From Erythrobacter sp. F6033 (GTDB lineage Bacteria > Pseudomonadota > Alphaproteobacteria > Sphingomonadales > Sphingomonadaceae): 64,000 bases of DNA. Numbering within the stretch: the stretch's first letter is position 1; every line of letters begins with the position of its first letter. The stretch covers positions 1 to 64,000 of the forward strand of contig NZ_JALKAZ010000002.1 in assembly GCF_023016005.1 (NCBI RefSeq), in the 5' to 3' direction. Shown piece by piece: positions 1 to 64,000 of this stretch. The position numbers and the translations under genes are program-made. The notes beneath the pieces were generated by a model, which worked only from the letters and a program-made list of their open reading frames with translations, did no database searches and was not told the origin of the DNA.

Positions 1-36
1 CTCAGCGCCCTTCTCTTTGTTTACTTTCAGGCCCCG

Positions 37-2262
37 CTATCGCGGCGGCGGCTGAGCCGGAGGCGGCCTTTGCTGACTCGGTTCGAGAATGCCCGGAGGA
101 GTGCCTCCGGTCGGGTCGGGCGGCAACGCGCCTCCAGTAGCCCGCTCAAGAAAGTCCTCGCTCACGGCAGTCGGGGGCTCCTCTGGTGCCGGCGCATCAG
201 GCCGTTCGCCGTCAACATCAAATGGATTGTCTGAAGGGTCACGGCGTCCGGGCTCAACCAGATTGCCTTGCTCATCGATAAAGTAATAATCGTCGGGATC
301 GCCGAACAGATATTCCTCATCGGGTTCCAAACGCCATTCGGGCAGATTGAGCTCAGTATCAAACTTCTCGACAGCGCGGTCTTTTACGGCGTAGCGCATA
401 TAGGCGGCGAAGGCGCGGGCAGGTGCGCGTCCACCTTGCAAGCCGGGAACAGCCTTCGCATCATCGCGGCCCATCCAGACGCCAGTCGTAATCCCTGATG
501 AAAATCCGACAAACCAGCCGTCTTTGTTTGAACTGGTCGTTCCCGTTTTGCCGGCTACAGGCCTGCCAATCTGGGCCGCACGGCCCGTACCTGTTTGAAC
601 AGCGGCTTGCAGCAGATCAGTCATTCCTGCGACGACATAATCTGGCACCAGAGCCGTGTCTCGCGGCTTCTCTCGCTCATAGAGCAGCTCTCCGCTGGCT
701 GTCGTCACTTTGAGAATACCGTATGGCTCAACCGATTTGCCCTTTGCAGAGATAGAGGCAAAAGCGCGGGTCATCTCGATCAAACGGACTTCGGATGAAC
801 CGAGAACCATTGAAGGATAGGTGGAAACAGGCGAGCTGACGCCAAAACGCCGCGCCATTGACGCAACCGTACCAAAGCCGACCTCATTACCCAGCTGTGC
901 GGCGACGGTGTTGATCGAATAAGCAAAGGATGTGCGCAGGCTTGTCTCGCCAACATTGCGCCCATTCGAATTGCGCGGGCTCCATCCATCAATCGTGACA
1001 GGCGTATCAACCACGCGGTCGTCTGGTGTGTAGCCCGCTTCCAGTGCTGCCAGATAGACAAACAATTTCCACGAGGAACCGGGCTGCCGCATCGCATTGG
1101 TAGCGCGGTTGAAATTGGTTTCGACATAATCGGTGCCGCCCACCAGCGCGAGAATTGCGCCATCACGATCGACACTGACCAGCGCCCCCTGTGATCCGTC
1201 CGGCGTGTTGGATGCAATTGATGCGGTCGCAGCGCGCTGCATACCCACATCAAGTGTCGTCCAAACCTCGATTGGTGCGAATGTTTCGGGCAGCAGAATA
1301 TCGAGCTGCGGGAGCGCCCAGTCGGTAAAATACCGCACCGAATTTTGCCCCGACTGCTGTTTCAGCTCAACAGTATCAACATCGACTGAAGCCTGCTCAG
1401 GAGTGATATAGCCCTGCTCTCGCATCAGCCGTAAAACCACTTTGGCGCGGTTCACCGCCGCTTGAACATCCGCAGTTGGGGAATACCGGCTTGGCGCTTT
1501 CACAAGACCGGCGATGATCGACGATTCGGCAACGCTCAATTCCCGCGCCGGGTGGCTAAAGAATTTGCGGCTCGCGCTGTCGATGCCATACGCACCGCCG
1601 CCGAAATAGACTTTGTTCAGATACAGCTCGAGGATTTGTTCCTTCGAGAATTTCCACTCTAACGCCATCGCCAGAACGGCTTCACGCGCCTTACGATCAA
1701 AGGTACGGTTCGAATTGAGGAACACGTTCCGCGCCAACTGCTGCGTGATTGTGGACGTGCCGCCAACCCGCGACCGCGAGCCCGTAATCCCTTCGACAAC
1801 TGCGCCGGTCGTCCGGATCGGGTCGACACCGTAATGCGAGAAATATCGCTTATCCTCGACGGCGACCATCGCGTTTTTCATGTTGTCGGGGATGTCATCG
1901 TAATCGAGCCATTCGCCAAAGCTCGGGCCGATCTCGACGATCTCGCTACCATCGCGCGCACGAACCAAAATGGTCTGCGCATTTTGAGTGGATTTCAGCT
2001 GGTAGAAACTCGGGATAGACTGCGCGGCGAAGCCGACTGCAAAGGCGAGGAAAATTGCACCGAGCAAAGCCGCAGCTCCGCCCCAAAGCGTGAGCCGTTT
2101 TACCCACCGCCAAAATGCTGACCCGCCTCCAACAGCAGCAGCTTTCTTTGGCTTCTTGCGCTTTTGAGAACGCGAGCCAGACCGCGACGAAGCACGCTCC
2201 GCCGCCGCTCGGCGAGAACCGCGCTTGCCCTTGTTTGTCACACGGTCACCGCGTTTCGACAT
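37..2262 (-). CDS. Class A penicillin-binding protein (PBP1A-like)
   Basis: Bifunctional murein synthase expected to polymerise lipid II and cross-link the glycan at the inner membrane. The 741 residues run in class A order: a Lys/Arg-rich cytoplasmic tail (1-45), one membrane segment (about 52-80), a GT51 domain with VEDKRYFSHYG (catalytic Glu 136) and GGTSTITQQLARN (168-179), then a transpeptidase domain with the SxxK motif (Ser 396, Lys 399), SIN (449-451) and KTGT (572-575). The C-terminal 80 residues are Pro- and acid-rich and probably disordered. The ATG start keeps the whole anchor. It stands alone, with msrB 93 bases upstream on the same strand. Which PBP1 paralogue it is cannot be decided. 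Confidence 0.95.
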   Translation of the reverse strand: MSKRGDRVTNKGKRGSRRAAAERASSRSGSRSQKRKKPKKAAAVGGGSAFWRWVKRLTLWGGAAALLGAIFLAFAVGFAAQSIPSFYQLKSTQNAQTILVRARDGSEIVEIGPSFGEWLDYDDIPDNMKNAMVAVEDKRYFSHYGVDPIRTTGAVVEGITGSRSRVGGTSTITQQLARNVFLNSNRTFDRKAREAVLAMALEWKFSKEQILELYLNKVYFGGGAYGIDSASRKFFSHPARELSVAESSIIAGLVKAPSRYSPTADVQAAVNRAKVVLRLMREQGYITPEQASVDVDTVELKQQSGQNSVRYFTDWALPQLDILLPETFAPIEVWTTLDVGMQRAATASIASNTPDGSQGALVSVDRDGAILALVGGTDYVETNFNRATNAMRQPGSSWKLFVYLAALEAGYTPDDRVVDTPVTIDGWSPRNSNGRNVGETSLRTSFAYSINTVAAQLGNEVGFGTVASMARRFGVSSPVSTYPSMVLGSSEVRLIEMTRAFASISAKGKSVEPYGILKVTTASGELLYEREKPRDTALVPDYVVAGMTDLLQAAVQTGTGRAAQIGRPVAGKTGTTSSNKDGWFVGFSSGITTGVWMGRDDAKAVPGLQGGRAPARAFAAYMRYAVKDRAVEKFDTELNLPEWRLEPDEEYLFGDPDDYYFIDEQGNLVEPGRRDPSDNPFDVDGERPDAPAPEEPPTAVSEDFLERATGGALPPDPTGGTPPGILEPSQQRPPPAQPPPR

Positions 2263-2355
2263 TATTGCTCATTCAGCCTGTTCATACTTCCTCGCTGCTC
2301 TTGCATAGGCAAGTTGTAACGCCGCGTGAACACTGGGGCCCAGGCTTATCCGTGC

Positions 2356-2760
2356 TTATCCGTCTTTCTCGAAATCGAGCGCGGCGGAATTGATGCAATA
2401 CCGCATGCCACCTGCCTCTGGCGGACCGTCGGGAAAGACATGGCCAAGATGTCCGCCGCAATTGGAACAGAGCACTTCAGTGCGGATCATGCCGAACGAT
2501 ACATCGCGCTTTTCTTCGACGGTTTCACCCTGTGCAGGCTTCGTAAAAGCAGGCCAGCCGCATCCGCTATTGTACTTCGAATCGCTGGCGAACAGCACCG
2601 CCCCACACCCGGCGCAGGCATATTCGCCTTCTTCGTAGAACTTGTCATATTTGCCAGTGAATGCGCGCTCGGTGCCCGCTTCGCGCAGAACATGGTATTG
2701 TTCTGGCGAGAGCTTCTTGCGCCAATCATCGTCGCTTAGTGTTTTGGGATCGTCAGTCAT
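2356..2760 (-). CDS. msrB: Peptide-methionine (R)-S-oxide reductase MsrB
   Basis: Reduces the R form of methionine sulfoxide in proteins, using thioredoxin as electron source. The 134-residue length is usual for the family. The two zinc-binding CxxC pairs are at Cys 49/52 and Cys 98/101. The sequence CGGHLGHVF follows, and the catalytic cysteine is in the RYCINSAAL motif (Cys 122). No signal peptide is visible, so a cytoplasmic enzyme is expected. The ATG start has GGAG eight bases upstream. It lies 53 bases beyond the GST-like gene on the same strand, so the two may be co-transcribed. Confidence 0.96.
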
Positions 2761-2813
2761 TCATGTGTCTCCATCACACCATAAATGGTGCGGGCGACAA
2801 CATGTTCCAACCC

Positions 2814-3485
2814 TCAACCATCGACCAATGCGTAATGCGCAGGCGGTTTGATCACGTCCATACGCTCGGTAAGAAGCGGCCGGAAGCTTGGGCGGCTCTT
2901 GAACACTGCGTACCAGCCGCGCGTTTGTTCGTGCCCCGTCCAATCGATTCCGCCAAGGTAATCCGCCACAGAAATCTGCGCAGCCGCGGCAAGGTCTGCC
3001 ATGCTCATCGTTGATCCGGCAAGCCAAGGGCGATTGTCGATCAACCAATCCATGTAGTCGAGATGACCGTGAGCCATCTTCATCGCTTCTCGCAAGGCGC
3101 GGCTATCTGGTGGCTGGCGCAGTACAATCCGCTTCTTCATCCGCTCTGACAAAAGCGGCGCGGTTACATCGTTGTAGAAGTTCTCATCGAACAAGGCGGT
3201 CAAGCGGCGGATTTCGGCGCGGCCAGTCGCGGTGCCGTTGATCATCGGCGAGCGGTCCACAGTCTCTTCGAAATATTCGCCGATCGCCCGGCTATCCGCG
3301 ATCACCACATCCTTTACCTCGTTCACCAGAACAGGTGTGCGGCCAGCCGGATTGAGGTTGTAGAACAAGTCAGATGCTGCCCACGGGTCTTCGCGCACCA
3401 ATTCGTACGCAATGTTCTTCTCACCCATCAGCAAGCGGATTTTGCGACTAAAAGGACAGAGGGGGAATTGATAGAGTTGCCACAT
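2814..3485 (-). CDS. Glutathione S-transferase family protein
   Basis: A 223-residue soluble protein with the two-domain GST plan. The N-terminal thioredoxin-like part opens with LYQFPLCPFSRKIRLLMGEK, where the CPFS motif resembles a glutaredoxin-type active site (Cys 10 as likely catalytic residue). NPAGRTPVLV supplies the cis-Pro loop, and DSRAIGEYFEE is the usual glutathione gamma-glutamyl-binding region. The C-terminal half is helical, with a DxxxAAAQ-like stretch near residue 165. The substrate is unknown: the family covers detoxification, disulfide exchange and dehalogenation. It begins at an ATG and is followed by msrB on the same strand, which fits an oxidative-stress role but does not prove it. 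Confidence 0.88.
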   Translation of the reverse strand: MWQLYQFPLCPFSRKIRLLMGEKNIAYELVREDPWAASDLFYNLNPAGRTPVLVNEVKDVVIADSRAIGEYFEETVDRSPMINGTATGRAEIRRLTALFDENFYNDVTAPLLSERMKKRIVLRQPPDSRALREAMKMAHGHLDYMDWLIDNRPWLAGSTMSMADLAAAAQISVADYLGGIDWTGHEQTRGWYAVFKSRPSFRPLLTERMDVIKPPAHYALVDG

Positions 3486-3551
3486 TACACCTTATCCAAT
3501 GCCCGAATTTGGCAGAGAAATCCATCGCAATACGCTGCGGTGCACAACTAT

Positions 3552-3920
3552 TCAGACGCCGGAGGAATCCAGCATGACAAGGCATGCTGGCATAACCTTC
3601 TGAACCTCTCCATTGTCGGCGAGACGCTGCGCTTCCTTGCCAACCAAGTCCGCGATTCCATCCCGGTCGAGGCCGGTTTCATCCATCATTTGAGCCATTG
3701 AGCGAACAAAGAACTCACGCCCTCGGGTGGTGACATCAGGCCATTTCAGGGCATCTTCGTGGCCGTTCGCTTGACCATACGAGATCAAGGCAAACGCTGC
3801 CGAACAGCGCAGAACGGCTTTGCTCTCTTGCGAGAGTTTAGTCGCGGCGGCCGCGTTATCAGGCGTCGTGGCCTGCGCAGATACGCTCAAAAGCGCTGCG
3901 CTAATCAAGGTTGTCATCAT
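3552..3920 (-). CDS. Small exported hypothetical protein
   Basis: A 122-residue protein that I do not recognise. The first 17 residues (MMTTLISAALLSVSAQA) look like a cleavable signal peptide ending in an AQA site, so the mature protein is probably periplasmic. The rest is helical by composition and has two cysteines, one in VLRCSAAF and one in MPACLVML, which could pair. Two adjacent ATG codons are possible starts. It is transcribed toward the GST-like gene, 66 bases before that start. No enzymatic motif is seen. Confidence 0.6.
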   Translation of the reverse strand: MMTTLISAALLSVSAQATTPDNAAAATKLSQESKAVLRCSAAFALISYGQANGHEDALKWPDVTTRGREFFVRSMAQMMDETGLDRDGIADLVGKEAQRLADNGEVQKVMPACLVMLDSSGV

Positions 3921-4043
3921 AACCCACTCACTAGCACGGGCGATGTGAACCGCACACTACAGGTTGCATTTCAGGATTGGTTCTTGCCGCAAAGATGCGC
4001 CTCGCTTACTCAAAGCGTCCATCCAAGAGAGGAGATTCCCCAA

Positions 4044-4436
4044 ATGCTTAATCACATCATGATCGGCAGCAACGATATCGAGCGCTCCAAGGCGTTCTAC
4101 ACCAAGGTGCTTGGCGTGCTCGGCGCAGGCGAGCCGATGGCTCACGTCAACGACACCGGCCAAACCCGTTTGTTCTACATCCATAACGGCGACACGTTCT
4201 CGATCAGCGAGCCGATCAATGGCGAGCCCGCCAATTGCGCCAACGGTTTCACTATCGGCTTCAAGTGCGACTCGCTTGATCAGGTGAAGGAACTTCACGA
4301 TGTCGCCGTCGCCAATGGCGGCACCACATGCGAAGACCCTCCCGGCCCGCGCGAAGGCAGCATGGGTGTGATGAACCTTTGCTACTTCACTGATCCAGAC
4401 GGCCACAAAATCTGCGGCATCCACCGCCCGGGCTAA
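4044..4436 (+). CDS. VOC superfamily (glyoxalase/bleomycin-resistance fold) protein
   Basis: A 130-residue single-domain vicinal-oxygen-chelate protein. The paired beta-alpha-beta repeats begin MLNHIMIGSNDIERSKAFYTKV and end in YFTDPDGHKICGIHRPG, the usual ending of the family. Possible metal ligands are His 4, a central Glu and His in the DPDGHK region. Actual substrates of such proteins range from methylglyoxal adducts to antibiotics and cannot be read from sequence. The reading frame is open further upstream, but this ATG is preferred because it has AGAGAGGAGA just before it and gives the family length. A long perfect hairpin follows the stop. Confidence 0.88.
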   Translation: MLNHIMIGSNDIERSKAFYTKVLGVLGAGEPMAHVNDTGQTRLFYIHNGDTFSISEPINGEPANCANGFTIGFKCDSLDQVKELHDVAVANGGTTCEDPPGPREGSMGVMNLCYFTDPDGHKICGIHRPG

Positions 4437-4456
4437 ACGCCAATAACGGTTGATAG

Positions 4457-4498
4457 TCTCACGGGGTCTCGCTTATCGACTGGCGAGACCCCGTGAGA
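4457..4498 (+). terminator. Perfect 16-bp hairpin, terminator-like without U-tract
   Basis: TCTCACGGGGTCTCGC (4457-4472) and its exact complement GCGAGACCCCGTGAGA (4483-4498) are separated by a 10-base loop. It sits 20 bases after the VOC stop and 37 bases before the lipoprotein gene. No T-run follows on either strand, so it is not a classical intrinsic terminator. It may still terminate, protect the 3' end, or separate the two transcripts. Confidence 0.55.
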
Positions 4499-4535
4499 AA
4501 CAAACGCTTACCCAACTGTTCAAAGGATCAAATTC

Positions 4536-5234
4536 ATGAAAATCCGTGCTACATCGAAACCTGTGTCGCTCATTGTTGCTTTATCGCTTGGGCTTACCGC
4601 TTGTGGCGGGGATAGCGATGCAGAAAGCACGACCGGCGGCGATCGCTCTTCAAGTGATGACGCAGCGTCCGGCGCGGCCTTCACGCTGGAAGACAACGGA
4701 TTGGACATTTGCTTTAAAGCGGCGGCGGAGAAACTTGGCGCGAACACCAAAGTGGCCAGCCTTTCGACGAATTTCGGGGTCGGCGAAAACCTTGAGCAAT
4801 ACACTGTGGTGTCAACGGAACCTGGCCAGTTGAAGAGTTGCTCGTTGGACTACCAAGACCCCGAAAACCCGAATAAGCTGCTGCGCACGGATATGGATGT
4901 CGCAACTGGAGAGTTTAAAGCGCCTCAGCCTGTTGAAATCAGCGTCATGGGAAATGCTGCTGATTTCAGTCTGGAGAATATCGTCGTGCCTCTATCCGAC
5001 ATCAAAACAGCCGGATTTGCCGGAACTGTTGATGGAGCCAAAGCGCAGCTGGATGAAACCTTCAGCAGCCATGCTTTATCGAGTGTCCGTTTATCGGGGC
5101 CAAACCCGGGCCGTGCAGAGCACAGCATTTCTGTTGATTTTGTGGGCCGGCTCAAATCCAACGACATCCTTGACCAAGGAAGCATTGCCTTCGCAGTCGA
5201 TGGCAGCCAGCTGTACAATAATATCGGTAAGTAA
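4536..5234 (+). CDS. Putative lipoprotein of unknown function
   Basis: A 232-residue protein beginning with a short basic stretch, a hydrophobic core and a lipobox LTAC (Cys 23), so it should be lipid-modified and anchored in a membrane facing the periplasm. The stretch after the cysteine (GGDSDAESTTGGDRSSSDDA) is Ser/Asp/Gly-rich, a typical flexible linker. The remaining 180 residues look like a mixed alpha/beta domain with no motif I recognise. The ATG has AAAGGATCAAATTC upstream. It is convergent with metW, 28 bases between the stops. Confidence 0.7.
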   Translation: MKIRATSKPVSLIVALSLGLTACGGDSDAESTTGGDRSSSDDAASGAAFTLEDNGLDICFKAAAEKLGANTKVASLSTNFGVGENLEQYTVVSTEPGQLKSCSLDYQDPENPNKLLRTDMDVATGEFKAPQPVEISVMGNAADFSLENIVVPLSDIKTAGFAGTVDGAKAQLDETFSSHALSSVRLSGPNPGRAEHSISVDFVGRLKSNDILDQGSIAFAVDGSQLYNNIGK

Positions 5235-5262
5235 GCCTGATCGCCTCCACGGGTCGTCGCCC

Positions 5263-5850
5263 TCAGCGGCTCAGCTGAAACACCGCAAATTCGGCGCGCC
5301 AGTTTGATGCTGGTGCGCCGATTTGTTTTTCGCCGGAGAAAAACCACTCGCGTTCGATCTTTGCGCCCTTCGCTTTGGCAAGTTCGCGGAAGTCGTCGAT
5401 CGTCACGTGGTGGATGTTGGTCGTCTCATACCAGCTTACTGGCAAAGCCCGTGTAACCGGCATCCGGCCACCAAACATCAAAGCGGCGCGCGTGCGCCAA
5501 TGGGCAAAATTCGGGAAGCTGACAAAAGCCTTCGTTCCGACCCGCAGCAGTTCATCAAGGATGAGATCGGGACGAACCGCCGTTTGCAAAGTCTGGCTGA
5601 GAATTGCGTAATCGAACGCCTTGTCGGGATAATTCACGAGATCGGTGTTCGCATCGCCCTGAACCACCGAAAGTCCGCGCGAAACGCAGCGTTCGACCAG
5701 CTGCGGGCTCAATTCCATTCCGCGCGCATCGACGCGGCTGGCACTTTCCAGTTCAGCCATCAAAGCGCCGTCACCGCAGCCGATATCCAGCACCCGTGAG
5801 CCGGGCGCAATATGAGCCGCAATCGCGGCGAGATCTGGACGCAAACTCAT
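5263..5850 (-). CDS. metW: Methionine biosynthesis protein MetW
   Basis: A 195-residue class I methyltransferase-fold protein. The SAM-binding motif is [16 protein letters not shown] (21-36), followed by [25 protein letters not shown] and [11 protein letters not shown], all typical of MetW. In proteobacteria MetW acts with MetX in making acylated homoserine for methionine synthesis; its exact chemistry is less clear. The ATG overlaps the metX stop by four bases (ATGA), so the two are translationally coupled. Confidence 0.94.
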
Positions 5851-6944
5851 CCGATAAAGCCCTTAATCACGCGGTCCAATTGCTCGTGCGGGAGCAAGAA
5901 GCTGTCATGGCCATTGGGCGCGGACAATTCGACGAAGCTGACTTTTGCTCCCGCTGCATTAAGCGCATGAACGATGTGCTGGCTTTCTGATGTTGGATAA
6001 AGCCAGTCGGTATCGAAGCTGACCAGACAGAACCGTGCCGAAGTGCCCTCGAATGCATTGGCGAGTTTCCCGCCGTGCTCCTCCGCAAGATCGAAATAAT
6101 CCATGGCGCGAGTGATATAGAGGTAGGAATTTGCATCGAAGCGCTGGGTGAAGCCGCTGCCCTGATAGCGCAGATAGCTTTCGACCTGAAAATCCGCGTC
6201 AAAACCAAAGCTCTTGCTGTCACGGTCTTGCAGGCGGCGACCGAATTTCTCCGTCAGCCCCTCTTCGGAAAGATAGGTAATATGCGCGGCCATGCGGGCC
6301 ACCGCGAGGCCGTTATCCGGCGAGGCTTCGCCGGCGTAATAATCGCCATCTGACCAGGCGGGGTCGGCCATGATCGCTTGCCGACCCACTTCATGAAACG
6401 CGATATTCTGAGCCGAGTGCCGCGCAGTCGATGCAACTACGAGCACACGCGCAGCGCGGTCTGGCCAGTTGGCAGCAAGGCTTAAAGCCTGCATCCCGCC
6501 CATCGAACCTCCGACGACCGCGTGCAGTTCTTCGATACCCAGCCCATCGAGCAATGCCACCAATCCGCGCACCATGTCGCGGATGGTGATGACCGGGAAA
6601 CGCATCGCATAGGGCGCGCCTTCGCTCGCCTCGCTCGCGGGGCCAGTCGACCCCATGCAGCTGCCGATCACATTGGCACAGATCACAAAGTAGCGATCCG
6701 TATCGATATGTTTGCCGGGCCCGACCATGCGCTCCCACCAGCCGGGTTTACCAGTGATCGGATGGTCACTGGCGACAAATTGATCGCCGGTCAGCGCGTG
6801 GCAAATCAGGATCGCATTCGACTTATCATGAGCCAGTTCACCATAGGTTTCATAAGCAATCTGGGCGTCAGTGAGCACCTGACCGCTATCAAGCGGTAGG
6901 TCATGCGGGATCGCATGAATTTTCGATGGCTCTCCGGCGTTCAT
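5847..6944 (-). CDS. metX: Homoserine O-acyltransferase MetX
   Basis: Transfers an acyl group (acetyl, or in some proteobacteria succinyl) from CoA to homoserine, the committed step of methionine synthesis. The 365-residue alpha/beta-hydrolase fold has the nucleophile elbow GGSMGG with its serine, DWLYPTSES near the catalytic Asp, and [13 protein letters not shown] with the catalytic His. Sequence alone does not settle which acyl donor is used. It starts at an ATG divergent from hisC and forms a two-gene operon with metW. No SAM riboswitch was recognised in the 93-base intergenic region. Confidence 0.94.
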
Positions 6945-7037
6945 AGGCGAAGCGGATTGGGCGAGCGCCGCCGCCCTGTCAATTGCTCTGTTATTGCCCT
7001 GTTATTAAACGCGCGAAGCGGTTATCGCCCACCCGCT

Positions 7038-8141
7038 ATGACGACGCAGCCAGAACCCAAACCGTGGATCCTTGGCATTCACGCCTACACGCCGGGCAAA
7101 TCCACCGCGAGCGATGGCCGCGCATTGGTCAAATTGTCCGCCAATGAAAACCCGCTAGGCTCTAGCCCGGCGGCAATGGCGGCGATTGCCGAAACACGCG
7201 CAGAGGCGGCGACCTATCCTGATCCCGGCGCACATGAATTGCGCGAGAAACTGGCCGAACTGCACGGCTTGGATGCAGACCGCATCGTGTGCGGAACAGG
7301 CTCGGACGAGCTGCTCAACCTCGCGGCTCAGGGGTTTGCTGGGCAAGGCGATGAAGTGCTGTTCAGCCGTCACTCCTTCGCGGTTTACGATATCGCTGCA
7401 CGGCGCTGCGGCGCGACGCCAGTAGAGGCCGACGACCGCGATTTCATCGCCGACGTCGATGCCTTGCTCGCCGCAGTGACAGAAAAAACCCGGGTTGTGT
7501 TTCTCGCCAACCCCAACAATCCGACAGGCACATGGATCGCGCCATCCGAAGTCGAGCGGCTTCATGCTGCATTGCCATCGAATGTGTTGCTCGTGATCGA
7601 CGAAGCCTATGCCGAGTATCTCGATCCAGATTTGCAGCATGTAGGTTTCGATCTTGCCGCAGCGCACGACAATGTCTTGGTGACACGGACATTTTCGAAA
7701 ATCTACGGGCTTGCCGCAGAGCGGATCGGATGGGCGACCGGTGCGCCCGGCCTGATAGACGTGCTCAACCGCATCAGAGGCCCGTTCAACGTGACTGTAA
7801 GCGGTCAGAAAGCAGCACTGTCGGCGCTCAGCGACCAGAGTTTTGTTAACGAAAGCCGCGCGCACAATACGTCTGAGCGCGCGCGTTTCGCAGAGGCTAT
7901 TGCGGCGCTCGGCAATCACGGCCTTTCGGTTGTGCCAAGCGAGGCCAATTTCTTGCTCGTGGAATTCGCAGGCGATGTCACTGCCGTGGCTGCGCTCGAT
8001 GCAATCGCAAAGGCTGGTTATGCGGTGCGTCACTTGCCCGAACCGGGACTGAAACATTGCCTGCGCATCACCATCGGCAAAAGCGAAGATATGGACCGAG
8101 TCACCGCAGCCCTGCGCGAATTATGCGGAGAGGCAGCATGA
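7038..8141 (+). CDS. hisC: Histidinol-phosphate aminotransferase HisC
   Basis: PLP-dependent aminotransferase of histidine synthesis; relatives also transaminate aromatic substrates, which fits the prephenate dehydrogenase gene overlapping its end. The 367 residues carry LSANENPLGSSP, the PNNPTG cofactor motif, VIDEAYAEY, and TFSKIYGLAAERIGW with the Schiff-base lysine. The frame is open upstream, but the ATG at 7038 gives the family length and leaves the metX-hisC spacer. Its stop overlaps the next start as ATGA. Dual use in histidine and tyrosine/phenylalanine synthesis is an inference from this pairing. Confidence 0.93.
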   Translation: MTTQPEPKPWILGIHAYTPGKSTASDGRALVKLSANENPLGSSPAAMAAIAETRAEAATYPDPGAHELREKLAELHGLDADRIVCGTGSDELLNLAAQGFAGQGDEVLFSRHSFAVYDIAARRCGATPVEADDRDFIADVDALLAAVTEKTRVVFLANPNNPTGTWIAPSEVERLHAALPSNVLLVIDEAYAEYLDPDLQHVGFDLAAAHDNVLVTRTFSKIYGLAAERIGWATGAPGLIDVLNRIRGPFNVTVSGQKAALSALSDQSFVNESRAHNTSERARFAEAIAALGNHGLSVVPSEANFLLVEFAGDVTAVAALDAIAKAGYAVRHLPEPGLKHCLRITIGKSEDMDRVTAALRELCGEAA

Positions 8142-9040
8142 TCAGCAATGTTGCGATTATCGGCCTTGGATTACTGGGCGGCTCAATCGGCCTTGCCATC
8201 GATGAACTCGCGCCAGAGATCACTACTACCGGCTATGATCGCGATCCGGCAACGCGCGCCGCAGCAGCCAAGCGGAACCTTGTCGGTACGGTCTGCGAAA
8301 CAGCCGGTGAAGCGGTCGCCAACGCAGATCTTGTGATCCTGTGCGTGCCCGTTGGCGCGATGGAGGATGCCGCGCGTGAAATGGCTGATGCTCTCCCCAA
8401 AAACGCAATCATCAGCGATGTCGGCTCTTCGAAGCAAAGCGTGGGTGAAGCTCTCGCCAAGGCTCTGCCAGATCACACCATCATCCCCGCGCACCCAGTT
8501 GCGGGCACCGAGCAAAGCGGGCCAGAAGCAGGCTTTGCCTCGCTGTTCACCAATCGCTGGTGCATTCTCACTCCGGCGGCTGACGCCAATAAAAATGCCG
8601 TCCAATCGCTCAGCGAATTCTGGACGAAGCTCGGCGCGAATGTCGAGATTATGGATGCCGAGCATCACGATCTCGTCCTGGCTGTGACCAGCCACATTCC
8701 GCACCTTATCGCCTTTACGATCGTGGGCACCGCCAGCGACCTTGAAGAAGTCACGCGAAGCGAGGTGATCAAATATTCCGCTGGTGGCTTCCGCGATTTC
8801 ACACGCATTGCGGCCTCCGATCCAGTGATGTGGCGCGATGTGTTCTTGTCTAACAAATCAGCCGTGCTGGAAATGCTGGGCCGTTTCTCAGAAGACCTCA
8901 CCGCCCTACAACGCGCGATCCGCTCAGGCGACGGCGATACGCTGCATGAACTCTTCAGCCGCACCCGCGCGATCCGGCGTCAGGTGATCGAAGAAGGGCA
9001 AGATGATGATCGGCCCGACTTTGGACGGGAAGATCATTAG
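8138..9040 (+). CDS. tyrC: Prephenate/cyclohexadienyl dehydrogenase
   Basis: NAD(P)-dependent oxidation of prephenate or arogenate toward tyrosine. The 300-residue protein opens with the Rossmann motif GLGLLGGSIG (residues 8-17). It then has DLVILCVPVGAM, DVGSSKQSV and HPVAGTEQSGPEAG, the conserved substrate-binding region of the TyrA family. No chorismate mutase or ACT domain is attached. The ATG overlaps the hisC stop by four bases. The 3' end overlaps plsC convergently by four bases. Confidence 0.92.
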   Translation: MISNVAIIGLGLLGGSIGLAIDELAPEITTTGYDRDPATRAAAAKRNLVGTVCETAGEAVANADLVILCVPVGAMEDAAREMADALPKNAIISDVGSSKQSVGEALAKALPDHTIIPAHPVAGTEQSGPEAGFASLFTNRWCILTPAADANKNAVQSLSEFWTKLGANVEIMDAEHHDLVLAVTSHIPHLIAFTIVGTASDLEEVTRSEVIKYSAGGFRDFTRIAASDPVMWRDVFLSNKSAVLEMLGRFSEDLTALQRAIRSGDGDTLHELFSRTRAIRRQVIEEGQDDDRPDFGREDH

Positions 9041-9726
9041 TTCAGAGCGTTAAGCGCTGCGTGCGCGCGCGCTTCAACCTCGTCACGCGGCAATCCAGCC
9101 GGTATGGTTTCACCCACATGATACGTGATGGTGCCCGGCTGTTTGATGATCCGGTTGTAAAGCGGTCCGCTGTTCACCGCGACCGGCACGACTGGCAGTT
9201 TGAGCAATTTATAGATACCCGCAAAGCCCGATTGCAGCGGCGGTTTCTTGCCATGTTCAACGCGCGTCCCCTCAGGGAAGAGCACCAGCGGGCGCCTCTC
9301 CTCAATCCGCTTGCGAGCTGTAGCAATCATCGCACGCAGCGACTTGGCTCCGCCGTCGCGAGCAACCGGAATCAGGCCGTAAACCTTCGCCGAAAACCCC
9401 CAGCCCGGAATCGCGAACAATTCTTTCTTCGCAAAGACCGTCGGAAAGGCAAACAAGCGCGGCATATCAATCGCCTCGAAAAAGCTCTCATGCTTCACGA
9501 GGATCAGCACCGGTTCGTCCGGGATCACACCTTCCTGCACGATTTTAATTCCAAGCAGGTTGGTGACGCACCAATGATGCCACACGCCCCATGTTGCCAC
9601 GACATACCGCAAACGGTTCCGGCCAAATGGAATGGCGAGCACCGACGCGACCACAAGAATGGCCGAAAACCCGTAAAAGGCGGGGTAGAACAAAAGGCTG
9701 CGTAGAATCGCCACGATGTGCGCCAT
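9037..9726 (-). CDS. plsC: 1-acyl-sn-glycerol-3-phosphate acyltransferase
   Basis: Acylates lysophosphatidic acid to phosphatidic acid at the inner membrane. The 229-residue protein has an N-terminal membrane segment (about 10-32) and the acyltransferase block I as KHESFFEAID, a variant of the usual NHxxxxD. FPTVFAKKELFAIPGWG and FPEGTRVEHG are blocks II and III. The start overlaps the stop of the DUF218 gene by one base (TAATG), so the two are co-translated. Confidence 0.9.
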   Translation of the reverse strand: MAHIVAILRSLLFYPAFYGFSAILVVASVLAIPFGRNRLRYVVATWGVWHHWCVTNLLGIKIVQEGVIPDEPVLILVKHESFFEAIDMPRLFAFPTVFAKKELFAIPGWGFSAKVYGLIPVARDGGAKSLRAMIATARKRIEERRPLVLFPEGTRVEHGKKPPLQSGFAGIYKLLKLPVVPVAVNSGPLYNRIIKQPGTITYHVGETIPAGLPRDEVEARAHAALNALN

Positions 9727-10256
9727 TAGAGGCCGATTAGGCCGGACGTCCAGCTTGCTAGCAGCTTATGGTATTCAAGAAACAACGATCCGAAGCTCGG
9801 CTCTGATGGAACGGCATCACGGATAACCTTCACACCGTCAGGCAATTTGCGAGACAGCTCGCCCGCCGCACGCCGCATATGCCAATCTGTTGTGACCAGT
9901 CGAAGCGAAGACACCTCATTGTCTTCGACCCATTGGGCGATTTCCGAAGCGTTTCCGCGCGTGTCCACCGCTGCAAAGCCCAGAGTGATACAGCATTCGA
10001 GCATCTCTTCATCGACATCGAATTGCGCAACAAATTCCGCTGGTTTCACCTCACGGTCTACACCGCTGACCAACATCCTTTTCGCGAGGTCTGCATCCAA
10101 TACCGCCAGACCCTGAGCAATGCGTCCCTCGCCGCCGGTCGGCACCACAACGGCATCGGTTGCTATGTCATCTGCCGGTTGCGGCAGCGCGACGACAAAC
10201 CACAGGAAGCCGATAGCCCACAGCAGAAAAATTGCGGAGATAGAACGTTTGATCAC
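9726..10256 (-). CDS. YdcF-like (DUF218) protein
   Basis: A 176-residue protein with an N-terminal membrane segment (about 5-24) and a DUF218/SanA-like domain. The domain shows VVPTGGEGRIAQGLAVL near its start, LVTTDWHMRRA in the middle and AVPSEPS near the end. Proteins of this fold are linked to envelope integrity and lipid carrier metabolism, without a firm reaction. The start is a GTG 11 bases after the ftsX stop, and plsC overlaps its end, so ftsE-ftsX-this gene-plsC form one envelope operon. Confidence 0.82.
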   Translation of the reverse strand: MIKRSISAIFLLWAIGFLWFVVALPQPADDIATDAVVVPTGGEGRIAQGLAVLDADLAKRMLVSGVDREVKPAEFVAQFDVDEEMLECCITLGFAAVDTRGNASEIAQWVEDNEVSSLRLVTTDWHMRRAAGELSRKLPDGVKVIRDAVPSEPSFGSLFLEYHKLLASWTSGLIGL

Positions 10257-10267
10257 AGGATAGAGAC

Positions 10268-11224
10268 TTACAACATCGACCTGAGAGCAACCTTAATGGT
10301 CACGCGCGCGGTCAACAGCGCCAAGAGCACTCCAGCAATCGGGATTGCCGCGATGATAAGCCAGTCGCTCCATGCCAGACCACCTCCGCCAATCATTCCG
10401 CTATCCAGCGCTGCAAACTGCTGACCAAGCAGCCAGACTGCGGCGATGCCCAACGCTAGGCCCACCAGCGATCCAAAGGCTGCATCCCTAACAACCGAGC
10501 GTTGAAAAATCCGCGTGACCTGTGCGTCTGTTCCGCCAAGGAGGTGGATCACTTCCACCGTCTCACGATGGTTGGAAAACGCGCTGCGGGCCGCCAACCA
10601 AACGGCCGCTCCGGTGGCGAATGCCACCAGACCGATCAGAGCCAAGGCCAGATATTGCAGTGCGGCCAGCGCATCATAGACTGGCTTCAACCAGTCGGAC
10701 TGCGCATCAACGCGGGTGCCTGGCACAGCTTCATCCAGCGCGGCCTGCAAACCTTGAACTTCGCTCGCCGATGCGTTGCGGGACAATTCGACATCTATCA
10801 AAGCAGGGACAGGCACATCGTCGCTGCCCGCTGCCGCGCCGAGCCATGGTTCAAGCAACGCGTTCAGTTCCTCTTCGGGAACGACGCGCACTGATGTGAC
10901 CAAAGGTTGATCTGCCAACGTTGCTGCGGCGCGCGCCGCCAATGCATCGCGGCGCTCACCGTTGGCCTCGATAATCTGGACTGTGACCGCGCCAGAAAGA
11001 TCCGCGCGCGCATTTTCTGCTAGGTTGCGCAGCGACAGCCCTCCCGCTGCCGCGATAACGACCAAAGCGATAAGGATGGCGATGACCCAAGGAATCGGTC
11101 CGCCAAATTTTGTCTGCGGCAGCAAACGAGCTGCCAATCCGCCGCGCATCTTCGGATAGTCCGGATGATCGGCAGGCTTGGCACTCTCAGTTGCCGTTTG
11201 TTGGGGAAGTGGCGGCGTCCCCAT
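10268..11224 (-). CDS. ftsX: Cell division protein FtsX-like permease
   Basis: Membrane half of the FtsEX complex, which links ATP hydrolysis to activation of septal murein hydrolases. The 318-residue protein has an N-terminal cytoplasmic tail, a membrane segment near 50-70, a periplasmic domain of about 120 residues, and three C-terminal segments (about 190-215, 240-265, 285-305). That is the FtsX plan of four membrane passes. An ATG sharing one base with the ftsE stop (TGATG) was preferred over the GTG one codon earlier. Confidence 0.9.
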   Translation of the reverse strand: MGTPPLPQQTATESAKPADHPDYPKMRGGLAARLLPQTKFGGPIPWVIAILIALVVIAAAGGLSLRNLAENARADLSGAVTVQIIEANGERRDALAARAAATLADQPLVTSVRVVPEEELNALLEPWLGAAAGSDDVPVPALIDVELSRNASASEVQGLQAALDEAVPGTRVDAQSDWLKPVYDALAALQYLALALIGLVAFATGAAVWLAARSAFSNHRETVEVIHLLGGTDAQVTRIFQRSVVRDAAFGSLVGLALGIAAVWLLGQQFAALDSGMIGGGGLAWSDWLIIAAIPIAGVLLALLTARVTIKVALRSML

Positions 11225-11958
11225 CACCCGCCCTTCTTGCTGTTTTCAGGCCGAGGAGGGAATTTCAGAGCGCCGGTCGGGTCTGAAAGCCTGCCCTTGT
11301 TGAGCCGCATGATCAGCGAATCCGGCACTTTCTTGAGCAAATGCACATCGTGGGTCGCCACCACAACAGTTGTGCCGACGCGGTTATTGAGCGCCTCAAA
11401 CAGACGCAGCAATTTAAGCGCCATTTCAGGATCAACATTGCCCGTCGGCTCATCGGCGATCAGCATTTGGGGACGCGCAATAACCGCGCGAGCAATCGCC
11501 ACGCGTTGCTGTTCACCGCCGGACATTGTCGCCGGGATCGCTTGCGCGCGGTGGGACAAGCCCACCCAATCAAGCATATCGGACACCGCTTTGATCACTT
11601 TGGTTTCGTTCGTTCCCGCCAGTCGAAGTGGCAGAGCGACATTGTCGAATGCAGAGAGGTGCTGAACCAGGCGAAAATTCTGGAACACCACACCAAGCCG
11701 TCGCCGAAAATCGGGCAATCGATCACGCGGAAGAGTGATCATGTCTTTGCCGAACATGCGGATCGCGCCGCGCGATGGTCTCTGCGAAAGGTAAAGCAGC
11801 TTCAACAGGCTTGTTTTGCCAGCGCCGCTTGCACCGGTGAGGAAGTAGAAACTGCCCGGATAGAGCGTGAAGCTCAGATCGCTCAAAACCTCTGGATCGG
11901 TGCCATAGCGCAGCCCGACATTGTCGAATTTCACTATTTCACTCGGGCGATCATTCAT
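11224..11958 (-). CDS. ftsE: Cell division ATP-binding protein FtsE
   Basis: ABC ATPase partner of FtsX. The 244-residue protein has Walker A TGASGAGKTSLLKLL (37-51), a Q-loop in VFQNFRLVQHLS, the signature MSGGEQQRVAIARAV, Walker B MLIADEPTG and the switch His in VVATHD, so it should be active. The C-terminal tail is short and basic. The gene diverges from the zinc-ribbon gene with a 166-base spacer. It heads a four-gene minus-strand operon. Confidence 0.94.
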   Translation of the reverse strand: MNDRPSEIVKFDNVGLRYGTDPEVLSDLSFTLYPGSFYFLTGASGAGKTSLLKLLYLSQRPSRGAIRMFGKDMITLPRDRLPDFRRRLGVVFQNFRLVQHLSAFDNVALPLRLAGTNETKVIKAVSDMLDWVGLSHRAQAIPATMSGGEQQRVAIARAVIARPQMLIADEPTGNVDPEMALKLLRLFEALNNRVGTTVVVATHDVHLLKKVPDSLIMRLNKGRLSDPTGALKFPPRPENSKKGG

Positions 11959-12124
11959 GCGGCGGGCTTATCAGCGGCTCTCGTCTCGGGAAAGCGCGCA
12001 ATGAGCGATTTCACCGCAGAAACCGCCAAGGGGGCGCTCCAATGTGGAAAAAAGCACGCTATTTCATCGTTCGGGCCTGCTTACTCTTGTGCGCGTACCC
12101 GCCATCCTTAATGCAAATGACGCA

Positions 12125-13030
12125 ATGATAATTTCCTGCCCCGCCTGTTCGACCCGGTATGTCGTGCCCGATACCGCAATCGGCGCCGAAGGTCGCACAG
12201 TCCGCTGTGCGAAGTGCAAGCATAGCTGGTTTCAGGATTCCGAACCGCTCGATCTAACGCGGCCCGTAGAAGAAAACGCAGTGAAGGCTGAGCCGGCGCA
12301 GGCTGAGAAGCCAATACCAGCCGCGCCGACGAATGACGCCGCTGATGCAGGACCATCGATCAGCCATTGGCGCACCGAAGATCGTGAGGACATTACGAGG
12401 CCATCGGCGCCGGCCGATGTCGAAACATCTTCTGTATCCGTGCCTGAGCCTGAGCCTGAAATTTCAGAACCACCGGTCCACAGTGCTTTTGACGACGATA
12501 CAGATCCGCTCGCCGATCAAAGCATCCCGGATGAGGCCTTTGACGACAGCGAGTATGACGACGAGCCATCACAGTTCGACTATGTCCCGCCGTTTCGTGC
12601 ACGCCGCAATCCGCTGAAAATGTGGACGATAGCCGCTGCGGCATTTGCTTTGATGGCAACCGGCACCGTTGTTGCTGTCAATTATTACGGCCTGCCCGAC
12701 TGGTTCCCGCTCCAACGCCCGACATTCGGCATTGGTAAGCCCGACCTCACTCTCGACTTTCCAGCTGCCGAACAACGGACCGAAACCCTTGAAACCGGGG
12801 AAGAGATTTTTCGGGTTGGCGGGACGATTACAAATTCCGGCCGCGAATCGACCACAGTGCCAAGTTTGCTCGTTGTGTTCAGAGACGAGCGTAAGCGCAA
12901 TGTTGGGACTTGGGTAATCGTCCCTTCGAAGCGCGAGCTTGCACCGGGTGAGAGCCTGAATGTGACCGAAGCAATCGCAGATATTCCGGCATCGGCGACC
13001 GAAGCAGAAATCGGCTGGTCGCCAGCCTAA
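12125..13030 (+). CDS. Zinc-ribbon membrane protein with DUF3426 domain
   Basis: The 301-residue protein starts with an MJ0042-type zinc ribbon: CPAC at residues 5-8 and CAKC at 30-33, followed by HSWFQ. A 120-residue acidic, Pro-rich linker comes next, then one membrane segment (about residues 168-190). The C-terminal domain ([25 protein letters not shown]) matches the DUF3426 pattern and should lie in the periplasm. This architecture is common in alphaproteobacteria next to ftsEX and its function is unknown. An ATG beginning the zinc-ribbon sequence was chosen; the frame is open upstream. Confidence 0.85.
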
Positions 13031-13139
13031 CCTTTAATAATCGCACGGGGCGCTCAAACCACTTGCGCCGCGTGATACCCCTTGCTAGTGGCGCGCTCCT
13101 ACCAAGCGGGGCCATTCACATCGCCCCTGCTGACTGTGT

Positions 13140-13226
13140 GCGGTCGTGGCGGAACTGGTAGACGCGCAACGTTGAGGTCGTTGTGGGCTAACGCCCGTGG
13201 AAGTTCGAGTCTTCTCGACCGCACCA
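13140..13226 (+). tRNA. tRNA-Leu (anticodon GAG)
   Basis: An 87-base cloverleaf with encoded CCA. The acceptor arms are GCGGTCG (13140-13146) and CGACCGC (13216-13222). The anticodon stem is CAACG/CGTTG around loop TTGAGGT, giving GAG for CUC/CUU. There is a long variable arm (TGGGCTAACGCCCG) as expected of tRNA-Leu, and a TTCGAGT T-loop. The low-GC peptide locus begins about 650 bases downstream. Confidence 0.97.
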
Positions 13227-13877
13227 AACAGTCCAAAGTGGGCTTTGATATCGGTCTACAACCGTTTCAGCCCAGACCATTTCATATTGCCGCCTTAGAG
13301 CCCGCTATTATCGTGTCGCTCTTACCCACGCGAATTTTGAGATAGTCAGCATTCTCATCGGCACGTCCCGGAATATCCTTGCGGCCTAGATGTTGGACGG
13401 CCTTGGTTAAACCCAGTCAACGTTCCGGTCACCGATGTCGTTAAACATCCTCCGCCTCGCGTGGTCTCAAAATCCCAATCAGCTGAGCTGCGCAGTGAAA
13501 TCACAGTCTTGATGAGTTATTCGCGATACCAGCGCGACTGGATGATCGAGAGGCAGCCGCGCGCAAGCATGCCCAACGGCTCTTTCGAGTAGCTAACACA
13601 TACGAAGTTCAGTTTGAGATCGGACCCAGCATAAAAGGCGCGCAGATCACCGAGACAACTTCGATTTATCGTTGCGGGGAGGAAGGTTGAAGATCAATCG
13701 GCTGCTGTCACCGCGCGATACGCGAGCAAGCTCATAGGAATGGCGTCGAGATGCCCGTCCATGCACCGATATCGAATGGATGTCAGCTCGATCCACTGCC
13801 TCTAATGTCGCGACAAGCGGTTTGGACGACGATGTGACCGACTTTCCACCTCGCCGTTTCACTTCTGGATCAAGGAT
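13227..13877. other. 651-base stretch without a convincing gene
   Basis: Between the tRNA and the JmjC-like gene no reading frame has both a family resemblance and a good start. On the minus strand 13647-13862 is open for 71 codons from a GTG, but it is Arg/Ser-rich, has no clear ribosome-binding site and resembles nothing I know. On the plus strand 13341-13589 is open for 83 codons without a usable start near its beginning. Either could be a decayed gene left at a tRNA-proximal junction. No copy of the tRNA 3' end was found by eye at the other edge of the locus. Confidence 0.5.
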
Positions 13878-14762
13878 TTACAGTAGGTCGTCCGCAGATT
13901 TCGAGAAAAGCTGCCCGAATGAATTCGTCATGTGTTCTCGTGCCCGAGCTCGCATCATTTGCTGTGCGGCTTCACGCAAAGCATCGAGGTCGGAAATTCT
14001 TCCAAGCCAAGAAGAAGATTCAATGCCGGCAGGCCGGGAATGACCTTGATGGCCTGCGTCCAATACCGAAGAGCGAAACGTTTCGTCTGTATCACCAAGG
14101 TCTTGTACCAGTTCCGAAATCACATCGAACCATGTCAAGGGAAGCAAGTTAATGACCAGATGAAGGGAATCCCGTTCATTGGCCATCGCATGGTGGACAT
14201 GACCGCGAGGAATGAACAACGCATCGCCGACCCGGGTTGTATGCTCACTGGCATCAATGAACTCAAAGCTTTCCGGTCGTGCCTCGGACTGTCTTGGATG
14301 AGCGTTGGCCGTCTGTGCGAAGCTGTCGACTTTCCACTTCTTGGTGCCGTGAAGTTGTACTGCCAGCACATCGCAAACATCGATATGGCTGGGCGTCGAG
14401 CGAGCACCCGCCGGGCTGTACATCGCGGCAATGGTTACGTTGAAGTAACCCGTTTGCGCCAGAGTTGCCGCCAGCTCGCGAAGGCGCTGGTCCATCAACT
14501 CAACTCGTTTGACGTAGATGCTGGTCTTCGACGCCTTCAGATGTATGAGCGTGTCCAGATTAAGCGACCCATTGGGTCTGATCGCTTTCGACCAAGTGTC
14601 GCTGCAGGGACCTTCCCGGCCATTCGCATAGAATCGAATTTCTTCTTCATTGCGCCACCGATGGTCGCGCAACAATTCAAAAAATGATTTCAGACAAAAA
14701 TCATTGCCGGGCAGGAGCTTGTCCGACAGGAAAGCAGTCTTTCCCTCGATGTGGCTTCGCAC
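13878..14762 (-). CDS. JmjC/cupin_4-like Fe(II)/2OG oxygenase in RiPP locus
   Basis: A 294-residue protein with the cupin_4/JmjC pattern known from ribosomal oxygenases. HID (His 126, Asp 128) within a stretch ending DVLAVQLHGTKKW gives two iron ligands, and GDALFIPRGHVHHA supplies the distal His (190 or 191) after a typical late-cupin strand. Such enzymes hydroxylate peptide or protein side chains using 2-oxoglutarate, so here the likely substrate is the nearby precursor peptide. That is inference. The start is a GTG with GAG ten bases upstream. The frame stays open for about 30 codons upstream with protein-like sequence but no usual start, so the N-terminus is uncertain. It is the last gene of the minus-strand cluster. 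Confidence 0.78.
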   Translation of the reverse strand: MRSHIEGKTAFLSDKLLPGNDFCLKSFFELLRDHRWRNEEEIRFYANGREGPCSDTWSKAIRPNGSLNLDTLIHLKASKTSIYVKRVELMDQRLRELAATLAQTGYFNVTIAAMYSPAGARSTPSHIDVCDVLAVQLHGTKKWKVDSFAQTANAHPRQSEARPESFEFIDASEHTTRVGDALFIPRGHVHHAMANERDSLHLVINLLPLTWFDVISELVQDLGDTDETFRSSVLDAGHQGHSRPAGIESSSWLGRISDLDALREAAQQMMRARAREHMTNSFGQLFSKSADDLL

Positions 14763-14871
14763 GATTTTCTCAGCTGACTCTGCAGAGCAAAGGCCGTTAA
14801 ATAATCGTGGCGAAAGCGCGATTTTATCGACGTCAAATATCCCGGAATTCTCAGCCTAGAAGCACCAGAGA

Positions 14872-14893
14872 CTGAGCCTCCAACTGGGCTCAG
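14872..14893 (-). other. RNA hairpin across the precursor stop codon
   Basis: CTGAGCC (14872-14878) and GGCTCAG (14887-14893) form a perfect 7-bp stem with an 8-base loop. The stop codon of the precursor gene (14890-14892) lies inside the stem. No T-run follows in the direction of transcription. Many RiPP operons limit read-through after the precursor by such a stem, which would lower expression of the downstream JmjC-like gene. That role is inferred. Confidence 0.5.
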
Positions 14894-15030
14894 GACATTT
14901 GGAGTATGCTAGGGAACTCTGATGGGTCCGGGAAGGGACCAGTCGCTGTACCCGCGATATCAAGGACATGCAGTTCAGGCTTCTCAAACGGCTTCTTGCT
15001 AACAGTTTGCTCTTCGGTGCTCGTTGCCAT
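14890..15030 (-). CDS. Lasso-type RiPP precursor peptide
   Basis: A 46-residue peptide. The leader has KKPFEKPELHVLDIAGTA, in which an aromatic-x-x-P-x-L-x-V-L-D-I pattern and a Thr two residues before the cleavage point match lasso leaders. The proposed core is TGPFPDPSEFPSILQMS: Glu at position 9 could close a nine-residue ring with the Thr amine, leaving an eight-residue tail ending in Ser. Cleaving one residue later gives a Gly1-Glu8 ring instead. From memory, the leader and ring spacing resemble the paeninodin group, whose clusters also carry a kinase. The ATG at 15030 has GGGAG eight bases upstream; the frame is open further upstream but that part is not precursor-like. The gene follows the cyclase by 77 bases, whereas most lasso operons put it first. 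Confidence 0.8.
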   Translation of the reverse strand: MATSTEEQTVSKKPFEKPELHVLDIAGTATGPFPDPSEFPSILQMS

Positions 15031-15107
15031 GGTATTCTCCCTTAATCCCGTCAAAGACCATCTGACCGGCGCGTTGTCAACATTCGGTAGGCTGGGTATC
15101 GAAATCT

Positions 15108-16964
15108 TCAGTTTTCTCGAAGCCATAAACACAATTGGCGTACATGCCACATGACATGGCGTGACCTCATAACAAGCGGATCCATCGGATTGACAGGATT
15201 GTCGATAAGCGTCTGTGTTGCGTCGAAATCTTCACGGACAAACAGGGTCTGAAGTTCTTGTGGCAGATCATCAAAATGGATTTTCGGGTAAGATTCAGAT
15301 CGCAATTCTGCCCCGAGAAACGGGCCCATATCTTTCGTAGGCTGCCATGCAATGCTCGCAGGAATTGTATCGGCGACTGCGTTTCTGTGAAGAAGGCGCC
15401 CCATCTGGCCTTGCCGCTTCTCAATCGAGGGGGTGCCAAGAAACATCTGTATCAACCGGCGATCGTAAAGCGGGAAGCGATAATCCATCCCATACGTCGC
15501 TGCGAACAGGGCCGAAGATTCCAGTCTTCCAGTCCGGCCATATCGGAATCCAGGGGAAAGCGCAGCGATCTTGTTGAGCTTACCCTCCTCGACATCGGGG
15601 AGCATCCACGTCTCGATCCGCTTTTTCAGGCCGCTATCCTCGAAATATTCGGAAGAAACAAACGACGCCGCGAGCTTCGCAGAAAGCTGCGAGCGGAGGC
15701 CACTGTTTGGATCATGCGGCCCCTCAATCAATCTCCTCAGAAAGCGTGCAGACCGACGCATCGGGCTGCCCTCGATCTCGGCAAATACCGCGCGCCATTC
15801 GCGCCGGTGGTGCAATTCATCGATCAGGTGCTTGGCGTAGCTGGTGACAATCTCATCTCCGCCGAAACCGGAAAGAACACTGCGAACGCCAAGGCCTTGC
15901 GCGCTTGCAAAGAATCCTGCGCTCAAGAGCGGCTGGCCGTGCTCTGGAGGATGGCCGATAGCTTTGATCGCGCGGTCTACGCTCTCATCAATACGCAGGA
16001 TTTCAGGCGTGATATCCCTTTGGTTGCAAAAGGGTCCCAATGCAGCGGACAGTTCATCAAGCAGGTCGATCTCGCGCTGGTGAACAACCATCGAATAAGT
16101 ATACAAGCGATCCAGATCGTGCGGGAAAACCTTGACCAATCGGCCGAGTATTGATGCTGAATCCAGACCTCCCGAATTTTCGGCGCCAATGAGAAATTCG
16201 CTGCGGGTGCGGACATCCACTGCATTGTTGAAACCTTCACGATACCGCTCCACCCATGCTGCGTCGCGGGTCGTCGAGTGCGGAGCTTCCAGATCAAACT
16301 CGTGATAGCGCTGTGGTTCTTCGGGCTCGCCGTTTCTTATCGTGAGGTGATGACCGGGTAGAATCCGAAGAACGCCTTCATAGGCCGTCTCTTCTTCCGC
16401 AAGGCTGAATCCCGAAGCAAATAATGCGATCCAATCCAGATTGGGCTTGCGGGATGTGCCCTCAATGTTCTTGATCGCTGCAATTGATGTTGAAACGACG
16501 AAATGGCTGTTTGTGCTGGTGTAAAAGAGTGGCTTCACACCAATGGCGTCTCGGGCACAAAAGGATTCATTTGTGGCCGGATCGTGGATGATGAAGCTGA
16601 AATCCCCTTCCAACCGATCAACGCAGTCTGTCCCCCATTTGCGATACGCCGCGAGGATGATTTGCGGGTCAGACAAGCTGGTATGGTCCGACAGACGCAG
16701 TTGAGCACACAGTTCAGGTCGATTGTCCAACCGCACCCAACAGGCAATGATCCTTCCTGTTTCTCGGCAAATCTCCGGCGTGCGTTCTAGCAAAGATGTC
16801 GGCGTATTGTGATGAAGTGCCTGTGCAATCAGCGCTCTATCATCGTCCCACCCGCCCGCTGCATCAGGGGGGGTGTATGGGGCGAGCGCATCAATCAAAG
16901 CGTCGCTTCGGACAATTTCTCTAGGCGGCTTCCCGCCCTTTCGAGCCAGTATTGCGGCAAACAT
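15108..16964 (-). CDS. Asparagine-synthetase-like lasso cyclase (C protein)
   Basis: A 618-residue protein of the AsnB family. The N-terminal glutaminase-like half (1-210) keeps the fold (LEGDFSFIIHDP, CARDAIGVKPLFY) but begins MFAAI, lacking the Cys 2 nucleophile needed to hydrolyse glutamine. The synthetase half has the PPi loop SGGLDSAS (around residue 265) and SGFGGDEI. In lasso systems this enzyme adenylates an Asp or Glu side chain of the core and closes the macrolactam. It starts five bases after the B1 stop and is followed by the precursor gene. A stand-alone amidotransferase for another substrate is possible, but the neighbours argue for a RiPP cyclase. Confidence 0.88.
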   Translation of the reverse strand: MFAAILARKGGKPPREIVRSDALIDALAPYTPPDAAGGWDDDRALIAQALHHNTPTSLLERTPEICRETGRIIACWVRLDNRPELCAQLRLSDHTSLSDPQIILAAYRKWGTDCVDRLEGDFSFIIHDPATNESFCARDAIGVKPLFYTSTNSHFVVSTSIAAIKNIEGTSRKPNLDWIALFASGFSLAEEETAYEGVLRILPGHHLTIRNGEPEEPQRYHEFDLEAPHSTTRDAAWVERYREGFNNAVDVRTRSEFLIGAENSGGLDSASILGRLVKVFPHDLDRLYTYSMVVHQREIDLLDELSAALGPFCNQRDITPEILRIDESVDRAIKAIGHPPEHGQPLLSAGFFASAQGLGVRSVLSGFGGDEIVTSYAKHLIDELHHRREWRAVFAEIEGSPMRRSARFLRRLIEGPHDPNSGLRSQLSAKLAASFVSSEYFEDSGLKKRIETWMLPDVEEGKLNKIAALSPGFRYGRTGRLESSALFAATYGMDYRFPLYDRRLIQMFLGTPSIEKRQGQMGRLLHRNAVADTIPASIAWQPTKDMGPFLGAELRSESYPKIHFDDLPQELQTLFVREDFDATQTLIDNPVNPMDPLVMRSRHVMWHVRQLCLWLREN

Positions 16965-16969
16965 GCCGA

Positions 16970-17263
16970 TCAGTCAGCTGGGCGCACCAGCCCCTTGTCC
17001 AGCAACATGGCCAAGTATTCAGAGATCAGGCTTTCAGGATCGCCTGCGCCTTCCATGTCGTACTCTGCTTTCAGAGCAGCGACCAATTCGCCCACACATA
17101 GAGGATCGGCGAGCTTTTCCCATATGAAAGGCCCGCTGCCAGTGAGCGCGAAATAGGACCCTTGCTGCACGTCCATCATGACCAATTCGCCGTCCATATC
17201 CGTCGCCACCACGTCGCTAGCTCGAACATATCGGACGTCTTCTGCAATTGTTATTGTGCTCAT
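16970..17263 (-). CDS. PqqD-like leader-binding protein (lasso B1/RRE)
   Basis: A 97-residue stand-alone RiPP recognition element. The motif DGELVMMDVQQGSYFALTGSG followed by a winged-helix-like stretch (IWEKLADP, LVAALKAEYD, LLDKGLV) is the PqqD/lasso B1 pattern. Such proteins bind the leader peptide and present it to the processing enzymes. The ATG at 17263 is chosen because AAGGG lies five bases before it; an in-frame ATG at 17284 directly follows the kinase stop. The fused or separate B2 transglutaminase-like protease that normally accompanies B1 is absent. Confidence 0.87.
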   Translation of the reverse strand: MSTITIAEDVRYVRASDVVATDMDGELVMMDVQQGSYFALTGSGPFIWEKLADPLCVGELVAALKAEYDMEGAGDPESLISEYLAMLLDKGLVRPAD

Positions 17264-17284
17264 TCTGGCCCTTTCCGATGGCAT

Positions 17285-18232
17285 CTAATCAATAGAGAGA
17301 GCGGCCAAATTGGGCAAGTGATGCGATTGTTGAAGATCGAGGATCATGTCGACCAGCGCATCAATCTCAAAACCATCGCGAGAACGCGAAACCCTTACTA
17401 TCTCAGTCGCCTCACAGAGTTTCGATACTTGGGCCAAGCACTGCTTTTCGTTTTGCAGGGCGAGGTTGAAGATCGGACGATAAATGTTGTTACGAAGTGC
17501 GGTGAACTTCGAGAAACCGATGAGAGGAGTTGCAGTTGTCTGGTCAGACGGGGTTTGATCCAGAAGCACAATCAAACCGGGCTTCAATGGCGCCGGGCTT
17601 ACGGGTTCAGGCAATGGAACATTCCACTTGGGACGATCGCCTGGTATTCTTTCGAGACCGCGTTCGTCCACCCCAAGCTGGGCGACGGCATCATCCCATA
17701 ACTTAATCCGGGCCAAACCGGGGTAGATCATTCCATCCGATGCAATCGGGCAGACATCGTCGGACAGCACACCATATCCGCGTAGCATCATGGCCGCTGC
17801 TGTGGTCGACTTGCCCGCACCTGATTCCCCCATACAAATCAGCGCAGTCCCATCGGGCATTGCAAGTGCATTGGCATGGAGTACCAAAGCGCCTCGTTGC
17901 GCGAGCAATGCGCCCATTCCAGATCCGAGCAAGTAAGCGCGAAGCTCTGGCTGAGTGAGACAATCGCTCGCTTGGTAGCTGATCGTCCTTCCATCCAGGA
18001 TCCGCATCGTCAGTTTGCCCGGGATGTGCATCCAGATTTCTCCGGGTTGCCCCCTAAGGTAATCGTCAATCTGAGGGAGTTCGGCAGATGCCGACCAGTC
18101 CAACTGCTCTTCTCTGATGTGAATGTCGGGCGAAGCTTCATCCGGTGTGGGCATCAGCTCTGGCAAGGAGATATCACTCGCGACGACGAGCCCGTGGATC
18201 ACTCCTATCACTTTCGATGCGGTGGATGACAA
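17285..18232 (-). CDS. HPr-kinase-like kinase of RiPP locus (K)
   Basis: A 315-residue protein related to the C-terminal domain of HPr kinase. The P-loop GESGAGKST (135-143) follows a preceding helix with HANALAMPDGTALICM; VLSDDV (155-160) and PGLARIKLWDD (about 171-181) fit the catalytic Asp and the HprK signature region. In lasso clusters of this type the kinase phosphorylates the C-terminal Ser of the precursor, and the precursor here ends in Ser. The start is a TTG with GGGAG eleven bases upstream; in-frame GTG codons seven and ten codons later are alternatives. B1 begins almost at its stop. Confidence 0.82.
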   Translation of the reverse strand: MSSTASKVIGVIHGLVVASDISLPELMPTPDEASPDIHIREEQLDWSASAELPQIDDYLRGQPGEIWMHIPGKLTMRILDGRTISYQASDCLTQPELRAYLLGSGMGALLAQRGALVLHANALAMPDGTALICMGESGAGKSTTAAAMMLRGYGVLSDDVCPIASDGMIYPGLARIKLWDDAVAQLGVDERGLERIPGDRPKWNVPLPEPVSPAPLKPGLIVLLDQTPSDQTTATPLIGFSKFTALRNNIYRPIFNLALQNEKQCLAQVSKLCEATEIVRVSRSRDGFEIDALVDMILDLQQSHHLPNLAALSID

Positions 18233-18441
18233 AACGATCGAAACTCCCGGTTTCAGTTATACTTCGTTGGCCGGGCAATGGCGTACCGATAGTCCTTTGG
18301 TCCACTTACCTTTGCACCGTATCATCAAAAAGCAATGGTCGAACAGCAACGCTCCACGGTGTCTGTCGCGCTGTGCAAGGCCAAGACCAAATCAAGTTTC
18401 GCACATCGAGGGAGCAACACAGAAGGTGTAGGGGTCGAGGC

Positions 18442-19092
18442 TCATTCTTGGGTGCTGGGTTCGCCCGTCTGATTGATCCAGCAATTTACCGAAAAGCGTC
18501 CTGCCTCAAAATCCTGTGAAGGCACGGCTATCGGCAGCACTTCGTGGAAAAAAATGGAAGGGAAGAACAGCATAGTGTTGTTCTGGGGTTCGACCCGAAC
18601 CGATTGCGTTTGATCCAGCGAATAGAGCTCGAGCTCACCGCCTTGAAAGCGCTTTGGCTGAGTGCAGTAATAGTAGACGGCGCTGATCACTCTGAAACGT
18701 CCTGCCTCGCCCCGCACGGTATCGATATGCCGAGAGAAAAACGCTCCGTCGCCATTGTGCACTGCTTCAATCTCGAAGCGATGGGCTGCGGGAAAAGGAA
18801 CGCCGATCGCATCTGCTATCCGAGCTTCGCAAGCTCGGATGCGCCGCTTAAAAATTTCCTTAAACACTGGATCGATCTTGCGTTGTCCTGAGCGCCGCGT
18901 GCCTGTGTTGACGATGCCTCCCTCTATTCGACCATCACGGTTTTCCGTGATCTGGCTCGGCGCATAATCCGTTTCATGAGCGAGTGAATCTTCGAGTAGC
19001 GCCGCATGTTCGGATGGAGACAGAAAATCGGTTTCCACGTGGTGTCGGGGCAGCCGCGCGGTGACCGAAGTCGAAATGTTAGCTTGCTTCAT
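18442..19092 (-). CDS. 2OG-Fe(II) oxygenase (prolyl-4-hydroxylase-like), RiPP locus
   Basis: A 216-residue oxygenase with a double-stranded beta-helix. Ligands are His 122 and Asp 124 in FFSRHIDTVRG and His 183 in FFPSIFFHEV; Arg 199 in GRFSVNCW is the expected 2-oxoglutarate anchor. GGELELYSL is the usual mid-domain strand. This is the pattern of the P4H/PKHD group, which hydroxylates Pro, Lys or Arg in peptides. The proposed core has four prolines, so proline hydroxylation is a natural guess. The ATG at 19092 overlaps the previous gene by 14 bases, giving the family length; a longer start is possible. A 209-base gap without a gene separates it from the kinase. Confidence 0.84.
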   Translation of the reverse strand: MKQANISTSVTARLPRHHVETDFLSPSEHAALLEDSLAHETDYAPSQITENRDGRIEGGIVNTGTRRSGQRKIDPVFKEIFKRRIRACEARIADAIGVPFPAAHRFEIEAVHNGDGAFFSRHIDTVRGEAGRFRVISAVYYYCTQPKRFQGGELELYSLDQTQSVRVEPQNNTMLFFPSIFFHEVLPIAVPSQDFEAGRFSVNCWINQTGEPSTQE

Positions 19093-19663
19093 AATAGCTA
19101 TCGATTGGATCGGCGGCGCGTCCATCAAACGGACGCTCCGCAAATTCTCCGTCGGCAAGCACATAGTGGAAAAGCAATTGCATCTGCGAAGCTCCGACAA
19201 ATGGTTGTCGCCAATGAGGGACCTCGTGACCTTGGTATAGCAATGCGGTTCCGAGCTTTAGGCTGAGAGCCTGCTGATTGGACTGCATATCCTCGATCCA
19301 GATCGGCCAGTCGACGTCTACCGGGTTTCGATCAATGGTAATACTTGCGCTGATTTCACACCCAACGCGGTCAACGTGACGCTTTAGCTCCGCGCCTTCT
19401 TCATAGATTCGCCAATATGCAAAGCTTTCAACCAGTTTGCGGCCGATGGCGTCTTCGAACACCGGCCGGCAATGCCGCAAAAGCATCTCTCCGATTGCGG
19501 GGGAGTATTCATCCCTAGCCTTGAATACGCAGCCTGAATTTCGTTCCCGCATTGGGGAATGCCTTGCTTGGTGAGAGAGCGACGCAACCGCGAGGTCAAG
19601 CTTCGATTGATCGAACAGATCCTCGATCACAACGTATCCGCGTTCCCAGAAGTGATTTTTCAC
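19079..19663 (-). CDS. Second Fe(II)/2OG oxygenase-like protein, RiPP locus
   Basis: A 194-residue protein, first gene of the minus-strand block. ELKRHVDRVGCEISASITI supplies His 96 and Asp 98, and ALLYQGHEVPHWRQPF supplies the distal His (150 most likely). The end MQLLFHYVLADGEF fits the last strands of a beta-helix oxygenase. The sequence is clearly different from the downstream oxygenase, so this is not a recent duplication. It starts with GTG and its ribosome-binding site is weak. The 236-base spacer to adhC must carry the promoter, but I could not define one. Substrate is unknown; the locus suggests the peptide. Confidence 0.75.
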   Translation of the reverse strand: MKNHFWERGYVVIEDLFDQSKLDLAVASLSHQARHSPMRERNSGCVFKARDEYSPAIGEMLLRHCRPVFEDAIGRKLVESFAYWRIYEEGAELKRHVDRVGCEISASITIDRNPVDVDWPIWIEDMQSNQQALSLKLGTALLYQGHEVPHWRQPFVGASQMQLLFHYVLADGEFAERPFDGRAADPIDSYYEAS

Positions 19664-19842
19664 TGTTCGGTCCAGTCCATAGTGTGGCGCGTGTCACAAT
19701 TCTTAAAGATCATGCCGCATCTATCGAGGCATGTCCATTTGGACCTCTGGAAGAGGCCTGACCGCTGCAATAGGAGCCTTACGCAGCTCGGGCGGAGCAG
19801 AGATGCGTGGGGTGTCCAGCGCCCAATCCACTCTCGCGATGA

Positions 19843-21005
<1,163 letters not shown>

Positions 21006-21006
<1 letters not shown>

Positions 21007-21377
21007 TGGAGGCAAATGACACCCCCTCCAAGATCAGCCTGGACGAGAAATTCGCTCTGTTCTCCGACCAATGGGCTCCGCGCCTCGCTGCACGTTACAA
21101 TGGCAACGAAGTGCGCCTCGCCAAGGTCGAAGGTGAGTTTCAGTGGCATCACCACGCTGAAACGGACGAGCTGTTCCTTGTGATCGACGGTGAGCTCGAC
21201 ATGGAGTTTCGAGACCGCACAGAGCATATGACGGCAGGTGATATGATCGTCGTACCGCGCGGAACCGAACATCGCCCTTGCGCGCGTTCGGGCGAAGCGA
21301 AGCTGCTGATTATGGATGCCGAAAACACGCCCAACACCGGCGATGAAGCCACCGCGTTCAAACCGGTCGAGGTGTAA
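21006..21377 (+). CDS. Small cupin protein between adhC and fghA
   Basis: A 123-residue single cupin domain. FQWHHHAETDELFLVIDGEL carries the first cupin motif with metal-binding His and Glu, and GDMIVVPRGTEHRP the second with Pro and His. A metal-binding barrel is expected; its ligand is unknown. The ATG shares its A with the adhC stop (TGATG), preferred over the TTG one codon earlier. Its place inside a formaldehyde operon suggests a helper or sensor role, for instance in handling glutathione adducts, but this is only inferred from position. Confidence 0.82.
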
Positions 21378-21378
21378 A

Positions 21379-22227
21379 TTGAACCTTGAAACCATCTCCA
21401 CAACGCGCAGTCACGGAGGCACTCAGGGGGTTTATTCGCATGTCTCCAAAGAGACCGGCACGGATATGACATTCGCCGTGTTCGTTCCTAATCATGCTCC
21501 GGGCGAAAAACTGCCGGCCCTATGGTATCTCTCTGGCCTTACCTGCACCCACGCGAACGTCATGGAGAAAGGCGAATACCGCGCCGCTTGCGCGCAGCAC
21601 GGGATCATCTTCGTTGCTCCGGACACCAGCCCGCGCGGCGACAAAGTGCCCGATGCAGATGACGAATATGATTTTGGGAAAGGCGCCGGGTTCTATGTCG
21701 ACGCCATTGAGGAACCATGGTCGAACAATTACCGCATGCGCAGCTATATTGAGCGCGAATTGCCGGAAATCCTGGCTGCCGAATTTCCTGCTGACATGCA
21801 GCGGCAGGCGATCACTGGCCATTCGATGGGTGGCCATGGTGCACTCACCATCGGGCTGCGCGGCGGCGGGCGTTTCCGCTCAATCAGCGCGTTCAGCCCA
21901 ATTGTCGCACCCAGTCAGGTTCCTTGGGGCGAAAAGGCACTCGGAAGATATCTAGGCGACGATCGCGAGGTGTGGCGCGAGTATGATGCAGTCGCTTTGA
22001 TCGAAGATGGCGCGCGGCACAGCCACATCCTCGTCGATCAAGGTACAGCGGACAATTTTCTCGAAGAACAATTGCAAACGCATCGCCTCGCCGAAGCTTG
22101 CGAAGGTGCAGGAATGGCAGCGGAAATCCGCATGCAGGATGGCTATGACCACTCCTACTTCTTCATTTCCACCTTTATGGCCGAACATATCGCCTGGCAT
22201 GCGCGGCATTTGAAATCGGAAGGGTGA
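21379..22227 (+). CDS. fghA: S-formylglutathione hydrolase
   Basis: Hydrolyses S-formylglutathione to formate and glutathione, completing formaldehyde detoxification. The 282-residue alpha/beta hydrolase (esterase D type) has PALWYLSGLTCTHANVMEKG, the nucleophile elbow GHSMGGHGAL and YDHSYFFISTFMAEHI with the catalytic His. The start is a TTG one base after the cupin stop with GAGG eight bases upstream. The frame is open upstream, but that would bury the gene in the cupin and exceed the family length of about 280. Confidence 0.94.
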   Translation: MNLETISTTRSHGGTQGVYSHVSKETGTDMTFAVFVPNHAPGEKLPALWYLSGLTCTHANVMEKGEYRAACAQHGIIFVAPDTSPRGDKVPDADDEYDFGKGAGFYVDAIEEPWSNNYRMRSYIERELPEILAAEFPADMQRQAITGHSMGGHGALTIGLRGGGRFRSISAFSPIVAPSQVPWGEKALGRYLGDDREVWREYDAVALIEDGARHSHILVDQGTADNFLEEQLQTHRLAEACEGAGMAAEIRMQDGYDHSYFFISTFMAEHIAWHARHLKSEG

Positions 22228-22296
22228 TCTGGTGGTGTAAGGCGAACGCTGACGCTGTTTCGCTGCACCCAAATGATCCTGTACTAAGCTCTCGTC

Positions 22297-22905
22297 CTAA
22301 GCCGGAGAGATAAGGCGCGAAATTTGTCCGCGCAGTTCGTCACGATAGGCAGCTTGGACCTTTGCGAGCTCATCGGCTCCATAGAAACGTTCAATAACCG
22401 CGCCAGACGCGACGAAATATTCTATCGATGAGATCAAAGTGTAGACTGCAGCCAGTTTCTTGGAAAACGGCATGTCCGCTTTGCCTTCGATCAGATCAAG
22501 CCTCGCAACGATGGCATCCAGGAAATTCTTGAGATGCCATTCTTCCGGCGGAGCATTGCGCCTTTGGTTGTCGAGCAATTCGCGCATCAGAACAGTCGTG
22601 TCCAGCGGGTTGGCAAGTGCGACCCTGTAAATGCCGAGGATCATATCCTCAAATTGCCGCGCGGCAGGCGCGCCGGGCGATGTGCTGGATTTTACAGCCG
22701 CGAGCAGCCGCTGCGAAATGCGCTTGAACACCTCTGCGTAGAGGTCCTCTTTGCGCTTGAAGTGATACAGAAGAGCTTGTTTGGAAAGATTCAAGCGCCC
22801 GGCGATCTGCGCAATGCTGGCTCCGTAAAAGCCTCGCGCTGCGAATTCTTCGGCGGCAACGACAAGCAATTGCTCGCGCGTCGCCTCTGGCACTTCACGG
22901 CTCAT
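22297..22905 (-). CDS. TetR family transcriptional regulator
   Basis: A 202-residue repressor-type protein. The N-terminal helix-turn-helix is in VAAEEFAARGFYGASIAQIAGRLNLSKQALLYHFKRKEDL, which is a textbook TetR DNA-binding region in length and residues. The C-terminal 130 residues form the ligand-binding helical domain with no recognisable specificity. The ATG at 22905 overlaps the flavin-reductase stop as ATGA; an in-frame start five codons upstream is less likely. It probably controls its own two-gene operon. The inducer is unknown. Confidence 0.9.
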   Translation of the reverse strand: MSREVPEATREQLLVVAAEEFAARGFYGASIAQIAGRLNLSKQALLYHFKRKEDLYAEVFKRISQRLLAAVKSSTSPGAPAARQFEDMILGIYRVALANPLDTTVLMRELLDNQRRNAPPEEWHLKNFLDAIVARLDLIEGKADMPFSKKLAAVYTLISSIEYFVASGAVIERFYGADELAKVQAAYRDELRGQISRLISPA

Positions 22906-23429
22906 GACTTCACCGCGCAAAAGCGCCCTTCAAAGAAGCCAAGTGCAGGAACAGTGCCCTCTTGCCGCGACATAGCCAGAACCTCCCCCAAAATCATCGT
23001 ATGATCGCCTGCAGGATAGCTGTTCCATCGGCGGCATTCAAATGCGGCGAGCGCCCCTTTTAAAACAGGCATGCCTGTCGCTGTCTTGTCGAAATCGGAA
23101 GCACTAAGAGCGCTGTCGCCCCGCGCCGCATAACGACGTGCGAGAGCCTGTTGCCCATCGGCAAGAATGCTGAACGTAAATCTCTCGGCGTTCAGGTACT
23201 CATCATACTGGCTCGCAGAATTTTGGAGGCTCCAGCAAAGCAGCAGAGGGTCTAGCGAAACCGAAACCAGCGAATTGATCGTCATTGCAGACAACCCGCC
23301 AATATCACTTCCGTCGCTGTCGCCATTTGCGCGGTCGAAAGCGATCACGCACACACCTGTGGCGAACAAGCTCATCAGCTTGCGAAACTCGGCCTGCTGG
23401 GCCGCGTCTGCCATGGGTGGATGTGACAA
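22902..23429 (-). CDS. Flavin reductase family protein
   Basis: A 175-residue FMN-binding split-barrel protein. FRKLMSLFATGVCVIAF and GLSAMTINSLVSVSLDPLLLCWSLQNSAS match the flavin reductase-like domain of two-component monooxygenases, including the conserved SLDPPL-like loop. It would supply reduced flavin to an oxygenase that is not seen nearby. The TTG start at 23429 has GGAG six bases upstream and is preferred; an ATG at 23414 has no ribosome-binding site. The TetR gene overlaps its end. Confidence 0.88.
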   Translation of the reverse strand: MSHPPMADAAQQAEFRKLMSLFATGVCVIAFDRANGDSDGSDIGGLSAMTINSLVSVSLDPLLLCWSLQNSASQYDEYLNAERFTFSILADGQQALARRYAARGDSALSASDFDKTATGMPVLKGALAAFECRRWNSYPAGDHTMILGEVLAMSRQEGTVPALGFFEGRFCAVKS

Positions 23430-23670
23430 GAATAACTCCGGTAGGCGTATTGGGTGGAAAGCAAATGATCAGGACTGCGGGCGCGTTCCCCCAGACCGCC
23501 GCAATTGTCAATCAATGTCGAAGTTTATCGGGATCGAAGCCAGTGATTTCAACGCAGATTGCCGAATGCGAACGATTTAATCCAATTTATTCCGATTTTC
23601 GGGCACCGATGCACACTTTGCACGTTCTATGCTGCAACAGATACAGAATCTTGCATAGGATTGACGGGAC

Positions 23671-24864
23671 ATGATTGATCGGGTGGGCGCCGCGCTTAAG
23701 GACTTTCTCAAAAAGGAGAGCGCTGGGGGCATTGTTCTTATCATTGCCGCTGCTTTGGCATTGGTGATTGCCAACAGCCCTCTTGCGGCCGGTTACTTCG
23801 GCACGCTCGAAGGAAAGCTAAACTTCTCTTACGGAGCGTTTGAGATCAACAAGCCGCTGCTGCTGTGGATCAATGATGGTCTTATGGCGATCTTCTTTTT
23901 CCTCATCGGCCTCGAAGTGAAACGCGAAGTTCTCGAGGGACAATTGTCGAGCTGGAACAAAGCGTCGCTGCCTTTGATCGCAGCGGTCGGCGGGATGGCA
24001 ATCCCGGCGCTTATCTTCCTCGCCTTCAACTGGAATTCGCCGGAGACTATCAATGGCTGGGCTATTCCTGCCGCAACCGACATTGCCTTTGCCCTTGGCA
24101 TTCTGTCACTGCTCGGTCCGCGTGTCCCCGTTGCTCTAAAAGCGTTGTTGCTCGCGGTTGCAGTGATTGACGACATTGGCGCCATTACCATTATCGCGAT
24201 TTTCTACTCCGGCGAATTGAAGCTCGATATGTTGCTGGGAGCAGGCATTACGTTTGCTGTGCTCGCTGCGGTTGGCCGAGCGAAATTCGGCTCTCGCATC
24301 CCTTACGTTCTACTCACCGTTCTGATGTGGGTCTTCGTGCTCAAATCGGGTGTCCACGCAACGCTCGCCGGTGTGGCCGCCGCATTCTGTGTACCGATGG
24401 TGTCGCGCCGCGGCGAACGCCTGCTGGAAAAGATGGAACACGGACTGCACAGCTGGGTCGCCTTTATCATCATTCCGATCTTCGGTTTTGCCAATGCGGG
24501 CGTTTCGCTTGTCGGCATTTCGCCTGCCGACTTGCTCGCTCCGCTGCCGCTTGGCATCGCGCTGGGTCTGCTTATCGGTAAGCAGATCGGTATCTTCGGT
24601 TTTGCTTGGGTCGGCGTGAAGATGGGCTTTGCCACGCTGCCTGAAAATGTCGGGTGGAGGCAGATCCATGCGCTGTCGTTGCTGGCGGCGATCGGCTTCA
24701 CCATGAGCCTGTTCATCGGCAACCTCGCCTTCACCGATCCGGCGCTGGTCGATGCGGTCAAACTGGGCGTCCTGTCAGGTTCGCTAGTTGCCGCACTCGC
24801 AGGGTTCTTCATGCTCAAGGCCACCTTGCCCGAGCCGGCTTTGGGCGATACCGCGAAAGCATGA
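23671..24864 (+). CDS. nhaA: Na+/H+ antiporter NhaA
   Basis: Exchanges internal Na+ for protons across the inner membrane, giving salt and alkali tolerance that fits a marine organism. The 397-residue protein is hydrophobic throughout, with about twelve membrane segments. The ion-binding pair is in LLAVAVIDDIGAITIIAIF (two adjacent Asp), and NGWAIPAATDIAFALGIL and WRQIHALSLLAAIGFTMSLF are conserved NhaA stretches. It starts at an ATG. The 241-base upstream spacer holds no gene that I can see. The stop overlaps the hydrolase start as ATGA. Confidence 0.95.
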   Translation: MIDRVGAALKDFLKKESAGGIVLIIAAALALVIANSPLAAGYFGTLEGKLNFSYGAFEINKPLLLWINDGLMAIFFFLIGLEVKREVLEGQLSSWNKASLPLIAAVGGMAIPALIFLAFNWNSPETINGWAIPAATDIAFALGILSLLGPRVPVALKALLLAVAVIDDIGAITIIAIFYSGELKLDMLLGAGITFAVLAAVGRAKFGSRIPYVLLTVLMWVFVLKSGVHATLAGVAAAFCVPMVSRRGERLLEKMEHGLHSWVAFIIIPIFGFANAGVSLVGISPADLLAPLPLGIALGLLIGKQIGIFGFAWVGVKMGFATLPENVGWRQIHALSLLAAIGFTMSLFIGNLAFTDPALVDAVKLGVLSGSLVAALAGFFMLKATLPEPALGDTAKA

Positions 24865-25727
24865 CACCCACGCAAAAGACCCTAGAGGTCAATGATATCA
24901 GCCTCGCTTATTTCGAATGGAATGGCGGGGCTGATGCTCAAAAACCCCCGATGGTGTTCGCGCATGCGACTGGCTTCCACGCCCGTGTATGGGACACGAT
25001 CATCGCGCACTTCCCGGATCGCCATATCTTCTCATTGGACATGCGCGGTCACGGGCGATCAACCGGCGGTCCAATAGAACATTGGCAGCAGCTTTCCGGT
25101 GATGTCTGCGCCTTTCTGGATGCGCGAGGGATCACTGGAGCGGTCGGTATTGGTCACTCAATGGGCGCACACACTCTGCTTCAATCCGCAGCAGACAGGC
25201 CGAATGCATTCAGCAATCTCGTGCTGTTCGATCCGGTGATCCTCGCGCCAGAATTCTACACCGATGGTACGCCTTGGTTTACTCCCGACAGCCCTCATCC
25301 AGCCAGCAGGCGCAAGCGCGATTTTGACAGCGTTGAGGCTATGATCGAACGGTTCGGATCGCGTGACCCGTATGACATTTTCGACCGCCGAGTGTTCGAG
25401 GATTACTGCCGCTTCGGTCTTCTTCCGAAAGCCGGTGGCGACGGCTTTGAGCTCGCGTGCCCGCCCGAAGTGGAAGCGAGTGTTTATGCTTCCAGCCGAA
25501 GCAATGCAGGCATCCACAAAACTGCTGCGGCACTGGACATTCCGGCCACCATCATTCGTGCCAAGCAGACCAAGACGATGGACTTCAAAGGCTCCCCGAC
25601 ATGGCCAGAACTCGCATCGACCATGCCGAAAGGGCGGGACATGCCGCGCCCCGACATGACCCATTTCCATCCCTTTGAAGACCCCGCAGACGCGGCGCGG
25701 ATTATTGCCGATGCTATGCGGCCCTAG
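24861..25727 (+). CDS. Alpha/beta hydrolase
   Basis: A 288-residue alpha/beta-hydrolase-fold protein. The oxyanion region is in MVFAHATGFHARVWDTII, the strand DMRGHGRS follows, and the nucleophile elbow is GIGHSMGAHTLL. The catalytic His is likely in DMTHFHPFEDP near the end. The family includes esterases, lipases and C-C hydrolases; no specificity can be given. Its ATG overlaps the nhaA stop, so it is translationally coupled to nhaA. The 3' end overlaps fliS convergently by 14 bases. Confidence 0.86.
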   Translation: MTPTQKTLEVNDISLAYFEWNGGADAQKPPMVFAHATGFHARVWDTIIAHFPDRHIFSLDMRGHGRSTGGPIEHWQQLSGDVCAFLDARGITGAVGIGHSMGAHTLLQSAADRPNAFSNLVLFDPVILAPEFYTDGTPWFTPDSPHPASRRKRDFDSVEAMIERFGSRDPYDIFDRRVFEDYCRFGLLPKAGGDGFELACPPEVEASVYASSRSNAGIHKTAAALDIPATIIRAKQTKTMDFKGSPTWPELASTMPKGRDMPRPDMTHFHPFEDPADAARIIADAMRP

Positions 25728-26103
25728 CCGGAGCCTGTTGAGCAGCGTCTAGAAGGTCGCGAAAATCATCGCGCGCCTGACGAATTTGAACAAGATCGGG
25801 TCGCACCAGATTGCTGCCAATCGTCGCCGCAAGACCGCCATAAAATTGCATCAATTGGCCGCGCATCGGATTGTCCGGCGAAACAGACCGCACGAGCCAA
25901 ATTGCGATACTATGCGCCCGGCCAATGCTCTCTGTAGGAGGCGAATTAGCGGAACGCTCCAGCGCGAGCGACGCCTGACTCAGGGCGCTGACCGCCTCTT
26001 CAAGGCATATGCGGGTAAGTTCGCCGTTTGACGATGCCTCGATCCTCGCGTCCAGATCAACACGCCGGTAAGCGGCATCGGGTTTGGATGAAAGCATCTG
26101 CAT
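25714..26103 (-). CDS. fliS: Flagellar export chaperone FliS
   Basis: A 129-residue helical protein that keeps flagellin unpolymerised in the cytoplasm before export. The N-terminal AAYRRVDLDARIEASSNGEL and the following helix with ICLEEAVSALSQA fit the FliS pattern (AY followed by a long first helix). Assignment rests on this and on the position 17 bases after fliD, the usual partner. The long downstream helix ends in an Ala-rich tail. It is the last gene of the minus-strand flagellar run. Confidence 0.82.
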   Translation of the reverse strand: MQMLSSKPDAAYRRVDLDARIEASSNGELTRICLEEAVSALSQASLALERSANSPPTESIGRAHSIAIWLVRSVSPDNPMRGQLMQFYGGLAATIGSNLVRPDLVQIRQARDDFRDLLDAAQQAPARAA

Positions 26104-26120
26104 TTTCGGTCACAATCCGC

Positions 26121-27554
26121 TTAGTTCGAGCTGTTCCAGATTTCGATCTGCTGCTGCAGGAAGCCCAAAGTAGATTGCGAAGCAGAGATTTGACGCTCGG
26201 CAGAAACAAGATTGCGGGTAAGTCTTTCGCGCAAGCCATCTTGCTGTTCGGCGATACGCTCTAACCGGCTGTCATTGCGTTCGATCTGGTCCTCATAGCG
26301 CGATACCGATCCACCGAGAGAACCCGGGTCGCCTGTTACTGTGTTGGCCCGCGCAAGATTGTCCATCGTTGCGAAAACACCGAAAGGTCCGTTCGTGAAC
26401 ATCGCCGCCGCACCTTCAGGGCTGGCAACAAGCGTTTCGTTCAGGCGATCAGTATCCAGCCGGAATGTGCCATCTCGGCTCAACGAAAGCCCCAGGTCCG
26501 AAAGCGTATTCGGCTCTCCTTCTGCCGCGCTTGGCATAACAATTTCGCTGGTCAGTCTTGCAAGGTCACGCTTGAGTTCGCGCGCACCTGGATCATTGCC
26601 CAAAGCGCCGCCTTGAGCAGCGGCGACCTCATTCAACTGGCCAGTCAAATCATTCAGCGCCGCGACGAAATCAGCCATCACAGTGGTGATTGCTGCACTG
26701 TCATTGGAGAATGCGATGTTAGCGGGCGCGCCCACATTGGTCCCGCTCAGCTCCAGTGTCATACCTTCTGGCAAACCGGTAACGGAGTTACTGGCGCTGC
26801 GCATTGCAACGGTATCAAGTTCGAAAATCGCGTCCTGCGATGTTTGCCGCAATTCGCCCGCATCCGTTGCAGGTGTCCACCCCAGATAGCTCAGATCACC
26901 GGGTGTTTGTGTTGGGGACGCTGCTGAACTCGTCGGCTCGAGCACAAAACCGTTATCGGCTCCATCGCGCCCTTTGATTACGAGCTGAGCACCGCCGGTT
27001 CCTTGAGCGACATAGGCATTCAAATCTCCGCCGCTTTCACCCGAAATTTTCGCGGCCAGAGTTTCAAGCGTGTCCGAGGCATCCACTGCGATGTTGAGCG
27101 CAGTCTGCGCAGTGTCTTCGGTAAAACTCGCTCCATCGACTGCGCCGAAGCGGATCGTCAAACTGCCTTCACCGACCAGATCGTCGGCGCTTGTGTAGCT
27201 CTGCGACACCAGTGTCTGACTTTGGGCAAGCTGACTGACCTCAAGGGTGTAGCTTCCTTTGGGGCTGGTTCCGGCAGCGGAGGCGACAGTAGCAACCGAA
27301 GCGTCGCTGATGCTGGCTTGAGGCGAAAGATCGCCATTGCGGACCCGGTCACCCAAAGCGGATGCAAGCTGTGTGAGCGAGTTGCGCAACAGGGAAGCCG
27401 CGGAAATGCGCGCTTCAAGAGCGCTATTGCGCGCGGCCAAGTTATCGCGTTGGAACGAATAGGTCGCATCGGAGATATCCTCGGCCAGTTGGATGAAATT
27501 CACCCCACTACCCGCTCCCAGCGATGAAATAATTGATGCGCCGACATTTTCCAT
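26121..27554 (-). CDS. fliD: Flagellar hook-associated protein 2 / filament cap FliD
   Basis: Forms the cap under which flagellin subunits fold at the filament tip. The 477-residue protein begins SIISSLGAGSGVNFIQLAEDI, the typical export-signal region. The middle domain has ANIAFSNDSAAITTVMADFVAALNDL, and the C-terminus has the coiled coil RYEDQIERNDSRLERIAEQQ and a final heptad region QISASQSTLGFLQQQI. Length is at the lower end for the family. The ATG is only seven bases from the proposed sigma-28 -10 element, so the mRNA may be nearly leaderless. Confidence 0.93.
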   Translation of the reverse strand: MENVGASIISSLGAGSGVNFIQLAEDISDATYSFQRDNLAARNSALEARISAASLLRNSLTQLASALGDRVRNGDLSPQASISDASVATVASAAGTSPKGSYTLEVSQLAQSQTLVSQSYTSADDLVGEGSLTIRFGAVDGASFTEDTAQTALNIAVDASDTLETLAAKISGESGGDLNAYVAQGTGGAQLVIKGRDGADNGFVLEPTSSAASPTQTPGDLSYLGWTPATDAGELRQTSQDAIFELDTVAMRSASNSVTGLPEGMTLELSGTNVGAPANIAFSNDSAAITTVMADFVAALNDLTGQLNEVAAAQGGALGNDPGARELKRDLARLTSEIVMPSAAEGEPNTLSDLGLSLSRDGTFRLDTDRLNETLVASPEGAAAMFTNGPFGVFATMDNLARANTVTGDPGSLGGSVSRYEDQIERNDSRLERIAEQQDGLRERLTRNLVSAERQISASQSTLGFLQQQIEIWNSSN

Positions 27555-27561
27555 ATCGCTA

Positions 27562-27588
27562 AGAACGGCTGCCTGCCCGGATGCTTAA
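27562..27588 (-). promoter_or_regulatory. Sigma-28 (FliA) promoter of fliD-fliS
   Basis: On the minus strand TTAA (27588-27585), 15 bases, then GCCGTTCT (27569-27562). The element matches the fliC promoter over most of its length, including the shared CATCC and CAG between the boxes and TCTTAG after. It lies in the 59-base gap between flhB and fliD. Confidence 0.75.
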
Positions 27589-27613
27589 GCCGCAACACCG
27601 TAAAGCGGATGGA

Positions 27614-28744
27614 TCAATCCTGCGGGCGTCCTTCAGCATCGAAACGCAGATCCTTCGGCACATCGATGGTGGGCAGTTCTGGCGTCTCCCCGCGTTTGAG
27701 CGAGAGAACGAAAGCCACCAGAGTGGCGACCGCGATGTAAAGCTCCTCACGAACCATCTGATTGGTACGGGTTGTGAAGTACACCGAGCGGGCAAGCGCG
27801 GGATAGCGTAAGACGGGAAGCCCATCTTCAGCGGCAATCTCGCGCATCGCCATCGCCGTTTCGCCCCTGCCCTTTGCCAATACCACAGGTGCGGGAGCAA
27901 TGGCTGGATCATATGTCAGCGCGACAGAGAAATGCATCGGGTTCACAATAACAAATTGCGCGTCTTTCATCGCCGCTCCGACCCCGCCCCGCGCGAGATC
28001 ACGCTGACGCTGGCGGCGGGCCATCTTTACCTCTGGTGAGCCTTCGGATTGCTTATTCTCGTCGCGCATATCTTTATGGCTCATCTTGAGCCGTTTGGAG
28101 CGCTGGAACCGCTGCAATGGGTAATCAACCATGCCGATAATGCAGAGCCCGACGACAAGATAACCGACCAGCGTCAGCCCGGCATCCCATGCGAAGGACA
28201 ATTGTCCTTCCAAGGGGCCGCGCCCGAGCCCCACCACAATCGGGATGTTTGCAGACGCCCACCACCACGCAATAGTACCAAGCAGCACAAGTTTCAGAAT
28301 GCCTTTGCCCAGTTCGATCAGGCCTTGCATGCCGAACATCCGTTTTAGTCCGGACAAGGGATTGATACGGGAACCTTTGAATTTCAGCTGCTGGGGAACG
28401 AAACGCCCTTCTCCCAGAAGCAATTGCGATCCCGCTGTCATCACGATCACCGCCAATCCGATTGCAAATATCGGCGGCAGAATAGTTTCTGCGGCAGAGC
28501 CAAACATAGCCTGCGGCGTGAAGCTTTGCAGATCGCCGTGATCAAACCGGAAGCTTGATTTCGCAACGCGCCTAACACTTTCAAACAACCATGGACCGAC
28601 CATCACAAGCATCAGGGTGCCAATAGCCATCGCAGCGGCCGTGCTGACCTCTTTTGATCGCAGGACATCGCCTTTCTTGGCGGCATCGGATTTACGTTTC
28701 TCGGTCGGCTCAAAGGTTTTTTCGCCAGTGCTTTCTTCGCTCAT
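27614..28744 (-). CDS. flhB: Flagellar export gate protein FlhB
   Basis: Switches the flagellar type III export apparatus from rod/hook to filament substrates. The 376-residue protein has the basic N-terminus KTFEPTEKRKSDAAKKGDVLRSKEV, four membrane segments within residues 30-210, and a cytoplasmic domain. The autocleavage motif, normally NPTH, reads NPMH at residues 268-271, almost the same position as in Salmonella FlhB. The Asn-Pro cleavage pair is kept but the Thr is Met. The ATG overlaps the fliR stop by four bases. Confidence 0.95.
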   Translation of the reverse strand: MSEESTGEKTFEPTEKRKSDAAKKGDVLRSKEVSTAAAMAIGTLMLVMVGPWLFESVRRVAKSSFRFDHGDLQSFTPQAMFGSAAETILPPIFAIGLAVIVMTAGSQLLLGEGRFVPQQLKFKGSRINPLSGLKRMFGMQGLIELGKGILKLVLLGTIAWWWASANIPIVVGLGRGPLEGQLSFAWDAGLTLVGYLVVGLCIIGMVDYPLQRFQRSKRLKMSHKDMRDENKQSEGSPEVKMARRQRQRDLARGGVGAAMKDAQFVIVNPMHFSVALTYDPAIAPAPVVLAKGRGETAMAMREIAAEDGLPVLRYPALARSVYFTTRTNQMVREELYIAVATLVAFVLSLKRGETPELPTIDVPKDLRFDAEGRPQD

Positions 28745-29538
28745 CCCGCGCGCTCCGCGGCGGCGATCAAACCAGCGGACTGATCCAATGTCGCGTGCAG
28801 CAAAGCGATGAATTGTTCGACGACAATCGGCATGACCACAATCAGAGCCGTAAGTCCCGCCAGCACACCAGCGGGCAAGCCAAGTGCAAACAGATTAAGC
28901 GCCGGCGCAGACCTAGAGATCACTCCTGTGACAATCTGGACCAGCAGCAATACCAGCACCACAGGCAGCGCAATCGCTGCGGCGGTCGCAAAGCCATAAC
29001 CCATAAACAGCACAACATCGCGGGCTTGCATGTCGCCCATGGCAAACGAGCCTGCAGGGACCATCCGATAGCTTTCGATGAGCAATTCAAACCACAGCAA
29101 ATGTCCGCCAATTGCGTAGAAAAGCAGCGTCAGGATCAGACCGAAATACGTGCCGAGCGCGCCCGATTGCGCGCCGCTGTTTGGATCGATCGATGTCGCG
29201 ATTGCGAGCCCCATAGTGCCCGCGATCTGTTCAGCGGCGATGAGCGGAATAGCAAAGGCAATTTGCAGTAAAAAACCCAAAGCAGTGCCGATGATCACCT
29301 CCTGCAGAACCGCCAGAATTGCCGCGAAGCTCATCATATCGGGAAGGTCGGGCAGCGGAATCCAGATCGAAATAAAAACGGCAAATGCTAGTGCCAACAG
29401 CGCGCGAAGCTGAAACGGGACAGACATCCCGCCAATCATCGGCGCCGCAATCAGCGCCGCGCCGCAGCGGATCGACAGAAACAAGATCTGCCACAATTGC
29501 CCTTCGATGGACCCGAAACCGAAATCGAGAACATTCAC
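28741..29538 (-). CDS. fliR: Flagellar biosynthetic protein FliR
   Basis: Inner-membrane component of the flagellar export gate, assembling with FliP and FliQ. The 265-residue protein has about six hydrophobic segments, and FLSIRCGAALIAAPMIGGMSVPFQLRALLALAFA is a typical FliR N-terminus. The later stretch GLPAGVLAGLTALIVVMPIV is the last membrane region. The start overlaps the fliQ stop (ATGA), and flhB overlaps its own end. Confidence 0.94.
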   Translation of the reverse strand: MNVLDFGFGSIEGQLWQILFLSIRCGAALIAAPMIGGMSVPFQLRALLALAFAVFISIWIPLPDLPDMMSFAAILAVLQEVIIGTALGFLLQIAFAIPLIAAEQIAGTMGLAIATSIDPNSGAQSGALGTYFGLILTLLFYAIGGHLLWFELLIESYRMVPAGSFAMGDMQARDVVLFMGYGFATAAAIALPVVLVLLLVQIVTGVISRSAPALNLFALGLPAGVLAGLTALIVVMPIVVEQFIALLHATLDQSAGLIAAAERAG

Positions 29539-29807
29539 GCGGAGACCAAAGCGATCTGCGCAAAAATCTCACGCAGGAAATCGCCCAGCAGCGCCATCAT
29601 TGTTCCGCCCAAAACCACGAAGACAAGCGCCACGATCCCAAGTTTCGGGACAAAGGTAAGGGTCTGCTCGTTCACAGATGTTGCCGCCTGAATGATCCCC
29701 ACGATGAGGCCGATAACAAGCGCCGCGATCAAAACAGGGCCAGCGATCAAGGCTGTCACCCAAAGGGTCTGATCAGCGAGAGCCAGAAGCTGTGCGTCTT
29801 CCTGCAT
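29535..29807 (-). CDS. fliQ: Flagellar biosynthetic protein FliQ
   Basis: A 90-residue export-gate subunit with two membrane hairpin segments. QTLWVTALIAGPVLIAALVIGLIVGIIQAATSVNEQTLTF has the conserved QAATSVNEQTL loop. The ATG at 29807 is chosen because it gives the usual 89-90 residues, has AGG just upstream and lies beyond the fliP stop. An in-frame start at 29828 would overlap fliP. fliR overlaps its stop. Confidence 0.94.
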   Translation of the reverse strand: MQEDAQLLALADQTLWVTALIAGPVLIAALVIGLIVGIIQAATSVNEQTLTFVPKLGIVALVFVVLGGTMMALLGDFLREIFAQIALVSA

Positions 29808-29820
29808 TGCCTGGCCGCCT

Positions 29821-30609
29821 TCACCCAAAGCTCATGGCGAGGCTACCCATCAGCAGCGCCCAACCATCGACTAGAACGAACAGCAACAGCTTGAACGGCA
29901 GCGACACAATGGTTGGCGAGAGCATCATCATGCCGAGGCTCATCAAGACGCTCGCCACCACCAAATCGATCACCAGAAACGGTAGGAACAGCATGAATCC
30001 AATCTGAAATGCAGTCTCCAACTCGCTGGTGACGAATGCGGGAAGCAGGATTGAAAACGGCACTTCAGAAGGGTCTGAAAAGGCCCCAACACCCGCAATG
30101 TCCGCAAACATCATCAGGTTCGCCTCACGCGTCTGCCGGATCATGAATTCGTGGAAAGCCTCACCCGCACTGGCAATCGCGGCATCCGCGCTCAATGAGC
30201 CAGCGGCATAGGGTTCAATCGCAAGACTGTTCACTGCGTCGAGCGTCGGCGCCATCACGAACAGAGAGAGAAACAGCGACAGTCCCACCAGCACCTGTGT
30301 CGGCGGCGATCCCTGCAGGCCAATCGCCTGACGTAGGATTGAAAGCACCACCAGAATACGCAGAAAGCTTGTCATCATCAGCACGAGAGCGGGCAGGATG
30401 GTGAGCAAGCTCATCACCACCAGCAATTGCAGCGATGTGCTTAGCGGACTGCCCTCACCGGCACCGTCACTGCCCAATGCGCGTTCCATCGCGCTTCCGA
30501 TTCCAGAAGTATCGGACGCCGGGGCAGCAGCAAAGGCGGCCTCTGGCTGAATGGCGCAAACGAGCGCTGCGATCACGGCGATCGCCTGAACTGCGAAGCG
30601 GGTTTGCAT
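29821..30609 (-). CDS. fliP: Flagellar biosynthetic protein FliP
   Basis: Core of the flagellar export gate. The 262-residue precursor starts with a signal peptide (about 1-28, ending AFAAA), followed by a short periplasmic stretch. Then come LQLLVVMSLLTILPALVLMMTSFLRILVVLSILRQAIG and three more membrane segments. The periplasmic segment EAFHEFMIRQTREANLMMFA and the end LPFKLLLFVLVDGWALLMGSL are conserved in FliP. It overlaps fliO by one base at its start. Confidence 0.95.
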   Translation of the reverse strand: MQTRFAVQAIAVIAALVCAIQPEAAFAAAPASDTSGIGSAMERALGSDGAGEGSPLSTSLQLLVVMSLLTILPALVLMMTSFLRILVVLSILRQAIGLQGSPPTQVLVGLSLFLSLFVMAPTLDAVNSLAIEPYAAGSLSADAAIASAGEAFHEFMIRQTREANLMMFADIAGVGAFSDPSEVPFSILLPAFVTSELETAFQIGFMLFLPFLVIDLVVASVLMSLGMMMLSPTIVSLPFKLLLFVLVDGWALLMGSLAMSFG

Positions 30610-30887
30610 TATTCCGCTCCGGCCAAACGGTTCGCGTCAGCCTCGCCAAGGCGTACAAGGCCTTGCCGCGAACAACCGATCAGTATTTCGCGATCATGAA
30701 ACCGGACGACGGCCAGTTTAAGCCCCGGAGCGATCAGATTGGTCTGAATAAGCTGCACTGACTGATTGCCGCCCTGCGCCGTGTTCAGCCGGGTTTGAAG
30801 GTAGCGCGTCAGCCGCAGGCTTCCCCAGATCAACAGACCGAGCAGTGGCAGCAGCAGCGCGAGTCTCAAGACATATTCGACCATCAT
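30609..30887 (-). CDS. fliO: Flagellar export accessory protein FliO
   Basis: A 92-residue protein with one N-terminal membrane segment (about 5-25) and a cytoplasmic domain ending in a basic, Leu-rich part (REILIGCSRQGLVRLGEAD). FliO helps FliP ring assembly. The family is poorly conserved, so the call rests on topology, size and position between fliN and fliP. Two ATG codons in a row overlap the fliN stop; either may be used. Confidence 0.85.
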   Translation of the reverse strand: MMVEYVLRLALLLPLLGLLIWGSLRLTRYLQTRLNTAQGGNQSVQLIQTNLIAPGLKLAVVRFHDREILIGCSRQGLVRLGEADANRLAGAE

Positions 30888-31204
30888 GATTGCACCGCTC
30901 CAACAGAAGCATCAGCCGGTAACGAAGCGGCATCTGGCGTTGTTGGACCGGGCACATCATCCCCGACTAGGCTGACTATCCGCAGAGCAAAGCGACCATC
31001 TTGTGCGATCACTTCGCCTTGCGCGATGACCCGGCCATTTGCGGTCACATCCAACAATTCATCCGTCAATCGGTTGAGCGAAACAACGCTGCCTTCGCTT
31101 AAGGAAAGCACTTCCTTGAGGGGAAGTTCAGCCCTGCCAAGCTCGACAGAAAGTCGGACAGTGACATTACCAAAACGATGGAGCGCAGATGGGATGGCGG
31201 TCAT
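30884..31204 (-). CDS. fliN: Flagellar motor switch protein FliN
   Basis: Forms the lower part of the C-ring. The 106-residue protein is essentially one SpoA domain. VRLSVELGRAELPLKEVLSLSEGSVVSLNRL is followed by VTANGRVIAQGEVIAQDGRFALRIVSLV, which is closely like known FliN proteins. There is almost no N-terminal extension and a 20-residue tail. Its ATG overlaps fliM by four bases and fliO starts within its stop. Confidence 0.95.
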   Translation of the reverse strand: MTAIPSALHRFGNVTVRLSVELGRAELPLKEVLSLSEGSVVSLNRLTDELLDVTANGRVIAQGEVIAQDGRFALRIVSLVGDDVPGPTTPDAASLPADASVGAVQS

Positions 31205-32148
31205 GATGACACCTCTTGAGATGGGAAACGGGTGACCCGGATCGCCATCCGGTCTTCGAGAGAACCCAAACTGCCGAGCGCCACAGTCTCGTCACCAAGC
31301 CGCAAGGGTACATCGCGCGCAATGGTGAGCGGAATGTGATCGCCGGGTGCAAGATCATCGAGGCGTGTGAATGAGAGCTCAAATTCGGCAAGAATGGCCT
31401 CCAGCCCTATCGGAATGCCGGAGAATGGTGATGCGAGAGCGGCCTGATCTGGCGTCAGTTTTGCCGCCTGGTTGGGTGCAGAATTGGATCCGGCGAGCAA
31501 CACGCCCAGCGTGTCGTCGGGCACGGCAATGAACGCCTCCCAACTCGCATCATTTCTTGCGACAATCCGTAAAAGGAACAATTGGCAATCGCGGTCGGCG
31601 GCAAACGGCTTCAGCCTGCTAGCGCTCTCGCTCCGAACGATCACCTCGCCTTGGGGTTCATCGCCGTCATGCCCGCTTGCCTCACCAGCGCTAGCCCGCG
31701 CAATGGCCTTGGCAATTGCTGTCGCAATCTGATCGAGAAGCAAGGCGGCGGAGCGAGGCAATTGTTCCGGCTGTTCTTCGCCAAGAGCGCCTTCGCCGCC
31801 AAACGATCGGTCAGTCAGAGCGACAGCGGTTGGCCAATCCATCGAAAAGAGGACAGTCCGATTGTCAGAGCCGCAGCGCAGCAGGCTATTAGCCGCTACG
31901 GGACCGATGCGCGCAAAGACCTGCTCTCCCTTCATTGCCTTAGCATCTGCAAGCGTCACTGTTGGACGCCCACCAGCCAAAAGGCTTTCGAGGTCTCGCG
32001 ACAAGGCACGGGGAAACTCGCGCTGCCATAGTGATAACGCCTCGGCGCGCTCTTCAGGTCGGGGGCCACGGCGCGCCAACTCGTCACAATGACGGGCCAG
32101 CGGGCGGGCATCCGCAAAGGCTTTCTCGCTTGATAACTCCATGCTCAT
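31201..32148 (-). CDS. fliM: Flagellar motor switch protein FliM (divergent N-terminus)
   Basis: A 315-residue C-ring protein. The middle domain has WPTAVALTDRSFGGEGAL, including the conserved GGxG stretch, and the C-terminal SpoA part ends LRLGDETVALGSLGSLEDRMAIRVT. The N-terminal 25 residues (MSMELSSEKAFADARPLARH...) do not show the LSQxEIDALL motif by which FliM normally binds phosphorylated CheY. The overall sequence is rather divergent for FliM, but gene order fliL-fliM-fliN supports the call. Confidence 0.88.
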   Translation of the reverse strand: MSMELSSEKAFADARPLARHCDELARRGPRPEERAEALSLWQREFPRALSRDLESLLAGGRPTVTLADAKAMKGEQVFARIGPVAANSLLRCGSDNRTVLFSMDWPTAVALTDRSFGGEGALGEEQPEQLPRSAALLLDQIATAIAKAIARASAGEASGHDGDEPQGEVIVRSESASRLKPFAADRDCQLFLLRIVARNDASWEAFIAVPDDTLGVLLAGSNSAPNQAAKLTPDQAALASPFSGIPIGLEAILAEFELSFTRLDDLAPGDHIPLTIARDVPLRLGDETVALGSLGSLEDRMAIRVTRFPSQEVSS

Positions 32149-32732
32149 TGGACCAGAAACCCTTTGAAATGAACGGCTTCGATCCCGCCGAAACCCTCAT
32201 TCTCTTCGAGCACATCATTGATGGCGGCGGTCAGGCGGTCAGCCAATTTTTGCTTACCCTCAACCGAGTAGACATCTGCCTCCGGCGTTGCGGCGAGTTG
32301 CGCGAGAATTGCCGAACGGATGGCGAGTTCGTGGTTTTGAACCCATTGCAACACACGACCATCACGGCGGGTCGAAACAGCCAGCTCGACTTGAATCAGT
32401 CCTGGTGAATCGGCGAGATTTGAAGTGAAGCCATCGTCAAATCCGTAATAGACCGTGCGGAATTCGCTGCCGCCATCGCCATAGACGGTTTCCCCGCCAT
32501 CTTTGCCTTTGCTGCTTTCAGGCAAAGCATAGGGATCGCTTTCACCCTTTCGCACCATTTGCGGAACGTCGGGACCGGTTTCCGCATCGCCCCCGATAAA
32601 CCCGGCGGCGAATGCTCCGTACGCACCGCCTGCACCGACCCCGAGCATGACCAATGCGATAAGGACGATTTTCATCATCCCACCCTTGGCCTTTTCGGGC
32701 TCTTCGGCCTTTTCTTTCTTATCTTTCGCCAT
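32145..32732 (-). CDS. fliL: Flagellar basal body-associated protein FliL
   Basis: A 195-residue single-pass membrane protein that surrounds stator units. The short basic tail MAKDKKEKAEEPEKAKGG precedes a membrane segment at about 20-45. The periplasmic domain has the FliL-type sequence LIQVELAVSTRRDG and ends AVHFKGFLVQ. Its start follows the fliK stop by 33 bases and has AAGGAG upstream. Confidence 0.9.
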   Translation of the reverse strand: MAKDKKEKAEEPEKAKGGMMKIVLIALVMLGVGAGGAYGAFAAGFIGGDAETGPDVPQMVRKGESDPYALPESSKGKDGGETVYGDGGSEFRTVYYGFDDGFTSNLADSPGLIQVELAVSTRRDGRVLQWVQNHELAIRSAILAQLAATPEADVYSVEGKQKLADRLTAAINDVLEENEGFGGIEAVHFKGFLVQ

Positions 32733-32765
32733 TGAATCTCAGCTCCTTGGAGCGAACTCAGTCGA

Positions 32766-34349
32766 TCAAGCGAACAGACCTTTGCTGGTCAGATTGTGCT
32801 CACTTGATCGGGGATCGCTTTCTTCAGATGCTTGATGGTCCAAAGATGGTTTAGACGAAGCTTGGGTTGACCCTGTGGAAGACCCGTAGTGCGGATGACC
32901 ACTTTGGCCCGCTGCGCTTCCCGAATGCCCGCCAAAGCTGCTGTTCGTGCCGCCATTTGGCTGCCCTGTAGAACCGCCCTCATGCCCTCGAGAGCTTGCA
33001 CTCGATCCCATGTCAGCGCCCAAAGTAAGGGCACGGTCTGGCAATGCTGCCTGCAATGATGGAAGAAAACCGGGATCGCGGCTGCTCAAGGTTGCGCGCA
33101 AGTCCCCTGCCATCTGCTCCAAACGCATATTCACCACACCGAATTCAGAGTGTTTCAGTGCCACTTCTGGTCGGAGGTTGCGCCCGCTCTCTCGCGCTTC
33201 AGTCAACTGCGTGACCGCATTTTCCAGGTCGACGCTAGGCCGGATTTCGGGCGGTGGCACAGGCGATGCAGGATTTGTTGCTATGTTTGAGGCTGGCGAA
33301 GGGACGCCCATCGTATGGGTCGCGGCAGGCGATGTTACGCTTACCGCGCTTGTCACGTGGCTCGTCGATTGCACCACCGGCTCGGTTTTCGGTACAGGGC
33401 CTTCTTGCTTAGGTGAATCGGACTTTCTCGGTTTGGGCGGCAAAGGGATGACGATGGTTGAGTCGTCGTGCTTTGTCTCAATCGATTTCACTTGATCTGG
33501 AGGAGCTGCCTTGTCGGCTACATCGCGCCTAACAACGGCATTTTGACTGACAGAGACCAGCGGGCGGATCTCGAATTGATTGCCAATCGAGGGAGCAGCG
33601 CTGGGCAGAACCGCGGCCTCTTGTACCGGGACTTGGGCACCGACATCGTCTGTCTCCACCTCAGTAAAAGCATCCTCAGATGTCACCGCAGCGACCTTTA
33701 AAGGGGGCGCACGCAAGGCGACCGGATCAGCTGTTTCGCCTGCCTTTTCAGCTGCAGGAACGGTTGCCGAACCAGTCGCGGCGAAATGCCGACCCTTTTC
33801 CCTGTCGCCTTTCGGTTGATCCAGCAAAGGCTTGGCCATCGTCTCCGCTGAGTTCACGTCCTGTGGCAATGGTTCAGAATGTGGCTGGCGCAAAACTTCG
33901 CGCAGGTCTGTAGATGAAGGTACAACAGGTACATTGATCGCCTGATCGATCACTGCCGCGCTTTTTAAACTCTGCCTAGAAGGCTCGAGTTGCGGCATAG
34001 GCAAAGTGGCTAGCAGTGCTTCGTGAGAAACAGCAGATCGTGAAGCAAGCGGCAATTCCTCGCCAACTAGCGGCATTGGTTTGCCGGTCGGAGGTTGGGG
34101 TTTTGCCGCGCTGACACTTTGGCCAACTGGCTGACTGGAAAGATCAGTTGGGCTAAATGGAAAGCTTTCAGCCAGAGGTTGGCCGCTTTGTCCGAACTTG
34201 GCTTCGAGAACACTCGAAAATCGCATTTCTAACGGTATTTCAACGCTTTCTGTCACTGCCGCATCAAGATCGACAGCGATCATACCTTGGCCCGGTCCAG
34301 CGTTCAGACCTGAAATCAAAGAATGTGCGTGCAGCATGTTCGGGTTCAT
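32766..34349 (-). CDS. fliK: Flagellar hook-length control protein FliK
   Basis: A secreted ruler that measures the hook and triggers the export switch through FlhB. The 527-residue protein is mostly Pro/Ser/Thr/Val-rich low-complexity sequence. The C-terminal part has LKHSEFGVVNMRLEQMAGDL and SLQAALPDRALTLG, fitting the Flg_hook domain. The last 90 residues are Gly/Ser/His-rich. Family sequences are poorly conserved; the call also uses position between fliJ and fliL. The start overlaps fliJ by four bases. Confidence 0.85.
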   Translation of the reverse strand: MNPNMLHAHSLISGLNAGPGQGMIAVDLDAAVTESVEIPLEMRFSSVLEAKFGQSGQPLAESFPFSPTDLSSQPVGQSVSAAKPQPPTGKPMPLVGEELPLASRSAVSHEALLATLPMPQLEPSRQSLKSAAVIDQAINVPVVPSSTDLREVLRQPHSEPLPQDVNSAETMAKPLLDQPKGDREKGRHFAATGSATVPAAEKAGETADPVALRAPPLKVAAVTSEDAFTEVETDDVGAQVPVQEAAVLPSAAPSIGNQFEIRPLVSVSQNAVVRRDVADKAAPPDQVKSIETKHDDSTIVIPLPPKPRKSDSPKQEGPVPKTEPVVQSTSHVTSAVSVTSPAATHTMGVPSPASNIATNPASPVPPPEIRPSVDLENAVTQLTEARESGRNLRPEVALKHSEFGVVNMRLEQMAGDLRATLSSRDPGFLPSLQAALPDRALTLGADMGSSASSRGHEGGSTGQPNGGTNSSFGGHSGSAAGQSGHPHYGSSTGSTQASSKPSLDHQASEESDPRSSEHNLTSKGLFA

Positions 34350-34801
34350 CGGGAATTCCTCAGTTCGTCTTTCGCGCTAATCTGCAACTTGCGTGCCACG
34401 TCCTTCTGGTGAGCAGTTTCGCGCTGCTCTTTTTCCGATTCCAAATCCAGTTGCGCTTGGACTGCGCGCTCGCTTAAGCGGCGCATCCTGTTGTCGGCAG
34501 CGGCCAAAGCCTCCTGACCACGTTCGATCTGACCTAGTGCGTGATGGCGGGATTGTTCAGCGCGGCCAGCCAGCGCCGCAAGAGAACCTGAAAACTGGCC
34601 AAGCCTGCTCACACTTTCACCGTCATTTTTTCCGGCGCGGGATTGATAGAAGACCGCAAGCTCTCGGCTTTTGGTGGCGAGGGCTGCGCTCTTGGTTTCT
34701 TCGGTTACGGCTTCCGCAAGTGACCGTATCGCCTCGCGCCGAGCTATCTTTGCTAGCATCTGTTGACGACGAAGCAGGGTCAGCTTTCGTTGCTCACGCA
34801 T
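34346..34801 (-). CDS. fliJ: FliJ-like flagellar export chaperone
   Basis: A 151-residue coiled-coil protein starting MREQRKLTLLRRQQMLAKIARREA. It is Arg/Gln/Ala-rich throughout with few prolines, as expected for the antiparallel coiled coil of FliJ, which couples the FliI ATPase to FlhA. The ATG at 34801 overlaps the fliI end by eight bases; the frame is open upstream inside fliI. Sequence conservation of FliJ is low, so position after fliI is the main evidence. Confidence 0.8.
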   Translation of the reverse strand: MREQRKLTLLRRQQMLAKIARREAIRSLAEAVTEETKSAALATKSRELAVFYQSRAGKNDGESVSRLGQFSGSLAALAGRAEQSRHHALGQIERGQEALAAADNRMRRLSERAVQAQLDLESEKEQRETAHQKDVARKLQISAKDELRNSR

Positions 34802-36134
34802 GAGCGGAAACCTGCTCAGAAATTTCACCAAGCTGCACCAAGCTATCCGGTAGGTTCACCGCCTCGCCGCGCGCCTGCGTCAGAAACGCGTCAATTGTTG
34901 GCGTGTGCTCAAGCGCGACGTCCAAAACGCGGTCGGAGCCTGCGCGATAAGCACCCATCAGCACCAGATCGCGGTTCTCCTCGCGGGTGGAAATTAATGA
35001 GCGCACTTGCTGCGCCGCTTTGACGATAGATGGGTCGACCAAATCATCCATCACGCGGCTAAGCGATGCGGGGACATCGATAGCAGGATAATGGCCACGC
35101 TGAGCGAGCTCCCGGGAGAGCAAAATGTGCCCGTCCAAAATCGCTCGCGCTGTATCAACTACAGGGTCACGGGCATCATCACCATCGGCCAGAACGGTAT
35201 AAAGACCCGTGACCGATCCGCCGGTGCTCGCAGAATTCCCTGCCCTTTCGACCAGCTTGGTAATGGCTGCCAAAGCAGACGGAGGATACCCGCGGGCAGC
35301 ACCGGGCTCTCCGAGCAACAGCGCCAATTCGCGCGCGGCATGTGCCACGCGTGTAAGACTATCCAGAATGAGCATTGTCTTCTTGCCTCGGGCGCGAAAG
35401 TATTCGGCAATGGCGCTGGCATATTGCGCCGCGCGCAGCCGCAGATTTGGCGCATGGTCAGCCGGGACTGCGACCACAACCATCCGCCCGCGCCTGGCGC
35501 CCTGCATATGGCGGTTGACGAAATCAGAGACTTCGCGCGCGCGCTCACCAATAAGAGCGACGACGATAATGTCGGCCTCTGCATGACCAGCCATAGTATC
35601 GATAAGCACCGATTTGCCGACACCGGACCCTGCGATCACGCCAAGCCGCTGTCCCACACCCATCGTCGCCAGGGCATTGATCGCGCGCACGCCGCAATCG
35701 AATGGCACCCGAACGGGCGCGCGTTCCAATGCGCTCTCACGGTGTCCAGCGAGTGGCCAGCTCTGATCAAGTGCCAGCGCAGGGCCACCATCAATCGGCT
35801 TGCCCAAACCGTCGACCGCGCGGCCCAACAGGGCCTCGCCAAGCCGCACGGCCCCGGGATTGCCCATCGCTCTGACGGGGGCATTCGGACGGAGTAAAAC
35901 CGTATCGCCCAAAAGCATCATCAATGAATGCCCGCTGCGAAACCCGATCACTTCGGCAAGAGAGGCTTCGCCATCGTCATTTTCTATCGCTCCCAGCGAA
36001 CCAATCGGCAGCGGCAATCCGGCGACTTCGACAAGACCCCCGTCGCAGGCGACGACCTTACCCGTAAGCACCGGAGCATTAGAAACATTGAGACTGCGCA
36101 TTCGAGCGAGTTCGAGCTGCATTTCATCGATCAT
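34794..36134 (-). CDS. fliI: Flagellum-specific ATP synthase FliI
   Basis: Cytoplasmic ATPase of the flagellar export machine. The 446-residue protein has Walker A GSGVGKS in LGVIAGSGVGKSVLIDTMAG, GERAREVSDFV, Walker B as TMLILDSLTRVAHAARELAL and the family stretch GEPGAARGYPPSALAAI. The ATG at 36134 overlaps the fliH stop as ATGA; an upstream in-frame ATG would put 11 unneeded residues inside fliH. Confidence 0.96.
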   Translation of the reverse strand: MIDEMQLELARMRSLNVSNAPVLTGKVVACDGGLVEVAGLPLPIGSLGAIENDDGEASLAEVIGFRSGHSLMMLLGDTVLLRPNAPVRAMGNPGAVRLGEALLGRAVDGLGKPIDGGPALALDQSWPLAGHRESALERAPVRVPFDCGVRAINALATMGVGQRLGVIAGSGVGKSVLIDTMAGHAEADIIVVALIGERAREVSDFVNRHMQGARRGRMVVVAVPADHAPNLRLRAAQYASAIAEYFRARGKKTMLILDSLTRVAHAARELALLLGEPGAARGYPPSALAAITKLVERAGNSASTGGSVTGLYTVLADGDDARDPVVDTARAILDGHILLSRELAQRGHYPAIDVPASLSRVMDDLVDPSIVKAAQQVRSLISTREENRDLVLMGAYRAGSDRVLDVALEHTPTIDAFLTQARGEAVNLPDSLVQLGEISEQVSAHA

Positions 36135-36781
36135 CCCTGCAGCGCCTCCGCGATTGCGCGGCGCCATTGATCCGGTCCGTCGTGCACCTCGCCGTCGCCG
36201 CTTACCAGTCGAAGCGACCCGCGCGGTATGTTTGCATCCGGCATGATCGCCCAGCCCTGCGGTGCGGATTTGCCGAGCATTTCGATATCAAGGGGGTTGA
36301 GATGCAGCGAGCAATGCTCTGCCGCCATTCCCAGCGCCTTTGCGGCCCCCTTCACTCGCTCCATCAAGCCATCTGCATTGAGCACACTGGCATCCAGAAC
36401 CTGCCCGCACAGTGACAAGACCGTCTCGGATAGGGCTTGCGCAAATGCGTCCATCGCCGCTTGATCAAGCGAACGAAACGCCAGCCGTAGATCGCGCTGC
36501 TGACCGGCAGTAACGTCAAACTCCGCTTGTGCGGCGGCCCGGCCTGCGGCTTCGCCATCAAGAAAAGTCTGCTGCAAGGCGTCCGCCTCATCAACGGATT
36601 GGCGCAAGTCTTCTCCAGCACTAGAATTGGGCTTTGTCTGAGATAGGCCCAGGCCGAATATTGCCCCTTCCTGGAAACCACCGCGACTGCCCATCGCCGC
36701 GATCCAATCCGGTGCGCCATTCGCATCCTGCACCGGCGTATCGGTCAACAGGCTGATCCAATCAGACGAACTCGCCATCAT
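36131..36781 (-). CDS. fliH: Flagellar assembly protein FliH
   Basis: A roughly 216-residue regulator of the FliI ATPase. The middle is a charged helical region (LQQTFLDGEAAGRAAAQAEF), and the C-terminal half (LSLCGQVLDASVL, VKGAAKALGMAAEHCSLHLNPLDIEML) fits the FliH/V-ATPase E-like domain. Two ATG codons (36781 and 36778) lie inside the end of fliG with GGAG before them; the second has the better spacing. The open frame upstream is a shadow of fliG. Confidence 0.85.
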   Translation of the reverse strand: MMASSSDWISLLTDTPVQDANGAPDWIAAMGSRGGFQEGAIFGLGLSQTKPNSSAGEDLRQSVDEADALQQTFLDGEAAGRAAAQAEFDVTAGQQRDLRLAFRSLDQAAMDAFAQALSETVLSLCGQVLDASVLNADGLMERVKGAAKALGMAAEHCSLHLNPLDIEMLGKSAPQGWAIMPDANIPRGSLRLVSGDGEVHDGPDQWRRAIAEALQG

Positions 36782-37808
36782 CGGCTCCAATCGAGATTTC
36801 ACCTTGGTCTGCGAGATTGCGCGCGGTTTCGATAATCTTGCGCTGCGCAGCTTCCACATCGCTCTTCGCAAGGCGCCCGCGCAATTCGATATCGTCGCGA
36901 ATTCCATCTGCCGCTCTGCTCGACATGGCTGCAAAGAATGGATCGCGCTCGCTGTCTTTAAGACCCTTCAGGGCATCGACAAGCGCTTCATTGTCAACAT
37001 CACGTAGTAAGCGGCCCATCTCCTGCGGGCCAAGATCAAGCAGCATTTCGAAAGTGAACATCTGCTCTTCGATTGCTTCGGCGAGCGAAGGATCAATTTG
37101 CGCAATGGCTGGCAAGACAGTGTTGCGAACTTCGCCCGCGGCCAGATTGATAAGGTCCGCTGCTTCGCGAGGTCCGCCAAGCATCAACGAACTGGCACCG
37201 AAGCTTGCCCCGATCCGCTGCGACAGCAAATTATCGATCATGTCGACCGCTTGCGGCGAGATTGGTCCGATGCGGGCGATCCGTCCGACAACTTCGGATT
37301 GTGCTTGTTCAGGCAGACAGGAAAGAACTTCCGCCGCCGATTCTGCCTCCAACATCAAAAGGAGTGCAGCGATTACTTGAGGGTGCTCGCCTTCGACCAG
37401 TTTCAATATGACTTTTGGCGCGAGCCAGCGGGCCATTTCGATACTGCGAGGACGGCTTTCGGGCTCAATCCGCTGCATCATACTTTCCGCCTTGGTTTCA
37501 CCCAAAGCCTGAGTCAGCAAAGCGCGGACTTGCCCTGATCGATTACGAGCCGGAAGCACTTCGCGGTCGGCCTCGGTCACGAAATCGCTAATCGCCTCGG
37601 CAATGCCGTTCTGATTGATTTCTCCCAACTCGCACATCGCTCCGCCCAACCTTTCCAGTTCGCCCGGGCCAAGTCGCGACAGCAATTTCGCGGCTTCGTC
37701 TTCGCCAAGCAGAGTGAGGAATACGGCCGCTCGCTCAATTCGGCTCATCGCTGGAAGATCATTGGATGTGATCGATCCGCCTGCGTCTATCTGTTCGGCT
37801 GCACTCAT
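36762..37808 (-). CDS. fliG: Flagellar motor switch protein FliG
   Basis: The C-ring protein that meets the stator. The 348 residues contain the armadillo middle domain with the EHPQ motif (LVEGEHPQVIAALLLML). The C-terminal torque helix region is TFEMLLDLGPQEMGRLLRDVDNEALVDALKG with the charged residues expected to face MotA. The ATG overlaps the fliF stop by four bases. Confidence 0.96.
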   Translation of the reverse strand: MSAAEQIDAGGSITSNDLPAMSRIERAAVFLTLLGEDEAAKLLSRLGPGELERLGGAMCELGEINQNGIAEAISDFVTEADREVLPARNRSGQVRALLTQALGETKAESMMQRIEPESRPRSIEMARWLAPKVILKLVEGEHPQVIAALLLMLEAESAAEVLSCLPEQAQSEVVGRIARIGPISPQAVDMIDNLLSQRIGASFGASSLMLGGPREAADLINLAAGEVRNTVLPAIAQIDPSLAEAIEEQMFTFEMLLDLGPQEMGRLLRDVDNEALVDALKGLKDSERDPFFAAMSSRAADGIRDDIELRGRLAKSDVEAAQRKIIETARNLADQGEISIGADDGEFV

Positions 37809-39442
37809 GATACGGGTGCCTCATCTTTGGGTGGCTGAAGCATCCGCTGAAGCGCTTCGACAGCACGATCAGGCTGCGAAGAGGCCAGCTGACGAGCCAG
37901 ATCCACTTGGCGGGGCAAGTCGACTTGAGACGCAGCAATTTGCACTGCGCCGCTCTCGATCACAGGATCGTCGTCTTCAATCTCCTCAGCTTCATCGTCA
38001 TTGCGCAGGCGCTTCATCAGAGGGCGCACAACCATCAACAAAACAAGCAGCACGGCGAGCAACGCGGTGCCGTAACGCAGAGCCATCGCAAACCAGGGCT
38101 GCTCATAGAAAGCGACCGGGGTGACTTCTGCGGTTTCGAATGTGCTGGTCACGACTTCGACCTGATCGCCGCGCGCTTCGTCGGCGCCGACCGCTGCACT
38201 CACCAGTGATTGCAGCTGCTCGGCGGTAAGCGGTGCCGCGGCTTTGAGCGCCTCGTCACTGACAGCAACCGCGACAGAAAGTTTCACAAGGCCGCCTGGA
38301 CGTGTGCTTGTCACTGCGACTTCGCGGCCCAGTTCATAGTCGCGGCGCGTAGCAGTCTCACGATCGCCGGACGTCTGCCCAGCGCCCTCTGTGACTGCCG
38401 CTTCCGTCGCTTGAGGTGCTTCGTCGACAAGAGCTGCGTCAGGCGGCGGGGTATTTGCCGTTACACCCGGAACGCCGCCTGATCGGGCGCCCGATGAACG
38501 CATCGAACTGCGCTCGCTTTCGCTGCGAACCACGCCGTCTTGATCATAGCTTTCCCGCGCGGCGGTAACTTCGCTTTGATCGAGCTCAACCTGCACCTGA
38601 CTCGAAAAATTGCCGTCGCCAAGCAGCGGCATCAAAAGGCTGGTCACTTGCTGGCGCAGTTTGCTTTCAAACTCGCGCTGCAAAACCAATCCATCCATCG
38701 ACGGATCACGCGCGGAAGACAGCAACCGTCCGTTCTGATCGACCACTCGGACCGATTCAGGCGTCATACCGGGGACCGATCCCGACACCAGATTGACGAT
38801 CGCTTCGACTTGATCCTGACCCAGTGAACGGCCCCCAACAAGTCTTACCATGACCGACGCGGTTGGTGCATTTGTGTCCCGCACAAAGACCGAGCGTTCG
38901 GGCGTGGCGAGATGGACACGCACTGCTTCGATCCCGTCAATTTCGCGGATGGTCAGCATCAATTCGCGCTCTCGCGCGAGCCGCAAACGTTCGCCTTCTA
39001 ACGTTCGGCTTGAACCGAGAGGGATAGCGTCAAGCATTTCGCTCGCGCCCTCCGGCGCGGCCAATCCTGCGTCGCTGGCAACCGCCATGCGTGCTCTGTA
39101 AAGCTCGTCTTCACCGACCGTGACGACACCTGTGCCGCTATCGATGGTGTAGCCGATTCCGCTTTGCTCCAGCGTTTCGACGACTTTGGCGCGCTCGCCA
39201 TCGCTCAAATTGGAATAGAGGATACGCTGCGGGCCTTGAGAAATGCCGAAATACAGCGCTGCAATTATCGCTATCGCGCCAAGTCCAGCCAAAGCGGGCA
39301 ATGCCCGGCGAATGGCCGGCTGACTGATGAAGGCGGAAATTTGACTCCGCCAATCTCCTGATTGGGAGCGAAAGCCGATCGTAGGATCGACGACCGGTAT
39401 GGCCTCACCACCAGCGGGGACGGGCATGGTTGCATCAGCCAT
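37805..39442 (-). CDS. fliF: Flagellar MS-ring protein FliF
   Basis: Builds the membrane ring on which the basal body is assembled. The 545-residue protein has two membrane segments (about 40-60 and 450-470). The ring-building motifs are QRILYSNLSDGERAKVVETL, the conserved LARERELMLTIREIDGIEAVRVHLATPERSVF and a long periplasmic region. The C-terminal tail (VDLPRQVDLARQLASSQPDRA) is the FliG-binding part. It starts three bases after fliE. Confidence 0.96.
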   Translation of the reverse strand: MADATMPVPAGGEAIPVVDPTIGFRSQSGDWRSQISAFISQPAIRRALPALAGLGAIAIIAALYFGISQGPQRILYSNLSDGERAKVVETLEQSGIGYTIDSGTGVVTVGEDELYRARMAVASDAGLAAPEGASEMLDAIPLGSSRTLEGERLRLARERELMLTIREIDGIEAVRVHLATPERSVFVRDTNAPTASVMVRLVGGRSLGQDQVEAIVNLVSGSVPGMTPESVRVVDQNGRLLSSARDPSMDGLVLQREFESKLRQQVTSLLMPLLGDGNFSSQVQVELDQSEVTAARESYDQDGVVRSESERSSMRSSGARSGGVPGVTANTPPPDAALVDEAPQATEAAVTEGAGQTSGDRETATRRDYELGREVAVTSTRPGGLVKLSVAVAVSDEALKAAAPLTAEQLQSLVSAAVGADEARGDQVEVVTSTFETAEVTPVAFYEQPWFAMALRYGTALLAVLLVLLMVVRPLMKRLRNDDEAEEIEDDDPVIESGAVQIAASQVDLPRQVDLARQLASSQPDRAVEALQRMLQPPKDEAPVS

Positions 39443-39445
39443 CTA

Positions 39446-39802
39446 TCAGCTCCCCATCCGCATAATGTCTTGGTAGGCAGAAAGCAGTTTGTTGCGGACT
39501 TGCAGGGTCGCTTCGAACGCGACGCCAGCTTCCTGACGCGCCAGCATGACCTGTGCGATATCCGTCACTTCGCCGCGTTCATACGCAGCCTGCATATCGC
39601 CAGATCGCTTTTGTACGGCGCTGACCTGTTGCAAGGCCGTGCCCAATGTGGCGGCGAAATCGGCACCTGCTGGCGCAGCCGGAGCACCTGCCGTAGCATC
39701 TGTCGCAGCACGCACATCTCGAAGCGCCTCGCTACGGGCGAGAACTTCCTGACGCAATGCCAATACGTCTTGAACGCCGGAGGTTGGTCGAACGCCGTTC
39801 AT
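39446..39802 (-). CDS. fliE: Flagellar hook-basal body protein FliE
   Basis: First rod component, joining MS ring and rod. The 118-residue protein has the characteristic C-terminal sequence VTDIAQVMLARQEAGVAFEATLQVRNKLLSAYQDIMRM in its usual place, preceded by an Ala-rich stretch. The ATG overlaps the activator gene's stop by four bases. Confidence 0.95.
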   Translation of the reverse strand: MNGVRPTSGVQDVLALRQEVLARSEALRDVRAATDATAGAPAAPAGADFAATLGTALQQVSAVQKRSGDMQAAYERGEVTDIAQVMLARQEAGVAFEATLQVRNKLLSAYQDIMRMGS

Positions 39803-41127
39803 GCCTCACCTCCCGCAGCAAGCAAGCCAGATTCCCGCATCGAAGCGAGGCGATAGCGGAGCGTCCTCTCGGATATGCCCAAGCTGCGCGCGGTTTTTGC
39901 GCGGTGGCCGCCATGACTTTCAAGGGCAGTCAGGATGGCCTGCACTTCTGATTGAAATGCCACATCGGACAGTTTCCCGCCTGCTCGCGCAAACGTTAGT
40001 GACGCAGCGCGGTCTGCACCGGCCTCATGGACAGGTCTAACCGGTTGATCGAAGACAATGTGCTCCGAACCGATTTGATGGGAATCACCCGCCAACAAGA
40101 TCGCGCGGCGAATGACATTTTCCAGCTCGCGAACATTGCCAGGCCATATATGCGTCTGCAGCAAAGCCAGCGCCTGACCCGAAATCCAATGGGGCAACTC
40201 GTCACGGCAGGCATGACGCAGCAACATTCCGAAAGCGAGCGGTGCGATATCGCCGGGCCTGTCTCGCAAAGCGGCCAGCTCGAGAGGGAACACGTTGAGG
40301 CGATAGAGCAGGTCTTCGCGGAAACGCCCTGCTTCCACTTCGGCGCTGAGTGTCCGATTGGTGCAGGCGACCACCCGAACATCAACGCGCACCGGCTTTG
40401 TCGCACCCAGTGGTAAGACTTCGCCCTCTTGCAAAGCTCGTAGCAGTTTGGATTGCAGCGCGAGCGGCAGCTCACCCAATTCGTCCAGCAGCAAAGTGCC
40501 GCCATCTGCAGCTTTGAATAAACCATCTCGGGCCTCGCCAGCCCCGGTAAAGGCTCCTTTGCGATGACCGAACAACAAACCCTCAAGCATAGCTTCGGGC
40601 ATTGCGGCACAGTTGACTGCCACAAATGGCCCTTTGCTGCGGGCCGAGAGGCGGTGAACAAATTGGGCAAGCACTTCTTTACCCGTGCCAGTCGGCCCTT
40701 CGAGCAGAACCGGTATCTCGCTGCCAGCAATTCGCTGCGCCAAAGTAAGTAAGGCGAGGCTATGATCATCAGCCGCAATCGGCCAACCGCCTTGCGCTGC
40801 TACCGCGAGAAACGCCGCGCGCGCTGCATCCATTGAACTCTCAGAATAAGCCAGTGCGATCCGGTGATCCGCCTGCCGGCCAAGCGAAGGAAGCTCCGCC
40901 TTGGTCAGATCAATCTCAATCCTGTCAGGCCGGCGGCCTCCCGATGGGCAAGGGAACCTCCCGCTTTCACCCAAAGCAATCCGATCCCTTTGCCAATCCT
41001 TTGCAAGAAGCGGCAAAGTCGTGCCGAGAAGCGCGCGATGGCGACTTTCAAAATCGCCCTCACAAACATTGTCGGCATCGTCTTCAAAAGAGGGCGCCTG
41101 ATGGGCGTCGTACGGTGAATTCAGCAT
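39799..41127 (-). CDS. Sigma-54-dependent flagellar activator (FlbD/FleQ-like)
   Basis: A 442-residue AAA+ enhancer-binding protein that should open sigma-54 promoters of the flagellar genes. The ATPase has Walker A EGPTGTGKE, the sigma-54 contact loop GAFTGA, Walker B GGTLLLDELGELPL and WPGNVRELENV. The C-terminus has a Fis-type helix-turn-helix (GHRAKTARSLGISERTLRYRLA). The N-terminal 140 residues show no receiver-domain phosphorylation pattern. The ATG at 41127 was chosen by sequence character; an upstream start at 41202 would add 25 residues. It heads the fliE-fliS run, and no rpoN is in the window. Confidence 0.93.
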   Translation of the reverse strand: MLNSPYDAHQAPSFEDDADNVCEGDFESRHRALLGTTLPLLAKDWQRDRIALGESGRFPCPSGGRRPDRIEIDLTKAELPSLGRQADHRIALAYSESSMDAARAAFLAVAAQGGWPIAADDHSLALLTLAQRIAGSEIPVLLEGPTGTGKEVLAQFVHRLSARSKGPFVAVNCAAMPEAMLEGLLFGHRKGAFTGAGEARDGLFKAADGGTLLLDELGELPLALQSKLLRALQEGEVLPLGATKPVRVDVRVVACTNRTLSAEVEAGRFREDLLYRLNVFPLELAALRDRPGDIAPLAFGMLLRHACRDELPHWISGQALALLQTHIWPGNVRELENVIRRAILLAGDSHQIGSEHIVFDQPVRPVHEAGADRAASLTFARAGGKLSDVAFQSEVQAILTALESHGGHRAKTARSLGISERTLRYRLASMRESGLLAAGGEA

Positions 41128-41250
41128 AGCAGAACCAATGGGCCTTGTTACTTTCACGACTGTTTTCGTGTGTCGGAAAGGATTTGCCGCCTTGCCGGCC
41201 AAAATAGAGGTAATTTAAGCCCCCGTAGGACCCCTTAGTCGCGGATATTC

Positions 41251-41276
41251 CGGTGTTGAGCATGCTCGAAACACCG
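41251..41276. promoter_or_regulatory. 26-bp near-perfect palindrome between activator gene and fliC
   Basis: CGGTGTT (41251-41257), the perfect 10-bp palindrome GAGCATGCTC, two bases, then AACACCG (41270-41276). It lies 124 bases upstream of the activator start and 121 upstream of fliC. It could be an operator for a dimeric regulator or an RNA hairpin. The binding protein is unknown. Confidence 0.5.
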
Positions 41277-41314
41277 CTTTGCCTAGGCACAAATGGAAAA
41301 ACGATCTCATGTCC

Positions 41315-41341
41315 TTAAACATCCAAACAGATGGCCGCTCT
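41315..41341 (+). promoter_or_regulatory. Sigma-28 (FliA) promoter of fliC
   Basis: TTAA (41315-41318), 15 bases, GCCGCTCT (41334-41341), then TAGG. The element gives a leader of about 50 bases. It matches the fliD promoter through both boxes and the spacer. Confidence 0.78.
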
Positions 41342-41397
41342 TAGGTTCACCAGCGGCGAGCCCCTCTCGCTGCGGAAGACCATCGGGAGTTTGACCA

Positions 41398-42216
41398 ATG
41401 TCCGTAATTAACACCAACACCTCTGCTCTGCGTGCTGCCAACTCAGGCATGCAGGCCAACCGTATGCTTGATACTGCGATGGAGCGTCTATCGACGGGTC
41501 GCCGGATCAACAGCGCCGCTGATGACGCGGCCGGCCTTTCCATTGCAACCGGTTTCACATCTGAAATTCGCGGCCTCAACCAAGGCATCCGAAACGCGAA
41601 TGACGGGATCGCCCTGGCACAGACCGCTGAAGGTGCGCTGGACGAAGTCTCCAACATGCTTCAGCGCGTTCGCGAATTGGCGATCCAGTCCAGTAACGGA
41701 ACGCTTGATTCAGAAGATCGCGGCTTCCTCGACACCGAAGTCACCGAGCTTGCAGGCCAGATCAACGACATTCTGAGCAACACCGACTTCAACGGCGTGT
41801 CCTTGTTCAGCACCACGAGCGGCACCGACGTGACAGTCGACATCGCAATCGATGCCGGTCGCACAGTCACCCTGACCAGCACCGGAATTGATGGCACTGC
41901 AATCACAGCTGCGGCCCTTGATGTCAGCACGTCGACCAATGCGGCGACGGCAATCACAAATGTCGATTCTGCATTGAGCAGCGTCAACACCGCGCGTTCA
42001 TCGCTGGGTGCCGGACAAAACCGGCTTGAATCGGCAATCAACAACCTCACGACCACATCGGCCAATCTCACCGATGCGCGGTCGCGGATCGAGGATACCG
42101 ATTACTCTGCCGAAACCACGGCCCTGGCGAAGGCTCAGATCCTGAGCCAGGCATCAACCGCGATGCTCGCCCAAGCGAACCAGTCACAGCAGAACGTGCT
42201 GTCACTCCTGCGATAA
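41398..42216 (+). CDS. fliC: Flagellin FliC
   Basis: The filament subunit. The 272-residue protein begins [20 protein letters not shown] and has the N-terminal helix motif [20 protein letters not shown]. The C-terminal helix is [44 protein letters not shown]. The variable centre is short, so the outer D2/D3 domains are missing, as is common in alphaproteobacteria. The ATG has GGGAG nine bases upstream. It is a single gene with its own sigma-28 promoter and terminator. Confidence 0.97.
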
Positions 42217-42252
42217 AACGCACTCTCCGCCGCTCCCGATGGGGGCAAAAGG

Positions 42253-42288
42253 AAAAGCCCGGAGCCTTTACGGTTCCGGGCTTTTTTT
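42253..42288 (+). terminator. Intrinsic terminator after fliC
   Basis: AAAAGCCCGGA (42253-42263) pairs with TCCGGGCTTTT, with a further short inner stem, followed by seven Ts. The A-rich left arm also gives a T-run on the minus strand, so it can serve the convergent methyltransferase operon. Confidence 0.9.
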
Positions 42289-42321
42289 GGTTGGCAAGCA
42301 ATGGGATTAAAGAGCGTGGCG

Positions 42322-43143
42322 CTAAGCCGGTGTTGCAGTCCGGTCCTGCCAGTCAATCACCTCCAGGTAATTGCGCAGCCGGTTCTCCTCAAGCCGCGCA
42401 ATCAATGGATTTTGGTGAAAGGGCAGCAGGAATTGAGCGATTGCTTCCGCCCAAGGAGCGTCCGCATCAAAGATGATGCCCAGCCCGAAAACCGCTGGCA
42501 CATGCACGTAATAAAGCGGACGCTCTTCGGTGTCCGCTTTGGCTATGAAGTCCTCTACAGCAGTGAGCACCCCGTTCCGCGGGCCGCCCGCTTTCAATGC
42601 CACTGCGAAACTACCGCTGCCGCGAAAGCCGCGCCCTTTTAAGACACCGTCATCGTCGAGGACGACGCCATGGTCATAACTGTGGGGGTGACGCCAATCG
42701 GCTGGAACCCGCGATGGCGCATAGTAAAAATCGCGGCGCGCGCATGGCCATGAAACATCGTGCAAGAACGCAAGCAAAGGCCGATCAGCCTCGCAGCATA
42801 TCCGGTCGACATGGACGAGCTCATTGAACACCGTGAAATAATTGTGATCGCCGTCAATAAACCACGCATCGGCTGGCCCTGCGGTTTCCAGCGCATCCAG
42901 ACTGGGCTGTTTCACATGGCAGACAGCGCTGCTGCCTTCTGCCCATTCAGAAAAACTGGGATCCGGTTCGGGATCGTAGCAGGTCAGCATGCCTCCCTGT
43001 TCTTCGCAATGATCGGCCAGCTCTCTGGACATCCCGCCGAACTCGCTTCCGATCTCCGTTATATTTGCAGCTTCTGCCTCCTTGAGACACGGCATGATGA
43101 TGGCGGAAAATTCAGACATCGAATGGATTAACAGGTTGCTCAT
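42322..43143 (-). CDS. Class I methyltransferase-like protein by fliC
   Basis: A 273-residue protein. The N-terminal TEIGSEFGGMSRELADHCEE resembles a SAM-binding motif I (E-x-G-x-x-x-G), with CYDPEPD as the acidic strand end. ADAWFIDGDHNYFTVFNEL resembles the IDGxH motif of Methyltransf_24-type enzymes, and FLHDVSWPCARRDFYY follows. The remaining C-terminus is unassigned. It overlaps the HAD-like gene upstream by four bases and lies convergent with fliC, so modification of flagellin, or of a sugar on it, is the best guess. Confidence 0.75.
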   Translation of the reverse strand: MSNLLIHSMSEFSAIIMPCLKEAEAANITEIGSEFGGMSRELADHCEEQGGMLTCYDPEPDPSFSEWAEGSSAVCHVKQPSLDALETAGPADAWFIDGDHNYFTVFNELVHVDRICCEADRPLLAFLHDVSWPCARRDFYYAPSRVPADWRHPHSYDHGVVLDDDGVLKGRGFRGSGSFAVALKAGGPRNGVLTAVEDFIAKADTEERPLYYVHVPAVFGLGIIFDADAPWAEAIAQFLLPFHQNPLIARLEENRLRNYLEVIDWQDRTATPA

Positions 43144-45578
43144 GCGGCTTTCTCCTTAACTGAGATGGATGCTGCACGAGCAGCAAACGGCACGGCGCTT
43201 TCGCCGCGTTTTCTAAGCGGGCGGAACACGAATTCCAGCATCTGAGGCTCATCGCTGGCGTGAAGCGCACTTGGCGTCACAAGCGCGAACGCATTTTCCG
43301 AAGTGCATTCGAAAATACCCGGGGTGCGCTCTTCCAATCCGTCGAATTGCGGCGTCACAAGCGTGGGCCTTGTGTCGTTGACAACACCGCCCGCAAGGCC
43401 GCTCACGGGAGCGCATGTGACCGAAGCAATCTCGATCCATTCACACGCTGCCCCGACTTTCAGAGCAACGCCGTTCCCTTTGTCGCCGAGCGGAACGCGT
43501 GCGGCAAAATAGCCATCATGGGTCGCGCGGGCTTCGACAATTGCTTGCGCCGTGTCGGCCGCATTCACATAGAAGACAGCCATCTCGAGCGTAGCAGGCG
43601 CATAGTCAGTGTAACTCAGCCCCAGTCCAAACCGCTTCTGCGCAATCAGCGCGAGCCGCGTGCTCATATCCTCTTGGGCAAGCTCAGCAGGCAAGAACAT
43701 GCGGGCCGACCCTTTCATATAAAACAGACCGCGGCGCTGCATCCCTTCGCGCGCGTGATCAGGATCGAACAACGGCACCATCCGCTCACTGCCCATATTC
43801 ACATCGTGTTCGAACCGGCTGACTATGCGCAATTCATGCGGCAAAGGCAGGAACATAAACCGGCCCAGCGCCGCCGCCGCCGCGCCGTCTCGCCACGCTT
43901 GTTCTGAATTGACATCCTGAGCGCGAGTAACGGGCGGATTGCTAGCAGCCTTGGCAAAGGCGACCACACCGCGTTGTACCGCATCACGCACCTCGCTTTG
44001 CTTGCCTTTGACGGCGCTATCTTTGCGGATCGGATCGCCCGTTTCAGTGTAGTCTACGACAGAGCCGAGCTCGCATGTCGCCAATTGCTCAATCACTGCG
44101 ACATTGCCGCATAAAGCTTCCAAAAACTCGGGATCGAAATTGCGCGCATCGATCAATCCGCGCTTGTCGAGCCCCGTGGCCTGCATCTCACGCAGCAGCA
44201 GATACCGGCCAGCCACATGGACATCGAATGCCTCGCTGAGCAGCGCATCAACCCGGTTCTGCGCGCTCCCGTTGTAACCGAGGTCGACGAGCATCAGCGT
44301 GTCTCCCGGCTGCGGGTCAACGGCTTGGCGTATATGTTCGGTCAGACGGTCGGCGAAGGCGCGCGCCCTACGAATTGTCTTTTTTTGCCGCTGCCCTGTG
44401 CGCAGTTCCATGAGCAATCGCGCGCTGGCTTCAGACTTGTCGGCATCGCTTTGCGGGTCGCCGATAATTTGTGTGATTTCGCTCTCATCAAGCAGCATCT
44501 GCCGCGCCAATGTAGAAGGGTTCAGCCCATGCTCCAAGGCGACGTGCTGTTCATAGGCTTCGCGCGTGGTCAAAGAGGCTGCGGTTGCCACGAAACGGCT
44601 GATCTCAACCCTTGCGGTCTCCGGCGCCGGACTGCCTGCCATATGGACGCACCATGGCAAATGGCCATCGCGCAGCATAAACAGCCAGTGGACCTTCCCG
44701 CCATTCGCCTTGGCAAGAGTTTGTGCTTCGCCGTGGAGCCAGCGGTCAAAACCCGCAAATACCGGGCCTAGAACCGCGAAGCCCAAAGCATCCGCTGCGT
44801 TCTCAAGCTTGGGTTCGCCATTTGAGAGCAAAGCCCGGTGCGGTTGAAGGCCACGGATCTGTCCCGCCTTCTCACCGATAAGTTGTGCAAACGCGCGCTC
44901 GAAACGCAGGCGTTGCTTGGCTGTCTCTTCGAACTGCACAAGGTGCCGAGCGGGCACGCCCAATGCACGCGATGCATCGTAATCCGCCGCTTTATTATCA
45001 CCCAGATGAAACGCTTCATGAGGCCGGCACTTCATTGCTTTCAGCGCTTTGGCGAGCAACCCTTCTCCTTTGGAGATGCCGGCCTGCGAAGAGGCAAACA
45101 CGCGGTCAATCAAATCCGCGACCTCGTCGCCTGCGGCATCCCGGATAAGCTGTTCCAGTTGCGCCGCATCCAGATAGGTGTCGGACACAATGATGACAGC
45201 CAGACCCCTCGCCTTGGCAACCCGCATCAGCTCGACAGTCGGCGCAAATGCAAAGCATGCCCGCGCTTCTGCGGTAAGCTCTTCGGCTATTGCCTGTTCG
45301 CGATCGGCAGGCTGCGCATTGGGCAAGGCTTGCTCATAGATCTCGGCGAGCCCGACCTCGTTGCTCCGCCGCAAAGTTCGGCGTGCTTTTCTCGCATTCG
45401 CCTCGCCCACTATTCTTTGGCCCGGTAAGACCGCTGAAAGCCCGGAAAACAGATCGGTCGGCGCATGGCAATCGCGCCACAGCAGCGTGTCGAAACAATC
45501 GAGTGAGAGAAGTTTGACGCCAGCCGGAGCGTGTTCGAGCGCCTCCGGCAATTCGTGTGGCAGGATCGTTTCGGTCAT
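43140..45578 (-). CDS. Large HAD-like protein, possible flagellin modification
   Basis: An 812-residue protein. The first 230 residues are a haloacid-dehalogenase-type domain: LSLDCFDTLLWR (motif I), VIIVSDTYLDAAQLEQLI (motif II), SKGEGLL (motif III Lys) and HLGDNKAADYDASRALG (motif IV). The rest is not recognised. HAD proteins with a FDTLL motif I fused to long extra domains are found in polysaccharide and glycosylation clusters. It sits 53 bases after motB and overlaps the methyltransferase gene, near flagellin. The ATG at 45578 is preferred over an earlier in-frame start that would run back into motB. Confidence 0.72.
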   Translation of the reverse strand: MTETILPHELPEALEHAPAGVKLLSLDCFDTLLWRDCHAPTDLFSGLSAVLPGQRIVGEANARKARRTLRRSNEVGLAEIYEQALPNAQPADREQAIAEELTAEARACFAFAPTVELMRVAKARGLAVIIVSDTYLDAAQLEQLIRDAAGDEVADLIDRVFASSQAGISKGEGLLAKALKAMKCRPHEAFHLGDNKAADYDASRALGVPARHLVQFEETAKQRLRFERAFAQLIGEKAGQIRGLQPHRALLSNGEPKLENAADALGFAVLGPVFAGFDRWLHGEAQTLAKANGGKVHWLFMLRDGHLPWCVHMAGSPAPETARVEISRFVATAASLTTREAYEQHVALEHGLNPSTLARQMLLDESEITQIIGDPQSDADKSEASARLLMELRTGQRQKKTIRRARAFADRLTEHIRQAVDPQPGDTLMLVDLGYNGSAQNRVDALLSEAFDVHVAGRYLLLREMQATGLDKRGLIDARNFDPEFLEALCGNVAVIEQLATCELGSVVDYTETGDPIRKDSAVKGKQSEVRDAVQRGVVAFAKAASNPPVTRAQDVNSEQAWRDGAAAAALGRFMFLPLPHELRIVSRFEHDVNMGSERMVPLFDPDHAREGMQRRGLFYMKGSARMFLPAELAQEDMSTRLALIAQKRFGLGLSYTDYAPATLEMAVFYVNAADTAQAIVEARATHDGYFAARVPLGDKGNGVALKVGAACEWIEIASVTCAPVSGLAGGVVNDTRPTLVTPQFDGLEERTPGIFECTSENAFALVTPSALHASDEPQMLEFVFRPLRKRGESAVPFAARAASISVKEKAA

Positions 45579-45630
45579 TCTCTCGCTCCGTCTTGGACTG
45601 GCAGCGATGCGCCGCCATCTGGCGAGAGAG

Positions 45631-46566
45631 CTAGTTAGACATGGTTGATGGACTAGTGCCGGATGCCTCCGCACGATTACCTATTGGCAAGCGCGGCCGC
45701 GTGCGCTGCGAGCGGGCTTCTGGTTTGAGCAATAGGAGCGAGATACGCCGATTGCGCGGATCGCCCGGATTGTCCGCGATAAGCGGCTCTCGATCGGCCA
45801 CCCCTTCGATTCTTGCGAAACGCTGCGGGCTCATCCCGTTCAGTATGAGCGCCTGACGCGTAGCTTCCGCCCGGCCGGTTGATAGCGACCAGTTATTTGC
45901 CATCACACCCGACCGCCATGGCAAAGAGTCGGTATGGCCCCGCAGGATCAACGGCGCGCTTTCCCCCTCGATACTGCCAGCAATGATATCGAGTATGCCG
46001 CGTGCCTCATCGGTGAGGATGGTAGTGCCGAGAGCAAACATCGAAAAATCGGCATCGTCGACCAGGTCAATCCGAATGCCATCGGGCGCACGCATTACGC
46101 GGACCTGTTCTGCCAAATGCCGCAGCTTCTTCTGTTTCGACAGTTCATCTGCGATTGTCTCGCGCAATTCCTTGATACGTTCGGCTTCCGCTTCGCCGCG
46201 TCCGCCACCTTCAACGGGTCCACCAGTTGCACCGCGTGGAATGGTGATCGACTTGGTCCCGGTCTGTCCCTGTGCGTTAGGGTAATTGTCCGCATCGGTG
46301 ATCGAGCTGCCGCCCAGCATCCCATCTGAACCCGCGCCTTCCTGCCGCATTTTGACGAGCGTAGGCGTGAAGTAATCAGCCAATCCTTTTCGCTGGTTTT
46401 CTTCCGTCGCGCCGAGCAACCAGAGAAGCAGGAAGAACGCCATCATTGCCGTCACAAAATCGGCATAGGCAACTTTCCAGGCACCGCCATGATGGCCATC
46501 GGCAGCGGCTATCGTGATTTTCTTGACGATAATGGGCGCAGGCGGCGGCGCAGTTTCTTCAGCCAT
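45631..46566 (-). CDS. motB: Stator protein MotB
   Basis: Forms the proton channel with MotA and anchors it to peptidoglycan. The 311-residue protein has GGAWKVAYADFVTAMMAFFLLLWLLG, with the essential Asp at the start of the single membrane segment, then a plug-like helix. An OmpA-type domain follows (LRGHTDSLPWRSGVMANNWSLSTGRAEATRQAL, DPRNRRISLLL). It starts one base after motA. Confidence 0.96.
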   Translation of the reverse strand: MAEETAPPPAPIIVKKITIAAADGHHGGAWKVAYADFVTAMMAFFLLLWLLGATEENQRKGLADYFTPTLVKMRQEGAGSDGMLGGSSITDADNYPNAQGQTGTKSITIPRGATGGPVEGGGRGEAEAERIKELRETIADELSKQKKLRHLAEQVRVMRAPDGIRIDLVDDADFSMFALGTTILTDEARGILDIIAGSIEGESAPLILRGHTDSLPWRSGVMANNWSLSTGRAEATRQALILNGMSPQRFARIEGVADREPLIADNPGDPRNRRISLLLLKPEARSQRTRPRLPIGNRAEASGTSPSTMSN

Positions 46567-46567
46567 C

Positions 46568-47431
46568 CTATCGACCCCGCATCAAATCGAGCAGATCGGT
46601 CAGCTTTGGACGATGCGCTGGCGGCAGACCCGAGCGCGCAGCTTCCAAGACAAGCGGTTGAGGGTAGCCATGAAGGCTGGCGATAATCACCTGTTTTATC
46701 GAATGAAAGATCTGTTGATCGTGTGCATTCACCTGTTTCAACCGGCCTGCCATGGGGCCTGCAAATCCATAGGCGAGCAGCACGCCGAGGAATGTCCCAA
46801 CAAGCGCGCCGCCGATCATCTTGCCAAGGATTTCGGGCGGCTCGTTGATCGAACCCATCGTCTTGATCACGCCCAGAACCGCAGCAACAATTCCCAGCGC
46901 GGGAAACGCATCGGCCATGGACTGGATAGCGTGAGCGGGTTCTTCCATCTCGTGCAGCTGGGTCTTGATCGAATTGTCGATCACGTCCTCGACCGCGTGG
47001 GTATCCAGCGTTCCGCTTGAAACCACCATAAGCGTCAACGGATCGCAGATCAGATCGCGGACGGCCGGATCATTTTGCAGTTTCGGATACTCGCTGAAGA
47101 TGGTTGAGCTTTCCGGGTCGGTGACATGGCTCTCAAGCGCGACGGCCCCTTCCGCGCGAAGCAATTTCATCAGCTGGCTACAAAGCGCGATGGCATCGAT
47201 ATGGTCATCGTCCGAATATTTCGGCCCTTTGAAGACCTTCGCAAAACCGCCGCCCAACAGCTTGATCTCGTGCATCGAGTTGCCGATCAACACGGCGCCA
47301 ATCGCCGCCCCGCCAATCATCATCATTTCAAGCGGCAGCGCCGCGAGAATAGGCCCCATGGCCCCTCCGGCGAGCACAAACCCGCCAAACACCATGATGA
47401 TCAGAACAATGATACCGATGATGGCAAACAT
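46568..47431 (-). CDS. motA: Stator protein MotA
   Basis: Proton-channel and torque-generating membrane protein. The 287 residues give four membrane segments (about 2-20, 30-48, 170-190, 205-225) and a large charged cytoplasmic loop. GIVAAVLGVIKTMGSINEPPEILGKMIGGALVGTFLGVLLAYGF is the conserved channel region. The ATG has AGGAG upstream. It follows flgL by 37 bases and is followed by motB. Confidence 0.96.
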   Translation of the reverse strand: MFAIIGIIVLIIMVFGGFVLAGGAMGPILAALPLEMMMIGGAAIGAVLIGNSMHEIKLLGGGFAKVFKGPKYSDDDHIDAIALCSQLMKLLRAEGAVALESHVTDPESSTIFSEYPKLQNDPAVRDLICDPLTLMVVSSGTLDTHAVEDVIDNSIKTQLHEMEEPAHAIQSMADAFPALGIVAAVLGVIKTMGSINEPPEILGKMIGGALVGTFLGVLLAYGFAGPMAGRLKQVNAHDQQIFHSIKQVIIASLHGYPQPLVLEAARSGLPPAHRPKLTDLLDLMRGR

Positions 47432-47468
47432 CTCGATAGGCTCCTGTTAAATGCGACTGGCCAGCGCG

Positions 47469-48386
47469 TTAAAGCGCGCGGAAAAGGGACAGCGAACTCA
47501 CCCGGGCAAAGCTGGCCTGGCTGGCTTCGAGTGCGGTGAGGGTTTGCTGCAATTGCGCGATTGCACTGGCGATATCGGTGTCACCAACTTCGGAACGCTG
47601 TTCTGCGACCGAAATTGACCGATCGGCCTGATTTTGTTGGACCACTTCAACCCAAGCGAGCCGGGTTCCGAGAACGGCCTGGTTACGGGTCGCGGATTCG
47701 AGTGCAACGTCCAATCCCTCCAATGCGGCCTGCGCCGCTGCAGTCGGGTCTGCTGCGCCGCCGCGCAAAGCGGCCGCCAACCCATCCACCAGCGCGAATG
47801 TATTGGTTGGCGCGCCGCCAGCGGAGAATTCGAACACATCATTGCCAGCCACACCGCGTTCAATTTCGGTGCCCGGTGCAACCCTGACCGATCCGATCTG
47901 GTTGTTGCCCGCATAGGTGACACTGCCCGCGCCATCGCGCGTAAAGGCTGGCCCGGCGGCAGTGCCCGCGAACAATGGTTCTCCGGTCAGGGATGTAGCA
48001 TTGGCCCTATCGAACAGCTCTTCGCCGAGCTGTTCCAGCTCCTCCGCAATGGCATTTCTGGCAGCTTCCGGCAGTGTGTCACTGGCCGCTGAGAGAGCGA
48101 GTTCGCGCGCTCGAGCGATAACATTGGCGACCCCGCCCACTTGATCGGCAGCGAAGGTCAGATCCTGTGCCAGTTTGGCCGCGTTTTCTTCCTCAATCTC
48201 TCCCAATCGCTCCAACCTGTCGAGCGAACGCAAACGCGCCGCGCCGGTCGGATCATCCGATGCGCGTTCGATGCGCTGTCCGGTTGCGACCTGCGTTTGC
48301 AGACGCTCGATCGAACCGCGCAGCTCGGCCATTTGGCTCAGAGAGCGATTGAAATAGGCGGCTGTCGAATTGCCAACAGTGGTCAT
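47469..48386 (-). CDS. flgL: Flagellar hook-associated protein 3 FlgL
   Basis: Junction protein between hook and filament. The 305-residue protein is flagellin-like at both ends. The N-terminus is FNRSLSQMAELRGSIERLQTQVATGQRIERASDDPTGAARLRSLDR, with the conserved SDDP. The C-terminus EVGDTDIASAIAQLQQTLTALEASQASFARVSSLSLFRAL shows the last helix. It follows flgK by 18 bases. Confidence 0.94.
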   Translation of the reverse strand: MTTVGNSTAAYFNRSLSQMAELRGSIERLQTQVATGQRIERASDDPTGAARLRSLDRLERLGEIEEENAAKLAQDLTFAADQVGGVANVIARARELALSAASDTLPEAARNAIAEELEQLGEELFDRANATSLTGEPLFAGTAAGPAFTRDGAGSVTYAGNNQIGSVRVAPGTEIERGVAGNDVFEFSAGGAPTNTFALVDGLAAALRGGAADPTAAAQAALEGLDVALESATRNQAVLGTRLAWVEVVQQNQADRSISVAEQRSEVGDTDIASAIAQLQQTLTALEASQASFARVSSLSLFRAL

Positions 48387-48404
48387 TTGCCGTTTCCCTT
48401 CGCT

Positions 48405-49745
48405 CTATCTCAACGCCAGAATGGTATCGAACAGGTCGGCTGCGACCTGTATGATCCGGCTGTTTGCTTCGAATGCTTGCTGCAAGCGGACGAGCGCGGC
48501 AGCCTCCGCATCCAGATCGACACCGGTTGCCGTAAGCAGCGCGGTTTCGGCGCTCTGCGCGACAATCGTTAGGCCCTCGCGTCTGGTGTCTAGGCCGGAA
48601 ATCCGGCTGGAAATGCCAAGCAGCAGGGTGTCAGTCGTCGTCGCAGGTCCGTTGCCGGCGGAAAGCGCACCGATCAGATTTCGAAGATTGGAAACATCGC
48701 GGCTTCCCGTAGGAGCACCTGCCGGCGCAGTCGCGATCTCTGATCCGCCTGTCAGCGCGACCTCGATGCTCTCAGCTGAATTGCCTGCAAAGAAAGCGGG
48801 CGCAGCGGCGCCAGAACTGGTCGAACCCGATGCCTGTGCCGTGTTGGCGGCGGTGATGATTTGATTGGCAATTCCATCAAGCTCCACCTGCATGGTGGCC
48901 ATTTCATCGAGCGCGGTCTGTCGGCCCGAAAGCGCCCCACTCGAAGGGGCGAATGACTGTCCGTTTGCGTCAAAGGTTACGCGGCCCTCGGCATCCGCCG
49001 TGAAGCCAAGTGTTGCCGCGTTGGCGCCAGTGACGAGTCCCACTTGCGGCGATCCAGAAAGACTAACCGTCGCGGCTCCGAACTCGTCGAATTGCACATC
49101 AATTCCGAATTGCTGAGAGAGATCGCGTAGGCTCGCATCCCGCGCATCGAGCAGTGCCGCTTTGGCAGCAGTGCCATCACGAACCTTCACCAATTCGGCA
49201 TTGGTCCGGGCAATTTCATCTGCGATAGTTTGGGCGGATTGTACGCCCACTGTGACTTCGGCCTGCAACAGGCTGCGGCTTTCTGCGAGAGATCCGTTCG
49301 CTAGCTGAAATGTGTTGCTCAATTGCCGGGCTGTTTCCAGCGCCGATGTACGCAGCACCGGATCCAACGGGTCGCTTTCCAAGCGGACGAGCGCGGCTTC
49401 TAAATCAACCAGCCCTTCAAACAGGCGGGATTGCTCAATCGCAGTCTCTGCGCCGCGCAAACCGTTCATTTCGGCTTCCGTCCGCGCCAGATCGGCTGTC
49501 GCACTGCGGAATTGCAACTGCACCAGCTCGCTTTCGGCCCGCGCCACCGTTCCGATGCGCACACCGCCATACGAATTGGCCGAGTTTAACCCGATCGTCG
49601 CGCTGCCGACCACCTCGCTTTGGGCAAGTGTCCGGCGCGCATAGTCCGGGTTGGACGCATTCGCGATGTTCTGCGCTGTCAGTTCAAGGCTGGCGCGCGC
49701 CGCCGCAGCGCCGCTGCGGCCGATCGAGATAAGTGCGGTAGGCAT
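48405..49745 (-). CDS. flgK: Flagellar hook-associated protein 1 FlgK
   Basis: The hook-proximal junction protein. The 446-residue protein has the rod/hook-type N-terminus RSGAAAARASLELTAQNIANASNPDYARR and the C-terminal heptads EAAALVRLQQAFEANSRIIQVAADLFDTIL. The middle is an Ala/Ser/Thr-rich variable domain. The ATG at 49745 shares a base with the flgJ stop; the GTG one codon earlier is less likely. Confidence 0.94.
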   Translation of the reverse strand: MPTALISIGRSGAAAARASLELTAQNIANASNPDYARRTLAQSEVVGSATIGLNSANSYGGVRIGTVARAESELVQLQFRSATADLARTEAEMNGLRGAETAIEQSRLFEGLVDLEAALVRLESDPLDPVLRTSALETARQLSNTFQLANGSLAESRSLLQAEVTVGVQSAQTIADEIARTNAELVKVRDGTAAKAALLDARDASLRDLSQQFGIDVQFDEFGAATVSLSGSPQVGLVTGANAATLGFTADAEGRVTFDANGQSFAPSSGALSGRQTALDEMATMQVELDGIANQIITAANTAQASGSTSSGAAAPAFFAGNSAESIEVALTGGSEIATAPAGAPTGSRDVSNLRNLIGALSAGNGPATTTDTLLLGISSRISGLDTRREGLTIVAQSAETALLTATGVDLDAEAAALVRLQQAFEANSRIIQVAADLFDTILALR

Positions 49746-50047
49746 CACATACCCCCATGCCCATCAACATATTGAGCAAGCTGTTCCTCGATACTCCGTG
49801 CAAACCCGAAGGAGCCCGATTCCGCAGCGATTTCAGCGAAGTGTTCATCGCGCATTTTCTCGAATTGCTTCAGCCCGCCTCCGGTTAGCGGTGCATCTTC
49901 GGCAAAGCTTGAGGCGCGCGCCGTTTCGAGCATGCGGCGGATCATGATCGCCTCGAAACCCTGCGCTGCTTCGCGCAGCTCCCGCCGCTCGGGCGAGAGT
50001 GTGTCGGGCAATGTGCCGATCGAAGGAGAAGATGGCGCGATAATCAC
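49745..50047 (-). CDS. flgJ: Rod-binding protein, FlgJ N-terminal domain only
   Basis: A 100-residue protein with the FlgJ rod-binding motif LREAAQGFEAIMIRRMLETARASSF. It then has GGGLKQFEKMRDEHFAEIAAESGSFGFARSIEEQL. The C-terminal muramidase domain of enterobacterial FlgJ is absent, as in other alphaproteobacteria. The transglycosylase encoded at 59370 may supply that activity. It overlaps flgI by four bases. Confidence 0.9.
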   Translation of the reverse strand: MIIAPSSPSIGTLPDTLSPERRELREAAQGFEAIMIRRMLETARASSFAEDAPLTGGGLKQFEKMRDEHFAEIAAESGSFGFARSIEEQLAQYVDGHGGM

Positions 50048-51150
50048 AGCACCACCATTTCGGCCTGCAATGCGCCCGCCTGTTTGAGGCTTTCGAGGAT
50101 CACAACCAGATCGGCTGCGCCCACGCCAAGCAGGTTGAGCGCGTCAACTATCTCGCTCAGCGAGGCCGCTCCTGGCATCAAAGCAACTCGGTCAGACCGC
50201 TCGGTCACGGTGATATCGGATGCCTCTTCAACCGCTGTTTCGCCGTTGGCAAAAGGTTCGGGCTGCACAATGCGAGGGGTTTCGTCTATGCGAATGACAA
50301 GCTTGCCATGGCTAATCGCAGCAGGCGAAAGGCGCACCGACTGATTGATTACCACCGTGCCCGTCCGACTGTTGACGATCACCTTGGCCGCGACCGGTGC
50401 TGGTGTAACGGCCAACATCTCAATCTCGGCGAGCTTTGCCGCGCGGATGTCGTTTCCAAATGGCAGAGTCAGTTCGATACTCACGCCATCCGAAATGCGC
50501 GCCATTCCGGGATAAATCCCATTGATCGCATCGCGCACACGGGACGCGGTAAGAAAATCGGCGCGGTGCAAGTTGAAACGCAAAGTGCCTTCCCGGTCGA
50601 AACCGGTGGCAACCGCACGCTCGACCGATGCGCCGTCTGCAATTCTGCCGACAGTTGTGACATTGACCGTCAGCTGCGATCCGTCGCGGCCGGAGACACC
50701 CAATCCGCCAACTGCAATATTGCCCTGAGCCATCGCGTAGATCTGGCCGTCTGCACCATAAAGCGGAGCCAGTACCAAGGCACCGCCGCGCAGGCTTTTG
50801 GCCTGACCCAAAGTTGAAACAGTGATGTCGATCCGTTGGCCCGGCTTGGCAAAGGCAGGCAAATCAGCCGTGATGATAACCGCAGCGGCGTTGCGCAAAT
50901 TGGGGCTGATGCCGGGCGGCAATTGCAGGCCCAGCCGGCCAGAGACGCCCTTCATCGCTTCGGTCACGTATTGAAGATTGTCATCGCCCGTACCCTGCAG
51001 ACCAACCACCACACCGTAACCGGTAAGCTGGTTGGTCCGTAGACCTTCGAATTCGCCCAAGTCGCGAATACGTTCGGCAGATCCGCTGACGGGGGTCATC
51101 ACCGCGATCAACGCGATGATGAGTCCGATTAGTTTGGAAATTCTGGTCAT
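50044..51150 (-). CDS. flgI: Flagellar P-ring protein FlgI
   Basis: Forms the periplasmic bushing around the rod. The 368-residue precursor begins with a signal peptide (about 1-26, ending GSA). The mature part has IRDLGEFEGLRTNQLTGYGVVVGLQGTGDD and LRGGALVLAPLYGADGQIYAMAQGNIAVGG. It ends LNLLGVGAADLVVILESLKQAGAL, all standard FlgI blocks. FlgA, encoded at 58063, should chaperone it. Confidence 0.96.
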   Translation of the reverse strand: MTRISKLIGLIIALIAVMTPVSGSAERIRDLGEFEGLRTNQLTGYGVVVGLQGTGDDNLQYVTEAMKGVSGRLGLQLPPGISPNLRNAAAVIITADLPAFAKPGQRIDITVSTLGQAKSLRGGALVLAPLYGADGQIYAMAQGNIAVGGLGVSGRDGSQLTVNVTTVGRIADGASVERAVATGFDREGTLRFNLHRADFLTASRVRDAINGIYPGMARISDGVSIELTLPFGNDIRAAKLAEIEMLAVTPAPVAAKVIVNSRTGTVVINQSVRLSPAAISHGKLVIRIDETPRIVQPEPFANGETAVEEASDITVTERSDRVALMPGAASLSEIVDALNLLGVGAADLVVILESLKQAGALQAEMVVL

Positions 51151-51178
51151 GTCGCAGTTCCTTGCATGTCAGGGCCGC

Positions 51179-51883
51179 TCAAAACGGCGAGATGAAGTTG
51201 AAGAAACGCGACAGCCAGCCCGGACGGCTCGCCTGCTGCACCGCGCCCTTGCCGGAATAGATGATCCGGGCATTGGCGACTTGAGACGATGGCAGGCGGT
51301 TGTCGGCATTGATGTCGATCAGGCGGATTCGTCCGGCGAATTGGACCCATTCCTTTCCCTGACTCAGCGACATCTGCTTTTCTCCGACCACCTCTGCGGT
51401 GCCATTGGGATAAATCGCGGCAATCGTGACCGCGACGGTTCCGGTAAGCTGGCTTTGCTGGGCAGCATTGCCTCCACCTGAGAACGAACCTTGCGCTGCA
51501 GGATTAAGGGCGTTCGGATTGAGAAAGCTGAGCGGACCGGCGGTCGGTGGCGTGATAGAGAACCCACCATCGCGGTTTGTCTGGCCGGTGGTGCTTTTGG
51601 AGGTCGATGTGTTTTCAACCAGCACGATGGTCACCATATCGCCCAGTGACCGGGCGCGGGTTCCGACATGCAGCCCCGCATATCCCTGCCCCACGCGAAA
51701 GATAGAGCCGCGATTGTCAGCCCGCGAAGGCGCGGCATGCTCGCCTTGCGCTGTAATCGCGACCAAAGGCGAGGCGGGTGGTGGTGGCGCGGTGAATCCC
51801 GCTTTCGGCCCTCCACCGCCCATACCCATACAGGCGGAGGTCGCGAATGCGGCCAGTGATATTGTGAGTGTGCGAATACGCAT
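51179..51883 (-). CDS. flgH: Flagellar L-ring lipoprotein FlgH
   Basis: Forms the outer-membrane ring of the basal body. The protein has a lipoprotein signal with TSAC, then a Gly/Pro-rich stretch. The FlgH core follows: GSIFRVGQGYAGLHVGTRARSLGDMVTIVLVENTSTSKS and the end SSQVANARIIYSGKGAVQQASRPGWLSRFFNFISPF. Three ATG codons are possible (51898, 51889, 51883); the last has GGGAG eight bases upstream. The first overlaps the flgG stop. Confidence 0.93.
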   Translation of the reverse strand: MRIRTLTISLAAFATSACMGMGGGGPKAGFTAPPPPASPLVAITAQGEHAAPSRADNRGSIFRVGQGYAGLHVGTRARSLGDMVTIVLVENTSTSKSTTGQTNRDGGFSITPPTAGPLSFLNPNALNPAAQGSFSGGGNAAQQSQLTGTVAVTIAAIYPNGTAEVVGEKQMSLSQGKEWVQFAGRIRLIDINADNRLPSSQVANARIIYSGKGAVQQASRPGWLSRFFNFISPF

Positions 51884-51897
51884 GTTCATAGCTCCCA

Positions 51898-52689
51898 TCA
51901 GAGGGTCTGGTTTGCATTGCGGAGCATTTCATCGACCGCGCTGACCATTTTTGAATTGATCTCGTAGGCGCGCTGCGCCTCGATCATCTCCACCAGCTCC
52001 TCGACAACATTGACGTTGCTGGCCTCCAGCATTCCCTGACGCACATTACCGCGTCCGTTTTGGCCTGCCGGTCCGACTTCCGCCTGACCGCTGGCCCCGG
52101 TTTCGACGAGGAAGTTGTCGCCGATGGCGCGCAATCCCGCCGGATTGACGAAGCTGGCGACAGTAAGCTGGCCGAGCTGAACCGCCGCGGCGCTGCCGGG
52201 CTGCGAGGCGCTAACGGTGCCGTCCGGTGCAATGGCTATCGACTCCACGCCTTGAGGAATCTGAATTGCTGGCGTGACGGTGTAGCCTTGCGAGGTGACC
52301 AACTGGCCCTCGGGCGACAGAGTAAAGTTGCCCGCACGGGTATAAGCTGTTTCGCCGCCACCCGGCAGTTCGACCTGAAAGAACCCGGGTCCATCCAACG
52401 CCACATCCAGCGTGTTGCCAGTGGTGTTGAGCGTGCCCTGGCTATCAATCCGGCTCGTGCCCATCACCTGAACACCGGTGCCCAGATTGAGGCCAACAGC
52501 ATAGGCGGTCTGCCCGGTCGATTGCTGTCCGGCGACGCGTTGCTCCTGATAGGCCAGTGTGGCGAAATCGGCGCGATCACGCTTAAATCCCGTGGTGCCA
52601 ATATTGGCGAGATTGTTCGCAATAACGCGCATCCGCGCATCTTGTGCTTCAAGTCCTGTACGAGCGACATGGAGAGCCGAATTTGGCAT
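51898..52689 (-). CDS. flgG: Flagellar distal rod protein FlgG
   Basis: A 263-residue rod protein. MPNSALHVARTGLEAQDARMRVIANNLANIGTTGFKRDRADF is the typical N-terminal helix. The C-terminus (QGMLEASNVNVVEELVEMIEAQRAYEINSKMVSAVDEML) is the standard FlgG end. It follows flgF by 43 bases with GGATC upstream of the ATG. Confidence 0.96.
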   Translation of the reverse strand: MPNSALHVARTGLEAQDARMRVIANNLANIGTTGFKRDRADFATLAYQEQRVAGQQSTGQTAYAVGLNLGTGVQVMGTSRIDSQGTLNTTGNTLDVALDGPGFFQVELPGGGETAYTRAGNFTLSPEGQLVTSQGYTVTPAIQIPQGVESIAIAPDGTVSASQPGSAAAVQLGQLTVASFVNPAGLRAIGDNFLVETGASGQAEVGPAGQNGRGNVRQGMLEASNVNVVEELVEMIEAQRAYEINSKMVSAVDEMLRNANQTL

Positions 52690-52732
52690 GAAAGATCCTT
52701 TCGAATTCGAAGAATAGGGTGTGTGATCAGGC

Positions 52733-53473
52733 TCAGCGCATCGCCATCAATCGGCTGCCCGCTTCATCAAGTTCGCCAGCAGTGCTGATGATCTTGACCC
52801 GTTGTTCAAAGGCTCGCTGCGCCTCGATCATGGCAACCAGTGCATCGGCGGTTTCGACGTTAGATTGCTCCAACGCGCCCGAAGTCACCTGCGCGGTCGG
52901 ATCAGCGGGAAGCACCCCGCCGCCCACCACTTTCAGGAAACTGTCGATGCCTTTGGCCAGCACGCTGCCATCGGGTGATGCCAGCTTGATCCGGCCCAGC
53001 GGCTCAGCAGGAGCGTTGGGTGCCGCCGGATCAGACCCGAGCACGGTTCCATCCTGAGCGATGCTGATACTAAATCCGGCAGGCACCGTTATCGGGCCAC
53101 CTTCTCCCATGACTGGAAGACGTTCGCCATTCTCGATCAGGCCCGAAGGGGCAACGCGCAAATCGCCGCGCCGCGAATACAATTCCCCGCCATCTGGGCC
53201 CTGATACGCGATCAGGGCTTCTCCATTGACCGCGATGTCCATCGGCTGACCTGTGGACGTAACGCGGCCTTGGGTCATATCCGCACCGCGCACGCTGCCG
53301 CGCGCCATGGCACGCGCTTCGGGTGAGCCATCTCGCACCGTCGCCGCCTTCACGGAGAACACCTCTCCGCGAAAGCCGGGCGTTGATGCGTTGGCGAGAT
53401 TGTTCGCAACGGCCCGCTGGCGGTCCATTGCGGCGTTCATCGCCGTCAGCGCGGTGTAGATCAGGCGGTCCAC
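52733..53473 (-). CDS. flgF: Flagellar proximal rod protein FlgF
   Basis: A 246-residue rod protein with the N-terminus MDRLIYTALTAMNAAMDRQRAVANNLANASTPGFRGEVF and the C-terminus SGALEQSNVETADALVAMIEAQRAFEQRVKIISTAGE. Shorter than FlgG and with a small middle domain, as usual. It starts ten bases after flgE. Confidence 0.94.
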   Translation of the reverse strand: MDRLIYTALTAMNAAMDRQRAVANNLANASTPGFRGEVFSVKAATVRDGSPEARAMARGSVRGADMTQGRVTSTGQPMDIAVNGEALIAYQGPDGGELYSRRGDLRVAPSGLIENGERLPVMGEGGPITVPAGFSISIAQDGTVLGSDPAAPNAPAEPLGRIKLASPDGSVLAKGIDSFLKVVGGGVLPADPTAQVTSGALEQSNVETADALVAMIEAQRAFEQRVKIISTAGELDEAGSRLMAMR

Positions 53474-53483
53474 GGTTCAGCCC

Positions 53484-54296
53484 TTACCGTTGCAGGTTCA
53501 GGACGGTTTGCGAGATCGCTGTAGCGGTATCGATTGCGCGGGCATTGGCCTGAAAATTGCGCTGCGCGGTTAGCAGCGAAACCATTTCCTCAGCCAAGTC
53601 GACATTGGAGCGTTCGAGCGTGCCTGACAGCAAGTCCCCGACATTGCCGATACCCGGTGCGCCATAGACCGGCGCGCCGGAATCGCCGGTCGCCTCCCAT
53701 TTGGTTTGACCGATCGAGCGAAGACCGTTGGCAGCGGGGAAAGTCGCGAGAGCGACAGCCGCCACCGGTTCGGTCGTCCCATCGGTATAGGCGGCGGTGA
53801 CCACGCCGTTGCGGGCAATCGACACGCTTGAAAGCGTTGCACCAGCGGCATTGGTGGTCGGAATGGTTGCGTCGGCGGGTGTGGTGCCGGTTACCGTGCC
53901 AGTTGCATCAACCGGATAGGCCTGCACCAGATCGCCATTGGCGTCTTGCAACGATCCGTTGGCGTCGATCTGAAAATTGCCATTGCGCGTGAACGCTAGA
54001 TCGCCGGAAATCGGATTGGCGGTGGCAAAGAAACCGCCGCCATTGATAGAGACGTCCAGGCTGCGCCCGGTCTGTTCAATTGGCCCGAGCGAAAAATCCT
54101 GATTGATCGAAGACACCGCAGCGCCGATGCCAGGCGTGCGACGCGGATCATTGGCAGAGCCATTCGCGACCAGATCGCTAAACTGCGCGTTGCTTTTCTT
54201 AAAGCCCGCCGTCTCGGCATTGGCGATATTGTGCGAGATCACCCGCAGATCGGTTTCGGCGTTTTTCATACCGCCAAGAGAAGTGAAAAAGGACAT
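53484..54296 (-). CDS. flgE: Flagellar hook protein FlgE (short)
   Basis: The hook subunit. The N-terminus MSFFTSLGGMKNAETDLRVISHNIANAETAGFKKS and C-terminus SGTLERSNVDLAEEMVSLLTAQRNFQANARAIDTATAISQTVL are standard. At 270 residues it is much shorter than the 400-residue FlgE of enterobacteria, so the outer hook domains are small. The ATG at 54296 matches the FlgE start; the open frame upstream lies over flgD. Confidence 0.92.
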   Translation of the reverse strand: MSFFTSLGGMKNAETDLRVISHNIANAETAGFKKSNAQFSDLVANGSANDPRRTPGIGAAVSSINQDFSLGPIEQTGRSLDVSINGGGFFATANPISGDLAFTRNGNFQIDANGSLQDANGDLVQAYPVDATGTVTGTTPADATIPTTNAAGATLSSVSIARNGVVTAAYTDGTTEPVAAVALATFPAANGLRSIGQTKWEATGDSGAPVYGAPGIGNVGDLLSGTLERSNVDLAEEMVSLLTAQRNFQANARAIDTATAISQTVLNLQR

Positions 54297-54324
54297 GGTC
54301 GGAAGGTTCCTTGTGTTGAAAAAA

Positions 54325-54678
54325 CTATGCGGCGGGGTTGGCCGATCGAACCGCTTCGATTGCGGCGCGGCTTGCCTCTGCGGCTGCATTTTGCGCAGCG
54401 ATGAGGTTGTCGAGTTTGGCCGAAATATCGTTCAGCGTTTCGCTAGAATCCGTTGAAGCCGCGAGTGAGGAAAACTGCGCCATCTGCGCCAGCATCTCTT
54501 CGTTATTGGCTGGCTCCAGCGGATCTTGCAGCGACAATTGCGTCGTCAAAAGACGCAGAAAGTCGGCCTGATCCAGCGAAGCAAGGCCGTTGCTGTTCGA
54601 TGGACCCGAAGGGGTGTTCAATCGGTCCAATGTTTCCTGCACATTGGCCGTGGCGGGCGCTGTTGGGGTGACATTCAT
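54325..54678 (-). CDS. flgD: Hook-capping protein FlgD, N-terminal part only
   Basis: A 117-residue FlgD with the conserved block [39 protein letters not shown], followed by an Ala-rich helix. The C-terminal Ig-like and tudor-like domains (another 100 residues in most species) are absent. The ATG at 54678 has AGGAG eight bases upstream; a TTG at 54684 is an alternative. Translation of flgC and flgD is likely coupled. Confidence 0.88.
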
Positions 54679-54680
54679 GT

Positions 54681-55091
54681 TCAATTGCTCCTGAGAGTTT
54701 CCAGCATCAGCTGCTTGGCCGTCGTCAGCGCCTGAACCAGGTTCTGATACTGGCGCGCGCTTTCCATGATCTCGATCATCTCGGCGCTTTCATCGACGGG
54801 TGCCTCCCACACATGCCCTTCGGCATCGGCGAGAGGGTGATTGGGATCGTATCTCTTGGTCGGTGCTGTCTCGCTGCGAATAATCCCGTCGCTGCGCACA
54901 CCAGACAGACCACTTGCCTGATCGAGCTCGCTGGCAAAACGCACACGGATGGGGCGGTATGCTTCGGCCTCACTGCTCGCGACCGACCCCGCATTGGCGA
55001 GGTTGGAAGTGGCCGCATTCATCCGCACCATCTGGGCAGACATGGCCCGCTCGGTCATCGAAAACAGCGTCATCCGGTTACCGTCAGACAT
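54681..55091 (-). CDS. flgC: Flagellar rod protein FlgC
   Basis: A 136-residue rod protein with [24 protein letters not shown] and the end [54 protein letters not shown] is the standard FlgC block. The ATG at 55091 follows the flgB stop closely; a GTG two codons earlier would overlap it. Confidence 0.94.
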
Positions 55092-55093
55092 CG

Positions 55094-55453
55094 TCACTCA
55101 CCCTTCAGCGCGCGAGTGAGCATGTTGACCTTGCCCTGAACAAAGCTGAGCGTTGCTGAGTAGGCCATGGCGTTTTCAGCAAAGGCCACCTGCTCGCGCC
55201 CGAGCTCAACCGTATTGCCATCCAGTGAGGCCATGGTCGGCACTTTGTAGACCATATGCGCCATGTCATCGGCGCCAGAGTTTCGGCCATCATTTCCGGC
55301 TGAAAGCCGAGCATTAAGCGCGGCGGCGAAATCAATGTCGCGCGCTTTGTATCCGGGAGTGGCGGCATTCGCGATGTTGGATGCAAGCACACCCATGCGC
55401 TTTGAGCGCAACTCCAGCGCCGCGCCATGGATACCAAAAATCTGTTCGCTCAT
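55094..55453 (-). CDS. flgB: Flagellar rod protein FlgB
   Basis: A 119-residue rod protein, first gene of the flgB-flgL run. MSEQIFGIHGAALELRSKRMGVLASNIANAATPGYKARDIDF is a normal FlgB start, and AMAYSATLSFVQGKVNMLTRAL the usual end. The ATG has AGGAG seven bases upstream. A sigma-54 promoter lies about 60 bases before it. Confidence 0.95.
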   Translation of the reverse strand: MSEQIFGIHGAALELRSKRMGVLASNIANAATPGYKARDIDFAAALNARLSAGNDGRNSGADDMAHMVYKVPTMASLDGNTVELGREQVAFAENAMAYSATLSFVQGKVNMLTRALKGE

Positions 55454-55512
55454 ATTCGAACTCCTTCGCCACCTCCCAGCAATCAATGCCGTTTGGTTTT
55501 GCGGAAGTGTTT

Positions 55513-55528
55513 TGCAGGAGCCGTGCCA
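55513..55528 (-). promoter_or_regulatory. Sigma-54 promoter of the flgB operon
   Basis: On the minus strand TGGCACGGCTCCTGCA, with the GG and GC dinucleotides separated by ten bases as required. The -24 half is a full match to TGGCAC. It lies 60 bases before flgB, giving a leader of about 50 bases. Confidence 0.87.
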
Positions 55529-55648
55529 AATGCCCAAAAATGGTCATTTCCCGCCCGTCCACCGGCCAATCGCGCGACAAAAGCAAGATTGGCGGCAAAA
55601 CGGTGCCGTGCTCCGGCAAGGCTCTGCCAGTTTTATGCATCAGCCCCC

Positions 55649-55675
55649 TTAATCAGCGATCGGCGAGACCGTTCT
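55649..55675 (+). promoter_or_regulatory. Sigma-28 promoter of the MotA/ExbB-like pair
   Basis: TTAA (55649-55652), 15 bases, ACCGTTCT (55668-55675), preceded by CCC. Almost identical in both boxes to the flgM promoter. It leaves a leader of about 32 bases before the GTG start at 55714. Confidence 0.72.
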
Positions 55676-55713
55676 TGCTTTTGGGAATGCTCAGACTGGG
55701 AAGGTCAAAACAG

Positions 55714-56376
55714 GTGCCATTTGAGGTAGGATACTTACTGGACTGGCGCGCGCTCACGATTGTTCTAAGCGGCACCGCCATGGCCACATTGGCGCGGTGC
55801 GGTTGGTCTGACTTGCAGGTTGCGGGGAGGAGCCTCACCCACATTTGGCGCCCGAAATTTGATGCTGATGCCAATCGCGCGGCCCTTGCCCGATGTCTTC
55901 AGGCGCTTGATCGCTCCGGGCAGCTGGTGGCCGAAGTCGAGCTTCCGCCAGACCCGGCCACCGCTGCAATTGTTGATGTCTATCTGCGCAGTGGATCATA
56001 CGACGCCCTCCACCAGACACGCCGCGCAGCGCGCACATCGCGCGAAGTCCGCCGGGCTCAGGCGGTTCGTACTTTCGAATATGCCGGGGAACTTGCCCCC
56101 GTTTTTGGCCTCGTAGGGACATTGTTTGCCATCACACAAATCGCACCTGCAGAGGGAGCGAATATGACCGACGCGACCCTTGGCGCGGTTGCCACAGCGG
56201 TGCTCTCATCGCTTTACGGCGTTCTGACAGCGCATTTTGTCTGCATCCCACTGGGCAAGGCTATCGAACGCCAGGGCGAGCGCGATCAATTGGCGCGCGA
56301 CACTCTGTTCGAGTGGTTCGAGGCTCAGATTGAGACGAACAAGCCTGTCAGAGCGCGCATCAGGAAAGTCGCATGA
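55714..56376 (+). CDS. MotA/TolQ/ExbB-like proton-channel protein
   Basis: A 220-residue membrane protein beginning at a GTG. The first membrane segment (WRALTIVLSGTAMATLARC) is followed by a cytoplasmic stretch of about 100 residues. Two more segments follow: FEYAGELAPVFGLVGTLFAITQI and TLGAVATAVLSSLYGVLTAHFVCIPLGKAI, which is the MotA/ExbB proton-channel signature. It differs from the main MotA in the number of segments and lacks the large torque loop. The GTG is preferred over an ATG at 55687 because it leaves room for a leader after the sigma-28 promoter and has AAGG nine bases upstream. The partner gene overlaps its stop. Confidence 0.82.
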   Translation: MPFEVGYLLDWRALTIVLSGTAMATLARCGWSDLQVAGRSLTHIWRPKFDADANRAALARCLQALDRSGQLVAEVELPPDPATAAIVDVYLRSGSYDALHQTRRAARTSREVRRAQAVRTFEYAGELAPVFGLVGTLFAITQIAPAEGANMTDATLGAVATAVLSSLYGVLTAHFVCIPLGKAIERQGERDQLARDTLFEWFEAQIETNKPVRARIRKVA

Positions 56377-56795
56377 TCTCTAAACAAAGTGGCACTTGGC
56401 AGATCATTCTGGCCGATCTGGCGCTGATCCTGTTTCTGTCGACGCTTTTGGCGGTGCCCGGCCTATCGGATAGCGAAGAAGACGAAACGCCAAGCGAACC
56501 ACTGGAATTCGCGCCGTCTCAGGCGCTGTACCGGCCCGACCCAGACGGGCCAGGACTGTCCGAGTGGTTGGATCAGCAGGTTCAGGATCCGCGCGCGACG
56601 CTGACCATACATGCACGTTATCGCGATGGTGAAAGCGAGCGGGTCTGGCAACAAGCGCAGTCACTGGCCGTTGACGCAACAGAGCAGGGTTGGACCGTTA
56701 GACTGGTTATTTCTCAGGACGCCAGCAGCGATATCTATGCGAGCATCGGATATGACGCGCCAGTCGCAGGCGAGCCGGACAGTGATCAAAGTTAA
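56373..56795 (+). CDS. Small single-pass partner (ExbD/MotB-like topology)
   Basis: A 140-residue protein with one N-terminal membrane segment (about 10-30) that contains an Asp at residue 15, the position expected for a proton-carrying Asp in ExbD, TolR or MotB. After an acidic linker the C-terminal 70 residues (ATLTIHARYRDGES, WTVRLVISQDASS) look like a small alpha/beta domain. There is no OmpA-type peptidoglycan-binding motif. It overlaps the preceding channel-like gene by four bases, so the two are a pair. It is convergent with the GGDEF gene by four bases. Confidence 0.68.
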   Translation: MISKQSGTWQIILADLALILFLSTLLAVPGLSDSEEDETPSEPLEFAPSQALYRPDPDGPGLSEWLDQQVQDPRATLTIHARYRDGESERVWQQAQSLAVDATEQGWTVRLVISQDASSDIYASIGYDAPVAGEPDSDQS

Positions 56796-57877
56796 AGAGC
56801 GATGATCCGGTTGCGGCCCTGCTCCTTCGCCTGATACAATGCGCTGTCCGCCCGAATAAGGGCGCTGCGCGGATCAACATCCTGTGTCACTTCGGCGACG
56901 CCGCCAGAGAATGTAATCTTTCCAAAGGACTTGCCGGTATCACGGTTCATCAGAGTTTTGGCCGCTTGCGCGCGGCGAATACCGTCAATCTTGCGCCATG
57001 CCGCCTCTTTATCAAAACCGTACAGCAAGAGCACAAACTCCTCACCGCCATGCCGCGAAACGAAGCAATCATCGCTCGCATGTTCGCTTAACAGCTGACC
57101 GATGGCGCACAGCACCCGATCACCAACCTCATGGCCGTGCCTGTCATTGATAAGTTTGAATTTATCGACATCGCAAAATGCCACGCACAGCGGCTGACCC
57201 TTGCTGCGAGCATCGGAAGTTGCCGATTTGAAGCGGCGTTCAAAAGCTCTGCGATTGGGCAACCGCGTGAGGTGGTCGACATCGGCTTCCATCCGGGCTT
57301 GTGCCAGACTTTGCCGCAATTGATCCGATTCCGCCTGGCTGCGCTCCATCGCTTCTTCGGCCTGCTCGATCCGTTGAAGCATTGAACGAGAAAGAGTGAT
57401 GATGCGATCAACCTCGCCATGTGTTTGCGCATCGGCATCGGCCTGTTCGATTGCCTCGATTTGGACGTCCAGCGCTTCACGATGGCCGGTTGTCTCATCG
57501 TGCGCGGATTTGGCGGTCTGCGCAAATCGCATCAACGCATACTCCATCTGATCCATCAGCTTTTCGAGTTCAACTATGCGAGCATCGGTTTCCGGATCGA
57601 GCCGCATGACCGTTTCAAGCCAACGCTGATCTATCGGATCGCTGGACATCTCGCGCGCAGAGAAGGCTGCGGCCAGTTTGCTCTGACTCCCGGAAAGCGC
57701 GCTGCAGATAACCGCCAAATTGGGGCCGGTGACTTCCAAGTCATAGCGCAGGGCAAAATCGGAAATACGCTTAAGCAAATCCAGCCGCGCCTCGTGTTGT
57801 CGGGACATAGGCTTTGGATTGCTCGCAGCTTTCGTTTGGCTTTCAATTTTCGATAGAGCGTTCATCGCCTCGCGCAT
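56792..57877 (-). CDS. Diguanylate cyclase (GGDEF domain)
   Basis: Makes cyclic di-GMP. The roughly 361-residue protein has no membrane segment. The N-terminal 190 residues are helical and include a coiled coil (ALDVQIEAIEQADAD, MLQRIEQAEEAMERSQAESDQLRQ). The catalytic domain shows DHLTRLPNRRAFERRF, VAFCDVDKFKLINDRHGHEVGDRVL and the active site RHGGEEFVLLLYG. The residues five before the GGEEF loop are not the RxxD inhibition site. Start choice is uncertain (57877, 57865 or a TTG at 57892). Confidence 0.9.
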   Translation of the reverse strand: MREAMNALSKIESQTKAASNPKPMSRQHEARLDLLKRISDFALRYDLEVTGPNLAVICSALSGSQSKLAAAFSAREMSSDPIDQRWLETVMRLDPETDARIVELEKLMDQMEYALMRFAQTAKSAHDETTGHREALDVQIEAIEQADADAQTHGEVDRIITLSRSMLQRIEQAEEAMERSQAESDQLRQSLAQARMEADVDHLTRLPNRRAFERRFKSATSDARSKGQPLCVAFCDVDKFKLINDRHGHEVGDRVLCAIGQLLSEHASDDCFVSRHGGEEFVLLLYGFDKEAAWRKIDGIRRAQAAKTLMNRDTGKSFGKITFSGGVAEVTQDVDPRSALIRADSALYQAKEQGRNRIIAL

Positions 57878-57918
57878 CCTCTTCGCATTCAATTGAATCG
57901 GTACGCTGCATAATTTGC

Positions 57919-57934
57919 GCAGGTTTAAGCCTGC
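57919..57934. promoter_or_regulatory. 16-bp near-palindrome between GGDEF gene and flgA
   Basis: GCAGGTTTAAGCCTGC is palindromic except for one base pair. It lies between the GGDEF start and the sigma-54 promoter of flgA and could be a binding site for a dimeric regulator. Unproven. Confidence 0.3.
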
Positions 57935-57981
57935 TCTGAACTGGCCACAGGGTTGTCACGTAGTTGCGCGCGGATCGCATT

Positions 57982-57997
57982 TGGCACGGCGCTTGCT
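57982..57997 (+). promoter_or_regulatory. Sigma-54 promoter of flgA
   Basis: TGGCACGGCGCTTGCT, with GG and GC ten bases apart. It matches the consensus at every conserved position, and the first eleven bases including the flanking T are shared with the flgB promoter. The flgA start is 66 bases downstream. Confidence 0.9.
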
Positions 57998-58062
57998 GTG
58001 TTCTGACCATCAATCGGAGAGTTTGCGCAACACCGCACACGCTCCCCATTCAGGAGGTCAAA

Positions 58063-58596
58063 ATGCGATTTTCATTCAACACTGTCGGTTTCGCGCCGCT
58101 CGCCGGGATTATGCTTTTGCCACTTTGGGCACCAGCTGTGGGGGCAGACACCCCCGCCGGATCGGGCTTCACAGATCCTGCAGAGATCGATCGGACCGTG
58201 TCGACTTTTACAGGCGCACAAATCGGTGAAATCGGCGGCGCCCGATCACCGGCAGACCGACGATTGCGCCTAGCCCATTGCAGCGCGCCGCTTTCCGCAA
58301 GTTGGCACGGCAGAAACCAAAGCACCGTGAAAGTCGCATGCCTCGATCAAGGGGGTTGGCATGTCTTCATCGCGACACGGCCACAACAAGCCGCGGCAGC
58401 CAAAACGCAGATTGTGAAGCGCGGTGATCCGATGACAATATTGGTGCGCGGCCGCGGTTTCACAGTGCAACAAAATGGTGAAGCGATGGAGAACGGCACA
58501 ATCGGTGAATGGATCGGTGTGCGCACTGCGCGCAGGGCGACCCCGGTGCAGGCAAGGATCGAACGCCCGGGCCTCGCAATCATTCCCGCCAACTAA
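58063..58596 (+). CDS. flgA: P-ring assembly chaperone FlgA
   Basis: Periplasmic chaperone for FlgI. The 177-residue precursor has a signal peptide (about 1-28, ending VGA). The C-terminal SAF-like domain shows VKRGDPMTILVRGRGFTVQQNGEAMENGTIGEWIGVRT, the usual FlgA block. The ATG has CAGGAGG upstream. It lies apart from flgI, as often seen, between a sigma-54 promoter and flgM. Confidence 0.9.
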   Translation: MRFSFNTVGFAPLAGIMLLPLWAPAVGADTPAGSGFTDPAEIDRTVSTFTGAQIGEIGGARSPADRRLRLAHCSAPLSASWHGRNQSTVKVACLDQGGWHVFIATRPQQAAAAKTQIVKRGDPMTILVRGRGFTVQQNGEAMENGTIGEWIGVRTARRATPVQARIERPGLAIIPAN

Positions 58597-58611
58597 TTTG
58601 GCCTCTCCCCC

Positions 58612-58638
58612 TTAATCACCGCTCCAACAAACCGTTCT
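58612..58638 (+). promoter_or_regulatory. Sigma-28 promoter of flgM
   Basis: TTAA (58612-58615), 15 bases, ACCGTTCT (58631-58638). It lies right after flgA and would give a leader of about 20 bases for flgM. Self-activation of flgM by FliA is known in other bacteria. Confidence 0.73.
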
Positions 58639-58665
58639 GGTGATTAGAATTCCATCTGGAGACTG

Positions 58666-58965
58666 ATGATGCCGTCTATCGAACTGAGCAAATTGCAAGG
58701 GGTCAGCGCCCCGCGCTCTGTGTCCGGCAGTGACCGTGCGCAGATCGAGGCGCGCAGCCCACAATCGCGCCCGTCCGCGCCTGTCGGCGCCGAATCCGGC
58801 GTAAAGCTGGAAGTTGGCAGCGCTGTCGAAGCGGGCAAGCCGCCCATCAATAGTGAGAGAGTTGCGGAGATCCGCAGCGCTTTGGAACAAGGCAGCTACC
58901 CACTTGTTCCGACCGAAATAGCCGATGCAATGATCGCAGCGCGAATCAGTCTGGAGATTGCATGA
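58666..58965 (+). CDS. flgM: Anti-sigma-28 factor FlgM
   Basis: Binds FliA until the hook is finished and FlgM is exported. The 99-residue protein is disordered-looking in its first half. The C-terminal FliA-binding part is in PPINSERVAEIRSALEQGSYPL, followed by ATEIADAMIAAR-like helix sequence. Two ATG codons (58666, 58669) follow GGAG; the second has better spacing. flgN overlaps its stop. Confidence 0.88.
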   Translation: MMPSIELSKLQGVSAPRSVSGSDRAQIEARSPQSRPSAPVGAESGVKLEVGSAVEAGKPPINSERVAEIRSALEQGSYPLVPTEIADAMIAARISLEIA

Positions 58966-59279
58966 TGGCGTCTGACCTGACCGGCAATTTGCGGCAAATG
59001 ATTGCCGTTCTGGAACGCGAGCGGCAAGCGCTTGCCTCTTTGGATGCCGATGAGCTGACATGCTCGGCTCGCGAGAAGGCGGGCCTTTGCGACCTTTTGG
59101 CTGATGTAAGGCCGGATGCGCTCGACAATGAAGCACGCGGGCTTGCCGAAACGGCGCGCCAGCTAAACGAAGTAAACCGCCGTGTGCGCAATTTGCTCGC
59201 GGCCAATGTCGCCGCGCGGATTGACGCGCTCAGCGGCGTCACGGGTCAGCTTCATCAAGCAAGCTTTGCCCACGCCTGA
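58962..59279 (+). CDS. flgN: FlgN-like export chaperone
   Basis: A 105-residue helical protein expected to carry the junction proteins FlgK and FlgL to the export gate. It has LRQMIAVLERERQALASLDADELTCSAREKAGL, a typical FlgN N-terminus with heptad pattern. The family is weakly conserved; the call relies on size, helical character and the flgM-flgN order with an ATGA overlap. Confidence 0.82.
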   Translation: MMASDLTGNLRQMIAVLERERQALASLDADELTCSAREKAGLCDLLADVRPDALDNEARGLAETARQLNEVNRRVRNLLAANVAARIDALSGVTGQLHQASFAHA

Positions 59280-59296
59280 AGCCCATTAACCCTAAC

Positions 59297-59312
59297 TGGC
59301 ACGCCTGTTGCT
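59297..59312 (+). promoter_or_regulatory. Sigma-54 promoter of the transglycosylase-flhA-fliA operon
   Basis: TGGCACGCCTGTTGCT, with GG and GC ten bases apart and full matches in both boxes. It lies 58 bases before the transglycosylase start and would place fliA under sigma-54 control. Confidence 0.9.
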
Positions 59313-59369
59313 TTGATCTGGATCGCAAGCGCCGAATAAACGGCGCGTACCAGTGAAAGCAGTCTAACG

Positions 59370-60374
59370 ATGAGCCAGCCTGTGATGCCCGCCGTCAATA
59401 TTCGGCGAGATTTTGAAAGCGCCGCACGTACCCACCGCGAAGCGAGCTTTCCCAATCCCTCTGCTCGCCCGGCAGAGGTTCCAACCACTTCAGGCCCCGT
59501 AGAACAGGCCATTGCGACCGCTGCAAAGCGAACCAGCGTCGATTTCGATTTCCTTTTGGCTCAGGCTCAAGTGGAATCCGCGATGAACCCACGGGCCAAA
59601 GCCCGATCATCATCGGCAACGGGACTGTACCAATTCATCGAAAGCACCTGGCTCGGCACAATGAAGCGGCATGGCGCGCGCTTTGGGCTTGGCAATGTAG
59701 CAGACCAGATTAATGCGACGGCCAGCGGCGGTGCTCATGTCCCCGACGCCGGTCAGCGCAAGGCCATCCTTGAAATGCGCAATGACCCGCAAATCGCCTC
59801 GCTTATGGCAGCGGGTTTGGCAGAGGATAATCGCGCCAAGCTCCTCCCGGTCTTGGGCCGTGAACCAGCCAATAACGAACTCTATCTGGCACATTTCTTG
59901 GGCGCGGGTGGGGCCAGCCGGTTTCTAACGGCAATGGCGCAAAATCCGGATCAGAGCGCTGCTGCGATTTTTCCCCGTCCGGCATCAGCAAACCGGCCTG
60001 TCTTTTATGACGCGGGCGGCACCCCGCGCAGCCTTGCCGGAGTGATGGATTTTCTATCGGATAGACTTGATCGGGCGTTCGCAGACGCTCCCGCACAGCC
60101 CGCCATGCAAACAGAATACTCGGTCGCTTCGCTCGCGCCGCAGCGCCCGGCCACTTTGGTGGAAAGCGCAGCAATGTTTGCGCCTGCACGCCCGCCAATA
60201 AATCCCAGCGGTCTTCCAGCGCCCGCCATTGGCCGGCTATCGCAAAACAGACCTCCGATGTCGGACTTGCTCAGCGCCACTTTCGGTGAAGTCGGCGGTC
60301 TTGCGAGTGCAAGCCCAGCGGCCGCGAAACGCATTGAGCGTGCTTACAATCAATTGAAGGCGTTCGGTCTATGA
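59370..60374 (+). CDS. Lytic transglycosylase-like protein (SLT type)
   Basis: A 334-residue protein with an SLT-like domain in its middle. LLAQAQVESAMNPRAKARSSSATGLYQFIESTWLG contains the catalytic Glu in the QVES motif and the GLYQF block. LYLAHFLGAGGASRFL follows. The C-terminal 120 residues are Pro/Ala-rich. No signal peptide is obvious, so it may be exported through the flagellar apparatus. Its likely job is opening peptidoglycan for the rod, replacing the missing FlgJ muramidase domain. flhA overlaps its stop. Confidence 0.85.
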   Translation: MSQPVMPAVNIRRDFESAARTHREASFPNPSARPAEVPTTSGPVEQAIATAAKRTSVDFDFLLAQAQVESAMNPRAKARSSSATGLYQFIESTWLGTMKRHGARFGLGNVADQINATASGGAHVPDAGQRKAILEMRNDPQIASLMAAGLAEDNRAKLLPVLGREPANNELYLAHFLGAGGASRFLTAMAQNPDQSAAAIFPRPASANRPVFYDAGGTPRSLAGVMDFLSDRLDRAFADAPAQPAMQTEYSVASLAPQRPATLVESAAMFAPARPPINPSGLPAPAIGRLSQNRPPMSDLLSATFGEVGGLASASPAAAKRIERAYNQLKAFGL

Positions 60375-62512
60375 GCGTCTCTGCAAACACCACAAGTGGC
60401 GGCGCCATATCTTGGCTCGACCGTCTAAAATCTGCGCCTGCAGCCATGGCATTGCCCGTGGGCATCTTTGCGCTGTTCGTGCTGATGGTGCTGCCGATCC
60501 CCACGACACTGCTCGACATGTTCTTTGTCCTCAACATCGCGATCACCGTTGCGGTTTTGATGGTCGCTTTGAACGCGCGCGAGCCGCTCGATTTCTCCTC
60601 ATTCCCGTCCGTTTTACTCTTCGCCACTCTATTGCGCCTCGCGCTCAATGTTGCATCGACGCGGATCGTGCTGGTCAACGGGCACGAAGGCGGCGCGGCG
60701 GCGGGCGAGATCATCGAAAGCTTTGGCCAGTTTCTGGTCGGGGGCAATTTCGCTGTCGGCCTGTTCGTGTTCACCATCCTGCTGATCATCAACATGATCG
60801 TCATCACCAAAGGCGCAGGCCGAGTGTCGGAGGTGTCCGCGCGCTTTGTTCTTGATGCCTTGCCCGGAAAACAGATGGCAATCGATGCCGATATCGCGGC
60901 GGGGTTAATCACCGCAGACGAAGCCCGCGCGCGCCGTTCCCAAGTCACAATCGAAGCCGATTTTTATGGCTCGATGGATGGTGCGTCAAAATTCGTGAAA
61001 GGCGATGCGATTGCGGCGCTGCTCATCCTCGGTGTGAATATCATCGCCGGATTCGCCCTTGGCATGGCAACGCATGGCCTTTCCGCGGGCGAAGCCGCTC
61101 AGCTCTACATCACTCTGGCCGTTGGCGACGCGTTGGTCGCTCAGGTGCCAGCATTGCTGCTTTCTATTGCCGCCGCCGCGATTGTAACGCGGGTTTCCGA
61201 TACCCGCGATTTGGCAGGCCAGATTGGCGGACAGTTTTCGGACCCGCGCGGCTGGCTTGCCGTGGCTTTGATCTTGCTCGCTATCGGCATGGTACCAGCC
61301 ATGCCTCAGTTGATTTTCTTCCCCGCTGCGACGATTGCCGGGGTGATCTGGTGGAAGTTGCGGCAACGCGCTGCTCTGCCCGCAGAAGTCGCACCGCCCG
61401 CCGAGGACGTGCCGCCAGACCGCATCGAGCTTTCGGATGTCAGCGATCAAACGCTGGTCACGATTGAACTTGGCTATGGCCTCGTACACCTGGTCGACAA
61501 AGCCAAAGACGCCCCTCTGCTCACTCGCATCACCGGCATTCGCAAGCAACTCAGCCGCGATCTCGGCTTCGTCCTGCCCCAATTCAGAATTCGCGATTCG
61601 CTGGATATGAACGCGCAGGATTATTCCGTGACTGTCGGCGGGGTCTGCGTTGCCAAGGGCAGCGTGAAACCTGCCAAACTGCTGGCAATTGATACCGGAG
61701 ACGTGCGCAGTGGCCACGGGCTGACAGGAGAAGCCACCCGCGACCCGAGCTTTGACTGCCCCGCTTTATGGGTTGACCCATCGCTCCGCGATCATGCCAT
61801 CGCCGAAGGGTTTCTGGCAGTCGATCCGAGCACTGTCATCGCAACCCACGCCAATCAGGTTCTGCTCGCGCAAGCGCACGAATTGCTCGGTCCGGTGGAA
61901 GTTCGCGATCTGCTCGATGATTTGAAAGATCGTGCACCTGCACTGGTCGACGCCGTTCATCCAGATCCGCTTTCTCTTGCGGCGATGACCCGCATTTTAC
62001 GCGCTCTTATTGCCGACGGGATCGGCCTCTCTCACCCGCAGCCGATCTTCACCAGTCTGGCATTGGCGCTGCAGACAAATCAGGATTTCGAGGCGTTGAT
62101 CGACGCGGTCCGAAGCGACCTCGGAGCGCGGCTTGTTGCCCGCATCTGCGAGCCTGGAACGCCGCTGAAGGTTGCGACACTGGATGCCGGACTGGAAGCG
62201 GCAATCCTTGGCGGAATGCCTGATCCTGCGACTGGCCACCCTCTGATTGAGCCCGATTGCGGCGCCATGATCGTGCGCCGGATCAATGAACTGATCGATG
62301 AGTCAGCCGGGGCGATCGCTTTGATAGTGCAGCCGCCCGCACGCCGATCTCTCGCAGCGCTGCTGCGTCAGAGAGCGAAGAGCTGCCAAGTCCTTTCCAT
62401 CCATGAATTGCCCGCGACGCAAAGCGTCGAGGTGATTGGCGTGATCGGTGCAACCGAACCCATCCCCTCGGTCGCTGACGCGCAAGCCGAACTCGCAGAG
62501 GAGACTGGCTGA
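60371..62512 (+). CDS. flhA: Flagellar export gate protein FlhA
   Basis: The 713-residue nonameric export-gate protein. The N-terminal half has about eight membrane segments (within residues 25-320) and the cytoplasmic FHIPEP-region block RVSEVSARFVLDALPGKQMAIDADI. DPRGWLAVALILLAIGM follows. The C-terminal cytoplasmic domain (about 350-713) docks chaperones and ends in an acidic tail. The start overlaps the transglycosylase stop and fliA overlaps the end. Confidence 0.97.
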   Translation: MSVSANTTSGGAISWLDRLKSAPAAMALPVGIFALFVLMVLPIPTTLLDMFFVLNIAITVAVLMVALNAREPLDFSSFPSVLLFATLLRLALNVASTRIVLVNGHEGGAAAGEIIESFGQFLVGGNFAVGLFVFTILLIINMIVITKGAGRVSEVSARFVLDALPGKQMAIDADIAAGLITADEARARRSQVTIEADFYGSMDGASKFVKGDAIAALLILGVNIIAGFALGMATHGLSAGEAAQLYITLAVGDALVAQVPALLLSIAAAAIVTRVSDTRDLAGQIGGQFSDPRGWLAVALILLAIGMVPAMPQLIFFPAATIAGVIWWKLRQRAALPAEVAPPAEDVPPDRIELSDVSDQTLVTIELGYGLVHLVDKAKDAPLLTRITGIRKQLSRDLGFVLPQFRIRDSLDMNAQDYSVTVGGVCVAKGSVKPAKLLAIDTGDVRSGHGLTGEATRDPSFDCPALWVDPSLRDHAIAEGFLAVDPSTVIATHANQVLLAQAHELLGPVEVRDLLDDLKDRAPALVDAVHPDPLSLAAMTRILRALIADGIGLSHPQPIFTSLALALQTNQDFEALIDAVRSDLGARLVARICEPGTPLKVATLDAGLEAAILGGMPDPATGHPLIEPDCGAMIVRRINELIDESAGAIALIVQPPARRSLAALLRQRAKSCQVLSIHELPATQSVEVIGVIGATEPIPSVADAQAELAEETG

Positions 62513-63252
62513 TGAAACACGATCAAACCGCTTTCCATGCCCAGCATCACGAGGCCTATGGCACCTCCTCGCGAGCCGAAGTCGAAGACCGCGTGCGGCG
62601 GTTCTTACCCTTGGTGCATCGCGCCGCGTGGCACATCTATGGCGCGGGCCGTGATGGGCTCGAAGTCGAAGATCTGGTGCAGGTCGGGATTATGGCACTT
62701 ACGGAATGCGCACAGCGACATAGCGGGCCGACCGAAGATGGCTTCGCCGCCTATGCCAAGATCCGAGTTCGCGGGGCGATGCTCGATTGCATCCGCAAGC
62801 TGATGCATGGCAGCCGGACCGCGCGCAAGAAACGGTCCGTGTACGAGCAGACCATCGAACGCCTGCGCGGCGAATTGCTGCGTGAACCCAGCCGCGTTGA
62901 AATCGCGAGCGCGATGCAGATTAGCGATGGCGAGCTGTTGGAGATCGAAGGGTCCGCTGTCTCTGTTTCATCGATCACCGACGAGTATGATGAGAGCAAC
63001 ACCGCGTTCGCCAGCGATGATCCTGACCCGTTCGAGGCGCTGTGCGAGTTGGAGGATCGCGAATTGCTCATCACCGCGATGACCCAACTGCCCGACCGGG
63101 CAAAGCTGGTCCTGCAATTGTTCTTTGTTGAAGAAATGAACCTGACAGAGATCGCGCAGGTGCTGGAGGTGTCAGTCCCCCGCGTCCATCAGCTGCGCGC
63201 CAAGGCCTTGAAAGACCTGCGCGCGCTGATGGAGCAGGAAATCGAGGCTTAG
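62512..63252 (+). CDS. fliA: RNA polymerase sigma-28 factor FliA
   Basis: Directs late flagellar genes. The 246-residue protein has sigma region 2 (VEDLVQVGIMALTECAQRH, FAAYAKIRVRGAMLDCIRKL), region 3, and region 4 with the helix-turn-helix LNLTEIAQVLEVSVPRVHQLRAKALKDL-like sequence. Its start shares one base with the flhA stop (TGATG). The 3' end overlaps the amidohydrolase gene convergently by four bases. Sites matching its expected promoter stand before fliC, fliD, flgM and the MotA/ExbB-like pair. Confidence 0.95.
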   Translation: MKHDQTAFHAQHHEAYGTSSRAEVEDRVRRFLPLVHRAAWHIYGAGRDGLEVEDLVQVGIMALTECAQRHSGPTEDGFAAYAKIRVRGAMLDCIRKLMHGSRTARKKRSVYEQTIERLRGELLREPSRVEIASAMQISDGELLEIEGSAVSVSSITDEYDESNTAFASDDPDPFEALCELEDRELLITAMTQLPDRAKLVLQLFFVEEMNLTEIAQVLEVSVPRVHQLRAKALKDLRALMEQEIEA

Positions 63253-64000
63253 TTCGAACCGCCATCTCCGTCGCCGTGATTGTGGCCACCGCCAGCATGG
63301 GTCGCCGCACCGGAGCCGCCCGCACTGCCGCCCTGACCGCCTTCCCACCAGTAAGCCCGGCGTTTCTGTGTACCGGTTGCGACCTCGTTCATGGTCTTGG
63401 AATCGTACATCCGCCCGCCGATCATCACGCTTTCGATCTTGTCAGAATCGCGGATGTTCGCGGTCGGGTCAGCGGTTAGAACCAGCAAATCGGCAAGCTT
63501 GCCGACTTCGAGGCTGCCGACATCTTTATCCATGCCGAGCGATTGAGCCGGGGCAATCGTCGCGGCCTTGAGAGCCTCGACCGGAGTCATCCCGCCGCGC
63601 GCGAAGCTCCAGATTTCCCAATGCGCGCCGATCCCAGCCTGCTGGCCATGCGCGCCGATCGATACCTTCACCCCGCGCTTGGCAACTTTACGCGCTTCGC
63701 GTGCAGCATCGTCATCGACAAAAGCCCAATCAGGCGCCTTGGTCCGGCGCGCTGTGCTCGCCAACAGGATCTTCGGCGGCGTATGAATCATCAAAGGATG
63801 ATCGAACACATCGGTGGCCTGACGCCAGTACGGATCACCGGCGAGCCCGCCATAGGTGACGTTCAGGGTCGGCGTGTAGTTTGAATTCGATTGACCGAAA
63901 AACTGCAGAACGTCTTCATACAGCACATCGCCCGGCACGTTGTGTTCGATGGTGGAATTACCATCCGCAATCAGGTTCATATCCATCCCGAACAGGGAGC
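63249..64000 (-). CDS. Amidohydrolase family protein, C-terminal part (cut by window edge)
   Basis: The open frame runs off the right edge, so only the C-terminal 250 residues are seen. GVKVSIGAHGQQAGIGAHWE carries metal- or substrate-binding His, and GMTPVEALKAATIAPAQSLGMDKDVGSLEVGKLADLLVL is the usual C-terminal block of amidohydrolases, where a beta-strand returns to the small domain. The last 30 residues are Gly- and His-rich. The N-terminal part, and any signal peptide, lie outside the window. The substrate is unknown; relatives hydrolyse cyclic amides or dipeptides. Confidence 0.85.
   Translation of the reverse strand, partial: SLFGMDMNLIADGNSTIEHNVPGDVLYEDVLQFFGQSNSNYTPTLNVTYGGLAGDPYWRQATDVFDHPLMIHTPPKILLASTARRTKAPDWAFVDDDAAREARKVAKRGVKVSIGAHGQQAGIGAHWEIWSFARGGMTPVEALKAATIAPAQSLGMDKDVGSLEVGKLADLLVLTADPTANIRDSDKIESVMIGGRMYDSKTMNEVATGTQKRRAYWWEGGQGGSAGGSGAATHAGGGHNHGDGDGGSN

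Follow-up and report, generated by a model that had tools for sequence, protein, structure and literature searches.

A predicted kinase-type lasso-like RiPP locus with three different Fe(II)/2-oxoglutarate oxygenases in Erythrobacter sp. F6033

Seven minus-strand genes of Erythrobacter sp. F6033, at positions 13878 to 19663 of the 64,000-nucleotide stretch of DNA analyzed here (the window), probably encode a paeninodin-like kinase-type lasso pathway, a reading that we hold at a probability of about two in three. The product would be a phosphorylated and hydroxylated lasso peptide, with three extra 2-oxoglutarate (2OG) oxygenases in the pathway and the leader removed in trans. An earlier note on this DNA had described the seven-gene block and read it as a kinase-type lasso-like RiPP locus. 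Every gene was confirmed at its place and on its strand, and the reading itself is supported: the cyclase does not group with Escherichia coli asparagine synthetase B, and the oxygenase genes do accompany a related cyclase in another genome.

The genes are ordered OG1, OG2, K, B1, C, A, and JmjC; all are open and retain their catalytic motifs. The set is above chance, since the same order and strand recur in another genus (locus L040). The cluster occupies the interval between a tRNA and adhC, with tRNA-Leu(gag) (13140 to 13226, plus strand) at its downstream edge; the same interval measures 1.6 kb in genome G344. A tRNA-derived attachment site was dropped as an explanation because, between positions 13227 and 20200, no tRNA fragment of more than 11 bases is exactly repeated. 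Rfam gave no match within the window at the gathering cutoff, and no transporter or isopeptidase gene was recognized among the seven genes. The search for related loci returned a single distant locus, and a plasmid search returned 329 records, all below 60% identity, with none above 29% among the 25 listed.

The asparagine-synthetase-like protein C (15108 to 16964; PF00733 and PF13537) is predicted from its phylogenetic position to be a lasso-group macrolactam cyclase. As noted earlier, it lacks Cys2: residue 2 is Phe, and the SGGLDS motif lies at residue 264. C scored 257 bits against NF033535 (cutoff, 525 bits) and 151 bits against asn_synth, and two paralogues from its own genome reached 309 bits (L027, without a visible lasso setting) and 256 bits (L029) against NF033535. 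Because C lies far below the cutoff and is outscored by a paralogue, we do not take this score to prove a lasso cyclase. In the cyclase tree, C falls within a 25-row group (99/99) together with the cyclases of loci with K, B1, and the leader peptidase B2, while Escherichia coli AsnB and two other own-genome paralogues fall outside it; the reference cyclases are those of B2-bearing clusters and include no experimentally studied lasso cyclase. A finer tree places C within a 13-row clade (100/99).

The putative HPr-kinase-like peptide kinase K (17285 to 18232) matched Hpr_kinase_C and the NCBIfam model HprK_rel_A, both below cutoff. It carries H119, K141, D158, and D159, the His-Lys-Asp-Asp set that passages of PMC9266682 describe for HPr-kinase homologues of lasso pathways. 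Across a nine-row kinase alignment, the Lys and the first Asp were present in every row and the His and the second Asp in eight, both being missing in L035. B1 (16970 to 17284), a stand-alone PqqD-like RRE, scored 45.5 bits against PF05402 and 60.7 bits against the lasso PqqD model NF033536 (cutoff, 80 bits), and it matched the NCBIfam model PqqD_rel_X below cutoff. Its sequence matches in the PDB include the lasso RREs 9x90, 5v1u (TbiB1), and 6jx3 (TfuB1), which, with the PF05402 match, supports its assignment as the RRE protein.

Precursor A (14890 to 15030; 46 residues, MATSTEEQTVSKKPFEKPELHVLDIAGTATGPFPDPSEFPSILQMS) has the leader motif FEKPEL and a core with four prolines and a final Ser. 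Its score against NF033524, the paeninodin family model, was 17 bits (cutoff, 27 bits). Eight precursors next to related cyclases (those of the window, L033 to L036, L040, L041, and L065) all share [FY]xxP[EV][LM], T-x-x-G-x6-E, and the final Ser. Two rules for the start of the core disagree, as the invariant Thr would sit at position -3 with a core that starts at the invariant Gly and at -2 with a core start one residue before it. The former start would give the core GPFPDPSEFPSILQMS with a Gly1-Glu8 ring; the latter, in which Thr28 is taken as the Thr at leader position -2, would give TGPFPDPSEFPSILQMS with a Thr1-Glu9 ring. Given the -3 placement, we no longer treat Gly1-Glu8 as the settled ring. 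Under both options the ring acid, at position 8 or 9, lies within positions 7 to 9. Without phosphate or added oxygen, the calculated [M+H]+ is 1730.81 for the Gly1-Glu8 product and 1831.86 for the Thr1-Glu9 product.

The three oxygenases belong to different families. OG1 (19079 to 19663; 194 residues) had no family match in Pfam or NCBIfam. Modeled with AlphaFold2 (mean pLDDT, 89.3), it resembles prolyl-4-hydroxylases; the top PDB matches are P. putida P4H and PHD2, and a P4H solved with EF-Tu is among its closest solved relatives. H96, D98, H146, and H150 are invariant in 12 aligned proteins (OG1 included); H96, D98, and either H146 or H150 would bind the iron, and the HxD and GHxxPHW motifs are also found in OG1 of L040. 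OG2 (18442 to 19092; 216 residues) is a PHD2/PKHD-like 2OG-FeII_Oxy_3 oxygenase (PF13640; 64.3 bits) with the iron ligands H122, D124, and H183 and with R199, numbered from the ATG at 19092, which is probably the start and would give a 14-base overlap with the end of OG1. By fold or sequence, both enzymes are similar to prolyl hydroxylases, and proline hydroxylation is predicted for them. JmjC (13878 to 14762), a ribosomal-oxygenase-like JmjC_2 (cupin_4) protein (PF08007; 64 bits) with iron ligands H126, D128, and H190, has MINA53 and the L16 arginine hydroxylase as its closest solved relatives. The HxD...H ligands of all three oxygenases are kept in their L040 counterparts.

L040 comes from a second genus of the same family (genome G338). 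All seven genes are collinear there, in the same order and on the same strand, at 41 to 57% identity, which argues that the oxygenases belong to the cluster; the precursors are 69% identical over 35 residues (L040 core, GPVPDPFEFPMILQMS). L040 differs in having an open, divergent B2 gene and an adjoining TPR-2OG oxygenase. Two further loci, L041 (genome G469; core, GPFPDPSEFPTILQMS) and L065 (genome G498; core, GPFPDPSEFPGILNMS), have K, B1, C, and A as in the window together with B2, and no oxygenases of these three kinds in the 20 kb read. Since L041 and L065 share a nearly identical proline-rich core without adjoining oxygenases, the presence of the oxygenases does not follow from the core, and the case for the prolines as the reason for these enzymes is weakened. 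The co-occurrence of oxygenases and cyclase, which the earlier note put forward as a check, holds in part. All three accompany the cyclase in G338, and matches to OG1 and C fall on contigs of equal size (53526, 729132, and 495608), corresponding to three further cyclases, but the association is not general: the full set stands beside the cyclase in 2 of the 10 genomes in which a cyclase of this group was observed (G338 and the own genome, G000). OG1 was rejected as a lasso-only enzyme, because five further genomes of the genus carry copies away from lasso genes. Nor are three oxygenases in one cluster unique, although the earlier note knew of no described lasso system with three distinct ones: L095 has three (of other families), L040 has four, and L032 has two. 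The heavy hydroxylation of the product put forward in that note is a prediction.

Two readings would place some or all of these genes outside a RiPP pathway. C also matches the XrtA amidotransferase model, and these matches, with those to asn_synth, HprK_rel_A, and PqqD_rel_X, would fit a metabolic or surface-polysaccharide asparagine-synthetase-like locus with no RiPP cluster. We rejected this on the cyclase tree and on the precursors, whose lasso-type leader and core pattern is conserved beside C at eight loci, and we regard such a locus as scarcely credible. The oxygenases could also be mere neighbors that act on other proteins, such as ribosomal proteins or EF-Tu, as the solved relatives of JmjC and OG1 suggest; homologues of OG1 and OG2 do exist as stand-alone genes outside lasso loci. 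Yet OG1 and OG2 overlap, JmjC lies 127 bases after A, and the order is kept in the second genus. Moreover, full-length JmjC relatives occurred only with the cluster in the sampled genomes: in 2 of 397 genomes of the family (the own genome and G338, both with this cluster; G337 has a partial match, 36% over 121 residues) and in 1 of 385 genomes of the class (the own genome). We regard other substrates as highly improbable.

The remaining alternatives turn on the leader peptidase. Neither tblastn nor a profile search found a PF13471-type B2 gene in the window, whereas B2 lies in or beside eight of the nine other loci read of this cyclase group. The core named earlier (precursor, B1, and C) is present, but that account left B2 out. 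An EAHSWVLG-like piece of about 22 residues on the plus strand (18404 to 18469), in and beside the gap between OG2 and K and not an open gene, may be a faint remnant of a divergent B2 gene. In a panel test, 0 of 160 and 4 of 2,400 controls scored as high; single queries fell mostly within shuffles, 92 of 2,400 controls reached the panel's top single score, and the profile search of the window did not recover the piece. The locus might then be decaying, with B2 lost recently and the pathway idle while its other genes are still intact. In L040 a divergent B2 lies between OG2 and K, and L041 and L065 each have a divergent one next to K; the window has only the weak trace at that place, and the C terminus of OG2 runs beyond the point where L040 OG2 ends. 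However, seven genes are intact with their catalytic motifs while the B2-like piece is down to some 22 residues, so the loss would not be very recent. The three nearest cyclases (P0002 to P0004; 64 to 69% identity) likewise have no B2 listed on equal-size contigs, in an insensitive search, and third codon positions differ most from L040, a pattern that cannot date the loss of B2. We consider decay unlikely. It is improbable that the product is a phosphorylated, hydroxylated RiPP without lasso topology, on which C acts otherwise because, without B2, the core has no free N-terminal amine. No B2 lies in the 17 kb read of L095, a kinase cluster whose cyclase is 27% identical to C, or in the 20 kb of L067; passages of PMC13381572 describe a RiPP family with an HprK-like kinase, an RRE, and an NTP transferase, only about one-third of whose loci have canonical lasso enzymes, and which uses a signal-peptidase-like leader peptidase. 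Against this reading, T-x-x-G-x6-E is kept in all eight precursors, and in L040, the relative that also bears oxygenases, the B2 gene is open. L069 was dropped as a parallel B2-less case, as the cyclase-like protein encoded there clusters with that of L068 and lies outside the lasso group.

The lasso pathway with leader removal in trans, which we prefer, would draw on a B2 from elsewhere in the genome, where three PF13471 matches in open frames above cutoff (C1:564890, 625996, and 680346) lie outside the cluster. The orphan B2 nearest in type, that of L031, groups with the B2s of another cluster type, that of L037 (59 to 63% identity), apart from those of L040 and P0187. We therefore rejected it as the relocated original gene, and cognate recognition of the A leader by this enzyme is uncertain for the same reason. 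G089, the home of L095, encodes a B2 in L037, the other cluster of that genome. Pseudomycoidin is reported to be synthesized without a leader and a leader peptidase. If the locus is active, B1 would bind the FxxPxL leader, K would phosphorylate the linear precursor at its C-terminal Ser, and OG1, OG2, and JmjC would act on the linear core as hydroxylases, with prolines or the Asp as the most plausible sites. The trans-encoded B2 would cut the leader off, and C would link the new N terminus (precursor residue Gly31 or Thr30) to Glu38, closing the ring around the tail. More tentatively, a sphingomonad lineage may use a set of oxygenases, of the prolyl-hydroxylase and JmjC types, to oxidize its linear lasso precursor before threading and may phosphorylate the C-terminal Ser; the cluster described here would have dispensed with a leader peptidase of its own and would borrow B2 from another locus, with L095 of G089 as a possible parallel case.

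Few lasso tailoring enzymes have been characterized. The nearly identical cores with and without the three oxygenases (window versus L041 and L065) make it possible to ask how hydroxylation affects threading, stability, and activity, and the absent B2 makes leader-peptidase sharing between RiPP pathways in one cell testable; the question from the opposite side, how two RiPP families avoid interference, is raised in passages of PMC13381572. The locus shares with the paeninodin and SyanA pathways, as described in parts of PMC9266682, an HPr-kinase homologue with the His-Lys-Asp-Asp set, a separate B1, C, and a core whose last residue is Ser; in the same source PadeK phosphorylates the C-terminal Ser of its precursor. 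It differs in having neither B2 nor a transporter among the seven genes and in the three added 2OG oxygenases, and precursor A falls below the cutoff of the paeninodin family model. The canucin A pathway likewise includes a 2OG enzyme, CanE, in its lasso cluster, and according to PMC9266682 this enzyme acts as a precursor hydroxylase assisted by CanB1. CanE is the one 2OG hydroxylase proven for lasso peptides in the review passages on lasso tailoring. That pathway, which we liken to ours by description, has a single hydroxylase with Asp14 at the C terminus as its target, and those passages mention no kinase; the window has three enzymes, two of prolyl-hydroxylase type and one JmjC_2. A predicted JmjC hydroxylase, BpmG, also occurs in the biphenomycin-like RiPP cluster bpm, which, in the parts of PMC12257519 that describe it, relies on MNIO and B12-rSAM chemistry and has no lasso cyclase.

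The cluster consists of seven closely packed genes on the minus strand (positions 13878 to 19663) in the order OG1, OG2, K, B1, C, A, JmjC, where OG1, OG2, and JmjC are 2OG oxygenases, K is an HPr-kinase-like protein, B1 a PqqD-like RRE, C the cyclase, and A the 46-residue precursor. OG1 and OG2 overlap by 14 bases, OG2 and K are separated by 209 bases, and the remaining spacings are zero (K-B1), 5 (B1-C), 77 (C-A), and 127 (A-JmjC) bases. Domain searches agreed with the gene names in the earlier note except for OG1, which had no match to any family. The AlphaFold2 model of OG1 (12-row alignment; mean pLDDT, 89.3) had a Pseudomonas putida prolyl-4-hydroxylase and PHD2 as its top PDB matches. 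OG2 matched PF13640 and, by sequence, also PKHD-type and PHD2 structures; the JmjC protein matched PF08007 and, by sequence, also MINA53 and the L16 hydroxylase. The HxD...H ligands are present in all three oxygenases, as they are in the three of L040, a locus in a genome of another genus of the same family (G338). K carries the His-Lys-Asp-Asp set described for lasso kinases (PMC9266682).

In a 32-row tree, C fell within a 25-row group (99/99) holding the cyclases of loci that bear K, B1, and the lasso leader peptidase B2 (PF13471-type). Outside the group were Escherichia coli AsnB, two further paralogues from this genome, and, on a long branch, the cyclase of L032, another locus of this genome. 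A 39-row tree placed C inside a 13-row clade (100/99). The NCBIfam cyclase model was not decisive by itself for C. The kinase-type lasso cluster with three oxygenases is real, and it is conserved at least once across genera, in L040. Peptide phosphorylation and macrolactam formation are predicted by homology; the mechanism past these two steps is inferred.

All seven genes of the cluster recur in L040, with order and strand unchanged. Protein identities are 46% (OG1), 50% (OG2), 41% (K), 46% (B1), 51% (C), and 57% (JmjC), and the precursors are 69% identical over 35 residues. In L040, a divergent B2 gene separates OG2 from K, and a fourth 2OG oxygenase, which contains TPRs, adjoins the cluster. 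Among 397 family genomes, full-length JmjC relatives turned up in two, this one and G338, with a further match in G337 (36% over 121 residues); among 385 class genomes, they turned up in this one alone. OG1 homologues and cyclases in the protein collection lie on contigs of equal size (53526, 729132, and 495608), a fingerprint obtained without reading the DNA. The expectation that the oxygenases are kept with the cyclase in relatives holds for G338, but the ten genomes in which a cyclase of this group was seen (G000, the window's own, G002, G089, G096, G158, G249, G338, G469, G498, and G508) count against it, as only G000 and G338 have the set beside the cyclase. The stretches around OG1 relatives in G383, G435, G463, G469, and G498 lack the remaining cluster genes, and OG2 relatives (31 to 37% identity) in G469, G498, G096, G158, and G002 are far from the cyclases found in those genomes; in G089, a 26% relative of OG2 sits in a kinase cluster (L095). 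The OG1-type oxygenases of G498 (L050, 8513 to 10770) and G463 (L051, 899 to 1447) adjoin genes read by eye as phoH; G498 has two such copies there, with miaB also adjoining (again by eye). In G469, a weak precursor-like match (L052, 1842 to 1943; 38% over 34 residues; E = 5e-4), which may be due to chance, lies about 8 kb from OG1-type genes.

A B2 gene lies within or next to the cluster at L033 to L037, L040, L041, and L065. No B2 gene was found in the window, and no B2, K, or B1 was found at L067. Within the 13-cyclase clade, L040 has B2 in its DNA and the window does not. In the same clade, cyclase P0008 has a contig size (6242) in common with B2 protein P0187, and for P0002 to P0007, P0009 to P0011, and P0020, no B2 was on size-matched contigs among the 120 of 159 matches listed, in a search that needs shared words. 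The OG2-K gap, which is the position of B2 in L040, contains on the plus strand (18404 to 18469) a short piece resembling the EAHAWV end of B2. Against eight B2 proteins its mean score was 38.5, a value reached by 4 of 2400 control stretches of the same genome (mean, 28.05; SD, 2.2) and by 0 of 160 in a smaller control set. By best single score, 92 of the 2400 controls were equal or better; single B2 queries gave no clear separation from a few shuffles, and a profile search did not detect the piece. The piece is treated as a likely relic of a B2 gene. Three B2-type genes in open frames are present elsewhere in the genome, one belonging to the second kinase cluster (L032); around the other two (L030 and L031), no lasso cluster was seen. 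The L031 gene was ruled out as the one lost from the window: because it is 59 to 63% identical to L037-type B2s and 44% to that of L041, it represents a sister type.

From the invariant Gly on, the precursors read GPFPDPSEFPSILQMS (window), GPFPDPSEFPTILQMS (L041, G469), GPFPDPSEFPGILNMS (L065, G498), GPVPDPFEFPMILQMS (L040), GVVVGTPENVSYIS (L033), GPKTFTQEILTLFTPS (L034), GPATFTQEVLIYYTPPS (L035), and GTAVFTQEVLVYYTPPS (L036). All eight share the leader motif [FY]xxP[EV][LM], T-x-x-G-x6-E, and a final Ser. No precursor was recognized next to the L037 cyclase, and a search by similarity to A alone gave no match at L067. If the core starts with the invariant Gly as residue 1, the ring would be Gly1-Glu8, with the invariant Thr at -3; if it is instead the lasso-leader Thr(-2) named in PMC10368454, the core would start one residue earlier, with a Thr1-Glu9 ring.

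The cluster looks like an addition at the tRNA-adhC site, because G344, of the same genus, has ftsX, ftsE, the gene at 12044, tRNA-Leu(gag), and adhC arranged as here, but its tRNA-adhC interval is about 1.6 kb, versus 6.7 kb in the window. In the 6.3 to 6.5 kb examined from five further genomes, adhC had no tRNA-Leu(gag) next to it; G041 has tRNA-Leu(cag) there. The G+C content of the cluster (0.51 to 0.55) is slightly below that of the left flank (0.56 to 0.60) and hardly below that of the right (0.54 to 0.58).

Other kinase-type loci also carry several oxygenases. L032 (G000:C1:558000-571000, 4011 to 12916), the second such lasso-like cluster of this genome, encodes TPR-2OG and 2OG_Oxy_3 oxygenases, a sulfotransferase, K, B1, B2, C, and a sulfatase, with an NTP transferase on the opposite strand. 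L095 (G089:C1:326000-343000, 5707 to 14445) has three 2OG oxygenases, one TPR-2OG and two Asp/Asn beta-hydroxylase-like (PF05118; 54.7 and 25.8 bits; cutoff, 22.6). It also encodes a pair of sulfotransferases and a pair of kinase-like proteins; no B2 was found within 17 kb. The three-oxygenase cluster is therefore one of several designs in the family and no freak.

Further loci were seen in passing. Phage tail-collar (PF07484-type) genes adjoin kinase lasso clusters in four genomes (L041, by domain search; L034, L035, and L065, by eye). L069 (G000:C1:143000-160000, 7457 to 14472) has a further cyclase-like gene, no B2 by profile search, and, as read by eye, methyltransferase, kinase-like, ABC transporter, and NTP-transferase-like neighbors. 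L066 (G435:C149, 608 to 14138) appears to be a larger RiPP locus: it encodes several kinase-like proteins, a B2, a TPR-2OG oxygenase, and an ABC-transporter-like protein. The 5.9-kb contig of L064 (G408:C158) carries K, a sulfotransferase, B2, a second kinase-like gene, and then a B1-like piece.

Lasso loci in Erythrobacter are not new, because clusters have already been predicted in several species. In a search that covered few subscription papers, the passages found on lasso peptides and JmjC describe no lasso JmjC enzyme. CanE is named in two reviews (one being PMC9266682) as the lasso 2OG hydroxylase; one review naming it treats ResE as an unproven hydroxylase, and a further one, which cites CanE, gives RES-701 as the sole hydroxylation in its text.
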